Source: Pseudomonadota bacterium
GTDB lineage: Bacteria; Pseudomonadota; Gammaproteobacteria; Steroidobacterales; Steroidobacteraceae
Assembly: GCA_018241505.1 (NCBI GenBank)
Contig: JAFEDS010000018.1
Location: 146,541 to 210,540, forward strand
Direction of reading: 5' to 3'
DNA: 64,000 nucleotides
The translations under genes were made by a program, and so were the position numbers. The notes under the pieces were generated by a model, which was given only the letters and a program-made list of their open reading frames with translations, made no database searches and was not told where the DNA came from. Position 1 is the first letter of the stretch, and the number at the start of each line of letters is the position of its first letter. This document shows positions 1 through 64,000 of this stretch, piece after piece.

Positions 1-1243
1 CATCCTCGAGCTTGCGTGGAAACTGGTCACTCAGTAACTGATACCCGGTGGTGGTAATGAGCACCTCGTCCTCAATGCGCACGCCAAATTTCTTCTCCGG
101 CAGATAAACTCCCGGCTCGACAGTGACAATGGCTCCCACCGGCAAAGGTTTCTCGTACAGACCCGTGTCGTGCACATCCAGGCCAACAAAATGACCGATG
201 CCGTGAATGAAATCGCCCAGGTAGTGAGCGCGACGCAAGGAGTCCTCGGCAACCCGCTGCAGATCCGCCATTGAAACACCGGGCTTGATGGCAGCGAAGA
301 CGTCTTCCTGTGCCTGGTAGACCGCCCGGTAAACAGCCGCTTGCTCGCTGTTGAAATGCCCGGAGACAGGATAGGTTCGCGTGATATCGGCGGCATAGCG
401 GCCGTATTCCGCCGCAGCGTCGATGACGACGATCTCACCGTCTTTCAACAGGTGTGTGTTCTTGTCCCAATGCAACACAGCACCATCCGGACCCGCTCCC
501 ACAATGGTGGGATAGCTCAGTCCAGTGGCTCCGTTGGTAAAAAATGCATATTCCATCTGAGTTTGTACGTCCCGCTCAGAGAGCCCACGCACCGTGAATC
601 TTGCTGCCGCTTCATGGCCTGTGCGCGTGATGGAGATTGCTCTGCGCATGCGCTCGATCTCTTCCGGACTGTGCGCTTCACGCATTTCTGCGAGCAGGTT
701 CCTTTGATAGACGATCTTGAGTCCATAACGCTCAGCTAACCGCTTGCTGAGCTGTGCATCGGCGCGATCCTCACTGGCCAGCGTGACAGGCGCGATAATC
801 GAAACGCAGTCGTGCGATTCACCGGCGAGTGTCATTGCACTGGAGTCTTCTGGAGAGCCGCGCAAAACGCGATCCACCCCATACTTCTCGATCAGTTCCG
901 GAGAAATGGCTTCGCGGGGCCCGGTCCAACGCTCCGCCTCGGGATCGCGTCGCTTCAGATACAACATTACCTTGCGAGTAGGGGCCTTGGGGGCCAGCAG
1001 CAGAAATGCATCTGGCTCGTTTACGCCCGTCAGCCAAAAGAAATCGCCGTCCTGGCGGAAATCTTCAGTAATTCCGGAAGCCGCGCCCTGTGCAGCGACG
1101 AGCGCGACGCACCCATTGAGCGCCTTCATGACGCGTTCCCGGCGTTCTTTGTAAATGTTGACAGGAAGGTCGGCCGGCGGCGTGGGGGTGGGATGAACGA
1201 AGCCGCTGGCAAGCGCCAGGCTCAGGAAAACCGATTCCAGCAT
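1..1243 (-). CDS. Xaa-Pro aminopeptidase / prolidase-like M24B peptidase (C-terminus beyond window edge)
   Basis: Metal-dependent aminopeptidase that would remove N-terminal residues before proline. The reading frame is open from an ATG at 1243 (GAGAGG upstream) to the left edge, so the C-terminal end is missing. The first 20 or so residues are hydrophobic (MLESVFLSLALASGF), suggesting export. An N-terminal creatinase-like domain is followed by the pita-bread domain. All five family metal ligands are visible: the two Asp in IDAAAEYGRYAADITRTYP, His in GIGHFVGLDVHD, Glu in VEPGVYLPE and Glu in VRIEDEVLI. This is M24B-type by family knowledge; the choice between aminopeptidase P and prolidase is open. 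It fits with the secreted S9 peptidase further right. Confidence 0.9.
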   Translation of the reverse strand, partial: MLESVFLSLALASGFVHPTPTPPADLPVNIYKERRERVMKALNGCVALVAAQGAASGITEDFRQDGDFFWLTGVNEPDAFLLLAPKAPTRKVMLYLKRRDPEAERWTGPREAISPELIEKYGVDRVLRGSPEDSSAMTLAGESHDCVSIIAPVTLASEDRADAQLSKRLAERYGLKIVYQRNLLAEMREAHSPEEIERMRRAISITRTGHEAAARFTVRGLSERDVQTQMEYAFFTNGATGLSYPTIVGAGPDGAVLHWDKNTHLLKDGEIVVIDAAAEYGRYAADITRTYPVSGHFNSEQAAVYRAVYQAQEDVFAAIKPGVSMADLQRVAEDSLRRAHYLGDFIHGIGHFVGLDVHDTGLYEKPLPVGAIVTVEPGVYLPEKKFGVRIEDEVLITTTGYQLLSDQFPRKLED

Positions 1244-1384
1244 TGCGAGATCCTCTCTGTGCGGACTGTGGCCGCCGCAATGTTGCTGGAGCGGTGAGCG
1301 CTCTTCAAGGCGCTGTCACAAATACATCCCCTCTGTGGTCGTGCCGGCTTCGGAACGCCACTCGATCAATCACCGGCACGTCTG

Positions 1385-2425
1385 TCAGCGAGCTTGGTCC
1401 GATGGCGCTTGAGTGATATGGATGCGCGCTTCCAATGATGTCGGACTCGTCGCAACGATCTTGGTGCCGTTCCGCAGAGTCGCGGTCACTTGCCAAAGAT
1501 AGGTGCGACCGCGACGGAGTGGTCGGGGCGGCCGCCACGACGTTGTCCTCACTCCGTGGCTGCGCTGAACGGGGCGCAGTCCTTCATCGACGATGACGAC
1601 GGAGTACTTGGTGGCGCCGGCCAGCGGCTGCCAGGCAAATTCGGGGCGTGCGTCGGCGATTTCGTCGCCGAAGGGGCCGAGTAGGGCGAAGGTGTTCGCC
1701 GGTGGCGCGGCGGCGGCGGCCGGCTGGTTCGCGGCGTGAGGCGACGTCGTCGCTGTCGCCGTGCGTTCGTGTCCCCCGCCGGCCAATGGATTGCTCGGCG
1801 TTAACGTGCTGCGCAATTGTGAGGCACTGCTGCTGGTGGGAGCGGGCGCCTGCGCCACGGTTGCAAGGGACCCCGAGCCGTGCGATTGCTCTGCCGATGC
1901 CGTGCGTGCCTGAACCGCGCCGCCAGTTAGTGCCTGCGCGTGCTCCTGAGCCGCGGAGGTAGCGGCCGTCGTGGCCTTCGATGTTCGTTGCGCCCGCGCC
2001 TTCCCAAACTGCCACCACCCAACCGCCGCAATCGCGGCGACAACGGCCGCAACCATCGCGGCACTGCCAGCCGCCTTCAGTTGCCGCTGACGCTTGCGCC
2101 GATCCAACTCACGGCTGAGCGACCCGGACTTCGACAGGCCGGCCGCATTGCTCTTGAAAGTCCGCAGGTCCTCCAGCTCGGCACGGCAGGCATCGCAGGA
2201 GTCCAAATGATTGCTGCAGGAATCCAGGCGCGCCGCAGGAAGCCGGCCGTTCACGTACGCGTCCAGCTCATCCTGCGACAGGTGCCGGACTCCGGATCCA
2301 ACACCGCCGGAATGTGCGATCACCTTGCGCTTCGCGCCCGCTTCCTTGTCCAAAACATCATCCAACACGTCGATATCGCCTCGCGTCGCTTCGGAGGGTG
2401 CCACACGCCCACGGCTCGTCGGCAA
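1385..2425 (-). CDS. Membrane-anchored zinc-finger anti-sigma-like protein with C-terminal fibronectin III-like domain
   Basis: The protein has about 346 residues. Near residue 75 there is an HxxxCxxC signature (HLDSCDACRAEL), the zinc-binding anti-sigma (ZAS) motif. A single transmembrane helix follows at about residues 120-138 (AAMVAAVVAAIAAVGWW), then an Ala/Ser/Thr-rich linker. The C-terminal ~100 residues (from LLGPFGDEIADARPEFAW) resemble an Ig/fibronectin III-like sensory domain. The start used is TTG at 2425 because TGA lies in frame just upstream; a GTG about 20 codons in is possible. No ECF sigma factor gene is adjacent in the window, which is unusual for a ZAS protein. Its exact role is unknown. 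Confidence 0.7.
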   Translation of the reverse strand: MPTSRGRVAPSEATRGDIDVLDDVLDKEAGAKRKVIAHSGGVGSGVRHLSQDELDAYVNGRLPAARLDSCSNHLDSCDACRAELEDLRTFKSNAAGLSKSGSLSRELDRRKRQRQLKAAGSAAMVAAVVAAIAAVGWWQFGKARAQRTSKATTAATSAAQEHAQALTGGAVQARTASAEQSHGSGSLATVAQAPAPTSSSASQLRSTLTPSNPLAGGGHERTATATTSPHAANQPAAAAAPPANTFALLGPFGDEIADARPEFAWQPLAGATKYSVVIVDEGLRPVQRSHGVRTTSWRPPRPLRRGRTYLWQVTATLRNGTKIVATSPTSLEARIHITQAPSDQAR

Positions 2426-2512
2426 ACTTCATTTTCGCAGGTTGTCATGGGGGTACCGTGACCCGCTTAGTGGTTCTGCAATCACAGACACCGGGATTTC
2501 GTTGCGCCGAAG

Positions 2513-2538
2513 CAAAAAGCAGCCCTTTTCGGGCTGTT
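2513..2538 (-). terminator. Rho-independent terminator for the minus-strand transcript
   Basis: Read on the minus strand, an 8-pair stem (AACAGCCC with GGGCTGCT-type arms, one G-T pair) with a GAAAA loop is followed by five T residues. It lies about 230 bases after the porin stop codon and just before the anti-sigma-like gene, so it probably ends the porin transcript. Confidence 0.7.
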
Positions 2539-2769
2539 CAGTACCTGTTCAGACAAGCGTTCAGCACCGTCGTTTGCGCTATTTCTGTACGACCCTGTCG
2601 GCCCATCCAGCGACTTCCTGTGGTCCCCATTCGATGTTGTCGTCGGATCGCACCCGGCGCAGTATGGCGGTGCCGATCATTGCCCAACAACGTGACGTCG
2701 CTATCTGTTCCTGGCGCGATACCCGCCGCCGTCGCTTGAAGTGCGCGAATGCGCCATCGGCGTCGCCGG
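2539..2769. other. Gap between porin and terminator, no convincing gene
   Basis: A minus-strand frame open up to a TAG at 2579-2581 ends in IEWGPQEVAGWADRVVQK. Its only ATG would give about 33 residues, and the rest of the frame overlaps the porin end out of frame. I do not call it a gene. Nothing else is seen here. Confidence 0.4.
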
Positions 2770-4230
2770 TCAGAAGTTGACGTCGAGCATCACCACTCCG
2801 ACCTTCGTGCCGTGCCCGCCCGCATCCGTGATCGCCCTACCGGCGATTTCATGTAGATACTCTCCGAACAGGCTGACGTTTGGCGTGAGGGCCCATTGGG
2901 CCGTCCAAGTAAGATTCGTACCGATGTAGCGCGAGTCATCCCGCAAGGTTTTGGTGAGCGGCGTAGTTCGCGAAATGTAAACGGCGTCGTTGATGTTGGC
3001 GCGCCAAAGTACCTGGGGTCCGAATCTCAAAGTCAGGCGCGGAAGCGGCGTGATCAGACACGCAGGGTAGACCTCGACAAGGTTCTCGAGTGTGTTGAGA
3101 CCGGCATAGTTGAGAAGTGTCGGCCGCGGAAAGGGTGCCAGAAACGCGCCGATCGCCTGGCTCTTCGGGTTGCGTGTTCCACTGAAATAGCTGGTCTGTA
3201 ACTGAGCACCGGGCAGGAGCGGCGAGCCTTCGAAGGTGTACAACACGCGCGCAGAAGCGCCGAAGGCCGAAACAGTCTTTGCGAGCGTAGTCGTATGGTA
3301 ATTTCCCCATTGATAGGCGAAATCGCTGTCGAATTTGAACGACCCGAACGCGCCCCAAATCCGCCCGCCTATCGTGTCACGGTCATCGGTGCCCGTCAGG
3401 TTCCCAAATTGAATGGCGGACAGGCGACGGTGGTAAAAGTACTCATCCACATGCAGTTGACTCGCCAGAAATGGCTCGCTGGCGTATACCGCTTCGAAGC
3501 TGCCCGCATGGCTGTTCCAGTCGTCGAATGCGGTGTAGGTCGATGTGACGGGCCTGCTCAGTACCAAATCTAGAGAAGCCCCATCGGTGAATTTGGCACG
3601 GAGCCGAACGCCATCATGCGTGGTTCGCACGTTGGAGCTGTCGTTGATCCACACAAAGCGACCGGACCCGAGCGTGATTTCCTGTCGGCCAACGCGTGCC
3701 GACATCGCAAGATTTCCGATGGTGTCCTCCCCTTGGATGAAGCCCTGCTGAAGTCTGCCGCGCATCTCGTCAGTCGTGCTCGGGCTCAATTTGTCGAATG
3801 AGTCGGCGCGCGCCAATTCACCGAATACGCTCACATGAGAGTTGAAGTGCAGGAAGGCGTCGAACGCGACTCGTTGCAGGCCGTAGCTGTCGTTGATTGG
3901 GGAGCGCAGGGCGTCCGCCTCACTCACCTGGTTCCAGTACTGCTCGCGTAGCTCGCCGCCGAGTGAAATATAGGACTCCGAGCCCCATCCCAAGGGAATG
4001 TAGTGCAAGGCGTCCAGCCAGCTCGTGCGCTTCTCCGACTCCGCGATCGGCGAGTAGTCGATTTCGTAGGACTCGAGCGGGTAGGTGCCCTTACCGAGCG
4101 AAAAATACTGGGCCCAAACGGCCGGGGAGGCGACCAACATCAGCAGCGCAAGCGCTGAGAGCAGCCGAAGCCGCCGGAAATGGACTCCGGGCACCACAGC
4201 GTTTCTCAGGGCTACGAGCTTCATGGGCAC
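2770..4230 (-). CDS. Outer-membrane porin of the alginate-export (AlgE-like) family
   Basis: The protein has 486 residues. An N-terminal signal peptide is clear (LLSALALLMLVASPAVWAQ, cleavage around residue 40). The mature part is rich in alternating aromatic/polar strands and ends LDVNF, with a terminal Phe typical of outer-membrane barrels. Landmarks such as SLGGELREQYWN near the start and the GRQEITLGSGRFVW segment match the alginate export family of proteobacterial porins. In that family most members are general porins of unknown substrate, so alginate should not be assumed. An internal Met at residue 3 is an equally good start. It is transcribed alone and followed by a terminator. Confidence 0.8.
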   Translation of the reverse strand: MPMKLVALRNAVVPGVHFRRLRLLSALALLMLVASPAVWAQYFSLGKGTYPLESYEIDYSPIAESEKRTSWLDALHYIPLGWGSESYISLGGELREQYWNQVSEADALRSPINDSYGLQRVAFDAFLHFNSHVSVFGELARADSFDKLSPSTTDEMRGRLQQGFIQGEDTIGNLAMSARVGRQEITLGSGRFVWINDSSNVRTTHDGVRLRAKFTDGASLDLVLSRPVTSTYTAFDDWNSHAGSFEAVYASEPFLASQLHVDEYFYHRRLSAIQFGNLTGTDDRDTIGGRIWGAFGSFKFDSDFAYQWGNYHTTTLAKTVSAFGASARVLYTFEGSPLLPGAQLQTSYFSGTRNPKSQAIGAFLAPFPRPTLLNYAGLNTLENLVEVYPACLITPLPRLTLRFGPQVLWRANINDAVYISRTTPLTKTLRDDSRYIGTNLTWTAQWALTPNVSLFGEYLHEIAGRAITDAGGHGTKVGVVMLDVNF

Positions 4231-4309
4231 GAATGTTACTTGCAGTCAGGATCGATGTGTGGATAGTGCGCGCCCTTTTTTCATACCCGCCGCCGGGTGA
4301 AAACCCTGG

Positions 4310-4618
4310 TTGTTCGTGTTGGCTGAGTGTCTCACCCGACTGGCGCGCTCGCGGACGTGCTACCGGCTGACCAACGAGAGGGTCATCATCATCTCGGGAC
4401 TGTTCTCCCGGACGGTACAGAGCCTGCAGGTGCAAACGCTCACCGACCTGTCGTTGTCGGAGGAGGCGTCAGGGTCGGGCACCATCACTTTCGGACCCAC
4501 CATTGTGTACTCGGGACGAGGATTGCGAGCGAGTCGGAGCTCGCAGCCGTCCTTCGAGTCGGTTGCAGATGCGCGTGAAGTGTTTGAACGGATCTGCTCG
4601 GCTCGCAAGGCAGAGTAG
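4310..4618 (+). pseudogene. C-terminal remnant of a bacterial PH-domain protein
   Basis: The frame encodes a recognisable PH-domain core, with YRLTNERVIIISGLFSRTV followed by SLQVQTLTDLSL, GSGTITFG and a C-terminal segment ending DAREVFERICSARK. In intact family members (about 170-200 residues) this is preceded by two membrane helices and a first strand pair. Here an in-frame TGA lies just upstream of the TTG at 4310, and no transmembrane segment or ribosome site is seen. I infer loss of the N-terminal half by deletion or frameshift. A short functional protein cannot be excluded. Confidence 0.6.
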
Positions 4619-5001
4619 TGAAATCGGGCGCGGCCTGCCTTTGCGGGGGCCGCGCTCTCCGGCGGGCGTGCCATTTCGGACGCATAGGGCGAGGCATGAC
4701 GTTATTTATTTAACATTTATGAGAATTGTGATATCAATACACGATACTAAAGCGGCGCCACGACCGTGCATCGCATGACGTGCGCCGTACAACGACAAAC
4801 AGCGGCGAGAAGTCATGATCAGACAAGGCTGTAGGTGGCGTCGGCTGGGGCTGATGGGGGTCGGTCCGGCGGAATCGCAGGCACAGCCTCTTTCGCCGGC
4901 CACGACGTGACTCGTAACGCCAACCAGCCCCGCACCGTCGGTATCGAGGTGCAGAAGCGCTTCTTAATGTGGCCCGGATCAAGAGTTCGAGGAGCGTTTC
5001 A
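4619..5001. other. Intergenic region upstream of the S9 peptidase
   Basis: No credible gene is seen. Bases 4628-4655 form an 8-bp perfect stem (GCGCGGCC/GGCCGCGC, 12-base loop) with no T-run. Bases 4700-4750 are markedly AT-rich compared with the surroundings and may hold the promoter of the downstream peptidase gene, but I could not place convincing -35 and -10 boxes. Confidence 0.4.
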
Positions 5002-7437
5002 ATGATTGGCTGGTCGGCGAGTTGTTCGAGTGGGCGAGTTATAGGCTACTTCTCGCGCATCACTGGGCTGAGTTTCATGTTGGCAGTGTCGGGCGCCTGG
5101 GCAGCGGAGCAAGACTCATCGATCTCACCCAGGCTGGGTGCTGACGTTTATGCCCGAGCCGAGCGTTTCCTATCTTGGAATGCGGATGAGTACGCACGAA
5201 ATCTCGATATCGACCATCACTGGATCGGAACCTCAGACCGATTCTGGTATGCGCGCCAGACCCGGGCCGGAAAGGAATTCGTGATAGTCGATGCCGCTGG
5301 CGGCAAGACACGTGCGGCTTTCAATCACGACCTGCTGGCGCGTGGCCTGTCGGCGGCCATCGGGAGGCCGGTCGATCCCTTGAAGTTGCCTTTCAAGTCG
5401 TTGGAATTCCTGGACGGCGATCACGCCGTCAGAGTGTGGGTCGACAAGAAGAGCTGGCACTGCAGCCTCGCGCAGAGTATCTGTACAGAAGAGCTGGCGC
5501 CGAAGTCAGGGGACCTTGTCTCTCCAGACGGCCGGCTGGCCGCTTTCTTGAAGGGCGATGACATATGGGTTCGTTCGACGGATGGTCGAATGGAGCGGCC
5601 ACTCAGCCGCGATGGGGAGGCGCACTACAGTTACGGCGCCGTGGCGGAGGTGTCTGGTGGACAGGGGGGCGGCGTGTTGCAAGAGCTGCGAGTGCCTGTC
5701 GCGATATGGTCCCCCGATTCAAGTAAGCTGCTGACGCTGCGTCTGGATGAGCGCAAGGTGTTGGATCTCCATCTTCTGGAGATGGTCCCTAAGGAGGGCG
5801 TGCGCCCGGTGCTACACAGCTATCGCTACGCCGTGCCGGGCGACGCTAATGAGCCTTCGGCGGCACTCATGATTTTCGATGTCGCCAGTGGCAAGCGTAT
5901 CGATATGCATCACGATCCACTGCCGGTGACTGCAGTGGATCCGCTCTTGGATGATCGTGCCTGGTGGAGCCAGGATAGCAAGACGGTCTACGCTGTTCCC
6001 CGAGAAGTAGGCGAGCAACGGGTGCAACTGCTTGCCATGGATGCCGATACCGGGGCAACTCGTACACTGATTGAGGAGAGCGGCAAGACATACGTGGAAA
6101 TAGGCGGCTCCGCCTTTGACCGCGACGTCAGGACGCTCACCGATGGCCGGATCATCTGGTATTCGGAGCGTGACAACTGGGGTCATCTCTATCTCTATGA
6201 TCGTGCAGGAAAGCTAATCCGCCAGCTCACCTCGGGTGCCTGGAAGGTCATGGACATCACTCGGATCGACGAGCGCCGCGGCCGTATCTACTTTACAGCC
6301 GTGGGTCGTGAAGAAGGGGAGAATCCCTATCAACAGCACCTGTACGTCATCAATCTCGACGGTTCAGGGCTGCGTCTGCTGACACCCGAAAATGCGAACC
6401 ATGAGGTCCGCAGGGATCTCACGGAGCTGACCAAGCAAAGACCACCGGGCGCAGACGTGCCGCGTGAGCCGAGTTTTTCTCCCTCCGGTCGATACTTCGT
6501 GGAGACGCTCTCTAGACCTGATTTACCCTCGGCCACCGTGCTGCGCACGGCGGAAGGACGCCTGATCAAGACACTGGAGCGCGCCGATATCTCCGCCTTG
6601 CAGGCGAGTGGTCTGACACTTCCCGAGCCGTTTCAGGTGTTGGCCGCCGACGGCACGACAAAGCTGTACGGCATGATCTATCGACCCAGTCGCTTCGATC
6701 CCGCCGGGAAATATCCGGTCATCGACGTGATTTATCCGGGACCGCAAAGCACCGTGACCCCGCGCACGTTCAAGGATGCGCTCTTTAACGACGATGCGTT
6801 CAACGGTCAGGCCCTCGCCGAGGTTGGATTCGTGGTGATCAACATCGACGGACGTGGAACTCCCTTCAGATCCAAATCCTTTCACGATGTTTCCTACGGG
6901 GATATGGCTCAAGCCGGCAATCTGGAAGATCATATTGCCGGCATCCGTCAACTGGCGGCCCGCTATCCCTACATGGACCTGGACCGCGTCGGTATCACCG
7001 GTCACTCCGGCGGCGGATTCGCCTCCACCCGAGCCATTCTGGCTTACCCCGACTTCTACAAAGTCGCAGTCTCGTCCTCCGGCAATCACGATCAGCGCGG
7101 TTACCTGTTGGCCTGGGGGCCGACCTATCAGGGTCCGTACCGCGGCGCCAACTACGATGCGCAGATCAATGCGCGCTTGGCTGGACAGCTCAAGGGAAAG
7201 CTCCTTCTGATGCACGGCGAGCTAGATAACAACGTTCACCCCGCCCTGACAGTGCAACTGATCGATGCGCTCATCAAGGCGGGCAAGGATTTCGATTTTT
7301 TGTGGCTGCCGGGGCAGGATCATTCGCTCGGTGCGACACGCGGCTACGTGGAGCGCAAGCGCTGGAACTACTTCGTGCGCAATCTACTGGGAATGGAGCC
7401 GCCCGCCGACTACTCAATGTCCGAGCCATCAAAGTAA
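5002..7437 (+). CDS. Secreted S9 family dipeptidyl peptidase (DPP IV-like)
   Basis: Serine exopeptidase that removes dipeptides from proteins or peptides. An N-terminal beta-propeller region (DPP IV N-terminal type, about residues 100-520) is followed by an alpha/beta hydrolase domain. The catalytic triad is visible: Ser669 in GITGHSGGGF, Asp742 in HGELDNNVHP and His774 in PGQDHSLG. A signal peptide precedes AAEQDSS (about residue 36). The ATG at 5002 is preferred over the GTG at 4969 because GAGGAG lies at proper spacing before it. It sits 28 bases before a secreted amidohydrolase and is probably co-transcribed, suggesting stepwise peptide breakdown in the periplasm. Confidence 0.9.
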   Translation: MIGWSASCSSGRVIGYFSRITGLSFMLAVSGAWAAEQDSSISPRLGADVYARAERFLSWNADEYARNLDIDHHWIGTSDRFWYARQTRAGKEFVIVDAAGGKTRAAFNHDLLARGLSAAIGRPVDPLKLPFKSLEFLDGDHAVRVWVDKKSWHCSLAQSICTEELAPKSGDLVSPDGRLAAFLKGDDIWVRSTDGRMERPLSRDGEAHYSYGAVAEVSGGQGGGVLQELRVPVAIWSPDSSKLLTLRLDERKVLDLHLLEMVPKEGVRPVLHSYRYAVPGDANEPSAALMIFDVASGKRIDMHHDPLPVTAVDPLLDDRAWWSQDSKTVYAVPREVGEQRVQLLAMDADTGATRTLIEESGKTYVEIGGSAFDRDVRTLTDGRIIWYSERDNWGHLYLYDRAGKLIRQLTSGAWKVMDITRIDERRGRIYFTAVGREEGENPYQQHLYVINLDGSGLRLLTPENANHEVRRDLTELTKQRPPGADVPREPSFSPSGRYFVETLSRPDLPSATVLRTAEGRLIKTLERADISALQASGLTLPEPFQVLAADGTTKLYGMIYRPSRFDPAGKYPVIDVIYPGPQSTVTPRTFKDALFNDDAFNGQALAEVGFVVINIDGRGTPFRSKSFHDVSYGDMAQAGNLEDHIAGIRQLAARYPYMDLDRVGITGHSGGGFASTRAILAYPDFYKVAVSSSGNHDQRGYLLAWGPTYQGPYRGANYDAQINARLAGQLKGKLLLMHGELDNNVHPALTVQLIDALIKAGKDFDFLWLPGQDHSLGATRGYVERKRWNYFVRNLLGMEPPADYSMSEPSK

Positions 7438-7465
7438 CGACACGGGATCGATTGTGGAGGCAGAT

Positions 7466-8857
7466 GTGAAGAAACGAACTGCGTGGATTCTCGCGATGTC
7501 ATTCGGATGCGTGGCATCCATGGGCATTGCACAGCATAAGGCGCAAGATCGTCGACAGTATCTGGATCCTCAGACCCAGGTGACCGATGACCCGCGACGC
7601 GTCCCGGTGAAGCCCGGTCCGCGCGGGCCCGAGGGAACTGTGGTGTTGCGTGGTGGCCGGATATTCGACGGCACCGGCGCACCGGTCCGCGAAGGCACGC
7701 TCGTCATCGAGCGCAACAAGATCAGCAGGATCCTGCCGCCGCAGGCGACGGATTGGCCGAAAGACGCACGCGTGATCGACGTATCGGGAAAGACTGTGCT
7801 GCCCGGTCTGATCGATCTGCATACGCACCTCTCACGCGGAGAGGATCAGGACTTTGCGGCTTCCATCAGCGACTCGGCCTCTACGTTGATTGCGCTTGAA
7901 AAGCTGCGGTACTTCATAGAAAGCGGGATTACGAGCGTGCGGGATGTAGCTTCGCGCAGCGATGTGCCATTTCGGCTCAAGGCGTGGGTTGCCCAGAACC
8001 GCATTCCGGGGCCGCGGGTGTTTGCAGCCGGGCAGTTCATTACAGGTGAGGGTGGCCATGGAACAGAGGGCGTGCCGGACGAGTTGGTTCGCATGGATGG
8101 AGAAACTCGCGTGGCATCAGGACCGGATGACTGGCGGCAAGCCGTCCGCGAGCAGTTTCACAATGGAGCCGACCTGATCAAGCTGGGTAGCCACTTCACT
8201 GCGGAAGAGGTGCAGGCGGCGGTGGATGAGGCGCACGAACTGGGCTTGAAGGTTACGGTGGATGCCGAGACCTTCTACATCGACCGAGCGGTCGAGGCGG
8301 GCGCGGACACCATCGAACACCCGCTGCCAAGGAGCGAGCAGACTATTCGCCTGATGGCCAAAAAGGGCATTGCCGCTGATCCAACCCTGGTGCCCTACAT
8401 GATCATCTTTGACACCTCTGGAGGGTACTTCGACACGACGTCGCGGCGCTTCACCTTCTCAAAGGAGGCTAACCTCGAGATGTTGCGACGTTTGAAGCGG
8501 GCGGGCGTAAAGTGTGGAGTTGGAACGGATCTGATCGGAGACTGGTATCGCCATCTGCCAACGGTCTATATCACTGAGCTGAAGCAGTTTGTTGCCGCCG
8601 GGTGGAGTGTTCCGGAAGCACTGTCTGCCGCCACCCGAACCAACGCACAGATCCTGGACATGGATGATCGTCTGGGGACGCTCGAGTCAGGCAAACTGGC
8701 GGATATTCTGGTGATCGCGGGACAGCCTGACATCGATTTGGACGATCTGGACAAGGTTGATGTGGTCATTCGCGACGGTAATGTCGTTGTGGAGCATGGA
8801 CAAATAGTCATTCCCCGGCATGTCCCGGTACGGGAGTGGAAACCCGCCGCGATGTAG
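7466..8857 (+). CDS. Secreted amidohydrolase-superfamily protein (imidazolonepropionase/Xaa-Pro dipeptidase-like)
   Basis: The GTG start at 7466 is preceded by GGAGG and gives a 463-residue protein with a Sec signal peptide (KKRTAWILAMSFGCVASMG). The metal-dependent TIM-barrel fold is indicated by the HxH motif in GLIDLHTHLSRG, downstream His residues in IKLGSHF and TIEHPLP, and the conserved Asp in GVGTDLIGDW. The C-terminal part returns to the small beta domain (GKLADILVIAG). Secreted members of this subfamily often act on dipeptides or cyclic amides; the substrate here is not determined. It is in tandem with the S9 dipeptidyl peptidase, supporting a peptide role. Confidence 0.8.
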   Translation: MKKRTAWILAMSFGCVASMGIAQHKAQDRRQYLDPQTQVTDDPRRVPVKPGPRGPEGTVVLRGGRIFDGTGAPVREGTLVIERNKISRILPPQATDWPKDARVIDVSGKTVLPGLIDLHTHLSRGEDQDFAASISDSASTLIALEKLRYFIESGITSVRDVASRSDVPFRLKAWVAQNRIPGPRVFAAGQFITGEGGHGTEGVPDELVRMDGETRVASGPDDWRQAVREQFHNGADLIKLGSHFTAEEVQAAVDEAHELGLKVTVDAETFYIDRAVEAGADTIEHPLPRSEQTIRLMAKKGIAADPTLVPYMIIFDTSGGYFDTTSRRFTFSKEANLEMLRRLKRAGVKCGVGTDLIGDWYRHLPTVYITELKQFVAAGWSVPEALSAATRTNAQILDMDDRLGTLESGKLADILVIAGQPDIDLDDLDKVDVVIRDGNVVVEHGQIVIPRHVPVREWKPAAM

Positions 8858-8871
8858 CGGCTTTTCGCCCG

Positions 8872-8895
8872 CCCAAATGGCGGGGTTTTGCTTTT
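8872..8895 (+). terminator. Rho-independent terminator after the amidohydrolase gene
   Basis: The sequence CCCGCC, short loop, GGCGGG is followed by TTTTGCTTTT, 15 bases after the amidohydrolase stop codon. It closes the S9 peptidase-amidohydrolase unit. Confidence 0.75.
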
Positions 8896-8978
8896 AGCCG
8901 GCTTCGACCCGGGTATCGGTCGGGCCGGAAATGTGACGCCAAGTCCCTGAAAACGCTATCGAAAGGTGCCGGGCAAAA

Positions 8979-9086
8979 AACCGGACTTATAAAGCGACAC
9001 TAATGCCTATTTGTGTGCGGTAACTATCTGATTTATATTGGCGAATGGCCAGTGACAAAGCGGACAGGAAACCGGACTTAAAAGCG
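8979..9086 (+). repeat. Imperfect direct repeat flanking the fic start codon
   Basis: AACCGGACTTATAAAGCG at 8979-8996 and AACCGGACTTAAAAGCG at 9070-9086 differ by one inserted base. The second copy lies inside the first codons of the fic gene (residues RKPDLKAA), the first about 50 bases before its ATG. It could be a regulatory repeat, a small duplication at an insertion border, or chance. Confidence 0.5.
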
Positions 9087-10280
9087 GCAGGGGACCGAGG
9101 GGATCTCACCACCCTGATGGAGCCGCTCGTCCTGGGCGAGGGGTCGCGCCACCGGGCCGAACTGACCGACCTCGCGCTCGAACTGGCCCAGCGCAGCGCC
9201 GGTTTCCGCCGGTCGCTGCCAGCAAGCCTGCTGACCTCGCTCGCGACGCTCGTGCGCGCGATGAACTGCTATTACAGCAATCTAATCGAGGGGCACGACA
9301 CGCACCCCGTCGACATTGAGCGCGCGCTTCAGGGCGACTACAGCCGCGACCCCAAGAAGCGCGATCTCCAGCTCGAAGCTCAGGCGCACATCGCGGTTCA
9401 ACAATGGATCGACGAAGGCGGCGTACGGGGGCGCGCCGTCACGGCGAACGCCATCCGCGAGATTCACCGGCGCTTCTGCGAGCTACTGCCGGGAGACATG
9501 CTCTGGGTCGAAAACCCGGACACACACGAGCGTATGCAGGTTACTCCGGGCGAGCTACGTCAGACTGATGTCAGGGTTGGCGGTCATATCGCCATCAGCG
9601 CGCCTGCCGTTCCGCGCTTTCTCGCACGATTTGAGGCGGTGTACAGCCGGCTTGGCAAGTCCGAGACGATCCTTGCCGCCCCCGCCGCGCATCACCGCCT
9701 CGCGTGGATACACCCGCTCCTCGATGGCAATGGCCGCGTCGCGCGGCTGATGTCGCATGCAACACTACTCGACGTGCTCGACACTGGCGCGGTGTGGTCG
9801 GTCGCGCGTGGCCTCGCGCGCAGCGTCGCGACCTACAAGGGTCATCTGGCATCCTGCGACCAGACGAGGCGCAATGATCTCGATGGCCGCGGCAATCTCA
9901 GCGAGGAAGCGTTGGCGGAATTCACCCGCTTTTTCCTAACCACCTGCCTCGATCAAGTCACCTTCATGGAAGGCCTCATGCAGCCCGACACGCTGCGCGC
10001 GCGCATTCTGCTTTGGGCGGAAGAACAAGTCCGCCTCGACCGCCTCCCGCCGAGATCGGGCGCAATCCTCGAGGCCGTGCTCTATCGCGGCGAACTGCCG
10101 CGCGGTGATGCCGCCGGCATCGTTGGCACGGGAGACCGCCAGGCCCGCCGTGTCGTCTCTGGCCTAATCGAACATGGAGTGTTGATCTCAGAGAGCAGCC
10201 GTGCGCCGTTGCGGCTAGCATTTCCGGCGGCGCTCGCATCACGCTGGATGCCGGGTTTGTTTCCTGACCGGTCTCCCTAA
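9045..10280 (+). CDS. Fic-domain AMP-transferase, class II with N-terminal inhibitory helix
   Basis: The protein has 411 residues. The Fic catalytic loop is intact: His223 in HPLLDGNGRVAR, with the anion-binding GNGR that holds the nucleotide phosphates. The N-terminal inhibitory motif [S/T]xxxE[G/N] is present as SNLIEG at residues 78-83 (Glu82), which places it in class II, where the protein inhibits itself. The C-terminal ~100 residues look like a winged-helix domain (PRGDAAGIVGTGDRQARRVV), as in many chromosomal Fic/DUF4172-type proteins. No antitoxin gene is adjacent, which agrees with self-inhibition. The target is unknown. Confidence 0.9.
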   Translation: MASDKADRKPDLKAAGDRGDLTTLMEPLVLGEGSRHRAELTDLALELAQRSAGFRRSLPASLLTSLATLVRAMNCYYSNLIEGHDTHPVDIERALQGDYSRDPKKRDLQLEAQAHIAVQQWIDEGGVRGRAVTANAIREIHRRFCELLPGDMLWVENPDTHERMQVTPGELRQTDVRVGGHIAISAPAVPRFLARFEAVYSRLGKSETILAAPAAHHRLAWIHPLLDGNGRVARLMSHATLLDVLDTGAVWSVARGLARSVATYKGHLASCDQTRRNDLDGRGNLSEEALAEFTRFFLTTCLDQVTFMEGLMQPDTLRARILLWAEEQVRLDRLPPRSGAILEAVLYRGELPRGDAAGIVGTGDRQARRVVSGLIEHGVLISESSRAPLRLAFPAALASRWMPGLFPDRSP

Positions 10281-10339
10281 ATGCAATGGCTCGACGGAAA
10301 CCCGGGACTTGCGCAAATCAGCCGCGACCGTCGCCTGCC

Positions 10340-10543
10340 TCACTCGACATCGTATTCGTCATCGAGTACATCGATGTGTTCAACAGTTGTTTTGACGAAG
10401 CAAGCCGAGTGGCAAAACCATTGTTGTTCACGCTGCTTTTCTTGCGGCCCATTCCATCGCGTCACTAGAATGAGAGCGGTAATGTCTCCCTCGATTGCCT
10501 GGTGGCAAAAGCAACATTCATAGGCGAGTTTGTCGTCACTCAT
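10340..10543 (-). CDS. Small cysteine-rich (probable zinc-binding) protein, 67 aa
   Basis: Starting at the ATG at 10543 (MSDDKLAYECCFCHQ), the protein contains two Cys/His pairs, CCFCHQ and WFCHSACF, about 35 residues apart, consistent with a one-zinc ribbon. The C-terminus is acidic (DVLDDEYDVE). A longer version from 10594 is possible, but its extra residues are low-complexity. I recognise the type as a small conserved hypothetical, with no known function. It lies between the fic gene and the initiator tRNA. Confidence 0.6.
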   Translation of the reverse strand: MSDDKLAYECCFCHQAIEGDITALILVTRWNGPQEKQREQQWFCHSACFVKTTVEHIDVLDDEYDVE

Positions 10544-10630
10544 AATGAACGGTGGGGTGGGTCCCGCGCGGCGGGGAATGGCGTTGCCGGTCAATGCAAA
10601 CGCTTTGGGAGCAGAATCGACGGGAATCTT

Positions 10631-10707
<77 letters not shown>

Positions 10708-10721
10708 CCAGACTGAGCCGC

Positions 10722-12386
10722 TCATTGTACAAGCCTCGCTCTGGTGCAGCAAGCCCCCGCGGCCGCGCGGTTTTGCGATCCGGCCGGCGAGTCCGCCGCC
10801 TCATCCCCATTCAGTAACCGGTAAAGCGCCTCCGGATTCACCGGCTTAATCAAATGATGATCAAACCCCGCGCGCCGTGACCGCTCGAGCGCATCCGGTG
10901 TCCCATAGCCCGTCAGAGCCACGAGCAGGGCGTGACGCTCATTCGCAGCAGCCTCGCTGCGGAAGAGCCGCGCGATCTCGTAGCCGTCGATGCCAGGCAG
11001 GCCGACGTCGATGAACGCCACGTCGAAGGGTTGTGTGCGCAGGAGCCTCAAGCCCGATAGTCCTTCCTCTGCCTCCATCACCTGGTGTCCTTCGAGCTCC
11101 AGCATCATCCGAAACATCTCGCGAGCGTCACGATTGTCCTCAATGATCACCACGCGCCGGTGGGTGGAACTTGTGCGTGGCTCGTCGCCGACGTTGCCCT
11201 GAGCGCCGACCGCGGGGACCTTGGGCAGGCGGACCGTGAATAAGCTGCCGCAGTTCGCACCTGCGCTGGATACCGTGACGGATCCGTTGTGGAGCTCAAC
11301 CAGACGTCGGACGAGGGTCAGGCCGATGCCAAGGCCGCCTTGCGAGCGATCGAGTGTCTGTTCGCCCTGCACGAACAGGTCGAAGACGCGCGGAAGGAGA
11401 TCCGGTGCGATTCCAAAGCCGTCATCCTGAACCCGCAGAACCGCTTCCTCGCCCTCAATGCTCAACGAGATGGTCACCTTGCCGCCGATCGGGGTGTACT
11501 TCACCGCGTTGCCGATAATGTTCGCGACAACCTGCTCCATTCGGACGGCATCGCCGTCGATCCAGGCCTGTGCAGTGTTCACCGAGAAGGAATGTTCGGC
11601 GTCGCGCTCCGTGAACACGGCTGAGGTCCTGCGCACCAGGTCGCACAAGTCTATGGCGCGACGATCGAGGGCAATCTTACCGGTCACCACGCGGCCAACA
11701 TCGAGCAGATCATCCACCATGCGGGACAGGTGGTTGACCTGCCGGCCAATGATGAGGCGGGCACGTGCAAGCGCGCTCTCCCGTCCGTTCGCTGTCTCCA
11801 GCACCTGCACCGCGGCGGTGATGGCACTCAAAGGATTGCGCAGCTCGTGGGCCAGCATGGCCATGAACTCATCCTTGGCCTGGCTCTGTTGTTGCGCAAC
11901 CAGCAATTCGCTGATGTCGGTGATAATCAGATTGCGGCGTTCGACTTCGTCAGTCACGGAGGTGTTGAACGATAGCAGGACGTCGATAGTGCGGCCGTCA
12001 GCGGCGGCCAGGCGTGCGCGCCGTTTGCCGCTGCCGGCGGCGAGCAGCGACCGGTACGACGGCCGGTCGGTCCCCGCAATAAAACGTTCCATGGAGCCGC
12101 CCACCACAGCCTCGAGCGGCATCGAAACCAACTCAGCGAAGCGCTTGTTGCAATAGGTGATATCGCCCTCGGTGGTGAGGATGGCGGCGCCTTCCAACAT
12201 GGCTTCGATCAGGTTGCGGTAGGGTTGTTCCGCGCTGCGCAGTGCAAAGATCTGCTCGCCGCGCGGCCCTTGAACTATGAAAGCGTCGATTTCGCCGGAG
12301 CGCACCGCGCGCAGCGTGTCCTCGGCCTCTTCGAGTCGCTCGGTGAGACTGCGGATCTGCTCCTCGGCGCTGACTTCATCCCGCAT
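10722..12386 (-). CDS. PAS hybrid histidine kinase linked to the KaiBC operon
   Basis: Cytoplasmic hybrid sensor kinase of 554 residues. In order: a short coiled coil (8-35), a PAS domain (about 55-165), a dimerisation domain with His180 in MLAHELRNPL, an ATPase domain (N-box NIIGNAVKYTP, G-boxes DDGFGIA and GGLGIGLTLV), and a C-terminal receiver with Asp460 in FIDVGLPGIDG. No membrane segment is present. It starts 5 bases after the second kaiB stop, so it belongs to the kaiC-kaiB-kaiB unit. By analogy with SasA in cyanobacteria it may read the state of the Kai proteins, but it lacks SasA's KaiB-like sensor, so the link is inferred from gene order. Confidence 0.9.
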   Translation of the reverse strand: MRDEVSAEEQIRSLTERLEEAEDTLRAVRSGEIDAFIVQGPRGEQIFALRSAEQPYRNLIEAMLEGAAILTTEGDITYCNKRFAELVSMPLEAVVGGSMERFIAGTDRPSYRSLLAAGSGKRRARLAAADGRTIDVLLSFNTSVTDEVERRNLIITDISELLVAQQQSQAKDEFMAMLAHELRNPLSAITAAVQVLETANGRESALARARLIIGRQVNHLSRMVDDLLDVGRVVTGKIALDRRAIDLCDLVRRTSAVFTERDAEHSFSVNTAQAWIDGDAVRMEQVVANIIGNAVKYTPIGGKVTISLSIEGEEAVLRVQDDGFGIAPDLLPRVFDLFVQGEQTLDRSQGGLGIGLTLVRRLVELHNGSVTVSSAGANCGSLFTVRLPKVPAVGAQGNVGDEPRTSSTHRRVVIIEDNRDAREMFRMMLELEGHQVMEAEEGLSGLRLLRTQPFDVAFIDVGLPGIDGYEIARLFRSEAAANERHALLVALTGYGTPDALERSRRAGFDHHLIKPVNPEALYRLLNGDEAADSPAGSQNRAAAGACCTRARLVQ

Positions 12387-12391
12387 GGCAG

Positions 12392-12667
12392 CTACTTCCG
12401 TGGAACGAGGTCGAGTCCCACGAGGATCCGCTCCTCGTTGGACATGTCGCCAATGAGCCGCCGCAGCGGCAACGGGAGCTTCCTGATGAGAGTGGGGGCT
12501 GCAATGAGCTGCTCGATTCGGGCGAGGTCGGGTTGCTGGTACACGTCAATGACCTGCAGGTCATAGCGGCCTTCGAGATGCTTTCGACAGAACGCACGCA
12601 CGTTCTCGACGGCACGGGTGGACCGGGCGGTCATCCCCGTGACATACAGTTTGAGAACGTACTCCAT
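12392..12667 (-). CDS. kaiB: KaiB-family protein (second copy)
   Basis: A 91-residue thioredoxin-like KaiB domain protein. The start is ATG at 12667 (MEYVLKLYVTG); a longer frame upstream is out-of-family and overlaps the other kaiB. Typical KaiB landmarks are LKLYVTG at the first strand, a YDLQVIDVYQQP segment, the cis-proline loop APTLIRKLP and a C-terminal GDMSNEERILVGLDL. In the clock, KaiB switches fold and binds the CI ring of KaiC. It is separated by 8 bases from the other kaiB and by 5 from the kinase gene. The two copies are diverged, suggesting distinct roles. Confidence 0.93.
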   Translation of the reverse strand: MEYVLKLYVTGMTARSTRAVENVRAFCRKHLEGRYDLQVIDVYQQPDLARIEQLIAAPTLIRKLPLPLRRLIGDMSNEERILVGLDLVPRK

Positions 12668-12675
12668 GCATATTC

Positions 12676-12981
12676 CTATGCAGCGCCCATGCTGACGTCG
12701 AGGCCGGCGAGCACGCGCTGGGTGTTGGAAAGATCGCCGATGATTTTCTTCACCGGCTCGGGCATGCGCCGCACCAGCGTGGGGACCGCGAGAATCTGAT
12801 CGCCTCGTGCCAGCGCCGGGTCCCGCATCAGGTCGATCATTTCGATGCGGTAGCGGTTGGTCAGATACTCCTCGCAGATGCGCTTCAGGTTGGCAAAGGC
12901 GCGCATGCATTTCGGGGTCTGGCCTGCGACATACAGACGCAGCACAAAATCATCAGAAGAAGTTGTTTCCATGAGCGTCAT
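12676..12981 (-). CDS. kaiB: KaiB-family protein (first copy)
   Basis: A 101-residue protein starting [21 protein letters not shown]. The KaiB core is complete: [32 protein letters not shown], the cis-proline loop [11 protein letters not shown] and [19 protein letters not shown]. Its ATG overlaps the kaiC stop by four bases (ATGA), showing translational coupling with KaiC and making this the likely direct KaiC partner. A second Met at residue 4 could also be the start. Neither copy has the longer C-terminus of cyanobacterial KaiB. Confidence 0.93.
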
Positions 12982-14435
12982 CCTCTGCCGTCAGTGAGCC
13001 GCAGACCATGGTTGGTGAGCGCGAAATCATGGACACGATTGGAATGTGCCATGCCGCGCGATTTGAGAATGCGCATTGAGCGCTTGCGCTCGCGTTCGAC
13101 TTCATCGATCGTCAGAACGATCCAGGTGTCCATGAGCGAGGAAATGCCGGCCTCCGAGTCCTCGTAATCGCCGCTGGCGGCAGTGAGGCTGGTGAACAAC
13201 CCGGTCACGCCGCCTACCTTGAGGTGGTCGATGATACGCATCAACATCGCCCGTACATCGTTTTGCGTGCCTACACTCAGCAGGTTGGTCACTGCATCGA
13301 CCACTGTCACGGAGGGCGTGAATTCGCGCACTTCCAGGTACATCGAGGCCAAGTGAGTTTCCAGTCCCGCGCGCGACGGACGCTCGGCCTTGAAGTACAA
13401 CACGCCCGAGTCGATCCAAGGTTGCAGATCGATCCCGATCGAGCGCATGTTGCGAATCAGTTGCTGCGGGGACTCCTCGAAGAGGTAGTACAGGACCCGC
13501 TCGCCGCGGCGGCAGGCGGCATCCGTAAAGTGGGCCGCGAGGCTCGTCTTGCCGGTGCCCGCGGTGCCGGATACCAACACTGTGCTGCCGCGGAAATAGC
13601 CCTGACCGCCGAGCATCTGATCCAACTCCCGCACGCCGCTGGAAATGCGTTCGCCGGAGGCATTGTGCTCGAGTCCCAGCGAGGTGACGGGCAGGACACT
13701 CAGGCCGTTGCGATCGATGAGAAACGGATATTCGTTGGTGCCGTGGTGCGAGCCGCGATACTTCACAACCCGCAGCCGGCGCGTTGACACCTGTTCGGTG
13801 ACCCGATGGTCGAGCAGGATCACGGCGTCCGATACGTACTCTTCGAGTCCCTGTCGTGTCAGGGTTCCCTCGCCGCGCTCGGCGGTGATGACGGCTGTCA
13901 GACCTTTGTCCTTCAGCCAACGAAACAGGCGGCGCAGCTCGGCTCGCAGGATGTTGGCGTTGTCGAGCCCTGAAAACAGCGACTCGATGGTATCCAGCAC
14001 GATGCGTTTCGCCCCGGTGGAGCGCACGGCGTGATCCAGGCGGACGAACAGGCCCTCGAGATCGTATTCGCCGGTTTCCTCGATCTCGCTGCGCTCGATG
14101 CGGACGTAGTCAATGAACAGCTTGCCCGCTTCAACGAGCGCGTGCAGGTCGAATCCGAGGGAGGCGACGTCGCTGGCGATTTCGTCGCCGTTTTCCTCGA
14201 AGGTCATGAGCACCCCGGGCTCGTTGAACACTTCCGCGCCGTAGACCAGGAAGCTGGTTGCCAACAGAGTCTTGCCGGAGCCTGCGCCGCCGCAGATCAG
14301 AGTGGGGCGGCCGAGGGGCAGGCCCCCGTCGGTAATCTCATCGAGGCCCTGTATGCCGGTGGCGGCCTTGCGAAGGGCGCTGCGGCGCGCAGGGGTAGGG
14401 TGCGAGTGTTGCATCGTTGGGAAACAACGAAGCAA
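12978..14435 (-). CDS. kaiC: KaiC-family double-domain RecA-like ATPase/kinase
   Basis: The protein has 485 residues with two KaiC repeats. The first has Walker A GGAGSGKT (49-56), catalytic Glu80-Glu81 (TFEENGDE) and Walker B RIVLDT (144-149). The second has Walker A GTAGTGKT (290-297), catalytic Glu320-Glu321 (LFEESPQQ) and Walker B VTVVDA. The autophosphorylation position that is Ser431-Thr432 in cyanobacterial KaiC reads Ser432-Ser433 here (GISSLMDT). Both active sites look intact, so ATPase and autokinase activity are expected. It is first gene of the unit kaiC-kaiB-kaiB-kinase. There is no kaiA, as is usual outside cyanobacteria. An internal Met8 is an alternative start. Confidence 0.95.
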
Positions 14436-14529
14436 ATAACAGGCCTGACGAAGCGGCCGCGGCCCGCTTACGCCCGAGCCGCAGCCAACGCCCTGTCAGT
14501 TGGGCGCAAACGCCTGTAAAAACGACACG

Positions 14530-14955
14530 TCAGGGCGCTTTTTGCAACGCCGTCGTGATCAACTTTACCAACTCCACCGCTTCACCCTGATCCAACGAGC
14601 GCGCGGCCCAGCGCAACCCCAGGCCTTCGTTCGGTCCCGGCCGGGGGATGATGTGGAAATGCACGTGGAACACGGCCTGGTGAGCCCCCGGTCCATTGTT
14701 CTCGAGCACGTTGTACTCGCGGACGCCCGTGGCTGCCATGACCGCCCGGCAGATCCGTGGCAGGACCCTGCCCAGGGCGGCCGCCGATTCATCCGACAAC
14801 TGGTCGAGGGTCGCGGCCGGCTCCTTGGGGACCACGAGGGTATGCCCCCGGGTCAATGGGTTGATATCCAGGAAGGCGAGCACCCGGTCGTCCTCGTAGA
14901 CCCTGTGGCAGGGGATCTCGCCGGCAATGATCTTTCCAAAAATGGTGTCCGCCAT
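14530..14955 (-). CDS. HIT family nucleotide hydrolase
   Basis: A 141-residue histidine-triad protein. The active-site triad HVHFHII is present near residue 95, and the N-terminal FGKIIAGEIPCHRVYEDD and PLTRGHTLVVPK segments are classic for bacterial HinT-like proteins. Members hydrolyse purine nucleoside phosphoramidates or aminoacyl-adenylates in the cytoplasm. It is on the same strand as the kaiC operon, about 95 bases before it, but a joint transcript is unproven. Confidence 0.92.
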   Translation of the reverse strand: MADTIFGKIIAGEIPCHRVYEDDRVLAFLDINPLTRGHTLVVPKEPAATLDQLSDESAAALGRVLPRICRAVMAATGVREYNVLENNGPGAHQAVFHVHFHIIPRPGPNEGLGLRWAARSLDQGEAVELVKLITTALQKAP

Positions 14956-15065
14956 GTGACTCTCCCAGGTTTAGAGTCAAATTCTAAGGCACAGTGAGGC
15001 GGCCGGAACCGGAACATGCGCCGGTCCGGCCCGTCTATTGGACTATTCAGCACTGGGAATCGGAC

Positions 15066-15398
15066 GTGTTACAGGCCTTGGTCAGATTCTTTTCGCCCTT
15101 CGGGCTCATGAAGGATGTGAGCCGCGGCTCCAAGGAAGAGCGCATGGCGGCCTATCGCCACAATCGCCGCATGCGCGGGCACCTGCCAATCTGCATGTTG
15201 AGGTGGGCTGCGAGTTGCAGTGTCGCGGTCTTGTTGACTGCCTACTTCGACGCCCTGGGAGGCGGCGCGGCCGCTGCGGGAACGCCCAGCATTTTTGTGC
15301 TACTCGCCGCCGCGTGCGCAACCTTCATCGCCTGCGGCGTATGCGTCCTCTTCGTCACCGCTTACGTGTACTTTTATCTAGCCCACCACGATTTTTAA
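15066..15398 (+). CDS. Small membrane protein of unknown function, two transmembrane helices
   Basis: From the GTG at 15066 the frame encodes 110 residues: a basic, soluble N-terminus (RGSKEERMAAYRHNRRMR) then two hydrophobic helices (about LRWAASCSVAVLLTAYF and FVLLAAACATFIACGVCVLF). A GTG at 14994 would add 24 residues with no hydrophobic character. I do not recognise a family. It converges with the AcoR-like gene, whose stop codon is 8 bases downstream. Confidence 0.6.
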   Translation: MLQALVRFFSPFGLMKDVSRGSKEERMAAYRHNRRMRGHLPICMLRWAASCSVAVLLTAYFDALGGGAAAAGTPSIFVLLAAACATFIACGVCVLFVTAYVYFYLAHHDF

Positions 15399-15406
15399 TG
15401 TTCTGG

Positions 15407-17371
15407 CTAGCGGCGAGCTGACGACTGCCTCGACGGAAACGCTATACCTAAGCGCCGCATCTTGCGGTACAGCGTGTTGCGTCCGATGCCGAGCTTCGAG
15501 GCAACACGGCTGATATTGCCATGATGCAGATCGATCTCACGCAACAGCGCCGCCCGCTCCGCCTTCTCCAGCGGATTGAGCGATTGCGTCTCAGGGGAAG
15601 CCTCGCGGGTCTGTGTCTCGGCTACGGGCACGCCAATGCCGTAGTCGGACGGAAGGTTGCCGATGTCGAGCCGGTCGCTGGTGCGCATCGCGATCATGCC
15701 GCGCAGGACGTTCCGTAGCTGGCGGATGTTGCCCGGCCAGGAATGAGCGCACAGCGCCTCGACGAGATCCTCGCTCAAGGTGACCGAGGGTGTGGCCGCG
15801 ACTTCCTGCGCGAAAATGTGACGGATGAGGGCGGACTTGTCCTGCCGTTCGCGCAGCGGCGGTAACGGTAACACCAACCCCTGCAGGCGATAGAACAGGT
15901 CCTCGCGGAATTCCCCGCGCCGTACCTTTTCCTGCAGGTTGCCCCGGATAGCGCAAACGAGGCGCACATCCACCTTGACCGCCGGTTCGCTCCCGTGCGG
16001 CATCAGCTCCCGCTCTTCAATCACGTGCAGAAGTTGCGCTTGCAGCTCCAGGGGCAGGTCGCCGACATCATCGAGGAACAGCATGCCGCCGTTAGCCTGG
16101 GCAATCCGGCCGCGATCGTTGTCACCCGGTCCGCTGCCACCGCGTCCAAACAACTCATTCTGCATGAGCATCTCGGGCAGAGACCCGCAGTTGACCGCCA
16201 CGAACGGCTTGTCGGCTCGCTCGCTGGCTGAGTGCAGCGCCCGCGCAAAAAACTCCTTACCCGTGCCCGACTCACCGGCCAGCAGCAGGGGAACATCGCG
16301 CGATTCCAGCCGTTTGGCGGCCTGAATGTTGCGCCCCATGACCGGATCGCCGAGATCCAGCTCGTCCAGGACACTGCGGCTGATGGACGGAGCACCCCTC
16401 TCTTCATCCGGTGTGGGTTGTTGTTTGCCCGCCTGCAGGCGCTTGGATTGCGGCGCTTGCGCGACCGCGAAGAAACGCCCGCCATGACGGGTCTCGTAGA
16501 TGGGCAGGGCGTGGAATGATTTCTTCTGGCTGCGGCCCAGGAGCGCCGACAGCGAGATGTTGAAGACGCGCTCGAGCGGCGCGCCAATCAGCTCGCCCGC
16601 GCCTTTGCAACCCAACTGGAACAGCGCGTTTCGGTCGAGGGCGGCAATGGTGCCCGCCGCATCCAGCGCAATGATGCCTTCGCCCCACGTGCCGACCAGC
16701 TCCGGCCGGCTGTGAAAGCGCACCACGAAGCCATCGCGGAACTTGTTGAGGAACAGCCGGTTCTCAATCATCTGCGCCGACATGTTCACCAGCACGAGCG
16801 TGTGCTGTTGGGCGCGGTCGGATTCGCCGGACGCATCCAGTACGGCAACCAACTCGCCGCGATAGTCGAAAATGGGCGCCGCGCAACAGGTGAGGCCGGT
16901 GTTGCGCGAAAAGAAATGCTGGTCGCGGTGAATGATGAGCGGCGCGCGCTCAATCAGGCACGTGCCCATGCCGTTGGTGCCGCCGTGCTCCTCGCTCCAG
17001 ACCGCTCCGAGCACCAGCCCGGTTCTGAATGCGGCGTTGCGAAAGCTCAGGTCCCCGTAGTAATCCAGCAGCACCCCATCATGGTCGGTCAGGATGATGG
17101 AGTATCCCGAACCGGCAAGCTGGTGGTACAGGTGAGCCATCTCGGCATCGGCAAACGACACCAGCTCGAGGTTGGCTTCCTTGCGGGCCAGCCGCTCTTC
17201 GCGGGGCAACACGAACGGCTCGCGCTGCGACTGCGGATCGAGGTGATACTGACTGAGGCAGCGCACCCACGAGCGTTTGACGTAGTCGGGTGTTGCCGCA
17301 CCGTCCTCGCGTGCCGTGCCCTTCAGAACAGACTGAATGTATCGGGTGTGACTTCCAATTGGCTGGAGCAT
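15407..17371 (-). CDS. AcoR-like GAF/AAA+/Fis-type transcriptional activator lacking the GAFTGA loop
   Basis: The ATG at 17371 is preceded by GGGGGAGG and gives 654 residues. Domain order: N-terminal GAF-like sensor (about 70-220), a PAS-like segment (about 235-300), an AAA+ domain with Walker A GESGTGKE and Walker B GGMLFLDDVGDLP, and a Fis-type HTH at the end (NISRVASKLGIGRNTLYRKM). The sigma-54-contacting GAFTGA loop, expected right after ELFG, is replaced by RGGSGPGDNDRG, so contact with sigma-54 is doubtful; TyrR-type proteins with the same loss work with sigma-70. It is divergent from frmA-gfa, and I infer it controls them. Confidence 0.88.
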   Translation of the reverse strand: MLQPIGSHTRYIQSVLKGTAREDGAATPDYVKRSWVRCLSQYHLDPQSQREPFVLPREERLARKEANLELVSFADAEMAHLYHQLAGSGYSIILTDHDGVLLDYYGDLSFRNAAFRTGLVLGAVWSEEHGGTNGMGTCLIERAPLIIHRDQHFFSRNTGLTCCAAPIFDYRGELVAVLDASGESDRAQQHTLVLVNMSAQMIENRLFLNKFRDGFVVRFHSRPELVGTWGEGIIALDAAGTIAALDRNALFQLGCKGAGELIGAPLERVFNISLSALLGRSQKKSFHALPIYETRHGGRFFAVAQAPQSKRLQAGKQQPTPDEERGAPSISRSVLDELDLGDPVMGRNIQAAKRLESRDVPLLLAGESGTGKEFFARALHSASERADKPFVAVNCGSLPEMLMQNELFGRGGSGPGDNDRGRIAQANGGMLFLDDVGDLPLELQAQLLHVIEERELMPHGSEPAVKVDVRLVCAIRGNLQEKVRRGEFREDLFYRLQGLVLPLPPLRERQDKSALIRHIFAQEVAATPSVTLSEDLVEALCAHSWPGNIRQLRNVLRGMIAMRTSDRLDIGNLPSDYGIGVPVAETQTREASPETQSLNPLEKAERAALLREIDLHHGNISRVASKLGIGRNTLYRKMRRLGIAFPSRQSSARR

Positions 17372-17439
17372 TGCCTCCCCCTCATGTCTGGCTGAGCTCC
17401 GGGTGTTCGCGAATGCGATCACCCCCTTGCGATCCAGTA

Positions 17440-17455
17440 TGCCACGTGCGTGGCA
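17440..17455. promoter_or_regulatory. Perfect inverted repeat between the regulator gene and frmA, likely operator
   Basis: TGCCACG-TG-CGTGGCA forms 7-bp perfect arms with a 2-base centre. It lies 68 bases upstream of the regulator start and about 230 upstream of frmA, where an enhancer-type site for a Fis-type HTH dimer would be expected. No GG-N10-GC sigma-54 promoter was found in the 315-base gap. Confidence 0.55.
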
Positions 17456-17686
17456 CAACGTACCCGATGAGCATCGGAATCGATACACCGCCCCCGGTCA
17501 GTGGTCCTTTTTGGAACACTGGGCTTCCATGGGGCGCCGCAAACCGGCTTTTTATTGCTCCTGCGGACTATATGTATAGATTGCCGCGTTGGACTCGCCG
17601 TTCCGATGCGCGCAGACTGCGCGCGTCGTCCGGCGCGCACGCCGGCAAGCTCTCTCGGGTCAAGTCAATCTGGAAATCCACTAGCT

Positions 17687-18796
17687 ATGAAAACGAAAGC
17701 CGCAATTGCATACGCCGCGGGCAAGCCCCTCGAGGTCGTTACTTTGGATCTCGACGGCCCGAAGGCTGGCGAAGTCCTGATTCAGATCAAAGCCAGCGGC
17801 GTCTGCCACACGGACGAATTCACCCGTTCGGGCGCCGATCCGGAAGGGCTGTTTCCGGTCATTCTCGGGCACGAGGGTGCCGGCATCGTCGTTGACGTGG
17901 GGCCGGGCGTGACGAGCGTCAAGAAGGGCGACCACGTCATTCCGCTGTACACACCGGAGTGCCGGCAGTGCAAGTCCTGCACCTCGCACAAGACCAATCT
18001 CTGCACCGCGATCCGCGCTACCCAGGGCAAAGGTTTGATGCCGGATGGCACCAGCCGCTTTTCCATCGGCAAGGACAAGGTCCATCACTACATGGGCTGC
18101 TCCACATTCTCCGAGTTCACTGTGCTGCCGGAAATCGCGGTAGCGAAGATCCGTGAGGACGCGCCGTTCGAGAAGGTGTGTTACATCGGTTGCGGTGTCA
18201 CAACAGGTATTGGCGCTGTCATCAAGACGGCCAAGGTCGAAGCGGGCGCGAATGTCGTGGTGTTCGGCCTCGGCGGCATTGGTTTGAATGTCATCCAGGG
18301 CGCGAAGATGGTCGGTGCCAACAAGATCATTGGCGTGGATATCAACGACAAGCGCAAGGGCATTGCCACCAAGTTCGGTATGACCCACTTCGTGAACCCG
18401 AAGGAAGTGAAGGGCGACCTGGTCGCGCACCTGGTGGAACTAACGGGGGGTGGCGCGGACTACTCCTTTGAGTGCGTCGGCAATGTCGACCTCATGCGTC
18501 AGGCGCTCGAGTGCTGCCATCGTGGCTGGGGCACTTCGGTGATTGTTGGTGTCGCCGGCGCGGGCAAGGAGATTGCCACCCGTCCGTTCCAGTTGGTGAC
18601 CGGACGCAACTGGAAGGGTACGGCATTCGGCGGCGTCCGCGGCCGTACCGAAGTGCCGGGCATCGTTGACTGGTACATGGACAAGAAAATCAACATTGAT
18701 GATCTGATCACTCATGTGATGCCGATTGAGAAAATCAACGATGCGTTCGATCTGATGCACAAGGGCGAGTCGATTCGCACGGTCGTCACGTTCTGA
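17687..18796 (+). CDS. frmA: S-(hydroxymethyl)glutathione dehydrogenase / class III alcohol dehydrogenase
   Basis: The product has 369 residues, the usual size for class III ADH. It oxidises S-hydroxymethylglutathione (formaldehyde plus glutathione) to S-formylglutathione using NAD+. Catalytic zinc ligands are in SGVCHTDEF and GHEGAG, the structural zinc uses the four Cys in [15 protein letters not shown], and the nucleotide fold is [18 protein letters not shown]. The start is ATG at 17687; an in-frame extension upstream has no family similarity. It is followed after 33 bases by gfa, forming a formaldehyde detoxification unit; no S-formylglutathione hydrolase (fghA) is beside it. Confidence 0.95.
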
Positions 18797-18829
18797 AGTT
18801 ATATTCAAGCACCGCTAAAGGAAAAAACC

Positions 18830-19396
18830 ATGGCTGTTAAAATTCATCCTGCCGTCGACAACGGGGTCAAGCCGGGCACCGGCATCTCCGGCGGCACGCT
18901 CCATTGCAAGTGCGCAACCCAGACCGTTACCGTCAGCCTGGGCGGCGATGTTGCCCACAACCACATCTGCGGCTGCACGAAGTGCTGGAAGCCGGACGGC
19001 GTCGTTTTCTCGCAGATCGCCGTGATCGGCAAGGACAAAGTGAAAGTCACCGCCAACGAGCAGAAGCTGAAGATTGTCGACCCCGCGGCCGCCATTCAGC
19101 GCTATGCCTGCACGGGCTGCGGCGTCCACATGTACGGCCGCATCGAGAACAAGAACCATCCGTTCTACGGTCTCGACTTCGTGCATACGGAGCTGTCGAA
19201 GGAGAGCGGCTGGGCGGCGCCGACCTTCGCAGCGTTCGTATCCTCGATCATCGAGTCCGGCTTCAAGCCGGAGGGCATGGGTGAGGTGCGCGCTCGTTTG
19301 AAAGAGCTCAAGCTCGAGCCTTACGATTGCCTCAGCCCGCCGCTGATGGACGCGATCGCGACCCATACCGCCAAGGCTAAAGGCGTATTGAAATAA
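18830..19396 (+). CDS. gfa: S-(hydroxymethyl)glutathione synthase (glutathione-dependent formaldehyde-activating enzyme)
   Basis: A 188-residue zinc protein that speeds addition of glutathione to formaldehyde, feeding FrmA. The zinc-binding Cys residues are visible in [17 protein letters not shown] and [10 protein letters not shown]. Length and architecture match the Paracoccus-type Gfa. It is tightly spaced behind frmA with an AAAGGA ribosome site, and an inverted repeat follows 14 bases after the stop. Confidence 0.95.
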
Positions 19397-19410
19397 CACG
19401 TGTTAATTGA

Positions 19411-19442
19411 GGTGTCCGCGGACTGTCAGGTCCGCGGACACC
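19411..19442. repeat. Perfect 13-bp palindrome downstream of gfa
   Basis: Arms GGTGTCCGCGGAC and GTCCGCGGACACC are perfect, with a TGTCAG loop. There is no T-run, so a simple Rho-independent terminator is not supported. It may be a REP-like dispersed element, a transcript-stabilising hairpin, or a bidirectional stop between gfa and the next kinase gene. Confidence 0.6.
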
Positions 19443-19510
19443 GTGCCTGGCTTTACGCCCGCACCGCAAGAGAAATTGTGTAAGATCCCCCCATTCTTTT
19501 TCGGGGGCAG

Positions 19511-20308
19511 TTGGAATTGAGCGGAGACCCTCGCCTGCGCAGCAGTCTCCCTGACAACGAGGCGCGGCTGCGCGCCCGGATCGTGGAATTGGAGCAAATG
19601 CTCCAGGCGCGCGACGAATTTCTGTCGATTGCGGCGCACGAGCTGCGCAACCCCATGCACTCTCTGCTGCTGCAAGTGTCAGCGGCCCTCCAGATTGCGC
19701 GTCAGCAGGGCGCGAGCCCATTGGTTCGCCGCCTCGAGCGCGTGCAACACATTGTCGACCGATACGTCAAACGGGCGTCCCTGTTGCTCGATGTGGGGCG
19801 CATGAACGCGACACGCATGGAGCCGCATGTCGAGTCTGTCGATTTCGCCGAAGTCGTGCGCGAGATCGTGGAATCCTATTCTCCGGAGGCGGCGTTCAAT
19901 CGCTCGCCCCTGAGCGTAAACGCCCCGAAGTCGCTGCCCGGCCGCTGGGATCGCCTCGCACTCGAGCAGATTGTCTCCAATCTCATTTCCAACGCCATCA
20001 AGTTCGGGGCCGGTGCGGCCATCGACGTGGTGTTGGCCGGCAAACAGGACGGCAGCGTGCAATTTGAAGTTCGCGACCGTGGCATCGGAATTGCGGCAGC
20101 GGACCAGGAACGTATTTTCGGCCGCTTCGAACGAGTGCAATCACAGCCCGGTCATCCGGCCGGGGCAGGGGTGGGATTGTGGCTCGTCCGGGGTCTCGTT
20201 GAAACACACGGCGGAACGATCGATGTCAGCAGCGAACCGGCGAAAGGGGCGACGTTCACGGTCGTCCTGCCTCTGGATGCCTCTTCCAGCCGTGAGCGTG
20301 CGCCATGA
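19511..20308 (+). CDS. Minimal soluble histidine kinase of the second KaiC-type module
   Basis: A 265-residue kinase with no sensory or membrane domain: a short coiled coil, then His43 in SIAAHELRNPM, then the ATPase domain (N-box NLISNAIKFG, DRGIGIA, GVGLWLVRGL). The start is TTG at 19511 after GGGGGC. Its stop overlaps the start of the KaiC-like gene by four bases, so the two are translationally coupled. The lack of its own sensor suggests that the KaiC-like partner supplies the input. Confidence 0.88.
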   Translation: MELSGDPRLRSSLPDNEARLRARIVELEQMLQARDEFLSIAAHELRNPMHSLLLQVSAALQIARQQGASPLVRRLERVQHIVDRYVKRASLLLDVGRMNATRMEPHVESVDFAEVVREIVESYSPEAAFNRSPLSVNAPKSLPGRWDRLALEQIVSNLISNAIKFGAGAAIDVVLAGKQDGSVQFEVRDRGIGIAAADQERIFGRFERVQSQPGHPAGAGVGLWLVRGLVETHGGTIDVSSEPAKGATFTVVLPLDASSSRERAP

Positions 20309-21801
20309 CGAAGCCTGATGAGCCGGTTCCACCGCTCGCGCGCCTGCCCAGTGGCATCAGCGGGCTCGATGAGATCCTGCATGGGGGCTTCCTGGAAGGG
20401 GGTGTCTACATCCTGCAGGGCTCGCCCGGCGCCGGGAAAACGGTGCTGGCGAACGAAATCTGCTTCCGGCACGCCAGGGGCGGCGGCCGCGCGGCTTACG
20501 TGACGCTGCTGGCGGAGATGCATACCCGGCTGCTGCAGCATCTGCGCCCCATGGCGTTTTTCGACGAATCGGTCATTCCCCAGTCGCTGTATTACGTCAG
20601 TGCCTTCCACACGCTCGAGGGGGATGGGCTGAAGGGACTGCTCGATGTGCTGCGCCGGGAAATCAAGGGCCAGCGGGCCGACCTGTTGGTGGTCGATGGC
20701 CTGGTGGCCGCCCAGGAATCGGCGCCCTCGGACCGCGAGTTCAAAAAATTCATCAACGAGCTGCAGGCGCACGCCTCCGTCAGCGGCTGTACGGTGCTGT
20801 TGTTGACCAGCGGCCTGCTGCGCCAGGTCAGCGCCGAGCACACCATGGTCGATGGCGTGTTTGAGTTGGAAGACCAGTTGTTTGAGTTCCGCACCGAGCG
20901 CAGCCTGATGGTGCGCAAGTTCCGCGGCAGTGGCTTTCTGCGCGGCCGTCATTCGTTCCGTATCACGGACGCGGGCGTGACTTTCTTCCCGCGCGTGGAG
21001 GCGGTGTTTGCCACGGCGAGCCAGCCCGACACCTTGAGCGATGCCAAGATTTCTGTAGGCGTTCCGGGCATCGACAAGATGTTGTTGGGCGGGTTGCCCG
21101 CGGCCACCACCACGGGTTTGATCGGCGCCAGCGGCATCGGCAAGACCACCCTGGGCCTGCATTTCCTCTCCCATGCGTCGGCCGCCGAGCCGGGCCTGCT
21201 GTTTGGTTTCTTCGAGACCCCGGAGCGCCTGCGTTTGAAAGCCCGGCACCTCGGCCTGCAGATGGGTGCGGCGGTCGATCGCGGCGACGTTGAGATTCTG
21301 TGGCAGCCGCAACGCGAGAACGTGCTCGATGAGTTGGCCCACCGGCTGATCGGCGCCGTACGACGGCGCAAGGTGAAACGCCTGTTCATTGACGGCCTCG
21401 GCGGGTTCCTCGAGTCGGCCACCTCGCCGCAGCGCGTGAGCCGTTTCTTTTCGTGCCTGACCAATGAGCTGCGCGCTCTGGGCGCGACGACCATTTTCAC
21501 CATGGAGGTGCCTGAGATCACCGGCCCCGTGACCAGGGTGCCCTCATCGGGGGTATCGGCGTTGCTGGAAAACCTGGTGTTTCTGCGTTTCGTGGAGCGG
21601 GGCTCGATCCTGACCCGGCTGATTTCCGTACACAAGGTGAGGGACAGCGGCCATGATCCGAGCCTGCGCGAGTTCTATATCACCGACAACGGCATCCACG
21701 TCGGTGAGGCCTTTGCGGGCGTCGAAGGCCTGACGACGGGTGTTGCCCGAGAGCCCGCCAGCGCCGCGGCCACTCCTCCCCCCGCCGGTCCCAACGTCTG
21801 A
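20305..21801 (+). CDS. KaiC-like double RecA-domain ATPase with degenerate second phosphosite
   Basis: The protein has 498 residues with two KaiC-type repeats, Walker A GSPGAGKT (39-46) and GASGIGKT (274-281). The catalytic Glu-Glu pair of true KaiC is reduced to a single Glu in each half (Glu71 in TLLAEMHTR, Glu304 in FFETPERLR). The position matching the KaiC phosphoserine pair reads Ser-Ala (GVSALLENLVFL). It is thus a KaiC relative that may bind ATP but probably does not run the same phosphorylation cycle. It is sandwiched between a histidine kinase and a response regulator and likely acts as an ATP-dependent switch in that relay. Confidence 0.88.
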   Translation: MTKPDEPVPPLARLPSGISGLDEILHGGFLEGGVYILQGSPGAGKTVLANEICFRHARGGGRAAYVTLLAEMHTRLLQHLRPMAFFDESVIPQSLYYVSAFHTLEGDGLKGLLDVLRREIKGQRADLLVVDGLVAAQESAPSDREFKKFINELQAHASVSGCTVLLLTSGLLRQVSAEHTMVDGVFELEDQLFEFRTERSLMVRKFRGSGFLRGRHSFRITDAGVTFFPRVEAVFATASQPDTLSDAKISVGVPGIDKMLLGGLPAATTTGLIGASGIGKTTLGLHFLSHASAAEPGLLFGFFETPERLRLKARHLGLQMGAAVDRGDVEILWQPQRENVLDELAHRLIGAVRRRKVKRLFIDGLGGFLESATSPQRVSRFFSCLTNELRALGATTIFTMEVPEITGPVTRVPSSGVSALLENLVFLRFVERGSILTRLISVHKVRDSGHDPSLREFYITDNGIHVGEAFAGVEGLTTGVAREPASAAATPPPAGPNV

Positions 21802-21822
21802 CGCGCGGACGAACCCCAAGCC

Positions 21823-22179
21823 GTGCAAACCATTCTCGTTGTAGATGATGAGCTGGGAGCAATCGAAGTCGTCACAACGGCGCTGGAGGACGAAGGCTAT
21901 CGCGTTTTGAGCGCAGCCAACGGCCGGCATGGGCTCGAGAGATTGACGGAGGGTCCCGTGGACCTGGCCGTCATCGACTTCATGATGCCGTTGGTCGATG
22001 GCACCGCCATGGGACGCACCATGAAGGCGGACGCCGCTTTCAAGAACATCCCCATCATCATGATGAGTGCTGTCGGGGAGTCCGTGGTGCGGGAACGCTT
22101 CGACGCCTACGCGGCGTTCCTGCGAAAACCCTTCCGCATCTCTGCTTTAATAGACACCGTACGTCGCGTACTCGCCTAA
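21823..22179 (+). CDS. Single-domain response regulator
   Basis: A 118-residue receiver with the acidic pocket VVDDE (Asp8, Asp9), phosphoacceptor Asp52 in VIDFMMPLVDG, and the conserved Lys in FLRKPF. There is no output domain, so it works by protein contact, as CheY or Spo0F do. The start is GTG at 21823, 21 bases after the KaiC-like gene. It completes the kinase-KaiC-like-regulator unit. Confidence 0.92.
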   Translation: MQTILVVDDELGAIEVVTTALEDEGYRVLSAANGRHGLERLTEGPVDLAVIDFMMPLVDGTAMGRTMKADAAFKNIPIIMMSAVGESVVRERFDAYAAFLRKPFRISALIDTVRRVLA

Positions 22180-22193
22180 CCGGAGTGCTTCTC

Positions 22194-23243
22194 ATGCGTC
22201 GATGGATGTTGTTGGTCGCGGCCGTGGCGGCCTGTCAGTGGGTCTGTGCGGCGGAAACGCCTGCCGCGCGCGAAGGTGACTTTGTGTTGCGCAACTTCAA
22301 GTTCCAGTCGGGCGAGACTCTGCCCGAGGTGCGCATTCACTATCATGCCTTCGGCAAGCCCGGCAAGGACAATACCGTGTTGGTCATGCACGGCACCGGC
22401 GGCTCCGGCGCGAGCCTGATCCGGCCCGAATTCTCCGGCGAATTGTTTGGTCCGGGGCAACTTCTGGACGCCTCGCGCTACTTCATCGTGCTGCCGGATG
22501 ACATTGGGCATGGCAAGTCCAGCAAGCCGAGCGATGGGTTGCATGCGAAGTTTCCGCACTATGGTTACAACGACATGGTTGAAGCGGAATACCGCCTTTT
22601 GACGGAAGGGTTCGGCGTCAAACACGCTCGTCTGATCATGGGCACTTCCATGGGTTGTATGCACACCTGGCTGTGGGGCGAGCAACACGCCGAGTTCATG
22701 GATGCGCTCATGCCGCTGGCCTGTTTGCCGGAGCAGATTTCAGGGCGCAACCGCGTATGGCGCAAGGTCGCGGCCGATGCGATTCGCAACGATCCAACCT
22801 GGAACGGCGGCGAATACAAGACGCAACCGGCCGGGCTGCGTACCGCGATCGGGATGCTGTGGCTGGTTGGCAGCAATCCGCCGTTGCGCCAGAAGGAAGC
22901 ACCGACATTCGCCAGGGCAAATGCGGTCATCGACGACTACATCGCGACGTCGCTGCCCCATGACGATGCCAACGACCTCATTTACCAGCTCGAATCGTCA
23001 TACGACTACAACCCGGGCCCGAACCTGGAGAAGATCCGTGCGCCCCTGTTCGCGGTCAACTCGGCGGACGACCTGGTCAATCCGCCCGAGCTGGGCATCC
23101 TGGAGAAGGAAATCAAGCGCGTGCCGCACGGCAAGGCGGTGGTGATTCCCTACAGCGAGCACACCCGTGGGCACGGGTCGCACACCATCGCAGTACTGTG
23201 GAAACAGTATCTCCAGGAGTTGTTGCGGTCCTCAGATCACTGA
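22194..23243 (+). CDS. Periplasmic alpha/beta hydrolase related to homoserine O-acetyltransferase (MetX-like)
   Basis: A 349-residue protein with signal peptide (MRRWMLLVAAVAACQWVCAAE). The ATG at 22194 has CGGAG at good spacing. The fold and triad are MetX-like: oxyanion region LVMHGTGGSG, nucleophile Ser in GTSMGCMH, Asp in NSADDLVNPPE and His in TRGHGSHT. The signal peptide argues against a role in methionine synthesis; secreted relatives are usually annotated as hydrolases of unknown substrate. It starts 14 bases after the response regulator and may be the last gene of that unit. It overlaps the convergent lipoprotein gene by 7 bases. Confidence 0.8.
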   Translation: MRRWMLLVAAVAACQWVCAAETPAAREGDFVLRNFKFQSGETLPEVRIHYHAFGKPGKDNTVLVMHGTGGSGASLIRPEFSGELFGPGQLLDASRYFIVLPDDIGHGKSSKPSDGLHAKFPHYGYNDMVEAEYRLLTEGFGVKHARLIMGTSMGCMHTWLWGEQHAEFMDALMPLACLPEQISGRNRVWRKVAADAIRNDPTWNGGEYKTQPAGLRTAIGMLWLVGSNPPLRQKEAPTFARANAVIDDYIATSLPHDDANDLIYQLESSYDYNPGPNLEKIRAPLFAVNSADDLVNPPELGILEKEIKRVPHGKAVVIPYSEHTRGHGSHTIAVLWKQYLQELLRSSDH

Positions 23244-25186
23244 AACTGAACCATATTGATGCTGTGGGCAGTGAAAGTATTGGTGGCCGTGTCGTACTTG
23301 CCCACGGCTACCAGCTTCAGGATGGTGTTGGTGCCGTTCAATACCGTGTTCAGTTGGGTGAGGAAGCTGCTGTAGCTGTTGAAAAGCGCAATGCCGGTGG
23401 CGGGGCTGGCCGTTGACGCCGGGTTGCCGACGGAGAACTGCGCCGTCAGGGTCGGGTCGGCGACAATGACCGGATTGACCGCCGGGCTGGTGAGATCGAT
23501 GGTGGTTGACGCGTTAGGCACGGAAAGCAGTCCAGTCTGAACCGTGTGCGTTGCCCCCAGGGAGCCCCCGGTGATGTTCACGACGAGTCCGTTTGCATCC
23601 TTCGTGATGAACGGCGTGGCTGTGCCGTTGCCGCTCCATTCGACTGTTAGAACCTGGTCGGTGGCCGTCGGGGTCGCGACACTGTCGGCAATGAAGTCCG
23701 GCGGCGCCATGCCAAAGGGCGCTACCAGTCCGTCGAAGCGGAACACGGGGTTGGCCGCCAGCGTGCTGGTGTTCAGGCCGGTAGTACTGACCGTATAAGC
23801 GGCCGGCACTGAGTTGGTGCCCGTGAAATTCAGGGTGGCCGGGTCGAAACCGCCCAACGAAATCAGGTTGGCGGAAATGCCACTCGCCGGCGCGGAATTC
23901 TGCACGGCCCAACCGGTGGTGGGGGTCAGGCGCACGAGTCCGCCAGCGACCGTCCAGGTCGGATTGCCGGCCGCGTCCTTGACCACGGCGCCACTGGAAT
24001 CAGTGACCGCGAGCGCTTCCATATCCACTTGCTGCCCCACCGAGAGGTAGTCGGTGGTCACATTCTTGAGCTCGGGATGGCCGTCCACATTGACGACCGT
24101 CTGCGGGCCGATGGTCATCGTGAGATCGTCCTGGAAGGTGACATACTCGCCGATAGGTGTTGTGGAATTGAACGTCTCCAGCTCGGCGCCCTTGATGTGC
24201 AGAGTGGTGCCGCTGCGGGACGATATGGTTCCCGTAATTCGAACCGTCAGGACGTTCTCCACGGCCACGCCCGCGTACACCTGGGTTGCAATGAAGGTCG
24301 GCTTGACATTGTTGAGATCGCCGAACTTGCCGAAGGCCTCCACGATCGAGTTGATCTGAAGCTGGTTGAGCGCGGTGAGCCCAGCGGAGCCCTGGTAGAT
24401 CGTCCCGTTGATATTGAACACCGTGTTGCCGTCGGTCTGGACTCCGATGGCACCGACCGGCTGTCCGGCGGTATCGAAGAACGATCGGGAGTTGATTGTG
24501 AAATTGTTGTTGGCGACTTCCGTGGTCACATAGACGCCGCGGGCACGCATCGGCTTGCTGTAGTTCGGCTTCGTGGTGGCGGTCATGTAGGGACGGACCG
24601 TCACTTGGCGAGGTGACGTCGTCGTGTTTACGAGCGATGACGCGCTGAGGTCGAAATTGAAATCCAGCGGAGTCGACACGCCGTGTTTGATGACCAGCGG
24701 ATTGTTCGGGTCGAACTTGACTGTGTAGCTAACGGACGTCGCGGCGGTGCCTTTGCCCGACGTATCGACCGGGGTGACCTGCGTCGATTTGCCGTTCACG
24801 TTCATAAAGAGCAGCGCGCCGGATGGCTGGTAGAGGCTGCTCCCGTAGTTCACCGTGATCGTCGCGGAGATGTACGAGCCTTCAATGATGGCGGGGGCCC
24901 CGAACACCTCCGGCGTGTCCGCCAATTTCGTGAAGTCGACAATCTGCGGTTGCAGGAGCGGGTAGACCGGCGTGTTGTCGGTGCGCGTGAGCACGATCTG
25001 GTCGATTTCGGCGATGTAGGCCGTAAACGGCCCCGGGTTCACCGAAAACGTAATGAGCGGCGTGCCGTAGGTGAATCTGTCATTGCCGCAACTGTTCAGG
25101 AACAGGAAGGCGGCGGCCACCATGAACGCGGTGCGCAATACCGAGTGCGCGCCGGATTTGGCGCGACCGGATGAAACTGGCATCAA
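23237..25186 (-). CDS. Large lipoprotein with N-terminal DUF4382-like domain
   Basis: The protein has 649 residues. A lipobox near residue 33 (FLFLNSCGN) predicts lipid attachment to Cys. The first part (FTAYIAEIDQIVLTRTDN and VDFTKLAD) resembles DUF4382; the remainder is a string of beta-rich segments with repeated Gly/Asn/Thr, and later segments (ITGTISSRSGTTLHIKG, VGQQVDMEALAVTD) resemble DUF5666 OB-like modules. It is probably a surface or periplasmic lipoprotein. Function is unknown. A second lipoprotein of the same type lies 155 bases upstream on the same strand. Confidence 0.7.
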   Translation of the reverse strand: MMPVSSGRAKSGAHSVLRTAFMVAAAFLFLNSCGNDRFTYGTPLITFSVNPGPFTAYIAEIDQIVLTRTDNTPVYPLLQPQIVDFTKLADTPEVFGAPAIIEGSYISATITVNYGSSLYQPSGALLFMNVNGKSTQVTPVDTSGKGTAATSVSYTVKFDPNNPLVIKHGVSTPLDFNFDLSASSLVNTTTSPRQVTVRPYMTATTKPNYSKPMRARGVYVTTEVANNNFTINSRSFFDTAGQPVGAIGVQTDGNTVFNINGTIYQGSAGLTALNQLQINSIVEAFGKFGDLNNVKPTFIATQVYAGVAVENVLTVRITGTISSRSGTTLHIKGAELETFNSTTPIGEYVTFQDDLTMTIGPQTVVNVDGHPELKNVTTDYLSVGQQVDMEALAVTDSSGAVVKDAAGNPTWTVAGGLVRLTPTTGWAVQNSAPASGISANLISLGGFDPATLNFTGTNSVPAAYTVSTTGLNTSTLAANPVFRFDGLVAPFGMAPPDFIADSVATPTATDQVLTVEWSGNGTATPFITKDANGLVVNITGGSLGATHTVQTGLLSVPNASTTIDLTSPAVNPVIVADPTLTAQFSVGNPASTASPATGIALFNSYSSFLTQLNTVLNGTNTILKLVAVGKYDTATNTFTAHSINMVQFQ

Positions 25187-25341
25187 TTGGTCTCCCTTCT
25201 TCAGTAAGGCCCGGGGGGCGCATATTGCCCGGAATCGGTCGATTAGAGGTCTTATTCGCCGATCGGTTCGCTCGGATTATAGTAAATACTGTCCGCCCGC
25301 TGGGCTCCGGCGGGGATTCTTGTGGGTCCGGGCGTGGTGGA

Positions 25342-27069
25342 TCAGTCGATATTCACGGAATAACCGCGCAGGGTACCGGCCCGTAAATCCAGCGGCGTGG
25401 GATAGATCTCCCGGACGACCGTGGTTGAGGGGTTGCTGGTATTCCAGACGCGCACCGACACGTAATAGAGCCCGTCGGCAAACTGCCCGGCGGCACTGCC
25501 TCCCGGCAGGCCCGAAATCGTCAAGGTGGCGTTGGCTGTCTGGGCCAGGATGGAGTCGAGGGCGGCCGTCTGCACAATGGCCCCGTTGTGCGTGAAGATC
25601 AGCTCGCCTTTGTTGTATTTCGTCGCAGAAGCGTTGCTGATTGTAACGGGGATCACGGTCAGCACTGCTCCGGAAGTCGCGGCGAGGGTCGGCACCGCGA
25701 CCAGAGTGGCGGTCGATGTGCTCGATGCGGGGGCGGTCACAGTCGTGGTGAGCGCTCCGTCGGCGAACAGGGGCGCCGTGCCGGCGACTCTGTAGGTCGA
25801 AGCTCCTTCAGTTGGGTTCGTTGATGTCAGCGTTACATTCGAGCCGGACGCAAACGTGCCGTAGTCGATGCTGGCCGTCGATTGCGCCTGATCGGCGCTG
25901 AACGCCCTGCTGAAGGGATCTATGGGCTGGGCATCAATGAGGTACGGGACTTCGCTCGAGCCCGGAAGCGTCTGATAGAACCCGACCAGGGCACCCGCCG
26001 GCAGCGGATTGGTTGTATTCAGGTTCACAGTGAAGGAGGTGGCTGCTCGGGCTGGGATTGTCCCGATATTCACGGGCGTCGTGGATGACGGGTCCCCGAC
26101 GTTCACAGTCACGGCTTTCACAATCACCGTCGCGATTCCGGGACCGTGTATGACGAGGTCATAGCTCGTCGGTGAGGATGAGCTCGTTGATAGCGGATAG
26201 AGGGTGAACGTGCCGTCCGACTTCACTGGAGCGCTGTTCACCGCAATGTGTCGCGTGCCATCCGTACTCAGCGATTCAGCAGTCACCTGGATGTTGAGAT
26301 AGGCGGTTGTGCTCGGGCTCGTAACACCGGTCAGGCCCGACACGTCCAGCGTGCCCGATATCCCGCCTGATGCCGCCTGGTCGAACGCCACGATATGTGG
26401 ATTCAGGAGCATGGCGTTCACGTCGCTGTACGTGAACGGAACGAGGTCCTTCGCGCCATCCACGTTGATCGCGAGCTGGAAGGGTGCGGCCTGCGTCGAG
26501 CCTGTGCTCGTCGTGTTGGTGCTCGTTGTGCTTGTGCTGGTGCTGGATGTGTCGGTCGTTGAGCTGCTGCTCGATGCGACAACCGCGGTCGTATCGCCTT
26601 TCACCTGCACATTCGCCGTAACACCGAATCCTTTGTCCGGGTTCAGCAGGTCGAGGGGCACCTGGTGTGGTCCGGTGCTGTCGGTATAGTCGACTTCTGA
26701 GTTGTACGCGGCGCCCGCGGCTTGCGCCGAGCTCAGAAGAGTCTCGGATGAATCGGCGGGGATGAGCCTGACCTGCGCGTAGGTGCCGACCGGAACGTTC
26801 AGCCCTGTCGTCAGCGAGCTCACGGTGCCATCCAGCGACGAGGCGAGGTCGACGGTGGTGGGCGTCGTCAGTGGAAACTTCGTCCAGGTCGTGTCGTCAG
26901 GGCCGGCGGAGGCACTGGGGTTGAACCAGATCTCCTTGACCGACATGTACACGTGAGAATAGGCCGCCGGAACGTTCGCGGTCGTCGACACATTGGTCTT
27001 GGGCGCGCAGCCCATGAGTCCGGCCGTCACGGCCAGCAGGCCGCCAATCCATGGATTCCAGCGCGTCAT
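25342..27069 (-). CDS. DUF4382-type lipoprotein with Ser/Thr-rich tract
   Basis: The protein has 575 residues. Lipobox GLMGCAP at about residue 21. The N-terminal ~170 residues carry the DUF4382 pattern (SHVYMSVKEIWFNPSA, TTVDLASSLDG, GTYAQVRLIP, YNSEVDYTDSTG). At about residues 166-195 a tract of almost only Ser and Thr interrupts the domain, unlike its paralogue; such tracts are hypervariable. The rest is beta-rich with Ig-like segments (DGLYYVSVRVWNTSNP). It is probably a surface-exposed lipoprotein, and its function is unknown. Confidence 0.7.
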   Translation of the reverse strand: MTRWNPWIGGLLAVTAGLMGCAPKTNVSTTANVPAAYSHVYMSVKEIWFNPSASAGPDDTTWTKFPLTTPTTVDLASSLDGTVSSLTTGLNVPVGTYAQVRLIPADSSETLLSSAQAAGAAYNSEVDYTDSTGPHQVPLDLLNPDKGFGVTANVQVKGDTTAVVASSSSSTTDTSSTSTSTTSTNTTSTGSTQAAPFQLAINVDGAKDLVPFTYSDVNAMLLNPHIVAFDQAASGGISGTLDVSGLTGVTSPSTTAYLNIQVTAESLSTDGTRHIAVNSAPVKSDGTFTLYPLSTSSSSPTSYDLVIHGPGIATVIVKAVTVNVGDPSSTTPVNIGTIPARAATSFTVNLNTTNPLPAGALVGFYQTLPGSSEVPYLIDAQPIDPFSRAFSADQAQSTASIDYGTFASGSNVTLTSTNPTEGASTYRVAGTAPLFADGALTTTVTAPASSTSTATLVAVPTLAATSGAVLTVIPVTISNASATKYNKGELIFTHNGAIVQTAALDSILAQTANATLTISGLPGGSAAGQFADGLYYVSVRVWNTSNPSTTVVREIYPTPLDLRAGTLRGYSVNID

Positions 27070-27168
27070 GCTCTATTTCTATCCCGGCTATCCCAAAGCC
27101 GCATCTTAGGCGGGTCCACGTTACGAAATCGAGACCCGCAGCGCTCAATAATTGATCGGCAATTGTGA

Positions 27169-29097
27169 TTATTTGCGAGCTTGTTCCAGGCTTTCCCACC
27201 GGTCGAACTTAGCCAGCAAAAGGGCCTCAATTTGCTCGCTTCTGGCACGATCCTCGCGGATCTGCTGCGGCCCACGACGGTGGTAGTCGGGGGTGCTCAT
27301 CAGGGCGTTGAGCTCGGACTGCTCGCGCTCTAGGGCCTCGATTTCGTCGGGCAGGGCGGCCAGCTCACGTTGGTCTTTGTAGCTGAGCTTGGTCTTGGGT
27401 TTGGAGGCGCTGTCGCCACCACCACTACCGCCGAAGAGTGGATCTCCAGCCCCATCACCCGGTGCGCCGACGCCATCAACCCGCGCGGCGCCGCTGCCAC
27501 TGCCGCCACCGCGGCCCGTGTCACCTGCTGTGCTGGCGCGCTTGGTGCCGCCTCCCTTCGCCGCCCCCGCGCCCGCGGGCGCCCTGCGTTGCCGCAACCA
27601 GTCGCTGTATCCGCCCACGTACTCATGCCACGCGCCGCCGCCTTCGGCCGCCAGCGTCTGCGTCACGACATTGTCCAGGAACCGGCGGTCATGGCTGACC
27701 AGCAGCAACGTCCCCGAGTACTCCTGCAGCTTCTGCTCCAGCAGTTCCAGCGACTCGATGTCGAGGTCATTTGTAGGCTCGTCGAGCACCACGAGGTTTG
27801 CGGGTCGGGCAAACAAGCGTGCCAGCAATAGCCGGTTGCGCTCGCCGCCCGACAACATCTTCACCGGTGATTTGGCCCTCTGCGAGGGAAACAGAAAATC
27901 GGTGAGATAGCTCATGATGTGCTTGCGCTCGGTGCCGATTTCGACCCAGTCGGATCCCGGGCTGATGGTTTCCGCAACGGTCGCCTCCGGATCGAGCTGC
28001 GCGCGAAGTTGGTCGAAATAGGCGATTTGCAAGTTCGTGCCGAGCTTCATCGAGCCGGAATCGGGCTCCAACGTACCCAACAGAATGCTGATGAGTGTCG
28101 ACTTGCCCGCTCCGTTGGGGCCGATCAGGCCGACCCGATCGCCGCGCATCAGCCGCATCGACAAATCATCAATGATCTGGCGGCCGCCGAAGCTCTTGGC
28201 CACGTCTTTGAGCTCAGCGACGAGTTGTCCCGAGCGCTCGCCCGAATCGAGACTGAGCTTCACGTTGCCGAGGCGGTCGAGTCGTTCCGCACGCTCGGCA
28301 CGCAGCCGTTCCAGTCGTTTGACCCGTCCCTCATTCCGTGTCCTGCGCGCCTCCACGCCCTTGCGAATCCAAACCTCTTCCTGCGCCCAGAACTTTTCGA
28401 ACCGGCGCCTTGCAACATCCTCGGCGGCGATTTCCTGTTCCTTGCGGTCCTCGTAGGCCGCGAAATTGCCCGGGTACGAGCGCAGAATTCCCCGGTCCAG
28501 CTCCACAATGCGGGTTGTGATCCGATCCAAAAAGGCCCGGTCGTGAGTGATCACAATCGAAGCCGGCACTTTCAGCAGCAAGTCCTCGAGCCGCTCAATG
28601 CCCTCGATATCCAGATGGTTGGTGGGCTCGTCGAGCAACAAGATGTCCGGTTGCAGCGTGAGTGCGAGCGCGAGCGCTGCGCGCTTGCGTTCTCCGCCTG
28701 AGCTCGTCGCCGGTGCCCGCTCGGCATCGAGGTCGAAGCGCTGCATGAACTCCGTGAGGCGCGCTTCCATTCGCCAACGCTCGCGCTCATCGGCGTGCAT
28801 CTCATGCGCGTCCGGCTCGAGCGCTGCACGCGCCAACAGGCTTTCGCGCAGCGTTGGGCTATCCGGGAGAACAGGTTCCTGCTCGACGAACGTGACTCGC
28901 ATGCTGTCCCGACGCTGGATTTCTCCGTCATCGAGGTGAGCGAGGCCGGCGATTACCCGCAGAAGAGTGGACTTTCCCGTGCCATTACGGCCGATCAAGC
29001 CGACGCGCTCACCCGCGCGTACAGCCAGTTGGGCGCCATCCAGCAGGGGGCGATCGCCGTAAGCGAGGTGTGCATCGAGAAGTGTGATGAGAGACAT
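27169..29097 (-). CDS. uup: ABC-F family ATPase, Uup type
   Basis: A 642-residue soluble twin-ABC protein without membrane domains. First nucleotide site: Walker [13 protein letters not shown], signature SSGGERKR, Walker [12 protein letters not shown]. Second: [31 protein letters not shown]. The C-terminal coiled coil ([15 protein letters not shown]) after a Gly-rich linker is the Uup DNA-binding tail. Uup affects transposon excision and ribosome function. The start is ATG at 29097 ([19 protein letters not shown]); an upstream extension is not conserved. The Gly/Ser-rich linker before the tail is longer than usual. Confidence 0.93.
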
Positions 29098-29306
29098 ACT
29101 GCCAATTGCATCCGATTGGACGTGGCATTGCAAAGTCTGTACAGTGCCCGCACCTACCTAGGGCGCGCGGTCAGCGCCTCGTTCAACGGGCCAAGTTGCT
29201 CCCTCCCCAATTGGGCGGAGCCGGTAAATCCAACCCAAATTCCCTCGCAACTGACCGCTGCAACGCAATTGTGTTGCCTGCGAGCTCACTTAGAGGTTTT
29301 TCCTTA

Positions 29307-31001
29307 ATGTCATTTTCCGATCTCGGGCTGAAGCCCGAGCTGTTGCGTGCTGTAGACGAAAAAGGCTACGGCGCTCCTACTCCTATTCAAGCCAAGGCCA
29401 TTCCGGCGGTGCTCGCCGGCAGCGATGTGCTCGCAGGCGCTCAGACGGGCACCGGCAAAACGGCGGCCTTCGTGTTGCCTCTTCTTCAGAAACTCGGTGC
29501 ACCCACCGGCCGCGCGCCGCGGGCGCTGGTTCTGACTCCGACTCGCGAGCTGGCCGCGCAGGTGGCCGACAGCGCCCGAACCTACGGCAAGTATGTCGGC
29601 CTCCGAACTGTTGTTGTGTTTGGCGGTGTCAGCATCAATCCACAGATCGATGCGCTCTATAACGGTTGCGACCTGCTGGTTGCCACGCCGGGGCGATTGC
29701 TCGACCTGGCGGACCAGGGCGAGCTCGACTTGCGTGCCGTCCAGTGCTTCGTGCTCGACGAAGCCGATCGCATGCTCGATATGGGTTTCATTCGCGACAT
29801 CCGGCGCGTCGTGAAGCTCCTGCCGGAGCGGCGTCAGAACCTGTTGTTCTCCGCGACGTATTCGGATGAGATCCGCGAGCTGGCGGGCCGCATCCTTCGC
29901 AACCCGGTTGCCATCGAGGTTTCACCGCGCAACGCCACGGCCGACAAAGTCGACCAACAGGTGTTTCGCGTGTCGAAGGATCACAAGCGGCACTTGCTTG
30001 CGCATTTGATCAATGACGGCAACTGGCACCAGGTGCTGGTGTTCACTCGTACCAAGCACGGCGCCAACCGATTGTCGCAACAGTTGGAGGGGGCTGGCAT
30101 TGCGTCGGCGGCCATCCACGGCAACAAGAGCCAAGGCGCGCGGGTGCGGGCGCTGGCCGATTTCAAGGCCAACAAGATCGTGGCGCTGGTCGCCACGGAA
30201 GTAGCGGCGCGCGGCCTCGATATCAAGGAGCTGCCGCATGTTGTGAATTACGAGTTGCCCAACGTGCCTGAAGATTACGTGCACCGAATTGGCCGCACGG
30301 CACGTGCCGGCGAGTCGGGACACGCTGTCTCGCTGGTGTCACCGGATGAGGGACCGCTGCTCAAGGATATCGAGCGGATGCTGCGGCGAGTGTTGCCTGT
30401 TTCGGCGTTGCCGCAGTTTGAGATTGCTGCCGCGCCTGTTGCTAACTCGGGGGCTCGCCAAGGCGAGTCGGGCGAACGCGGGCGATCGGAGCAGCGCCGC
30501 GGTGGGCGCGACGGCGGTGGACGTGACGGCGGTGGACGTGACGGCGGTGGACGTGACGGCGGTGGACGTGACGGCAGTGGGCGCGACAGCGGTGGACGAC
30601 AGGGCGGTGGTCGACACCATGGGCGCGGTGGGGCCGGTGGCTTCGGCAGCGGTTCGCGCAACGCCGGCGGTGGATTTGACCGCGGCTCGCGCAGTGGTGG
30701 CGGTGGATTTGACGGCGGTTCGCGCAATGGCGGCGGTAGCCATCGCGGTGACGCCGGTCGGCACCACGGCGACGACCGTCGCCACGAGTCACCTGGTGGG
30801 GACCCTAACCAGGGCGGACACGGCGAGCACGCCTCTCACCGCGGTGATGCGGGAACGCGCGCCCGATCTGACCATCACCAACGCCCTCAACATCCAGGCG
30901 GCCATGGCCGCCCCGGCCAACACCAGCGTCGATTCGGCAATGGCGGTGGCGGCGGCCAGCGAAACCGCGCGAGCGGAGGCCGTTCAGGCGGACGACGGTA
31001 G
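29307..31001 (+). CDS. rhlE: DEAD-box RNA helicase RhlE with glycine/arginine-rich tail
   Basis: A 564-residue ATP-dependent RNA helicase. The Q motif ([14 protein letters not shown]), Walker [13 protein letters not shown] in [12 protein letters not shown] in LLFSATYS and the [10 protein letters not shown] motif VI are all present within the first ~380 residues. After residue 390 the protein becomes a long low-complexity region of GRDGG, RQGG, GSRN and DRG units, rich in RGG-like patterns that bind RNA and favour condensates. The ATG at 29307 follows AGAGG; an upstream in-frame extension is not family-like. It is divergent from uup. Confidence 0.95.
30496..30615 (+). repeat. 15-bp tandem repeat encoding GGGRD units in rhlE
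   Basis: The unit ACGGCGGTGGACGTG is repeated exactly four times at 30511-30570, with degenerate copies before and after (to 30615). It stays in frame, so copy-number changes would alter tail length without breaking the gene. Confidence 0.9.
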
Positions 31002-31104
31002 AACTTAGGCTGGCTCGCGGCCCCGACGAGGGGTCGCGATGCCTATCGCTTGAATGCGGTCACACGATGTCGCGCACCCGCCATTCGGGTGTAAGCTACC
31101 TACC

Positions 31105-31473
31105 GTGAGACATCTTCCGCGCGCCAAAGGCCGTTCATCGAGAGCAGTAGCGATCGCGCTGCTGGCTCTGCAGTTGGTGCTCGGGCTCCAGTTGCAGGTC
31201 GCTCAGGCGGTGGCTTCGCCTTCGCAGACGTCTCACGTGACCTCTCACCCCATGTCCGCGCACGCATCTGGCCAGCCAGACTGCCCTCAGCACTCAACAC
31301 CTCACGACTGTTGTCACGCTAGCGCGTGCCAATGTCACTGTGTCTATACGCCCGCTGTGATCGCGCTACCGGCGCTTGCTAGCATCGCATCGTCAGCCGC
31401 CGTTCCTTCTCTCGCTGCTACGCAATTTGTGGCGCCCCGCATCGACGAGTTCCTTCGACCTCCCATTGCCTGA
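31105..31473 (+). CDS. copL: CopL-like small metal-binding protein ahead of the copper operon
   Basis: From the GTG at 31105 the frame gives 122 residues: a basic start, an N-terminal hydrophobic segment (VAIALLALQLVLGLQLQVAQA) and a central His/Cys cluster (HDCCHASACQCHC, plus HSTPHD). This matches CopL, the small protein upstream of copAB in Xanthomonas copper loci that is needed for copper-induced expression. Family assignment rests on the cluster and position. An ATG further upstream (31054) gives an extension of low likelihood. Confidence 0.7.
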   Translation: MRHLPRAKGRSSRAVAIALLALQLVLGLQLQVAQAVASPSQTSHVTSHPMSAHASGQPDCPQHSTPHDCCHASACQCHCVYTPAVIALPALASIASSAAVPSLAATQFVAPRIDEFLRPPIA

Positions 31474-31574
31474 TCCGGCTTCAATAGCGGATCAATTTAC
31501 GTTTGGTGTGTCATCGGTCTGTATGGCCGAACGATTGCGCTCGTCTTGACGACGCGCAATGCGGAGGTTTTTCG

Positions 31575-33347
31575 ATGTTTCGATCTCGGTTCGAGTCGCG
31601 AAGGCGATTCGTGCAAGGACTTGCGGGCGGCGCGCTCGTACTGGCAAGTGGGCGTCATCTAGCATGGGGCACTACAACGTCAACCGGCACCGGTTCAAAT
31701 GCCGGTCCGGGGGCCGGCTCTGGAGAGCCTGAGCTCTCGGGCACCGACTTCCATCTCGAAGTTGGCGCAACTGAAGTCAATTTCACCGGCGCATCCCGTC
31801 GCGCTACTGTGGTGAATGGTCGGCTGCCCGCGCCCCTGTTGCGTTGGCGCCAGGGCGACACAGTCACCATTCGAGTGACCAACCGGTTGCCCGCACCGAC
31901 CTCGATTCACTGGCACGGCATGATCCTGCCGGCCGACATGGATGGTGTCCCCGGAATTAGCTTCCCTGGAATCCATCCTGGCGGGACCTACGAGTATCGG
32001 TTTCCTGTCACTCAGGCCGGCACCTACTGGTACCACAGTCACTCGCGATTTCAGGAACAAATTGGGCTCTATGGCCCGATAGTCATCGAGCCGCGCGCCG
32101 GCGAGCGTCACCATGCCGATCGCGACCACGTGTTGTTGTTGTCGGACTGGACAGATATCGACCCTGAACGCATCTACCGTCTGCTCAAGGTCCAAAGTGA
32201 TTACTTCAACTACCGGCGCCGTACGGTCGGTGACTTTATAGAGGACGCTCGAAAAAACGGGCTGTCAGCAACGGTGTCTGATCGCCGTATGTGGGGCCAG
32301 ATGCGGATGAACGCATCCGATCTGTTGGACGTGTCCGGCAACACATATACGTACCTGATGAACGGCGTGACACCGGCGGGGAATTGGACGGGCTTATTCC
32401 GCCGAGGCGAGAAGGTGCGTTTGAGGATAATCAACGGATCGTCGATGACCTTCTTCGATATACGCATACCCGGCCTATCGATGACCGTCGTCGCTGCAGA
32501 TGGGCAGGATGTTGAACCGATGACCGTTGATGAATTTCGCATCGGCGCTGCCGAAGTGTACGACGTCATCGTTGAGCCGAAAGACGACCGCGCGTACACG
32601 ATCTTCGCACAATCGATGGATCGCACTGGGTACGCGCGAGGCACGTTGGCGCCAGCGGCAGGGATGGAGGCCGAGGTTCCGCCGTTGGATCCACCTGATG
32701 TGTTGAGCATGTCGGACATGGGCATGAACATGGAGTCAATGCACCACGGCGGGTCCGCGGACCACGACATGAGCCAAATGGACATGGCTGGCCATGACAT
32801 GTCCCAAATGAACATGCCCATGCCCTCATCGGGACGCTCACCGACGTTTGGCCCCAATGTCGACATGGTTGCTGACCAACCAAGAACTAGCCTCTACGAT
32901 CCCGGTGTCGGCCTGCGCGGCAACGGACGTCGAGTTCTAACCTATGCTGACCTACACACAATCGATGGCCCAATTGACTCGCGGGAGCCATCGCGAGAGA
33001 TACGCCTTCACCTGACGGGCCACATGCAACGCTACATATGGTCCTTCGACGGCCAAAAGTTCTCCGAAGCGCAACCACTTCGGTTCAACTACGGCGAGCG
33101 GCTGCGTGTTGTGCTCATCAACGACAGTATGATGAATCACCCCATCCATCTACACGGAATGTGGAGCGAAGTGGAGTCGCCAGACGGCAAGTTCCTCGTC
33201 CGCAAGCACACGGTTGTCGTGCAGCCCGGGCAGCAATTGAGTTACCGAGTAACTGCCAACGCGCCAGGGAGATGGGCGTTTCACTGCCACTTGCTGTACC
33301 ACATGGAAGCGGGAATGTTTCGGGAAGTCGCCGTGGTGCAGGAATGA
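31575..33347 (+). CDS. copA: Copper resistance multicopper oxidase CopA
   Basis: A 590-residue periplasmic copper oxidase that converts Cu(I) to Cu(II). A Tat signal is present (SRRRFVQGLAGGALVLASG). Copper ligands: SIHWHGMI, YWYHSHSRFQ, HPIHLHGMW and the type 1 site HCHLLYHMEAGM. A Met-rich, His-containing insert at about residues 375-420 (MSDMGMNMESM, HDMSQM repeats) is the CopA copper-storage segment. The ATG at 31575 is chosen because it directly precedes the Tat motif. Its stop overlaps the copB start by four bases. Confidence 0.96.
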   Translation: MFRSRFESRRRFVQGLAGGALVLASGRHLAWGTTTSTGTGSNAGPGAGSGEPELSGTDFHLEVGATEVNFTGASRRATVVNGRLPAPLLRWRQGDTVTIRVTNRLPAPTSIHWHGMILPADMDGVPGISFPGIHPGGTYEYRFPVTQAGTYWYHSHSRFQEQIGLYGPIVIEPRAGERHHADRDHVLLLSDWTDIDPERIYRLLKVQSDYFNYRRRTVGDFIEDARKNGLSATVSDRRMWGQMRMNASDLLDVSGNTYTYLMNGVTPAGNWTGLFRRGEKVRLRIINGSSMTFFDIRIPGLSMTVVAADGQDVEPMTVDEFRIGAAEVYDVIVEPKDDRAYTIFAQSMDRTGYARGTLAPAAGMEAEVPPLDPPDVLSMSDMGMNMESMHHGGSADHDMSQMDMAGHDMSQMNMPMPSSGRSPTFGPNVDMVADQPRTSLYDPGVGLRGNGRRVLTYADLHTIDGPIDSREPSREIRLHLTGHMQRYIWSFDGQKFSEAQPLRFNYGERLRVVLINDSMMNHPIHLHGMWSEVESPDGKFLVRKHTVVVQPGQQLSYRVTANAPGRWAFHCHLLYHMEAGMFREVAVVQE

Positions 33348-34102
33348 AGATCACGCCCATATTCTTCGCGACGCTCGTACTAATTGCGTCAAATGTGCAC
33401 GCGCAAACCGAGCACGATATGTCCTACCGCCAGATGGCTGAAATTATGCAAATGGACGACACGAAGCGCTTCGCCAAAGTCATGCTCGACCAACTCGAAT
33501 GGCGGAGCGGTGACACCGGGGAAGGTCGCGCCGCGTGGGATGCGCAAGGCTACTACGGTGGCGACAACGATAAGCTGTGGATCAAGACTGAAGGCAAGTA
33601 CACGTCTGCTCGCCAGGCCGGAGTCCATGACGCGACGGCCGAAATCCTTTGGGATCATGTGATTTCGAACTGGTGGAACGCCCAGGGAGGCGTTCGTCAG
33701 GACTTCGGCGTGGGAGAGTCCCGCACCTGGGCAGCCGTCGGGATACAAGGTCTTGCACCCCAATGGTTTCAGACGGAAGCAACCGTCTACGCAAGCGATG
33801 AGGGCCGTACAGCCGCCCGACTGAAGGCGCAGTATGATTTGTTACTGACCCAGCGCCTCGCGCTTCAGCCGTTCGCGGAAGCGAATTTATACGGGCGATC
33901 GGATCCCGCGCATCAAATCGGCTCGGGACTTTCGGATATGGAGGTCAGCGTCCGGTTGCGATATGAATTGCGCCGCGAGTTTGCGCCTTATGTGGGGGTG
34001 GTATGGCTGAGGCGGTTCGGTGGTACTGCCGATCTGGTGCGATCAGCCGGAGGGGAGGCGAGCGATTTGGAACTGACGGCCGGGTTGCGCGTCTGGTTTT
34101 AG
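33344..34102 (+). CDS. copB: Copper resistance outer-membrane protein CopB
   Basis: A 252-residue protein with signal peptide (MKITPIFFATLVLIASNVHAQ), short Met-rich stretch (HDMSYRQMAEIMQM), then a barrel-type domain (LDQLEWRSGDTGEGRAAWDAQGY is only partly quoted here as LDQLEW) ending in VWF. The N-terminal Met/His-rich region typical of CopB is short in this copy. Coupled by an ATGA overlap to copA. It is placed in the outer membrane and thought to bind or export copper. Confidence 0.92.
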   Translation: MKITPIFFATLVLIASNVHAQTEHDMSYRQMAEIMQMDDTKRFAKVMLDQLEWRSGDTGEGRAAWDAQGYYGGDNDKLWIKTEGKYTSARQAGVHDATAEILWDHVISNWWNAQGGVRQDFGVGESRTWAAVGIQGLAPQWFQTEATVYASDEGRTAARLKAQYDLLLTQRLALQPFAEANLYGRSDPAHQIGSGLSDMEVSVRLRYELRREFAPYVGVVWLRRFGGTADLVRSAGGEASDLELTAGLRVWF

Positions 34103-34119
34103 TGGTCACAGGAGTTGTT

Positions 34120-34506
34120 ATGAAATCCGCTCGAGTTGCTTGTGCGTTGATATTGGTTGGCTGCAGCGCGCTCGCGTTTGCGCATGCCAAATTGGTGAAA
34201 TCGAACCCTGCCGAGGGCAGCACCCTCCAGGCGGCTCCCACAAAATTTGTGCTCACATTTGGCGAGCCGGCGAAACTGACGACGCTGACGTTGCAGAAGG
34301 ACGCCGAGCCAGCGAAAAAGATTGGACCGCTGCCGACGGACGCCTCGGCTGAGATCTCCGTTCCCGCACCCAAGCTTGAACCAGGAAAATACGTCCTCGC
34401 CTGGCGAGTGGTTGGCGACGATGGACACGTGCTGCCGGGCAAGTTGACTTTTACCGTTGGCCCAACGGCGGCAACAACATCTGCGCCCGGCTCGATCAGT
34501 AAATGA
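34120..34506 (+). CDS. copC: Periplasmic copper-binding protein CopC
   Basis: A 128-residue protein with signal peptide and the N-terminal copper ligand His after cleavage (AFAHAKLVKSNPAEGS). The Ig-like CopC fold ends with DDGHVLPGKLTFTV, whose Asp and His complete the copper site. GGAG precedes the ATG at 34120. It overlaps copD by four bases. Confidence 0.93.
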   Translation: MKSARVACALILVGCSALAFAHAKLVKSNPAEGSTLQAAPTKFVLTFGEPAKLTTLTLQKDAEPAKKIGPLPTDASAEISVPAPKLEPGKYVLAWRVVGDDGHVLPGKLTFTVGPTAATTSAPGSISK

Positions 34507-35432
34507 TGATCGACAGCCCGGATGCGCTGTCGGCCGCATTCCGCGCTGTCAGCTTCGTGATGCTATTGAACGCAGCGGGAATTCCAATATTCCTCGCGGC
34601 TTTCGGACGCCTCGTACCCAACAGCCTGCCGGACATAGCGAAGCTGGGATGGCGGCTGACGATCGGCGCGTTAGTGTTTGTCACAGCACATCAAACGCTC
34701 GAGGCAGCGCGGATGGCAGGGGAGATGAGTGGTCTGGCCGACCCGGCGATGCAAAAGATGGCCTTGATGTCACCCGGCGGCGCCGCGTTCGCGTTCCGCA
34801 TCATAGGGCTGGTGCTCCTGGCGGTGGGGTTGCGCCGTGCCGCGGTATTGTCGTTGGCCACCGCATCGCCCGCCCCTGCACCAGAGTCGGCACCCCGCGC
34901 ATCGGCAACCGGCACGCCATCGTCATTGCCCCTGCTCGGCACTCTGCTAACCATCACATCCTTCACCCTGGTAGGCCACACCGCCACCACCCTCCACAGA
35001 GCAGCGGCAGCGGCCCTGCTCATCCTCCATCTGTCAGTCGTTGCCTTCTGGCTGGGCTCCCTCTGGCCTCTCTACATGACAGCCGCAAAAGAGCAACCGC
35101 CCGTCAGCGCAAAGGTGATCGACAGATTCTCGTTGGCCGCGGCCTGGGTGGTCCCGACGATCCTGTTGGCCGGTGCGGGTCTGATGGCGCTCCTGCTGCC
35201 GAGCCTCGCAGCCTTGCGACAACCGTACGGTCAACTGCTGCTCGCCAAAATAACCGGTTTCGCGGTGTTGATGGCCATGGCGGCGCTCAACAAGTGGCGG
35301 TTCGGGCCCGCCTGTGCCAAAGGCGACACCGCCGCATTCAAGCGAACGGTGGTCGTTGAATACGTGTTGATATGTATGGTGCTGGCGATTACCGCGGCAA
35401 TGACTATGTTCTACTCGCCGGAGCCGGCATAG
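34503..35432 (+). CDS. copD: Inner-membrane copper protein CopD
   Basis: A 309-residue polytopic membrane protein with about eight helices. The CopD domain is in the C-terminal half (HTATTLHRAAAAALLILHL then AFWLGSLWPLY). It is thought to work with CopC in copper uptake to the cytoplasm. It is the last gene of copL-A-B-C-D. Its 3' end overlaps the convergent metallopeptidase-like gene by 29 bases. Confidence 0.9.
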   Translation: MMIDSPDALSAAFRAVSFVMLLNAAGIPIFLAAFGRLVPNSLPDIAKLGWRLTIGALVFVTAHQTLEAARMAGEMSGLADPAMQKMALMSPGGAAFAFRIIGLVLLAVGLRRAAVLSLATASPAPAPESAPRASATGTPSSLPLLGTLLTITSFTLVGHTATTLHRAAAAALLILHLSVVAFWLGSLWPLYMTAAKEQPPVSAKVIDRFSLAAAWVVPTILLAGAGLMALLLPSLAALRQPYGQLLLAKITGFAVLMAMAALNKWRFGPACAKGDTAAFKRTVVVEYVLICMVLAITAAMTMFYSPEPA

Positions 35433-36474
35433 TCCCAGCCGCCGCAGCCGGATTCACCGCCGCTGATTGATCCGCCGCGTCGGCCTGATCCCCCGTGCGC
35501 GCCTGATCCCCCGCGGCCGCCCGATCTCCTGCGGCCGCCGGATCCCCTGCGGCCGCGTGATCCACCGCGGCCGCGTGACCCGCCGCCTCAGGGGCCGCCA
35601 GTCCAGCCCTGGTGGCTCCGCTCCCCCGAGGGTGCATGATCGCCCGCCGCACATCCGCCAGCGGCGCATCATCCCGCAACGTCACGCTACCGCCCTCCCA
35701 CACAACTCCCAGCTTAGCCCACAGATCGTGCAAATCGGGCGTGACAGGTTTGTCCTTCATCTGCGCGTACAGCTCTTCGAACACCTTCGTCCCCGTGGCG
35801 GCATCCGCGGTCGCGAACACCTTCGTGATCGGCCAGTCAGCCGACAACCCGCCGCTCGTTGCGGCAACGGCGCGCATCGCGTCCTGCAATCCCTTCCGGT
35901 TGCCGGTCCGCCGGTGAATCTCCACATCGGCGAGAAAGCAGAACATGGCACCGCCCCAGTAGGTGCGTGCCCAGGTGTGAGTGTGATCGAGCCCCGCATC
36001 CCCCGGCTGCGGCATGCCGCGCGGCATCTGCTTCATCTGTTCCGAGAACACATCCTCCTGAGTCCGGTTACCCGCTTGCTCGCGCGCGATACCCTCGACG
36101 TACACGGCCAGGCCTTCCGAAAACCAACTCTGATTTTCACCGACATCCGGTAGCGCGAGGTGGGCCATCTCGTGTACCAACACCCAGTCGTCCTTGAGCT
36201 GCGCGGACGAGACATCGCGGCCGACCCGCAAACGAATGAATCCCGCCCAGGTCGTACCGCCGCCTACGCCGCTCCCAGCTTCCGTAATCACCTGTATGCG
36301 CAGCGATGAAGTTGGAAAACGCCCGTAGTAGGCCGCCACGATGCCTTCCGAGCGTTTGATCCACTGCAGCACCGGTTCCGTACCGCCGCGCAGATTGTTG
36401 TCGCGAAAATCAACCTGCACAGTGACCCCATCCAGGCTCAGCATTCCCAATCCAGCCAGCAGGAAACCCTTCAC
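35404..36474 (-). CDS. HExxH metallopeptidase-like (peptidase MA/M61-like fold) protein with repeat tail
   Basis: From the GTG at 36474 (GGGAGA upstream) the frame gives 356 residues with a short N-terminal hydrophobic stretch (KGFLLAGLGMLSLDG). The zinc motif HEMAH is followed about 20 residues later by Glu in WFSEGLAVYVEG, a gluzincin pattern. The C-terminal ~65 residues are Ala/Gly/Asp repeats (AAAGDPAAAGDRAAAGDQ), encoded by near-identical GC-rich triplets, and overlap the end of copD. It is 16 bases downstream of the cbbR stop, on the same strand, so the two may share a transcript. Substrate unknown. Confidence 0.75.
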   Translation of the reverse strand: MKGFLLAGLGMLSLDGVTVQVDFRDNNLRGGTEPVLQWIKRSEGIVAAYYGRFPTSSLRIQVITEAGSGVGGGTTWAGFIRLRVGRDVSSAQLKDDWVLVHEMAHLALPDVGENQSWFSEGLAVYVEGIAREQAGNRTQEDVFSEQMKQMPRGMPQPGDAGLDHTHTWARTYWGGAMFCFLADVEIHRRTGNRKGLQDAMRAVAATSGGLSADWPITKVFATADAATGTKVFEELYAQMKDKPVTPDLHDLWAKLGVVWEGGSVTLRDDAPLADVRRAIMHPRGSGATRAGLAAPEAAGHAAAVDHAAAGDPAAAGDRAAAGDQARTGDQADAADQSAAVNPAAAAGTMPAPASRT

Positions 36475-36490
36475 TGCATTCTCCCAGACG

Positions 36491-39046
<2,556 letters not shown>

Positions 39047-39064
39047 TCACCGGAGAAAAGTAAC

Positions 39065-39481
39065 ATGAGACTCACACAAGGCGCCTTTTCCTTCCTGCCC
39101 GATCTGACCGATGCGCAGATCAGCAGTCAGATCGAGTATTGCCTGCAGAACGGCTGGGCCGTCTCCATCGAGTACACCGACGATCCGCACCCACGCAACA
39201 CCTACTGGGAGATGTTCGGCAACCCCATGTTCGACATCCGGGATGCCGCGGGCATCATGGGCGAGCTGCAGTCGTGCCGGAAGACCTTTCCGGAGCACTA
39301 CATCAAGGTCAACGCGTTCGACTCATCGCACGGACGCGAGTCCCTGCGGTTGTCATTCATTGTGAGCCGCCCCAGCAAGGAACCGGGATTCTCGCTGGAA
39401 CGCCGTGAAGCGGGCGGACGCAAGCTCCAGTACACAACGAAGTCATATGCAGTCGATCGCCCGGAAGGCGAGCGATATTGA
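39065..39481 (+). CDS. cbbS: RuBisCO small subunit
   Basis: A 138-residue small subunit with MRLTQGAFSFLPDLTD at the start and the core YCLQNGWAVSIEYTD and NTYWEMFGNPMFD. The C-terminal extension (from EPGFSLERREAGGR) forms the beta-hairpin that lines the solvent channel only in red-type enzymes, in agreement with CbbL. It lies 18 bases after cbbL. Confidence 0.96.
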   Translation: MRLTQGAFSFLPDLTDAQISSQIEYCLQNGWAVSIEYTDDPHPRNTYWEMFGNPMFDIRDAAGIMGELQSCRKTFPEHYIKVNAFDSSHGRESLRLSFIVSRPSKEPGFSLERREAGGRKLQYTTKSYAVDRPEGERY

Positions 39482-39490
39482 TGGGCCGCC

Positions 39491-40402
39491 GTGGACACCG
39501 TGATGAACAACGGCCAGGCACAGGCACTGGATCTCGACGCCGCCTTCCGTGAGTCGCAGATCGGCGAGGTCCTCGATGGATTGGAACGGGACCTGATCGG
39601 CCTCGAGCCGGTCAAGAGCCGCATTCGCGATATCGCGGCCTTGCTGCTGGTGGACAAGCTGCGCGCCTCGCTCGGCTTGTCCACCGGCGCGCCTTCTTTG
39701 CATATGAGCTTTACCGGTAACCCGGGTACGGGCAAGACGACGGTGGCCCTGCGGATGGCCGAAATCCTCCATCGGCTCGGCTATGTCCGTAAAGGTCATC
39801 TCGTGTCAGTGACGCGAGACGATCTCGTTGGCCAGTACATCGGCCACACCGCGCCCAAGACCAAGGAGGTGTTGAAGCGCGCCATGGGCGGGGTGTTGTT
39901 TATTGACGAGGCCTACTACCTCTACCGGCCTGAGAACGAGCGCGACTACGGCCAGGAGGCCATTGAGATTCTGTTGCAGGTCATGGAAAACCAGCGTGAG
40001 GACCTGGTCGTGATTTTCGCGGGCTACAAGGATCGCATGGATACCTTTTTCCGCAGCAATCCGGGCATGTCATCCAGGGTCGCGCACCACATCGACTTCC
40101 CGGACTACACGCCGGCGGAGTTGCATTCGATCGCCGCATTGATGCTTCAACAGATGCACTATCGCCTCAATCAGCAGTCGGATGAGGCATTGCTGGAATA
40201 CATTGAACGGCGTATACAACAGCCGCATTTCGCCAACGCCCGCTCGGTGCGCAATGCCCTCGATCGCGCCCGCCTGCGGCAGGCCAGCCGCCTGTTCGAG
40301 CGGCGGGGAGGTCTGATATCCAAAGAAGATCTGATGACAATTGAAGCGGCGGATATCCGCGCCAGCCGGGTGTTCGCCAACGACCGGAACGAGAGTAAAT
40401 AA
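39491..40402 (+). CDS. cbbX: Red-type RuBisCO activase CbbX
   Basis: A 303-residue AAA+ protein that pulls the CbbL C-terminus to free inhibited RuBisCO. Walker [10 protein letters not shown], Walker [13 protein letters not shown], sensor and arginine motifs follow. The pore loop YIGHTAPKT is present. Start GTG at 39491, 9 bases after cbbS. Typical length for the family. Confidence 0.95.
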
Positions 40403-40422
40403 CAAACGGGGGAAGTGCAGCC

Positions 40423-41505
40423 ATGGGCTACACAAAGATATTCACGACCAAGACCCTGACGCGGTTCCTCATCGAGGAACAGCGTCGTTTCAATTATGCG
40501 ACGGGTGGTTTCACGGGCCTGGTCAACGATGTTCGCCTTGCATGTAAACGCATAGCCCGCGTCATCGGCAAAGGCGCGCTGTCGGATGCGCTGGGAACCG
40601 CCGGAACGACCAACGTTCAGGGCGAAGCCCAGATGAAGCTCGATGTGCTGGCAAACGACATATTCGTCCGTACCAACGAGTGGGGCGGCCAGTTGCGCGG
40701 CATGCTGTCGGAGGAAATGGATGATCCGTATCCTATTCCCGCGGAGTATCCGCGCGGCAAATACCTTCTGCTGTTCGATCCGCTCGACGGCTCGTCCAAC
40801 ATCGATGTGAATGTCTCGGTGGGCAGCATTTTTTCCGTGCTGCGTTGTCCTGAAGGGATCTCCGAGCCCACCGAAACGGACTTTCTGCAACCGGGTACGC
40901 AACAGGTCTGCGCCGGCTATGCCATCTATGGCCCTTCGACCATGTTGGTGCTGACCACCGGCCGCGGGGTCAATGGTTTCACTCTGGACCGGGAGATCGG
41001 CGAGTTCATGCTCACCCATCCGGAAATTACCATTGAGCCGGATACATCCGAGTTTGCCATCAATGCATCCAACTCCCGGCACTGGGAGCCGGCCATCAAG
41101 CGCTACGTGAACGAGTGCCTGGCCGGGCAGGCGGGCCCACGCGGCCGTGACTTCAACATGCGTTGGATTGCTTCGCTGGTGGCGGAAACGCACCGGATCC
41201 TGATGCGCGGGGGTGTCTTCATGTATCCACGTGATCGCAAAGACTCCTCCAGAAACGGCCGTCTGCGGCTCCTGTACGAAGCCAACCCGATCGGCTTCCT
41301 GATTGAGCAGGCGGGCGGACGCGCGAGCACCGGGGCCGAGCCGATACTCGAGGTGCAGCCGCAGGCGGCCCACCAGCGTATCGGCTTCGTGTTCGGCGCG
41401 CGAAATGAAGTCGAGCGCATCGAGCGTTATCACCGCGACCACAACGATTTCGAATTTGACGCGCCGTTGTTCGGCACGCGCGGCCTGTTCAAGACACCGG
41501 CGTAA
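40423..41505 (+). CDS. cbbF: Class I fructose-1,6-bisphosphatase
   Basis: A 360-residue phosphatase converting fructose-1,6-bisphosphate to fructose-6-phosphate. The metal-binding motif [17 protein letters not shown] is intact, as are ASNSRHWEP and the substrate-binding [15 protein letters not shown]. In this operon it probably also handles sedoheptulose-1,7-bisphosphate, as other proteobacterial Cbb FBPases do (inference). It lies 20 bases after cbbX. Confidence 0.96.
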
Positions 41506-41519
41506 GGCAGGAAAACACC

Positions 41520-42422
41520 ATGTCGGCAAAGCATCCCATCATTGCGGTCACCGGCTCTTCGGGTGCCGGCACGACTTCGGTCATGCGTACCTTCGAGCAG
41601 ATCTTCCGCCGCGAAAACATCCGTGCCGGGTTTGTAGAGGGCGACAGCTTCCATCGCTACGATCGCGCGGAAATGAAACAGCGCCTGGCCAGCGCCATTG
41701 AACGCAGCGACCATATTTTCAGCCATTTCGGGCCCGATGCGAATCTCTTCCCGGAGCTCGAGGCGCTGTTCAGTGATTACGGCCGCGCGGGCACGGGGAG
41801 GGTGCGCAAGTACCTCCACGACGAGCCGGAAGCCGCGAAGTACAAACAGGAGCCCGGGACTTTCACTGAATGGGAGGATCTGCCTTCCGACACAGACCTG
41901 TTGTTCTACGAAGGACTCCACGGTGCGGTGGTCAGTGACGAGGTCAACGTCGCAAAGCACGTCGATCTGTTGATAGGCGTGACGCCGGTGGTGAATCTCG
42001 AGTGGATCCAGAAGCTCCACCGCGACAAAGCCACTCGCGGCTACTCGGCGGAAGCGGTGACTGACGTGATCCTGCGGCGCATGCACGACTACGTGCACTA
42101 TATTTGCCCGCAGTTTTCGCGCACCCATATCAACTTTCAGCGTGTCCCGGTGGTGGATACCTCGAACCCGTTCATTTCACGCCACATCCCCACACCGGAC
42201 GAGTCGTTTCTCGTCATCCACTTCTCCAATCCGCGCGGCATCGATTTCCCCTACCTGTTGTCGATGTTGCACGACTCCTTCATGTCACGAGCCAACACCA
42301 TTGTGTGTCCGGGCGGCAAGATGGACCTGGCGCTGCAGTTGATATTCACGCCCATGATCTGGCGCTTGATGGAATTCAGGAAGGAAATGCTGGCGCGTGG
42401 ATCGCAGGTTGTGCGCAGATGA
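41520..42422 (+). CDS. cbbP: Phosphoribulokinase, proteobacterial type
   Basis: A 300-residue kinase that makes ribulose-1,5-bisphosphate from ribulose-5-phosphate. The P-loop is TGSSGAGTTSV; the Walker-B-like FYEGLHGAVV and IQKLHRDKATRG segments match the octameric bacterial class. The stop shares bases with the start of cbbY (ATGA overlap). Confidence 0.96.
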   Translation: MSAKHPIIAVTGSSGAGTTSVMRTFEQIFRRENIRAGFVEGDSFHRYDRAEMKQRLASAIERSDHIFSHFGPDANLFPELEALFSDYGRAGTGRVRKYLHDEPEAAKYKQEPGTFTEWEDLPSDTDLLFYEGLHGAVVSDEVNVAKHVDLLIGVTPVVNLEWIQKLHRDKATRGYSAEAVTDVILRRMHDYVHYICPQFSRTHINFQRVPVVDTSNPFISRHIPTPDESFLVIHFSNPRGIDFPYLLSMLHDSFMSRANTIVCPGGKMDLALQLIFTPMIWRLMEFRKEMLARGSQVVRR

Positions 42423-43207
42423 GTTGTGAAGCGCTGATATTCGATGTCGACGGGACACTCGCCGACACCGAAGAAGTGCATCGCCAGGCCTTCAATCTGG
42501 CATTCGCGGCCTGTGGGTTGGATTGGATCTGGGATGCGCCCCTGTATGGGGAATTGCTGCAGGTCACCGGGGGCAAGGAACGGATCGCCAGCTACATCGA
42601 GCGGCTCGCGATGCCTGTGACCCAGCGGCGCGATCTGCACAATCTCATACCCGAAATCCACCGGGCCAAGACGCGGCTCTACAAGGAGCTGATCCAGGTA
42701 GGGCAGGTGCGGCCGAGGGCCGGTGTGCGCCGCCTCATGATGGAGGCACGCGAAGCGGGTATCCGGGTGGGCCTTGCCACGACCACCTCGCACGAGAACA
42801 TCGAGCCGCTGCTGGCGGCAGGTTTCGGGTGGCAGGCATTGAAGTGGTTCGATGCGATTGCGGCCGGTGATGTGGTGGCGCGCAAAAAGCCGGCCCCGGA
42901 CATATACAATGTCGCCCTGAAGTCATTGGGCATCGATCCGGTCAACGCCATTGCGGTGGAAGACTCGGCGATCGGCGTCGCATCGGCCAAGGCCGCAGGC
43001 CTCTTTACGGTCGCAACGCCCAGCAAGTGGACGCTGACCCAGGACTTCACTGCGGCCGATCTGCTGCTGTCCTCGCTCGGCGATCCGGCGGAGCCGCTCG
43101 ACCCCGCCGACGAAAAGCGGCTGGGCGCCCAATTTTTGAGTATGGACCGGCTGACAGCCCTGCACAGGGAAGCTCGCCGAGGAGTAGTGCATGGCGAAGC
43201 TGAATGA
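42419..43207 (+). CDS. cbbY: HAD phosphatase CbbY (xylulose-1,5-bisphosphate phosphatase)
   Basis: A 262-residue HAD hydrolase. Motif I is IFDVDGTLADTEEVH, motif II TTTSHEN, motif III Lys in ARKKPAPDIY and motif IV AVEDSAIGV. In red-type operons CbbY removes the RuBisCO inhibitor xylulose-1,5-bisphosphate released by CbbX action. Start ATG at 42419 overlaps cbbP; its end overlaps cbbZ by 17 bases. Confidence 0.93.
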   Translation: MSCEALIFDVDGTLADTEEVHRQAFNLAFAACGLDWIWDAPLYGELLQVTGGKERIASYIERLAMPVTQRRDLHNLIPEIHRAKTRLYKELIQVGQVRPRAGVRRLMMEAREAGIRVGLATTTSHENIEPLLAAGFGWQALKWFDAIAAGDVVARKKPAPDIYNVALKSLGIDPVNAIAVEDSAIGVASAKAAGLFTVATPSKWTLTQDFTAADLLLSSLGDPAEPLDPADEKRLGAQFLSMDRLTALHREARRGVVHGEAE

Positions 43208-43925
43208 ACGCATCCGGGCGGTGGCCTTCGATCTCGATGGCACCCTCATTGACACCATGGACGACCTGGCGGCCTCCGTCAATCTGATGCTCGGCATGCT
43301 GGGCGCACCGGAACTGACGCAGGCGCGCATCCGCACGCTCGTGGGCAATGGCGTCGAGACGCTGGTGTTGCGCGCTTTGAATGACAGCGTCGGCAGCGCC
43401 TCTGCGCATTCGGCCAGGCGTTCTGCGGCGCTGGCCCTGTTTCGGCGCCTGTATGGCCAGCAGCTTTACAGGCGCAGCAAGGTCTATCCGGGGGTTGTGG
43501 ACACTCTGCGATCGTTAACCGAGGCGGGTATGGCACTATGCTGCATCACCAACAAAGACAGTGTCTTCGCCGAGCCGCTGTTGAAACAGGCGGGCTTGAG
43601 CGAATTCTTCAGCTTTACGCTGTGTGCCGATCGCGCCGAAGACCGCAAGCCCAGTCCCAACATGCTGCTCGCCGCGTGCGCGCGTCTCGGCCTTGCGCCG
43701 GCTGAGATGTTGTATGTGGGAGATTCCGGTATCGACATTGCCGCGGCGCGCGCTGCCGGCCTGCCGGTGATTGCGGTCGGTTACGGCTATGGAAAGGACC
43801 ATGCAGCCGGGCCCGGCGCGGCTCAGCCTGACGGACGCGTCGCTGAGATGAGTGAAATCGTGGCGCTGTGCGTCCTGCGGACGGCGGATAAACCTGACTT
43901 GAAGTTGTACACGGGGACACTGTAA
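43191..43925 (+). CDS. cbbZ: Phosphoglycolate phosphatase
   Basis: A 244-residue HAD phosphatase (Gph type) that removes 2-phosphoglycolate made by the RuBisCO oxygenase reaction. Motifs: [22 protein letters not shown], Lys in DRKPSPNML and [15 protein letters not shown]. The stop overlaps the cbbT start by one base. Confidence 0.95.
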
Positions 43926-45952
43926 TGAATGCGGAAATCCAGCAACCGAGGCGCGAAGCCGCGCACAACGAAGTAGTCAACGCCATTCGTGCGTTGGCCA
44001 TGGATGCCGTGCAGAAGGCCAACTCGGGTCACCCGGGCATGCCAATGGGCATGGCCGAGATCGCGGCAGTTCTGTGGCGGCGGCATCTGCGTCACAATCC
44101 TGCCAATCCGCAGTGGGCCGACCGGGATCGATTTGTTGTGTCGAATGGTCATGGGTCGATGCTGTTATATGCGCTGTTGCATCTGACGGGGTATGACCTG
44201 CCGATGGAGGAGATCCGGCAGTTTCGGCAGATGGGCTCAAAAACACCGGGCCATCCCGAGTATGGAATCACACCCGGCGCCGAGACCACCACGGGACCTC
44301 TGGGTCAGGGCATCTGCAACGCGGTGGGGATGGCGCTTGCGGAAAAATTGCTGGCCGAGCAATTCAACCGCACCGGCCTCGAGCTTCTCTCCCATTTCAC
44401 CTATGTGTTCGTTGGCGATGGCTGCCTGATGGAAGGCATCTCCCATGAGGCCTGCTCGCTGGCCGGGACTCTTGGGCTCGGCAAGCTCGTTGTGTTCTAC
44501 GACGATAATGGCATTTCCATTGATGGGCACGTGAAGGGCTGGTTTACGGATGACACGCCCAAGCGCTTCGAAGCTTATGGCTGGCATGTTGTTCCCAACG
44601 TGGACGGTCACGACAGTGAGGCAATCGATCGCGCCATCGTAGCCGCCAAGGCGGCGAGCGACCGCCCCTCGATCATCTGCTGCAAGACTGTCATCGGCAG
44701 GGGAGCTCCCACGAAGGCAGGCACTCATGACTCGCATGGTGCGCCGCTGGGCGACAAGGAAGTTGCAGCTACTCGCGCCCACATTGGCTGGCCGCATCCG
44801 CCGTTCGTTGTTCCCGCGCACGTGTATGAAGCATGGGATGCACGCGAGGCGGGTGGCCGGGCGGAGAGCGATTGGAACACCCTGTGGAGTCAATATACCC
44901 GGGCCTATCCCGTGGAAGCTCGCGAGTTGCAGCGTCGCCTGGCGGGAGACCTGCCGGCGGAATTCGCCAACAACGTACGCGCCTTGACCGACAAGGTCAG
45001 GGAAAAAGCGGCTTCGATTGCCAGCCGCAAGGCCTCGCAGGATGTCATCGAGGCGCTTGCGCCCGGGCTGCCGGAGCTGCTGGGCGGCTCCGCCGATCTC
45101 GCCGGCTCCAACCTGACCCTGTGGTCCGGATCGAAGCCGATCGGCAAGCCGGGCGGCAACTACATCCACTACGGAGTGCGCGAGTTCGGCATGGCCGCCA
45201 TCATGAATGGGATCGCTTTGCACGGCGGCTTCATTCCCTACGGCGGCACCTTCCTGACCTTCTCCGACTACTGCCGCAACGCCTTGCGCATGGCGGCCCT
45301 CATGAAAATCCGCTCCCTCTTCGTTTTCACACACGACTCGATCGGGTTGGGCGAGGACGGGCCTACTCACCAGGCGGTGGAGCATGTTGCCTCCCTGCGC
45401 CTCATTCCCAACATGGACGTGTGGCGTCCCTGTGATACGGAGGAATCCGTGGTTGCGTGGGCCGCGGCGCTGGAGCGGCGGGATGGGCCGGCGTCTCTGA
45501 TCTTCAGCCGGCAGAACTTGCCATTCCAAAAACGTTCCGCGGAAGTGGCGGCCAACATTGAGTGCGGCGGCTACGTTCTCGTCGAGCCTGAGACGATTCC
45601 TCGCGCCGCCATCATCGCGACAGGGTCCGAAGTGGGCCTCGCGGTCGAGGCGCAAAAGGTTCTGGCGCAGATCGGTGTGGCCGTGCGTGTAGTGTCGATG
45701 CCCTCCACGACGGTGTTTGATCGCCAACCCCAGTCCTACCGTGACTCGGTCTTGCCTCTGGACCTTCCGGCGGTGGCGGTGGAGGCCGGTTCACCGGACC
45801 TGTGGAGGAAGTACGTGGGCAGGTCAGGTGAGGTCATCGGAATGAGCACCTTCGGGGAGTCCGCCCCGGCGGGCGAGTTGTTCAAACACTTCGGCTTCAC
45901 CGCCGGCCACGTAGTCGAGGCGGTGAAAGCCGTGTTGGCCAGGCTCAACTAG
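43925..45952 (+). CDS. cbbT: Transketolase
   Basis: A 675-residue thiamine-diphosphate enzyme shuffling two-carbon units to regenerate pentose phosphates. Landmarks: [20 protein letters not shown]-type region [11 protein letters not shown], the cofactor motif VGDGCLMEG and DDNGISIDG, and [16 protein letters not shown]. Last gene of the cbb unit; aldolase, pgk and gap are not here. Its stop overlaps that of the convergent ferritin-like gene by four bases. Confidence 0.96.
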
Positions 45953-46506
45953 TGGTTGCGCGCGCTTTCACCGGTGTCGGGCTGAACTGTGAACAGCAGA
46001 TCGGCCATGTCGTCCGCGTGCTCCTCCTCCTTGGCGAGAATCCCTTCCATCAGGCGCTTGGAAGTGGGGTCCTTGTCGCCCAGGAACTGAATGATCTCCC
46101 GGTATGACTCGATGGCGATGCGTTCGGCAATGAGGTCCTCCTTGATCATGTCGGTCAAGGAGGTGCCTTCCTTGTACTCGCTGTGGCTGCGGCTCGTGAG
46201 AATGGACGGGTTCATTTCCGGCTTGCCGCCGAGCTGCTTGATGCGCTCGGCGAGCTGATCGGCGTGCTGCTGTTCCTCGGTGGCGTGCTCGAGGAACTCT
46301 TCCTTCACGGCCTGGGAATGAATGCCCGAAGCCATGAAGTAGTGGAATTTGTACCGCAGCACGCACACGAGCTCCGTGGCCAGCGCCTCATTCAGGATGC
46401 CGATCACCTGCTTGCGGTCGAGCTGATAGTCCTTGGTGACAGCGCCTTCGTTGATCTGCTGGCGGGCGCGATCCCGAATCTCTTGTATCTGCTTGACATG
46501 GTTCAT
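45949..46506 (-). CDS. Ferritin-like (bacterioferritin/Dps-type) diiron protein
   Basis: A 185-residue four-helix protein. Iron ligands are visible in [36 protein letters not shown] and KEEEHADDM, which is the full E...ExxH...E...ExxH pattern. It most resembles ferritin-like proteins grouped with bacterioferritin, without the haem Met at the usual place that I could verify. It could store iron or protect against peroxide. It is convergent with cbbT. Confidence 0.85.
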
Positions 46507-46583
46507 GTATTTGCACTCCAGCCCGCGAGGGTATGCGGATCAACGCTCCGTTCGGCGGGGAGTTCCTTGTTAAACTGGCAGGC

Positions 46584-47285
46584 ATGAACGCCGTCCAATC
46601 GCTCTCGAAAACCGGATACGCCTTTTTGTCTGCGGCAGAGGTGGCCTCTGAGCTCCAGGTTGATATTCCACAGCTCAATGCATTGGCGGAGTGGTGGAGC
46701 TCGCTTCCGCGGGATGAGTACCTGCGGGATGGCGGACGCTATCGGTCTCGTCGTCACTCTTGCTTCATTGACGAGGGCGGGGTGCTGACTTTGGCCCCGC
46801 ACAGGGCGCACTGGCAGCCGACCTCGTACAACGCGCTTCACGGCGGCCTCGAGCGCTGGTTCGAGCCGATTGCGCCGGAAGTTCTGAACGCTCCGGCATG
46901 GACTCGTCTATTGGAGTCGATTGGGACAATCTTCGCCCAGATACGTCCGGTGAAACGCTGGTATATCGAAGCGCATCAGTTTCGCATCGATACTAAGGAT
47001 GGCATCGGCAGGCCGACGCCTGAAGGCGCGCACCGTGATGGCGTCGATTTCGTGGCATTGCTGCTGATTCAGCGTCGGGGTATTCGCGGTGGCGAAACGC
47101 GAGTATTCGATGCCCACGGACCGTCGGGGGTCCGCTTTACGATGGAAGAGCCATGGTCGCTATTGCTGATGGATGATGCCCGCGTCATCCATGAAACGAC
47201 CCCCATTCAGCCTGAAGGAGATGGGGGAGTGCGCGATACGCTTGTTTTAACGTACCGCGCCGACGGGTTCCAAGCGCCTCCTTAA
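46584..47285 (+). CDS. 2OG-Fe(II) dioxygenase (isoleucine/leucine hydroxylase-like)
   Basis: From the ATG at 46584 (MNAVQSLSKTGYAFL) the protein has 233 residues; an ATG at 46533 adds 17. It carries the HxD...H iron triad: PEGAHRDGVDFV and DDARVIHETTPI, with Arg for 2-oxoglutarate near DTLVLTYRAD. This pattern matches the family that hydroxylates free aliphatic amino acids (IDO-like), often called 2OG-Fe dioxygenase family protein. Substrate not determined. Divergent from the ferritin-like gene; its end overlaps nagA by four bases. Confidence 0.85.
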   Translation: MNAVQSLSKTGYAFLSAAEVASELQVDIPQLNALAEWWSSLPRDEYLRDGGRYRSRRHSCFIDEGGVLTLAPHRAHWQPTSYNALHGGLERWFEPIAPEVLNAPAWTRLLESIGTIFAQIRPVKRWYIEAHQFRIDTKDGIGRPTPEGAHRDGVDFVALLLIQRRGIRGGETRVFDAHGPSGVRFTMEEPWSLLLMDDARVIHETTPIQPEGDGGVRDTLVLTYRADGFQAPP

Positions 47286-48436
47286 GACGCTGCTTGCCCG
47301 TCGATCCAGGTTTCCAACACCTGGAGCTGCTCATCAGCCAGCACAAAGTTGGCTTTGTAGCCCGGCGCGATCCGACCGACTTCGTGGGCGAGGCCGAGGA
47401 ACTCGGCCGGGTACAGGCTCGCCATCCGAACGGCCTCCGGCAGGGGCAGCCCCAGCAGGGAGATGGCGTTGCGTACGCAGCTCGCCATATCGATGTTGGA
47501 GCCGGCAAGGCGTCCGTCGTCATCCAGGCACAAGTTACCCGACACGGTGATCTTGCGTCCGCCAATGAGGAATGATTTGTTGTTGGTACCGACGCCGGGC
47601 ATGGCATCGGTGACCAGCATGAAGCGGTCATGCCGTTTGCAGCGCATGGAAATGCGCAACACAACCGGATCGGTGTGTTCGCCATCCACAATGATTCCGC
47701 ACCAACTGTCGGGATCGTCGAGCGCGGCACCCACCACGCCGGGCTCGCGGCCTGTCAACTGTGACATGGCATTGAACAGATGGGTGAAACCGGTCAGGCC
47801 TGCCTGCAGAGCAAGCCGGATCTGCTCGTAAGTTGCGTTGGTATGACCCGCGGAGACCGCGACACCGCCATCGGCCAGCTTCCTGATCATGGCGGGAGTT
47901 GTCATTTCGGGCGCGAGCGTGACGAGCGTGCGGCCGCCACGAAGTCCCGTGAGCAGTTTGATGGCGTCCGTGTCCAGCTCGCGGAATTTGTCGGGATCGT
48001 GGATGCCCTTGCGTTCCACGTTGAGGAACGGACCCTCGATATGAATGCCCAACACGCCGGGCACCCTGGCCGAGAGCGCCGCCTGAACCGCTTCGATGGC
48101 TTTGGCGACGACATCCAGGTCGGCGCTGATCAGAGTGGGCAGAAAGCCGGTGGTGCCGAATTTGCGGTGCGCCGCGCCGATGGCACGGATCGCCTCCACA
48201 CTGGGCGCGTCATTGAACAGGACGCCGCCGCCGCCGTTCACCTGCGAATCAATGAAGCCGGGCAGCAGGAGCTTCCCACCCAGGTCGCGCTTTTGCCCCT
48301 CTGCACAGCGTCGATCGTTCGCGGCGACAATGGCGAGGATGCGCCCATTCTCTATCAGTACGCATCGATCATCGACCAGTCCGCCGTCAAGCAGCACACG
48401 CCCGTTGACCAGGGCGGTTATGGGATCATTAGCCAT
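47282..48436 (-). CDS. nagA: N-acetylglucosamine-6-phosphate deacetylase
   Basis: A 384-residue amidohydrolase converting GlcNAc-6-phosphate to glucosamine-6-phosphate and acetate. The metal and substrate residues lie in GIHIEGPFLN, VSAGHTNATYEQ, THLFNAMSQLTGREPG, VDGEHTDP and the catalytic Asp in MLVTDAMPGVG. In the first metal motif the usual HxH is replaced: GFIDSQVNGGGG, as is normal for NagA. ATG at 48436 shares a base with the nagB-II stop, showing coupling. Confidence 0.96.
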   Translation of the reverse strand: MANDPITALVNGRVLLDGGLVDDRCVLIENGRILAIVAANDRRCAEGQKRDLGGKLLLPGFIDSQVNGGGGVLFNDAPSVEAIRAIGAAHRKFGTTGFLPTLISADLDVVAKAIEAVQAALSARVPGVLGIHIEGPFLNVERKGIHDPDKFRELDTDAIKLLTGLRGGRTLVTLAPEMTTPAMIRKLADGGVAVSAGHTNATYEQIRLALQAGLTGFTHLFNAMSQLTGREPGVVGAALDDPDSWCGIIVDGEHTDPVVLRISMRCKRHDRFMLVTDAMPGVGTNNKSFLIGGRKITVSGNLCLDDDGRLAGSNIDMASCVRNAISLLGLPLPEAVRMASLYPAEFLGLAHEVGRIAPGYKANFVLADEQLQVLETWIDGQAAS

Positions 48437-49458
48437 CAAACGGTCTCGGTGACCTTGCGCAGGTGAGGGGGGCGATCGGGATCGTAGCCTCGCGCAATCG
48501 AGAGCGCATTGATCATTCGATAGAACGACTGGATGGCGAGCATAGGCTGGATCGCCGGATGTGCGCTTTCCGTCGGCAAAATCGTTGCTTGCGGAGCGTT
48601 GGCGCCTGCCAGCAGGATCTGTGCGCCGCGTCCCGCGAGCTCCGCCGCCAGGGTTTCGACGCCACCGTGTGTTTCGTCGTTTTGCGCAAAAATCAGCACT
48701 GCAAAGCCCGACTGGACCAGGGCCATCGGTCCGTGCCGCAGCTCGGCGGCACTCAAGGCTTCCGCGTGCAGTCCGCAAGTCTCTTTCAACTTCAAGGCCG
48801 CTTCCTGCGCAACACCCAGCCCCAGTCCGCGGCCGACCACGTACAGATTGCGAACTGGTGTCAGTGTTGTGAGCGCGTCCTGCCAATCCAGCTTCCAGGC
48901 GCGCGCCAATGCGGCGGGCGCCTGCTCGAGCGCGTCCAACAGCTCCTCGTCCTGCGACCACGAGGCGACGAGATGAATGATTGCTGCAAGAGCGGCGATG
49001 TACGACTTGGTCGCGGCAACGCTCTGTTCGGGTCCCGCGCACAACGGAATGGTGTAGTCGGCTGCTTGGGCCAGCGGCGAGCTCTCGACGTTGACCATGG
49101 CAAGGATCATGGCGCCCGCGGCCTTGGCGCTGGCCACGGTTGCCAGCAGGTCCGGACTCGCTCCGGACTGGGAGATGGCCAACATAACGGTGCCGCGCAG
49201 ATCCGCTTTGGCGGAGTAGACGGAGCTGACTGACGGCGCCGCGGAGGAAGTCAGAATGCCAACGCGGGTCTCGAGCAGATATTTGGCGAATGTCGCGGCG
49301 TGATCCGAGCTGCCGCGCGCGCAGGTGACCACCGCGTATGGCCGGTGACGCCGCAACTGTTCGCCGAGCTTCTGCATGACCTCGGTGTTGGTACGCAGTT
49401 GCCGCCGGACCGTGTCAGCGGCCTGGGCTGCTTCCTGGAGCAGGAATGATTCTTTCAT
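48436..49458 (-). CDS. nagB-II: SIS-domain glucosamine-6-phosphate deaminase (NagB-II)
   Basis: A 340-residue protein with two SIS domains (GlmS isomerase-like, no glutaminase part). Sugar-phosphate motifs: CARGSSDHAA, AISQSGASPDL, KLKETCGLHAEALSAAELRHGP. It turns glucosamine-6-phosphate into fructose-6-phosphate and ammonia, replacing classical NagB as in Shewanella and Xanthomonas. Located between nagA and the regulator, overlapping both. Confidence 0.93.
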   Translation of the reverse strand: MKESFLLQEAAQAADTVRRQLRTNTEVMQKLGEQLRRHRPYAVVTCARGSSDHAATFAKYLLETRVGILTSSAAPSVSSVYSAKADLRGTVMLAISQSGASPDLLATVASAKAAGAMILAMVNVESSPLAQAADYTIPLCAGPEQSVAATKSYIAALAAIIHLVASWSQDEELLDALEQAPAALARAWKLDWQDALTTLTPVRNLYVVGRGLGLGVAQEAALKLKETCGLHAEALSAAELRHGPMALVQSGFAVLIFAQNDETHGGVETLAAELAGRGAQILLAGANAPQATILPTESAHPAIQPMLAIQSFYRMINALSIARGYDPDRPPHLRKVTETV

Positions 49459-50198
49459 GAGGAACTGCTGAGCTCGGCGACGAAATCATACGTATCGCCG
49501 CGGTAGTAGGATTGGGAGAACTCCGCTGCGCGCCCGTCCTTGAGAAACCCCAGGCGCTCGACCAACAAGCCGGCATCCTTTTCCTTCGCCTGCAACAACT
49601 TTGCCTGCTCGCCGGTCAATAACACCGCCCGCAGCCGCTGCAGCGCGCGCACCGGCCGGTTGCCTGCCTTCTCCAACGCTTCATACAAGGATGATTCGAC
49701 GGCATCGAGCGACGGCAGGGTCGAAGCCAACACGGTCGCATATTCGAGCGACATGGGAGCTTCGTTGGCAAAGCGGATACGGTGAAAGCGATACACGGGC
49801 GTACCCGGACTCGAGCGCAGCGCCAGCGCCTCCTCGGGCGCGACGGTGCCTTCGGATCGTTGCAACCAGACACTGCGCGGCGTGCGGCCGCGAGCCCGCA
49901 TATCTTCAGAGAACGAGGTCAGCTTGGAGAAGTTCTTCTCGACTCGCGCGACCACAAAGGTCCCGGAGCCCTGCCGGCGTACCAGCAGTCCCTCGTTCAC
50001 CAGGCCATCGATTGCCTTGCGGACCGTGATCCGGGAGATGGAAAACTCGCTGGCCAGGTCCCGTTCCGCCGGCAGTGCGTCGTCTGGACCCAACAAGCGG
50101 CGCTCCATGGCCTCCCGAAGAGCGCGCTGAAGCTGCTGATAAAGCGGCAGGCTGCTGGACTCATCGAGCATCCCCACGGACTGCGACAGCAGGGTCAA
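49455..50198 (-). CDS. nagR: GntR/HutC-family repressor of GlcNAc use
   Basis: A 247-residue regulator: winged HTH at residues 15-82 (LPAERDLASEFSISRITVRK) and a UTRA ligand domain (from RTPRSVWLQRSEG; SLEYATVLAS) that senses a sugar phosphate, in this context probably GlcNAc-6P or GlcN-6P. It is first gene of nagR-nagB-II-nagA with four-base overlap, and divergent from the TonB receptor. Repeated TGGTA half-sites in the gap are the probable targets. Confidence 0.9.
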   Translation of the reverse strand: MTLLSQSVGMLDESSSLPLYQQLQRALREAMERRLLGPDDALPAERDLASEFSISRITVRKAIDGLVNEGLLVRRQGSGTFVVARVEKNFSKLTSFSEDMRARGRTPRSVWLQRSEGTVAPEEALALRSSPGTPVYRFHRIRFANEAPMSLEYATVLASTLPSLDAVESSLYEALEKAGNRPVRALQRLRAVLLTGEQAKLLQAKEKDAGLLVERLGFLKDGRAAEFSQSYYRGDTYDFVAELSSSS

Positions 50199-50221
50199 AG
50201 GGCTTCTCCGGTATACGTCAG

Positions 50222-50354
50222 TGGTAACATCATACTACCAATATCGTACCAATTAGTACCCCTTCATGCCTATTTGCCGCCCCGTAACGGAGATTGGTAT
50301 GCCTGGGAGTTGTCAATTCCACGGCAGTGGTACTATATTGGCACGTAAGTGGTA
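50222..50354 (+). promoter_or_regulatory. Divergent nag control region: sigma-70 promoter with TGGTA operator half-sites
   Basis: For the TonB receptor gene, -35 TTGTCA (50310-50315) and -10 TATATT (50334-50339) are 18 bases apart. TGGTA or TACCA half-sites occur at 50222, 50236, 50247, 50295, 50328 and 50350; one lies in the promoter spacer and one just after the expected start, where a GntR protein would block RNA polymerase. The pair at 50222/50236 forms an inverted repeat. Confidence 0.65.
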
Positions 50355-50415
50355 GCGCAGGCCGCGGGGAGTGGCGTCCTGTGTACCGGGACTAAAAACA
50401 GTGGGGTGCATACAT

Positions 50416-53109
50416 ATGAGAATCGCAAGGTCTACCTTGGTGGGAACAGCCGTCGCCATGGCGCTGTTTGGGCGCAACGGAGATGCACGCGCCGAGGCGC
50501 CTGCCGCGGATGCGGCGGCCGACAGCAATGATTCCCTCGCAGAGGTTGTGGTTCAGGGCTACCGGGCGAGCGTGCGCGAGTCGTTGGAGACCAAACGCCA
50601 GGCCATCGGCGTCGAGGAAGTCATCACTGCCGAGGATGTCGGCAAATTCCCCGACAAGAATCTCGCGGAAGCCCTGCAACGCGTCCCTGGAATCGTGACG
50701 CAGCGTGACTTCGGCGAAGGCGAGCGCATCAATCTGCGCGGCACCCTGACTACCCTGACGAACGCAACGTTCAATGGGCACGCGCTGTCGAGCGCCGACT
50801 GGTTCCTGCTGGATCAGCAGAATGCCACCCGCAGCTTCAACTACCTCATGTTCCCCGCCGACCTGATCGGCAAGGTCGAGGTGCAGAAGACCGCACAGGC
50901 GGACGTTCAGGAAGGCGGTATCGGCGGCACGGTCAACATCCAGACCCGCAAGCCGCTCGATCTCAATCCACTGACCGCCTACGCATCGATGGAAGGCGCC
51001 TACACGTCGACTTCGAAGAAATACGATCCGTATGGCACGGCGCTGTTCAGTTGGCATGACAGCGACAGCCGGATCGGCATCCTGGTGGCCGGTATCTACC
51101 AGGAGCGACACCTGCGCCGCGACGGATTCGAGATCCTGGGCTACGCGCCACTGAACGCCACGGCCAAAGGCAGCACCGATCCGAACCTGATCCCGACACT
51201 GATCAACTCGGCCTTGTTCCAACAGGACCGCATCCGCAAGGGCGGCAACTTCGATGTGCAGTTCAAGCCCTTCGATCAGCTCGAATTCAATCTGAACGGC
51301 TTCGTGTCGCTGTTCGATGCCGAGAATACCAACCAGAGTTATCTGGTCGACCCGCAGCGCGCGATTGCGAACGGCGGTACGCTCACCAATGGCGTGCTTG
51401 ACCACGGCGCGTACGTCGCGGGCACGGTGAGCTCGCTGGCGGGTGGCACGCAGGACTTCGGTGTGTTCTATGACTCGTTCCACCGTATCGCCAAGACAAC
51501 GAGCCACAACATTGACCTCGATACCAAGTACACCCCGACCGACACCCTTACATTGCACATGGACTTCGGCTATACGGACGCCACCGGTAAGACCGATCCG
51601 CAGTATTTCCCCGAGTTCGGCGCACCGGCATCCTTCAGCTACGACTTCCGGCACGGGGCTCCCCAGGTCACCATGCTGCCCAATGCTGCCGGCACCACCG
51701 TCGACTGGACGAATCCGAAATCTTTCGTGTTCGACTTCGCCAACAACGATGTCTTCCTCAATAAGGACAAGGAATCCTACCTGTTTCTGGATGCCGAACA
51801 GAAGCTCGACCTGGGTGTGCTGAAGAGTGTGAAGGTGGGTTTCAAGGCCAGCAACCACGAGCGCGATGCCTCGGGTGATTTCACCACCTACGGCGACTTC
51901 TTCAAGCCCATCAACACGCTGCCGGCTTCCGATTTCTTCGGTGGCCAGGTGCCCGGCGATTTCCTCCACAACATCGCCAACTCCGGTTCGCTCACCCACG
52001 CCTGGATCGTGGATCCGGCCAAGGCGCAGGCCATTCTCGACCAGGAGGTGGCCAAGTCCGGCCGCGTCCCGTATCCACAGGGTGGCTTCACTGCGCAGGA
52101 GAAGACTCAGGGCGGGTATGTCATGGCCAATCTGGGCGGCGATCGTTGGCGCGGAAACGCGGGCGTGCGCTTCGTCCACACGGACCAGATCACCACCGGC
52201 GCTGTCTTCGTGGCCGATCCCACCCAGCCGGGCGTCATTCCCAATCCGTTTGGCGCATACATTCCCACGGCGGCTGAACGGACCTACAACGATGTCCTGC
52301 CGTCGATGAACCTGGCCTATGACATTACGCCCGAGCTGGTGGCGCGCTTCGCCGCAGCGAAGGTGATGTCGCGTGCCGATTTTACGGACATGGCGCCGCG
52401 GACCACTCTGAACGTCGGTGCACTGACGGGATCGGCGGGTAATCCCAACATCGACCCCTACCGGGCGAGCCAGGCCGACCTGTCGTTCGAGTGGTATCCC
52501 AACAGGGATACTGCGTACTCACTGGCCTTCTACTATAAGAGCATCAAGTCGTTCATTGTCGATAAGCCAGTCTCGCAGATACTGCCCTTCACCGGTCAGT
52601 CGGCGCCGTCCGCGGCTTGTACCACGCAAGGGCCCAATCTCTTCAATTGTCCCTTCACCATCAACGTGCGCTCCAATGGTGGCGGCGGCAAGCTGAAGGG
52701 TGTGGAATTGGGGATCACCCAGCCCATCTGGCGCGGGTTCGGCCTGCAAGCCAACTACACCTACTCGGATGCCACATTGGACAGCGGCGATCCGTTCCCA
52801 GGCAATTCGAAGAACACCTACAACTTTACGGGCTTCTACGAAAACGACCTGGTGAGCGCGCGCCTGTCATGGACGCAGCGGTCCGATTTCTTTGTCACCT
52901 TCGACCGCACGACCAACCTGTTTGAAACGGCGAACACCTCGCTGGACGCCTCGGCAAGCGTGAATGTCACGAAGTGGCTGACCGTGACCGCCGAAGCGCA
53001 GAACCTGACCGATGCGAAGATCGTGCAGTACGCGGATTACCTGTCGCACCCGCGCGCGATCTACGACAACGGCCGCGTGTACTTCGCCGGTGTGAAGCTG
53101 CGGTTCTAG
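50416..53109 (+). CDS. TonB-dependent outer-membrane receptor, probably for chitooligosaccharides/GlcNAc
   Basis: An 897-residue receptor. The ATG at 50416 gives a signal peptide (RIARSTLVGTAVAMALFG) followed by a TonB-box-like EVVVQGYRAS, a plug domain (GKFPDKNLAEALQRVPGI, RGTLTTLTNATFNGH) and a long barrel ending in VKLRF with terminal Phe. The plug start matches the sugar-receptor group of TonB proteins common in Xanthomonadales and Caulobacterales. Its position by the nag regulator, hexosaminidase and PTS genes supports amino-sugar oligomer uptake. Confidence 0.9.
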   Translation: MRIARSTLVGTAVAMALFGRNGDARAEAPAADAAADSNDSLAEVVVQGYRASVRESLETKRQAIGVEEVITAEDVGKFPDKNLAEALQRVPGIVTQRDFGEGERINLRGTLTTLTNATFNGHALSSADWFLLDQQNATRSFNYLMFPADLIGKVEVQKTAQADVQEGGIGGTVNIQTRKPLDLNPLTAYASMEGAYTSTSKKYDPYGTALFSWHDSDSRIGILVAGIYQERHLRRDGFEILGYAPLNATAKGSTDPNLIPTLINSALFQQDRIRKGGNFDVQFKPFDQLEFNLNGFVSLFDAENTNQSYLVDPQRAIANGGTLTNGVLDHGAYVAGTVSSLAGGTQDFGVFYDSFHRIAKTTSHNIDLDTKYTPTDTLTLHMDFGYTDATGKTDPQYFPEFGAPASFSYDFRHGAPQVTMLPNAAGTTVDWTNPKSFVFDFANNDVFLNKDKESYLFLDAEQKLDLGVLKSVKVGFKASNHERDASGDFTTYGDFFKPINTLPASDFFGGQVPGDFLHNIANSGSLTHAWIVDPAKAQAILDQEVAKSGRVPYPQGGFTAQEKTQGGYVMANLGGDRWRGNAGVRFVHTDQITTGAVFVADPTQPGVIPNPFGAYIPTAAERTYNDVLPSMNLAYDITPELVARFAAAKVMSRADFTDMAPRTTLNVGALTGSAGNPNIDPYRASQADLSFEWYPNRDTAYSLAFYYKSIKSFIVDKPVSQILPFTGQSAPSAACTTQGPNLFNCPFTINVRSNGGGGKLKGVELGITQPIWRGFGLQANYTYSDATLDSGDPFPGNSKNTYNFTGFYENDLVSARLSWTQRSDFFVTFDRTTNLFETANTSLDASASVNVTKWLTVTAEAQNLTDAKIVQYADYLSHPRAIYDNGRVYFAGVKLRF

Positions 53110-53114
53110 AGCGG

Positions 53115-54815
53115 TTACTCGTAGCCGTACGCTGCCAGCAGCTTTCGCAGGCGCGGCACGTACGGCTCGAGTTGTTTGGAGTAGTGCTGGTAGCGGCCGA
53201 TGGAACGGTCGTTCAGCTTTTCGGTCACCTGCGCATAGCTCGGTGTCGGTGCGTAACGGCGGTTCTCATGAAACTGCAGGCAGGCCGGATCGAACGGCAG
53301 ACCCAGATAGTCGAGCAGCCTGCGCGTCTCACTTTCCTGGTTCGCAACGAGGGTTTCGTACCGCAGGACGAGCTCGTTCAGGGGGAGCTCCCGGCTGTAA
53401 TGCTCCACCAGGTCGTGAACGGCGGCGAGGTGGTTGGAAATGTCCTCGATGCGATAGCCGCAATGGAAGCCGTGAGTCATATTGTTCGACAACATCGACA
53501 CACAGACATCCAGGGGATGGCGTACGACCCGTACGACCTTGGCGTTGGGGAAGGCCATTCTGATGAGCGGCAAATAGATCTCGTTGAACGGCATCTTGTC
53601 CGTGAAGTAGGTGGTGCCACTCTTCAGGAGCCCGTATTGCTCGGCGCGCGCGAGGTAATAGTCCCGGAAGAGGGTGGCGGCGTAGTGATAGTCCGCCATC
53701 CAGCTTTGCGCGAGATTTTCAGGAAAACGCTCGGCACCGGGAAAAATATCGCCGGCGAGCTTGCTCATATCCGCAACGAACGGCAGCTCGCCACCGGCGG
53801 CCACCGCCGGGTGACTGCACAGAATCTGTTCCACCAGTGTGGTTCCGGAGCGCGGAAAGCCCATGACAAAAATGGGTTGCGCCGCATCCGGGCGCGTCTT
53901 CGCCTGTGCCAGCAGGCTCACGTGCTCACGTGTAAAGAATCCTTTGCAACGATCAAACAGCGATTCGACCGCGTCGGCCCGGTACTCGGTGCCCGGGTTT
54001 TCTTTCAACAACTTCGTCTTGCCGGTGACGAAATCCTGCCAGGCAGCGTCGTAGTGCCCCAGGCGATCGTGCAAGCGGCCGCGAGCCAGATGGGCTTCTC
54101 CAGCGAGGGTGCCGGCGGCGTCGAGAATCGCCAAGGCTTCCTGGGGGCGACCGATGCGCGACAGGTGCGTCGCGCGCAGGAGATTGATCTCGGCCGGCGA
54201 GGATACCGCCTCGGCTTGGTCGAGAAGCTCTCCCGCGCGTTTGAGGTCACCCCGACCCTCATGGAGAGTGGACCAATAGGCCAGGGTCTTCATGTCCTGC
54301 GGGGCGAGATCGTGTGCGCGCGCAAACGTGGGGTCCGCCTCGTCAACTCGACCCTGCTTCATCAAGTTCAGGCCCAGGTTCATCAGCACGGGCGCGTGCG
54401 GACCGGAAAGCTCCAGGGCGCTGCGAAAGTGCCATTCGCCCGCGGGAAGATTGTTCATCTCCGAGAGGATCGTGCCGAACAGATTGTGGGCGTGCGCATT
54501 GCGGGGGTTGGCTCGCAACGCGGCGCGAGCAACCTTCTCGGCGTCTTCCGGTTTGCCGTGGACCATGAAGAGCTCAACAAGCTCGTTGTAGGCCCAGTCC
54601 GCCCGCGGATCGATTCCTATCACCGTATCCAGCGTCCGCGCTGCCTGGCCGAACTGTCCGCGCTTCTGCTGCACGATAAATCGAAGCTCGAGCGCGTTTA
54701 CGTCGCGTCCAGCCGTCTTGAGGCGCTCTTCGGCCGCCGCCTCCACGGCGCGCATGTCACCGCGTTGCAAAGCTTCACGACCACGGAGAACAAGAGGATG
54801 GGGCGCTGCTGGCAT
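53115..54815 (-). CDS. TPR-sulfotransferase fusion
   Basis: A 566-residue protein. Residues 1-270 form about seven TPR-like helix pairs. Residues 285-560 are a sulfotransferase domain with the PAPS 5'-phosphosulfate loop GFPRSGTTLVEQIL and the 3'-phosphate site VVRVVRHPLDVCVSM. The ATG at 54815 is chosen; an in-frame extension upstream is unlike the family. No signal peptide, so it acts in the cytoplasm or with a partner. It sits convergent to the TonB receptor, 5 bases from its stop. The acceptor of sulfate is unknown. Confidence 0.9.
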   Translation of the reverse strand: MPAAPHPLVLRGREALQRGDMRAVEAAAEERLKTAGRDVNALELRFIVQQKRGQFGQAARTLDTVIGIDPRADWAYNELVELFMVHGKPEDAEKVARAALRANPRNAHAHNLFGTILSEMNNLPAGEWHFRSALELSGPHAPVLMNLGLNLMKQGRVDEADPTFARAHDLAPQDMKTLAYWSTLHEGRGDLKRAGELLDQAEAVSSPAEINLLRATHLSRIGRPQEALAILDAAGTLAGEAHLARGRLHDRLGHYDAAWQDFVTGKTKLLKENPGTEYRADAVESLFDRCKGFFTREHVSLLAQAKTRPDAAQPIFVMGFPRSGTTLVEQILCSHPAVAAGGELPFVADMSKLAGDIFPGAERFPENLAQSWMADYHYAATLFRDYYLARAEQYGLLKSGTTYFTDKMPFNEIYLPLIRMAFPNAKVVRVVRHPLDVCVSMLSNNMTHGFHCGYRIEDISNHLAAVHDLVEHYSRELPLNELVLRYETLVANQESETRRLLDYLGLPFDPACLQFHENRRYAPTPSYAQVTEKLNDRSIGRYQHYSKQLEPYVPRLRKLLAAYGYE

Positions 54816-54896
54816 GAACAAAACCTCAGGGACCAGGGGCAGACTCGAGTACGTAGACCCGCTATGGTGCCCGCTTCCGGGGCGGTTGTTTAGGGC

Positions 54897-56999
54897 ATGT
54901 TGATGATGAGGGGTCTTCCGGCGAAGGTCAGCATGTTCGCAAGCGCGGCGATTGGGTGGCTGGTCGCTACAGCAGCTCACGCCACGGAACTGCCTGCAGT
55001 CATTCCGGTGCCCGCCCACATGGAGTGGCGCACGGGGGTTTTCGCGATTCGCGCGGACACCCGAGTCGCTATCCCCCGCGATTCGGGTGCCGCGCGGGTC
55101 GCGGGTTATTTCGCAGACCTCATGCAGAAGACTCGCGGGTTGCGGCTGCAATTTGGCTCAGCAGCGCGCCCCATCGTTTTCGAGCTCCACAAAGGCACGG
55201 AGGCGGCGAAATCCAACCCCGAGTCGTACACGCTCGACGTCAGTCCCACCCGCATCGTGCTGTCTGCTAGCGACCCGCGGGGTTTGTTTTATGCCGCCGT
55301 GACGTTGTGGCAACTCACCACTTCCGGTCCTGCTGCTGACACGATTTCCGTGCCCGCTGTCCACATTGTCGATTCGCCTCGATTTGCCTGGCGAGGCATG
55401 CTGCTCGACTCCGCGCGACACTACCAATCGCCTGAATTCATCCTCCAATTCATCGATTGGATGGCCCTCCACAAACTGAATGTCTTCCACTGGCATCTCA
55501 CGGATGACCAGGCATGGCGGCTGGAAATCAAGAAGTATCCGCGCTTGACGGGAGTCGGCGCCTGGCGCGTGCCGGCGGGTGCGGCTCCCGCGGCTGACAT
55601 TGATCCTGCCACGGGCAAACCCCGGCTCTACGGAGGTTTCTATTCGCAGGACACCGTTCGGAAAATTGTCGCGCACGCCGCGGAACGAAACATCACGGTC
55701 GTTCCGGAAATCGACCTGCCCGGGCACGCTACGGCCGCCGTGGTTGCCTACCCACGGTTGGCTAGTATTGTTCCAGCCCCCGCTGCTGTTCCTTCCGACT
55801 GGGGCGTTTACTTCAATCTGTACAACGCCGACGAAGGCACGCTCGAATTTCTCGAGAATGTGCTGACCGAAGTCGTGCAGCTCTTTCCGGGCCAATTCGT
55901 GCATATAGGTGGCGACGAGGCCGTCAAGGACCAATGGAAAGCGTCCCCGCGCATCCAGGAACGCATGCGCCAATTGGGTGTTGCCAACGAGGCGGATTTG
56001 CAGCGCTACTTCATTGAGCGCATCGGCAAATTCCTGACCCGACATCATCGGCGCCTGATCGGTTGGGACGAGATTCTCGAGGGCGGCATTCCACACGACG
56101 CGGCGATCATGTCGTGGCGCGGCGTTGATGGTGCGTATTCCGCCGCCGCGGCCGGCCATGACGCGGTGCTGTCGCCATCGCCGACTTTGTATTTCGATAA
56201 CCGCCAAAGCGCCACCGACACCCAGCCCGGACGCGGGCACGTGACCAGCCTCGAGGACGTGTATAAATTCGATCCCATGCCCGCATCGCTGGCGCCGGAT
56301 CAAAGGCAGCACATCTTGGGGTTGCAGGCGAACATCTGGACCGAGCACATCCGCACCGAAAAGCGGGTTGAGTACATGGCTTTTCCGCGTGTGGCCGCGG
56401 TAGCTGAAGTAGGCTGGTCGCCTGCCGCCAGCCTGAATTGGAATGATTTTCTCGCCCGCCTGCCTGAGCAACGGCGCAGGTACGAAAGCATGGGCATCAC
56501 GGCCTATCCAGGCGCTTCCCAGGTCGAAGATGCCTCCCGTCCCGTCGCCGGCCTGTCGAGCCACCAGCTCAAAAGCTGTACCGACAAAGTCCTGCTGTCG
56601 TTGGAAGATGACGCACCCCTGAACGGGCCGCGGGCTGCATTTCTCGTCGACATCATGAACCCGTGCTGGATCTACCCCGCTGCCGATCTGACTGCCGATC
56701 GCTCACTGCAGGCCGCGGTGGGCCAGGTACCGTTCAACTTTCAGCTCGGGGCTGACATACACAGTATCAAGTTGACTCCGCCGCAAACTCCGTACGGCGA
56801 GCTGGAGGTCAGGCTCGATAACTGCGACGGGGAACGTGTTGCCACGTTGTCATTGCAGCCGGCCCTGGCCAACAATGGGGTTACGCGGCTGCCGGCGGCG
56901 AGCATTGCCCGTCGCGCTGGCAAGCATGACTTGTGTTTGAAATTCACCCAACGATCACTCGATCCCATGTGGGTGATCGACCGGGTCCGGCTGGAGTAG
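54897..56999 (+). CDS. Exported beta-N-acetylhexosaminidase (GH20)
   Basis: A 700-residue enzyme that removes terminal GlcNAc from chitooligosaccharides. Signal peptide near the start (FASAAIGWLVATAAHATE), an N-terminal GH20b domain, then the TIM barrel with substrate-assisted catalytic Asp340-Glu341 in HIGGDEAVKDQW. Other landmarks: FHWHLTDDQAWRLEI and MLLDSARHYQSP. The C-terminal ~150 residues are an extra beta domain. Its stop is 2 bases before the PTS gene, so one operon covers hexosaminidase-nagF-nagE. Confidence 0.94.
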   Translation: MLMMRGLPAKVSMFASAAIGWLVATAAHATELPAVIPVPAHMEWRTGVFAIRADTRVAIPRDSGAARVAGYFADLMQKTRGLRLQFGSAARPIVFELHKGTEAAKSNPESYTLDVSPTRIVLSASDPRGLFYAAVTLWQLTTSGPAADTISVPAVHIVDSPRFAWRGMLLDSARHYQSPEFILQFIDWMALHKLNVFHWHLTDDQAWRLEIKKYPRLTGVGAWRVPAGAAPAADIDPATGKPRLYGGFYSQDTVRKIVAHAAERNITVVPEIDLPGHATAAVVAYPRLASIVPAPAAVPSDWGVYFNLYNADEGTLEFLENVLTEVVQLFPGQFVHIGGDEAVKDQWKASPRIQERMRQLGVANEADLQRYFIERIGKFLTRHHRRLIGWDEILEGGIPHDAAIMSWRGVDGAYSAAAAGHDAVLSPSPTLYFDNRQSATDTQPGRGHVTSLEDVYKFDPMPASLAPDQRQHILGLQANIWTEHIRTEKRVEYMAFPRVAAVAEVGWSPAASLNWNDFLARLPEQRRRYESMGITAYPGASQVEDASRPVAGLSSHQLKSCTDKVLLSLEDDAPLNGPRAAFLVDIMNPCWIYPAADLTADRSLQAAVGQVPFNFQLGADIHSIKLTPPQTPYGELEVRLDNCDGERVATLSLQPALANNGVTRLPAASIARRAGKHDLCLKFTQRSLDPMWVIDRVRLE

Positions 57000-57001
57000 A
57001 C

Positions 57002-59725
57002 GTGGCCTCATCCAAACTCGTTCTATTGTCGCCGCTGCAGGGTTGGAGCGCGCCGCTCGAAGAAACGCCCGACCCGGTATTTTCCGGGCGCATGATGGGC
57101 GATGGTGTAGTGATTGACCCCACCGGTAACACGTTGCACGCCCCCTGCGCCGGTACTTTGATCATCGTTGCCGCGTCCAGGCATGCGGTCACCCTACGCG
57201 CCGACAATGGTGCGGAGATTCTGCTGCATGTGGGAATCGACACTGTTGGGTTGGCGGGGGAGGGCTTCGAGCTGCATGTCCGTGCCGGGCAGAGAGTCGA
57301 GGCCGGCGATCGTCTGATCACCTTTGATCTGGATCTGCTGGCGCAGCGGGCCAAGAGCCTGATGACGCCGGTGCTGGTCACCGATTCCACGGCGTTCTCA
57401 ATTTCGCGCCGGAGCGACAATTGCTCGCTTCGTGTGGGCGAATTTCTCATGGAAGTGTTGGCTGCGTCGGACGGCGAGTCGGCGCCTTCCGCCGCGCCTC
57501 AGCAAGGCATTGTTGAGCGTCGGGTGTTGGTGGAGTTGGAGCACGGTATCCACGCCCGACCCGCCGCGACCCTCGCGGCCGTGGCGAAGAAACTGGCGGC
57601 CGACGTCAATATTGTGTTTGGCGACCGGAAGGCGAAGGCGAAGAGCCCCGTCGCCCTGATGTCGTTGGGCGTCCGCAAGGGCGATCACATCGTCATTCAA
57701 GCATCGGGCGCCGATGCCGAGTCGGCCGTCGCGGCTGTCGAACAAGCAATTGCCGGCGGAAGGGACCTCCACGCGGCCGCGGCGATGCTGGCGGCGACGG
57801 GAGGAACCGCCTCCGCCGCGCCCGCTCGACGGCAGACTTCAGCGGACCCCGCCGGGGGAGCTGGCAGCGCGGCCATTGGCAGTGCGGCGGCTGGCAGCAC
57901 GGCAGTTGGTAGTGCGGCGGCTGGCGGCACGGCGGTTGGCCGCGCGGAACCTGGTGCTCCGGCGGCTCGCGCTGCGGGCGCGGCGCTCCCGTCGGCTAAC
58001 ACCTCTGCGCCCGGCGCTGCCGGCGCACTTAAGGGCGTCGTAGCCAGCCGCGGTCTAGGTGTTGGCACTGCCTTCCAATTTGCGCGCGCTGTAATCGCCG
58101 TCCCCGAACACGGTGCCGGCATCTCACAGGAAGCTGAAGCGCTGGAGCGCGCCCGCGACTCCGCCCGCACTGACCTGGAACGGACCGTCAATTCCGGTAA
58201 CACCACTGCACGCGAAATCGCCGAGGCCCATCTGGCCCTCATTGATGACCCCGAGTTGGTCGACGGTGCCCGTGCGCTTATCGACAAGGGCAAAAGTGCC
58301 GGCTTCGCATGGCGTGCGGTTCTGCGCGACGGCATTGAGCAACTGCGCGCACTAAACGATCCGCGAATGGCGGAGCGCGCCGACGATCTACTGGACCTGG
58401 AAACGCGAGTGCTGTCCGCTCTGAGCGGCACGAGCACCGCAGGCCCTGTCTTTCCACCCGAAACCATCCTGATAGCAAACGAGCTCTTACCGTCGCAACT
58501 CGTCGCCCTGGACAACGCCAAACTCGCCGGCATATGCCTCGCCGCCGGAGGCGCCACCTCTCACGTGTCAATCATCGCGGCCGCGATGGACATTCCAACG
58601 ATAGTAGCAGCAGGTCCTGAGGCACTTCGTGTACCCACGGGAACCACCGTGATCTTGGACGCCGAGGCTGGCTGGCTATACATCGACCCTCCACGGATGA
58701 AAGTGGATCTGGCACGTAGTCAACTCGCAGACAAGCGCCAACGTCGCGTCGCGGAGCAACTCGCGGCGCAACGTGAGTGCCGAACATCCGACGGCACTCG
58801 GATCGAAGTGTTCGCCAACGTGGGTTCTGAAGCAGAGGCGCACGCGGCAGTTCGAAACGGCGCGGAAGGTTCCGGCTTGTTGCGCACCGAGTTTCTATTC
58901 CTCGAACGAACTGCTCCGCCGGACGAAACAGAGCAGCTCCAGCAATATCAGCAGATCGCGACCGCGCTGGAAGGGCGTCCGTTAACCATTCGGACGCTCG
59001 ATATCGGCGGCGACAAGCCAATCCCCTATCTGCCGCTGCCTCATGAGGAAAATCCAGCCCTGGGATTGCGCGGAGTTCGGACGAGTCTGTGGCGGCCGGA
59101 TCTCCTTCGCATTCAGTTGCGCGCAATTCTTCGCGTCCGTCCGGTAAGTCAATGCCGGATTCTTCTACCGATGATTACTGACGCAGGTGAGATCCGCGCG
59201 GTTCGCGCAATGATCGACGAGTTGCGGCGGGAAGAGGGTCGCGAAGATCCGATTGCCGTGGGTGCGATGATCGAAACGCCTGCGTCCGCCGTGATGGCCG
59301 ACCTCATCGCGCGCGACGCAGATTTCATCTCGGTAGGAACCAACGATCTGACGCAGTACACACTTGCCATGGACCGGGGGCATTCGGAATTGGCGGCGAG
59401 GCTCGATGCCCTGCATCCAGCCGTGCTGCGTCTGATAGCCAAAGTCGTGAATGCTGGCAAGTCGCATGATCGAGTGGTCGCCATTTGCGGCGGCCTCGCT
59501 TCGGACCCCGTGGCGGTTCCCATCCTGATCGGGCTCGGTGTGCACGAGCTCTCCGTGGTGCCCGCTGTCATTCCACAGCTCAAGGCGCTGATATCAACAC
59601 TCAACATCGATGACTGTGCGGCACTGGCCAACACGGCGCTGGAACGTGAAACCGCCGAGGCAGTCCGCGCACTCACACTGCAATGCGTTTCGGGTCTCGA
59701 TGCCACCGGACGCGCCCGCGAGTAA
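57002..59725 (+). CDS. nagF: PTS fusion EIIA-HPr-Enzyme I for GlcNAc
   Basis: A 907-residue multiphosphoryl transfer protein. EIIA (glucose type, residues 1-150) has His76 in LLHVGIDTV; HPr (about 170-255) has His184 in EHGIHARPAA; Enzyme I (about 345-900) has His521 in GGATSHVSI and the PEP site in LLRTEFLFLERT. Between HPr and EI lies an Ala/Gly linker of repeated AAAGSTAVG-type units. The GTG at 57002 is used; it is 2 bases after the hexosaminidase stop. It passes phosphate from PEP to NagE. Confidence 0.95.
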   Translation: MASSKLVLLSPLQGWSAPLEETPDPVFSGRMMGDGVVIDPTGNTLHAPCAGTLIIVAASRHAVTLRADNGAEILLHVGIDTVGLAGEGFELHVRAGQRVEAGDRLITFDLDLLAQRAKSLMTPVLVTDSTAFSISRRSDNCSLRVGEFLMEVLAASDGESAPSAAPQQGIVERRVLVELEHGIHARPAATLAAVAKKLAADVNIVFGDRKAKAKSPVALMSLGVRKGDHIVIQASGADAESAVAAVEQAIAGGRDLHAAAAMLAATGGTASAAPARRQTSADPAGGAGSAAIGSAAAGSTAVGSAAAGGTAVGRAEPGAPAARAAGAALPSANTSAPGAAGALKGVVASRGLGVGTAFQFARAVIAVPEHGAGISQEAEALERARDSARTDLERTVNSGNTTAREIAEAHLALIDDPELVDGARALIDKGKSAGFAWRAVLRDGIEQLRALNDPRMAERADDLLDLETRVLSALSGTSTAGPVFPPETILIANELLPSQLVALDNAKLAGICLAAGGATSHVSIIAAAMDIPTIVAAGPEALRVPTGTTVILDAEAGWLYIDPPRMKVDLARSQLADKRQRRVAEQLAAQRECRTSDGTRIEVFANVGSEAEAHAAVRNGAEGSGLLRTEFLFLERTAPPDETEQLQQYQQIATALEGRPLTIRTLDIGGDKPIPYLPLPHEENPALGLRGVRTSLWRPDLLRIQLRAILRVRPVSQCRILLPMITDAGEIRAVRAMIDELRREEGREDPIAVGAMIETPASAVMADLIARDADFISVGTNDLTQYTLAMDRGHSELAARLDALHPAVLRLIAKVVNAGKSHDRVVAICGGLASDPVAVPILIGLGVHELSVVPAVIPQLKALISTLNIDDCAALANTALERETAEAVRALTLQCVSGLDATGRARE

Positions 59726-59729
59726 CCCT

Positions 59730-61496
59730 ATGAAAGCCATACTTGCCAGTCTGCAGCGGATTGGCGGCGCACTGATGCTGCCGATCGCCGTATTGCCCAT
59801 CGCCGGACTGTTGTTGCGCCTCGGTCAACCTGACTTGTTGAATTTTCCGTCCATGGCGGCTTCCGGCGATGCGATACTCAACAACCTGGGCCTGCTCTTT
59901 GCGATCGGTGTCGCTGTGGGCCTGGCACGCGAAAACCATGGCGCCGCGGGTCTTGCCGCCGTGGTGGGTTACCTCGTCACCACCAAAGGCGCGGAGGTTC
60001 TGATAGCCGCGCCACCGGATGCGGTAGCTGCTTTCACGGGTCCCGCCCGCGATCTGGCCGTTGCCGCGTACAAAGCCAAGGAGCTGGGCAAGCTCAGTGT
60101 GCCGGCCGGCATCATTTCCGGCCTGATAGCCGGGTCGCTCTACAATCGCTTCTATAACATCCGGCTCCCCAGCTATCTCGCGTTCTTCGGGGGCCGTCGC
60201 TTCGTGCCGATTGCCAGTGGCTTCGCCGGTCTCGCGGTTGCGGCGCTGTTTGGGTACGAGTGGCAGCGCCTCGAAGACGGTATGAACACACTGAGCCAGT
60301 CAGTGCTGCACGCCGGGAATCTGGGGCTGTTCGCGTACGGAGTTCTGAACCGCGTGCTGATCCTGACGGGCTTGCACCACATCATCAACAACATTGCGTG
60401 GTTTCTGCTCGGCGACTTCAACGGCACGACAGGCGACCTGAAGCGCTTCTTTGCCGGTGACCCCACCGCGGGTGCCTTCATGGCCGGCTTCTTCCCGGTC
60501 ATGATGTTTGGCCTGCCGGCCGCCTGCCTGGCGATGTATCACGCCGCGCCGCCCGAGCGCAGAAAGGCGGTCGCCGGTCTGTTCTGGTCGATTGCGTTGA
60601 CGTCGTTACTGACCGGTGTCACCGAGCCGATCGAGTTTACATTCATGTTCCTGGCACCGGCGCTGTATGCAGTACACGCGCTCCTGACGGGGCTTGCGTT
60701 CATAGTCATGAACGCCTTGAACGTGCGACTGGGATTCGGGTTCTCGGCGGGGCTGTTCGACTACGTGCTCAACTACAACAAGGCGACCCATCCGCTGCTG
60801 TTGGTGCCCGTTGGGCTGGTGTACTTCGGGCTTTACTACGGCTTGTTCCGCTTCGTCATTTCATGGCTGAACCTGAAGACGCCCGGTCGTGAGGAGGCGC
60901 CGATCGAAGACGGTGGGGTAGCCGAGGGTGGTGTGGCACCAGCACCGGCCGATAGGGCGTTGGCCTACATCGCGGCGCTTGGGGGTGCGGCGAATATTGT
61001 TGCGCTGGATGCGTGTACAACACGACTACGCCTTGTGATGGGTAATCAGTCGTTGGTCAATGAGGCGGCCCTCAAGCGTCTCGGTGCGCGCGGCATGATC
61101 AAGCCATCCGCCACTGCATTGCAGGTTGTGGTGGGTCCAGAGGCTGATCAGGTGGCGGGGGAGATGAGGGCGGCGCTCCGTACGACCGGCTCCGCTGGAA
61201 CCGGTGCGCCAGCAGTTGCCCCCGCGACTGACGCTATGTCGACGTCCGCCCCTCCCATCCCAACCCCCACTCTGGCCTCTCTTTTGACCGCGCTCGGCGG
61301 TAGAACCAACATTCGCGCCATCGAGGCCGCCTCGACCCGCCTGCGAATCAACATCGTCGACCCCAAAGCCATCGACGAATCCGCGATTGCCTCGTTGGGC
61401 TTGCGCGGCATGGCGCGGGCAGCACCCAACTGGGTGCACGTGATTGTGGGCCCCCGTGCCGCCACCGCCGGTGCTACCTTGCGCCAACTACTCTGA
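59730..61496 (+). CDS. nagE: GlcNAc-specific PTS permease EIIC with two EIIB domains
   Basis: A 588-residue protein. The first ~390 residues are the EIIC membrane domain (ten or so helices; GLHHIINNIAWFLLGD and TEPIEFTFMFLAP are glucose-family marks). It is followed by EIIB with phosphoacceptor Cys429 in LDACTTRLRL and a second EIIB-like domain where the matching position is Ala534 (IEAASTRLRI). The second domain therefore cannot carry phosphate on Cys and may be structural or regulatory. ATG at 59730, 4 bases after nagF. Confidence 0.94.
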   Translation: MKAILASLQRIGGALMLPIAVLPIAGLLLRLGQPDLLNFPSMAASGDAILNNLGLLFAIGVAVGLARENHGAAGLAAVVGYLVTTKGAEVLIAAPPDAVAAFTGPARDLAVAAYKAKELGKLSVPAGIISGLIAGSLYNRFYNIRLPSYLAFFGGRRFVPIASGFAGLAVAALFGYEWQRLEDGMNTLSQSVLHAGNLGLFAYGVLNRVLILTGLHHIINNIAWFLLGDFNGTTGDLKRFFAGDPTAGAFMAGFFPVMMFGLPAACLAMYHAAPPERRKAVAGLFWSIALTSLLTGVTEPIEFTFMFLAPALYAVHALLTGLAFIVMNALNVRLGFGFSAGLFDYVLNYNKATHPLLLVPVGLVYFGLYYGLFRFVISWLNLKTPGREEAPIEDGGVAEGGVAPAPADRALAYIAALGGAANIVALDACTTRLRLVMGNQSLVNEAALKRLGARGMIKPSATALQVVVGPEADQVAGEMRAALRTTGSAGTGAPAVAPATDAMSTSAPPIPTPTLASLLTALGGRTNIRAIEAASTRLRINIVDPKAIDESAIASLGLRGMARAAPNWVHVIVGPRAATAGATLRQLL

Positions 61497-61532
61497 GAAG
61501 CTCCTCGCATTGACAGCCAAGCGGAAACGGCT

Positions 61533-62129
61533 TCAGTCAGTTATTTGCCCCAGAAATGCCAGGAGCGGTTGACAGTCGCCACCGTCAGCCGCGCGCAACG
61601 CCGCAATGTAGCGAGAACGAACTTCACTCGCCGTTGTGAGCGATTCGCGACCCCACTCGAAACGCTGATTCGCAAGCTCCGTCAGGAGCAAATCAGCCAT
61701 GAGCCGGGCATGGCGGCCGTTGCCATTTGGAAATACATGGATGGCCACCAAACGGTGATGATAGCGGGCGGCAATTTCAACTGGCGGGTAGGCTTTGTGC
61801 TCAATCTGCGCCCGGACATCTCCCAACATCTGATTCAAGTGCAAGGGGATTTCGTACCAGCGTACGCCGATATTTTTGTCGGAGCGACGCGCCTCCCCAG
61901 CCCACTTCCAGGTCTGACCGAACATGCGCCGGTGTACCGCACGGATGAAGCGTTGATCGAGGGGATCTCCACGCCGGCGGCCGAATAACCAATCGACCGC
62001 CTCGAGAATATTCGTTTCCTCATACTCATTGAGCTCATGCTGCAATGTCAGATGAGAAGGAATGAGTCCGGTGGCCTCGTCAGCGTCGATCGGAGTTGCG
62101 CCCGGTGCGTATTCAAATTTCACTGCCAC
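61533..62129 (-). CDS. Fic-domain 'mobile mystery protein B'
   Basis: A 198-residue Fic protein. Motif with His131: HVFPNGNGRHAR. The N-terminal GATPIDADEATGLIP and RFIRAVHRRMFGQTWKWAGE segments are those of mobile mystery protein B, a family that always occurs beside protein A. It lacks an internal inhibitory [S/T]xxxE[G/N] motif that I can find, so control is expected from the partner. Starts overlapping the HTH gene by 10 bases. Confidence 0.88.
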   Translation of the reverse strand: MAVKFEYAPGATPIDADEATGLIPSHLTLQHELNEYEETNILEAVDWLFGRRRGDPLDQRFIRAVHRRMFGQTWKWAGEARRSDKNIGVRWYEIPLHLNQMLGDVRAQIEHKAYPPVEIAARYHHRLVAIHVFPNGNGRHARLMADLLLTELANQRFEWGRESLTTASEVRSRYIAALRAADGGDCQPLLAFLGQITD

Positions 62130-62569
62130 AAGCGCGAGCGCTTCCCTTCGAGCAACTTATTGCGGATCTCGGCCACCTCACGCTCCATATGCTCATTGGC
62201 AGTTTGCTGATCTTCGAGCGCCATCGAATGTCGTACGCGTGAGACCTGTTCCCGGGCAACGCGATTCGCGCGTTCTTCCACCATCTGTTGTAGCGGTAGC
62301 TTGGGGACCAGCACATAACTGACTTCGCAGCCGAGAGCTGCTGCATATCGTTGTAGCGTGGCGAGTGTGATGTCTCCTTTGCTTTCATTGCGTTCCGCGT
62401 CAACAACGGCCGCTTGCGTAACTCCAACTGTTTTGGCGAGTTGGCGCGTGGTCATTCCGAGCGCCTGGCGCACGGCGCGCAACCAACCGCCTTTGGGCCG
62501 CGAGCGGGGTAGGGATCGCCACGCGCCGAGCGTTTTGTCGATCTGTTGCAGGGCGAGGGAACGCAACAT
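62120..62569 (-). CDS. HTH 'mobile mystery protein A', partner of the Fic protein
   Basis: A 149-residue protein with an XRE-type HTH in the middle (LGMTTRQLAKTVGVTQAAV, then TLATLQRYAAALGCEVSYVL). The ATG at 62569 has AGGAAAT upstream; the longer frame would start in the promoter. Likely repressor and possibly antitoxin of the Fic protein, as in other HTH-toxin pairs. The pair is described as mobile because it appears sporadically across bacteria. Confidence 0.85.
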   Translation of the reverse strand: MLRSLALQQIDKTLGAWRSLPRSRPKGGWLRAVRQALGMTTRQLAKTVGVTQAAVVDAERNESKGDITLATLQRYAAALGCEVSYVLVPKLPLQQMVEERANRVAREQVSRVRHSMALEDQQTANEHMEREVAEIRNKLLEGKRSRLWQ

Positions 62570-62604
62570 TTGATTTCCTGAGTAGTTAAAGCTATTCAAA
62601 ATGC

Positions 62605-62633
62605 AGTTTAATTGAGTAGTCATTGCTTGTCAA
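62605..62633 (-). promoter_or_regulatory. Sigma-70 promoter of the HTH-Fic pair
   Basis: On the minus strand TTGACA (62633-62628) and TAAACT (62610-62605) are separated by 17 bases, 36 bases before the HTH start codon. The region is AT-rich compared with its surroundings, and TTAAA/TTTAA arms (62586-62611) span the -10 box, a possible autoregulatory site. Confidence 0.7.
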
Positions 62634-62765
62634 AATACGCATCTCTAAGTAGAAATAGCCTGTCATTCATTTGGGCTCTGCGGAGCCTCAAAATGGCCGT
62701 TTCTATAATGATCAATGACATAGATCGTCTCGACGGACTACTGTCCGCGCCGCTATGCTCCCGCG

Positions 62766-64000
62766 ATGCAACCAGCCTCGCGCGCAGATCAGATTCTCCG
62801 GGACACTTTCGGTTATCCCGCCTTTCGCGGCCAGCAGCAGGACATCGTCTCGCACGTAGCGGAGGGCGGAGACGCGCTCGTGCTGATGCCGACGGGCGGT
62901 GGCAAATCTCTTTGTTACCAGATCCCAGCGCTCATCCGCGAAGGCATGGGAGTGGTGGTGTCGCCGCTGATTGCGCTGATGCAGGACCAAGTGGCTGCGC
63001 TCGACGAAGCGGGTGTGAGGGCTGCTGCGCTGAATTCGAGCATGAGCTGGCCCGATGTGCAGGCCGTCGAGCGCCGCGTTCGGCAGGGCGATATCGATCT
63101 GCTCTATGTTGCACCGGAACGCTTGCTGACCGAGCGCTGCCTGGATCTGCTTACATCATCAAAGCTCGCGTTGTTCGCGATCGACGAAGCCCATTGCGTT
63201 TCGCAATGGGGGCACGACTTCCGTCCGGAGTACATCAGGCTCGCCGTACTCGCCGAACGCTTTCCGGGGGTGCCTCGGATTGCGCTTACGGCTACCGCGG
63301 ATGCTCTGACACGGAAGGAGATCATCGAGCGGCTGCATTTGCAGAACGCTCGCGAGTTCGTTTCGAGTTTCGATCGTCCGAATATCCGATATCGCATCAA
63401 CGAAAAAATCAGTCCTCGTAAGCAGCTTCTGGAGTTCATCAAAAGCGAGCATCCAGGTGAGGCGGGGATCGTCTACTGTCTGTCGCGCAACACCGTGGAA
63501 GAGACGGCCGAGTTTTTGGCGGGGAATGGCATCAACGCTCTCCCGTACCACGCGGGCCTTGACAGTGGCACGCGCGAAAGCAATCAAAACCGCTTCATTC
63601 GCGATGATGGCGTCGTCATGGTCGCCACCATCGCATTTGGAATGGGCATCGATAAGCCCGACGTGCGATTTGTAGCGCACATCGATCTTCCAAAAAGTAT
63701 CGAGGGGTACTATCAAGAAACTGGCCGCGCAGGTCGCGACGGGTTACCGGCCGACGCTTGGATGGTCTACGGACTATCGGATGTGGTCCAGCAGCGCTGG
63801 ATGATCGACCAGTCCGAGGGTGATGCGAGTTACAAGCGCATCATTACTGCCAAACTCGATGCAATTCTCGGACTTTGTGAGACGACGTCCTGTCGCCGCG
63901 TCGCTTTGCTCGAATACTTCGGTGAGGCCGGCAAGTCGTGTGACAACTGTGATAATTGCATCATACCGCCTGAAATGTGGGACGGCACCGACGCTGCGCG
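62766..64000 (+). CDS. recQ: RecQ-family DNA helicase (C-terminus beyond window edge)
   Basis: Frame open from ATG at 62766 to the right edge, about 411 residues. Helicase motifs: the aromatic/Q region [16 protein letters not shown], Walker [13 protein letters not shown], DEx[23 protein letters not shown] (ALTATAD), and motif [12 protein letters not shown]. The zinc-binding Cys cluster ([12 protein letters not shown] then CDNCDNC) is just complete at the edge; the RQC winged helix and HRDC are outside. Role: unwinding during recombination and repair. Divergent from the HTH-Fic pair. Confidence 0.95.

Follow-up and report, generated by a model that had tools for sequence, protein, structure and literature searches.

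The stretch of DNA analysed here (64,000 nucleotides, referred to as the window) carries at 19511-22179 on the forward strand three consecutive genes which, according to open reading frame and Pfam analysis, encode a sensorless histidine kinase, an ATPase with a double KaiC domain and a receiver-only response regulator (REC), exactly where an earlier sequence-only reading of the same DNA had placed them. The kinase gene (19511..20308, +; 265 aa, TTG start) is supported by Pfam, by an alignment of kinases of the same sensorless type (bare kinases) and by dN/dS, the KaiC-like gene (20305..21801, +; 498 aa) by Pfam, alignments and dN/dS, and the receiver gene (21823..22179, +; 118 aa, GTG start) by Pfam, the family alignment and dN/dS. 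The end of the kinase frame overlaps the start of the KaiC-like frame by 4 nt (ATGA), as had been noted, and 21 nt separate the ATPase stop from the receiver start. An alpha/beta hydrolase gene of the PRK06489 family (22194..23243, +) begins with an ATG 14 nt past the receiver stop and is possibly cotranscribed with the unit; it is not part of the conserved module, and the genes that follow the receiver vary in size and strand among genera (context table, in which these genes are unannotated).

The same region in the same gene order is found in a sister genome from within the genus (G553), with counterparts of the three proteins at 80-85% identity. Relative to this genome dN/dS was 0.079 for the kinase, 0.085 for the KaiC-like gene and 0.118 for the receiver, in the range of neighbouring genes (0.076 for an ABC-F gene and 0.119 for the other KaiC of the window), and all three genes are under purifying selection; together, the identity and the ratios indicate that the arrangement is more than chance. 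The TTG start of the kinase gene and the sequence preceding it (GGGGG.AGTTGGA.TTG) are also kept in the sister genome. Contamination of the assembly is an unlikely source of the unit, as the ABC-F neighbour is 89% identical (best stretch) in the same-genus genome, which moreover has the region in the same order. The presence of an RNA element or regulatory repeat was rejected, since in an Rfam search of positions 10000-30000 tRNA alone reached threshold, a promoter scan returned 1 site with 1.0 expected by chance, and a 13-bp inverted repeat 5' of the kinase gene, found in one exact copy in the genome, is not kept in the sister genome.

In the kinase, Pfam places HisKA at residues 33-84 (28.4 bits, cut-off 26.9), with the phospho-acceptor His43 at 19637-19639 (+), and HATPase_c at residues 147-256 (101.3 bits), so the protein belongs to the HisKA class of two-component histidine kinases. 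Only 32 residues precede HisKA and no Pfam match was found among them, in keeping with the earlier description of a kinase without any sensor. The third protein is likewise the receiver-only regulator that had been described, as Response_reg (71.6 bits, cut-off 30.2) is the only Pfam domain above cut-off; its phospho-acceptor, Asp52, is encoded at 21976-21978 (+).

The KaiC-like protein is a member of the KaiC superfamily (PF06745 in tandem over two stretches, 205.6 bits, cut-off 26.6), its closest solved relatives being clock KaiC proteins (8zn5, E 5.7e-48). The nucleotide-binding residues of both halves are intact: the Walker A motifs are GSPGAGKT in the N half (residues 39-46; 20419..20442, +) and GASGIGKT in the C half (residues 274-281; 21124..21147, +), and their lysines (Lys45 and Lys280), as well as the Walker B Asp of each half, are invariant in the 94 members of the family described below. 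Invariant in an alignment of 42 rows are Lys205-x-Arg207 in the N half (20917..20925, +) and Lys444-x-Arg446 in the C half (21634..21642, +), the counterparts of K224/R226 of CI and K457/R459 of CII, to which inter-subunit roles are ascribed in KaiC (PMC2777353). The sequence-only reading had found one Glu in place of a pair in each half, and this stands for Glu71 (LLAEMH; 20515..20517, +), which is preceded by Ala in 76 and Ser in 18 of the family members, and for Glu304 (FFETPE; Phe303-Glu304 at 21211..21216, +, counterparts of KaiC E318/E319), both being Glu in 94/94. Given these residues and the P-loop lysines, Walker B residues and Lys-x-Arg pairs, calling the ATPase degenerate was too strong.

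The two halves differ in what their single Glu says about the family. In clock KaiC, E318 is described as activating T432 and S431 and E77 as activating water in CI, with Mg coordinated by E319 and E78 (PMC2777353). The E318-equivalent position is acidic in all 26 non-family KaiCs used as a control, as opposed to Tyr in 80, Phe in 11, His in 2 and Thr in 1 of the 94 family members (aromatic in 91/94), while the N-half form is common, the first Glu also being missing in 22 of the 26 controls. What marks the family is therefore the C-half position, where the acidic residue has been lost, and degeneracy in both halves was rejected as such a mark for the N half. At the phosphosites, the alignments confirm the Ser-Ala that had been reported (Ser418-Ala419, counterparts of S431-T432; 21556..21561, +); the Ser is kept in 92/94 members and is followed by Ser in 62, Ala in 22, Gly in 9 and Thr in 1, the most distant member (L019) having Ala at the Ser418 position and Thr at the E318 position. 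The C-half change predicts the absence of a KaiC-type autokinase activity, and phosphorylation of the retained Ser418 may nonetheless still matter.

A role as a clock or hourglass KaiC that autophosphorylates rhythmically appears very improbable for this protein and was rejected as the main explanation. Its KaiC-type sequence and the Ser at the S431 position would suit such a role, as would a KaiB-bearing KaiC module (12392-14435) lying approximately 6 kb from the unit. This module includes a standard KaiC (12978-14435, -; PF06745 in two halves) adjoined by two KaiB genes and a PAS-kinase-receiver hybrid, and its KaiC passes PRK09302 (675.6 bits) and not TIGR02655 (338 bits); the two KaiC genes of the window are the only open reading frames with two PF06745-matched halves in the genome, of which the assembly is 93.9% complete. 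The protein of the unit, on the other hand, has Phe303 at the E318 position and Ala419 at the second phosphosite, T432, with Ser418 alone kept, and its scores do not come near the cut-offs for clock KaiC (125.8 bits against 546.25 for TIGR02655 and 182.6 against 408 for PRK09302). It also belongs to a gene set of its own in which no KaiB was matched by Pfam among the three proteins, and work on Pseudomonas is cited as having found no sign of a circadian role (PMC11832031).

Judged by their sequences, the KaiC-like proteins of such units are a distinct family, in which the window protein is included by its directly downstream receiver and the non-acidic residue (Phe303) at the E318 position. 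In an evenly drawn sample of the phylum, comprising 398 searched genomes, 13 genomes besides its own gave matches at E ≤1.5e-91 (38-51% identity), followed by a gap to 7.4e-55. These 13 loci (L007-L019), the window and 80 named loci (L036-L115) make up the 94 loci compared here, which hold 91 different ATPase sequences (L007, L040 and L041 being identical, as are L010 and L098). The named loci are the best 80 of 504 candidate stretches and lean to Pseudomonas; they include Azospirillum, Steroidobacter, Phenylobacterium, Microvirga, Methylobacterium, Sphingomonas, Corallococcus and many Pseudomonas, so that the ATPase-receiver pair is shared by numerous Proteobacteria and a handful of myxobacteria (Myxococcota). 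The distribution is patchy and the family is rare in the genus of the window, with family-level matches, own genome included, in 2 of 58 genomes of the genus, 1 of 147 of the order and 2 of 369 of the class, and in 4 of 385 genomes of the class of genome G405.

The gene context of the family was compared using gene calls from a simple codon-usage script, with a receiver counted when its domain started ≤200 nt past the ATPase frame on the same strand. A receiver lies directly downstream of the family ATPase in 94/94 loci and, from the open reading frame table, in 6/6 further loci (L124, L126-L130), i.e., in 100/100 overall, and the phospho-Asp, the second Asp of the acidic pair, the Ser/Thr and the Lys are kept in all 94 family receivers. 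Among the 26 non-family KaiC frames, a receiver-only gene was found downstream of none (0/24 testable, as L002 and L006 lie at a contig edge) and a kinase downstream of 13. Upstream of the family ATPase the picture is mixed: the 94 loci have a bare kinase in 15 cases, a PAS-type kinase in 15, a divergent kinase in 3, a receiver-kinase fusion in 1 (L038) and no detected kinase in 60, the last number being a maximum, as an HWE kinase at L053 had gone unrecognised by the script. These kinase labels are automatic; Pfam was run on 3 of the 15 bare kinases (window, L036 and L044), 6 of the 15 PAS-type kinases, 1 of the 3 divergent ones (L040) and the fusion (L038), as well as on 10 upstream proteins from the 60 loci labelled as having none. 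All six PAS-type proteins submitted (L060, L008, L083, L109, L069 and L075) consist of PAS, HisKA and HATPase_c, and the 10 upstream proteins comprise one PAS-PAS-HWE kinase (L053), eight members of other families (integrase, polymerase, fatty-acid enzymes, transporter, channel, peroxiredoxin and DUF2254) and one protein with no match.

With the six further loci, three of which have a bare kinase (L124, L126 and L127), the three-gene order seen in the window occurs in 18 of 100 loci, labelled as Alpha-, Beta- and Gammaproteobacteria. The order is thus not confined to close relatives, and the earlier claim of a conserved multi-gene signalling unit holds. Among the evenly drawn loci (L007-L019 and L126-L130, n=18), kinases are bare in 2, PAS-type in 1 and divergent in 1. 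A kinase may also sit downstream, as in six Pseudomonas loci (L059, L060, L065, L066, L071 and L080) a kinase-receiver hybrid lies ~140-340 nt past the receiver. The constant receiver (100/100), set against a bare kinase in 18/100 and PAS-type, fused, divergent or no detected kinases elsewhere, argues that the ATPase-receiver pair is the core of the unit and the kinase an exchangeable input.

Where present, the bare kinases are orthologous across loci: when the window kinase is compared with the loci, 15 of its 16 best non-self matches adjoin a family ATPase (14 are bare kinases and one is the L038 fusion), the sixteenth being a 1007-aa Corallococcus kinase with three GAF domains and one PAS domain, located ~2.5 kb after the pair (L064). 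The HELRNP box is found in 15/15 aligned bare kinases. The overlap of 4 nt with the ATPase gene is shared by 7 of the 15 bare-kinase loci, the window included. In a quick tree all 15 bare-kinase loci fall inside a set of 36 rows with SH-aLRT support of 100, which also holds 17 rows without a detected kinase, 3 with a divergent kinase and 1 with the fusion; at least 6 changes of the bare-kinase label are needed on this tree, indicating that the kinase comes and goes, though the detail within the tree is unsure because several long branches meet.

The component types of the unit also occur together in the cyanobacterial KaiC-SasA-RpaA output, which joins a KaiC ring, a histidine kinase and a response regulator. 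SasA has a KaiB-like sensor and is driven by KaiC, and RpaA has a DNA-binding domain, whereas the window kinase is without a KaiB-like sensor and the window regulator without a DNA-binding domain. The arrangement itself is not new. The sequence-only reading knew of no described function for it, but a three-component set of KaiC, histidine kinase and response regulator, the same three types as in the window, was described for P. putida KT2440 in 2010 (PMC2949598), and a kaiC gene followed by a receiver in 2011 (PMC3164672). The family locus of P. putida HAI-2 (L109) has a PAS-kinase, a KaiC-like gene and REC in this order, its kinase differing from that of the window by the PAS sensor; as another double KaiC, from outside the family, is encoded in HAI-2, the assignment of the KT2440 protein to the family is drawn from the described gene set. 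For environmental Pseudomonas, KaiC proteins have been linked to osmotic and oxidative stress resistance and to biofilm production (Terrettaz 2023, cited in PMC11832031).

The 2011 report, a Ramlibacter paper, describes a third, 'black' kaiC context in which kaiC is frequently followed by a receiver and the phosphosites are poorly conserved, the SA type included, as in the Ser-Ala of the window (PMC3164672). That group is described as heterogeneous, unlike the present family with its constant pairing tied to a sequence signature, and an upstream bare kinase is absent from the paper's description of this context (PMC3164672). According to a review, KaiC2-KaiR2 of Methylobacterium extorquens AM1 is similar to the window unit in combining a proteobacterial KaiC with a regulator gene in its own cluster without KaiB and in having one conserved Ser (PMC8069551); on the description in that review KaiC2 is phosphorylated on its Ser, whereas the window protein is without an E318-type residue. 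Coupling of a receiver to a KaiC-type ATPase is also seen in the KaiC-REC fusions of six Methanosarcinaceae genera, which are classed with response regulators having enzymatic output domains (PMC5847659), although these are single archaeal chains and the present proteins are encoded by two genes in Proteobacteria and Myxococcota. Among the matches listed, as judged by their titles and with most subscription journals outside the scope, there was no biochemical study of this ATPase-receiver pair.

We suggest that the unit is a two-component pathway with the KaiC-like double ring as its dedicated output, in which signals would run from kinase to receiver to the ATP-bound ring, and we give this direction, with the ring as output and not sensor, about an even chance of being correct. 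After autophosphorylation, the histidine kinase would donate its phosphate to receiver Asp52, and the phosphorylated receiver would bind the KaiC-like protein, changing how it assembles, its nucleotide state or its binding of partners. In the ring, ATP would occupy the subunit interfaces of both halves; because the C ring has no catalytic Glu at the E318 position, the autokinase cycle of clock KaiC would not run, and the protein would instead serve a partner as an ATP-dependent switch or scaffold that hydrolyses ATP slowly or not at all. This order of events is favoured by the receiver being the obligate neighbour and the kinase exchangeable, as well as by the receiver phosphorylation residues kept in every family member, the retention of both ATP sites and the archaeal KaiC-REC fusions. 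The gene pairing by itself gives no direction, and a ring acting on the receiver could fit it equally.

The sequence-only reading had instead taken the ATPase for the sensing part of a three-protein relay. On such a model, a ring responding, e.g., to the ATP/ADP ratio would drive the sensorless kinase and the receiver would be phosphorylated as the output. A bare kinase with a short N-terminus and no sensor, orthologous and co-inherited with the ATPase (15/16 best matches) and often overlapping its gene, is what would be expected were its signal supplied by the ring or another partner, which speaks against the output model, and SasA offers a precedent in cyanobacteria. Across the family, this assignment of roles is not supported: 60/94 loci (an upper bound) yielded no kinase immediately upstream, other kinases have a PAS sensor of their own, the receiver never parts from the ATPase, the bare kinase occurs in just 2 of the 18 evenly drawn loci and its label changes at least 6 times on the quick tree. 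We regard a sensing ring as unlikely overall; it may hold chiefly for the loci with bare kinases. Less probable still is that the ring acts on the receiver by sequestering it, protecting it or speeding its dephosphorylation, in which case the receiver would be the output or would drain phosphate from other kinases. Receiver-only proteins are often shuttles or sinks, and obligate pairing suits either direction; no positive sign of such an action was found among the features compared, however, and the archaeal fusions place KaiC on the output side (PMC5847659).

If the ring is indeed the output, the family may have a wider meaning, which we propose tentatively and hold to be somewhat doubtful: it could represent a widespread class of response-regulator outputs, in which a free receiver gates an altered KaiC double ring, lacking the E318-type residue and predicted to lack autokinase activity, as a phosphorylation-controlled ATP-bound switch, with kinases bearing different sensors plugged in and the bare kinase maybe fed back by the ring. 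Non-cyanobacterial KaiC homologs are widespread and their mechanism is mostly unclear; because the only constant neighbour in this family is the receiver, asking what a non-clock KaiC does comes down to a single interaction between two proteins. The family would also show the rewiring of a clock-type ATPase into two-component signalling. A reading of the unit as a defence system was rejected, as a PADLOC-DB search gave no match with the kinase and weak matches with the ATPase (mad8, 1.2e-07; PDC-S73, 0.0003) and the receiver (PD-T4-6, 3.1e-06), which we attribute to the general resemblance among P-loop proteins and among receivers.

Two elements were found in the DNA upstream of the sensorless kinase gene. 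The stretch AAATTGTGTAAGATC (19473-19487), lying 5' of the kinase start and also kept in the same-genus sister genome, could be part of a promoter. Between gfa and the kinase lies an inverted repeat (19411-19442) whose two 13-bp arms match perfectly across a 6-nt loop; it is present in the genome as a single exact copy and, in the comparison with this one sister genome, is not conserved. On the other side of the unit, an alpha/beta hydrolase of the PRK06489 family (22194-23243) is encoded on the same strand as the receiver, starts 14 nt past its stop codon and shares 75% identity with its sister-genome counterpart.

Kinases of other architectures accompany the ATPase-receiver pair at related loci. 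In Corallococcus terminator (L064:6614-9637), a 1007-aa kinase carrying three GAF domains and one PAS domain is encoded approximately 2.5 kb 3' of the pair, its core being similar to the bare kinase (160 bits). In Arenibaculum (L038:4700-5965) the kinase, located upstream of the pair, has a receiver domain fused at its N-terminal end. Three Pseudomonas loci (L094, L108 and L111) contain a second, non-family KaiC near the pair, in L094 and L108 followed by a HisKA kinase.

The window also contains, approximately 6 kb away from the unit, a kaiC-kaiB-kaiB-(PAS-HK-REC) module of the standard type (10722-14435, minus strand), whose KaiC retains the Glu-Glu pairs and has Ser-Ser phosphosites.

The assembly from which the window (1-64000) was taken has a size of 7.9 Mb, compared with 1.8-5.1 Mb for most genomes of the genus, and a contamination of 5.67%.
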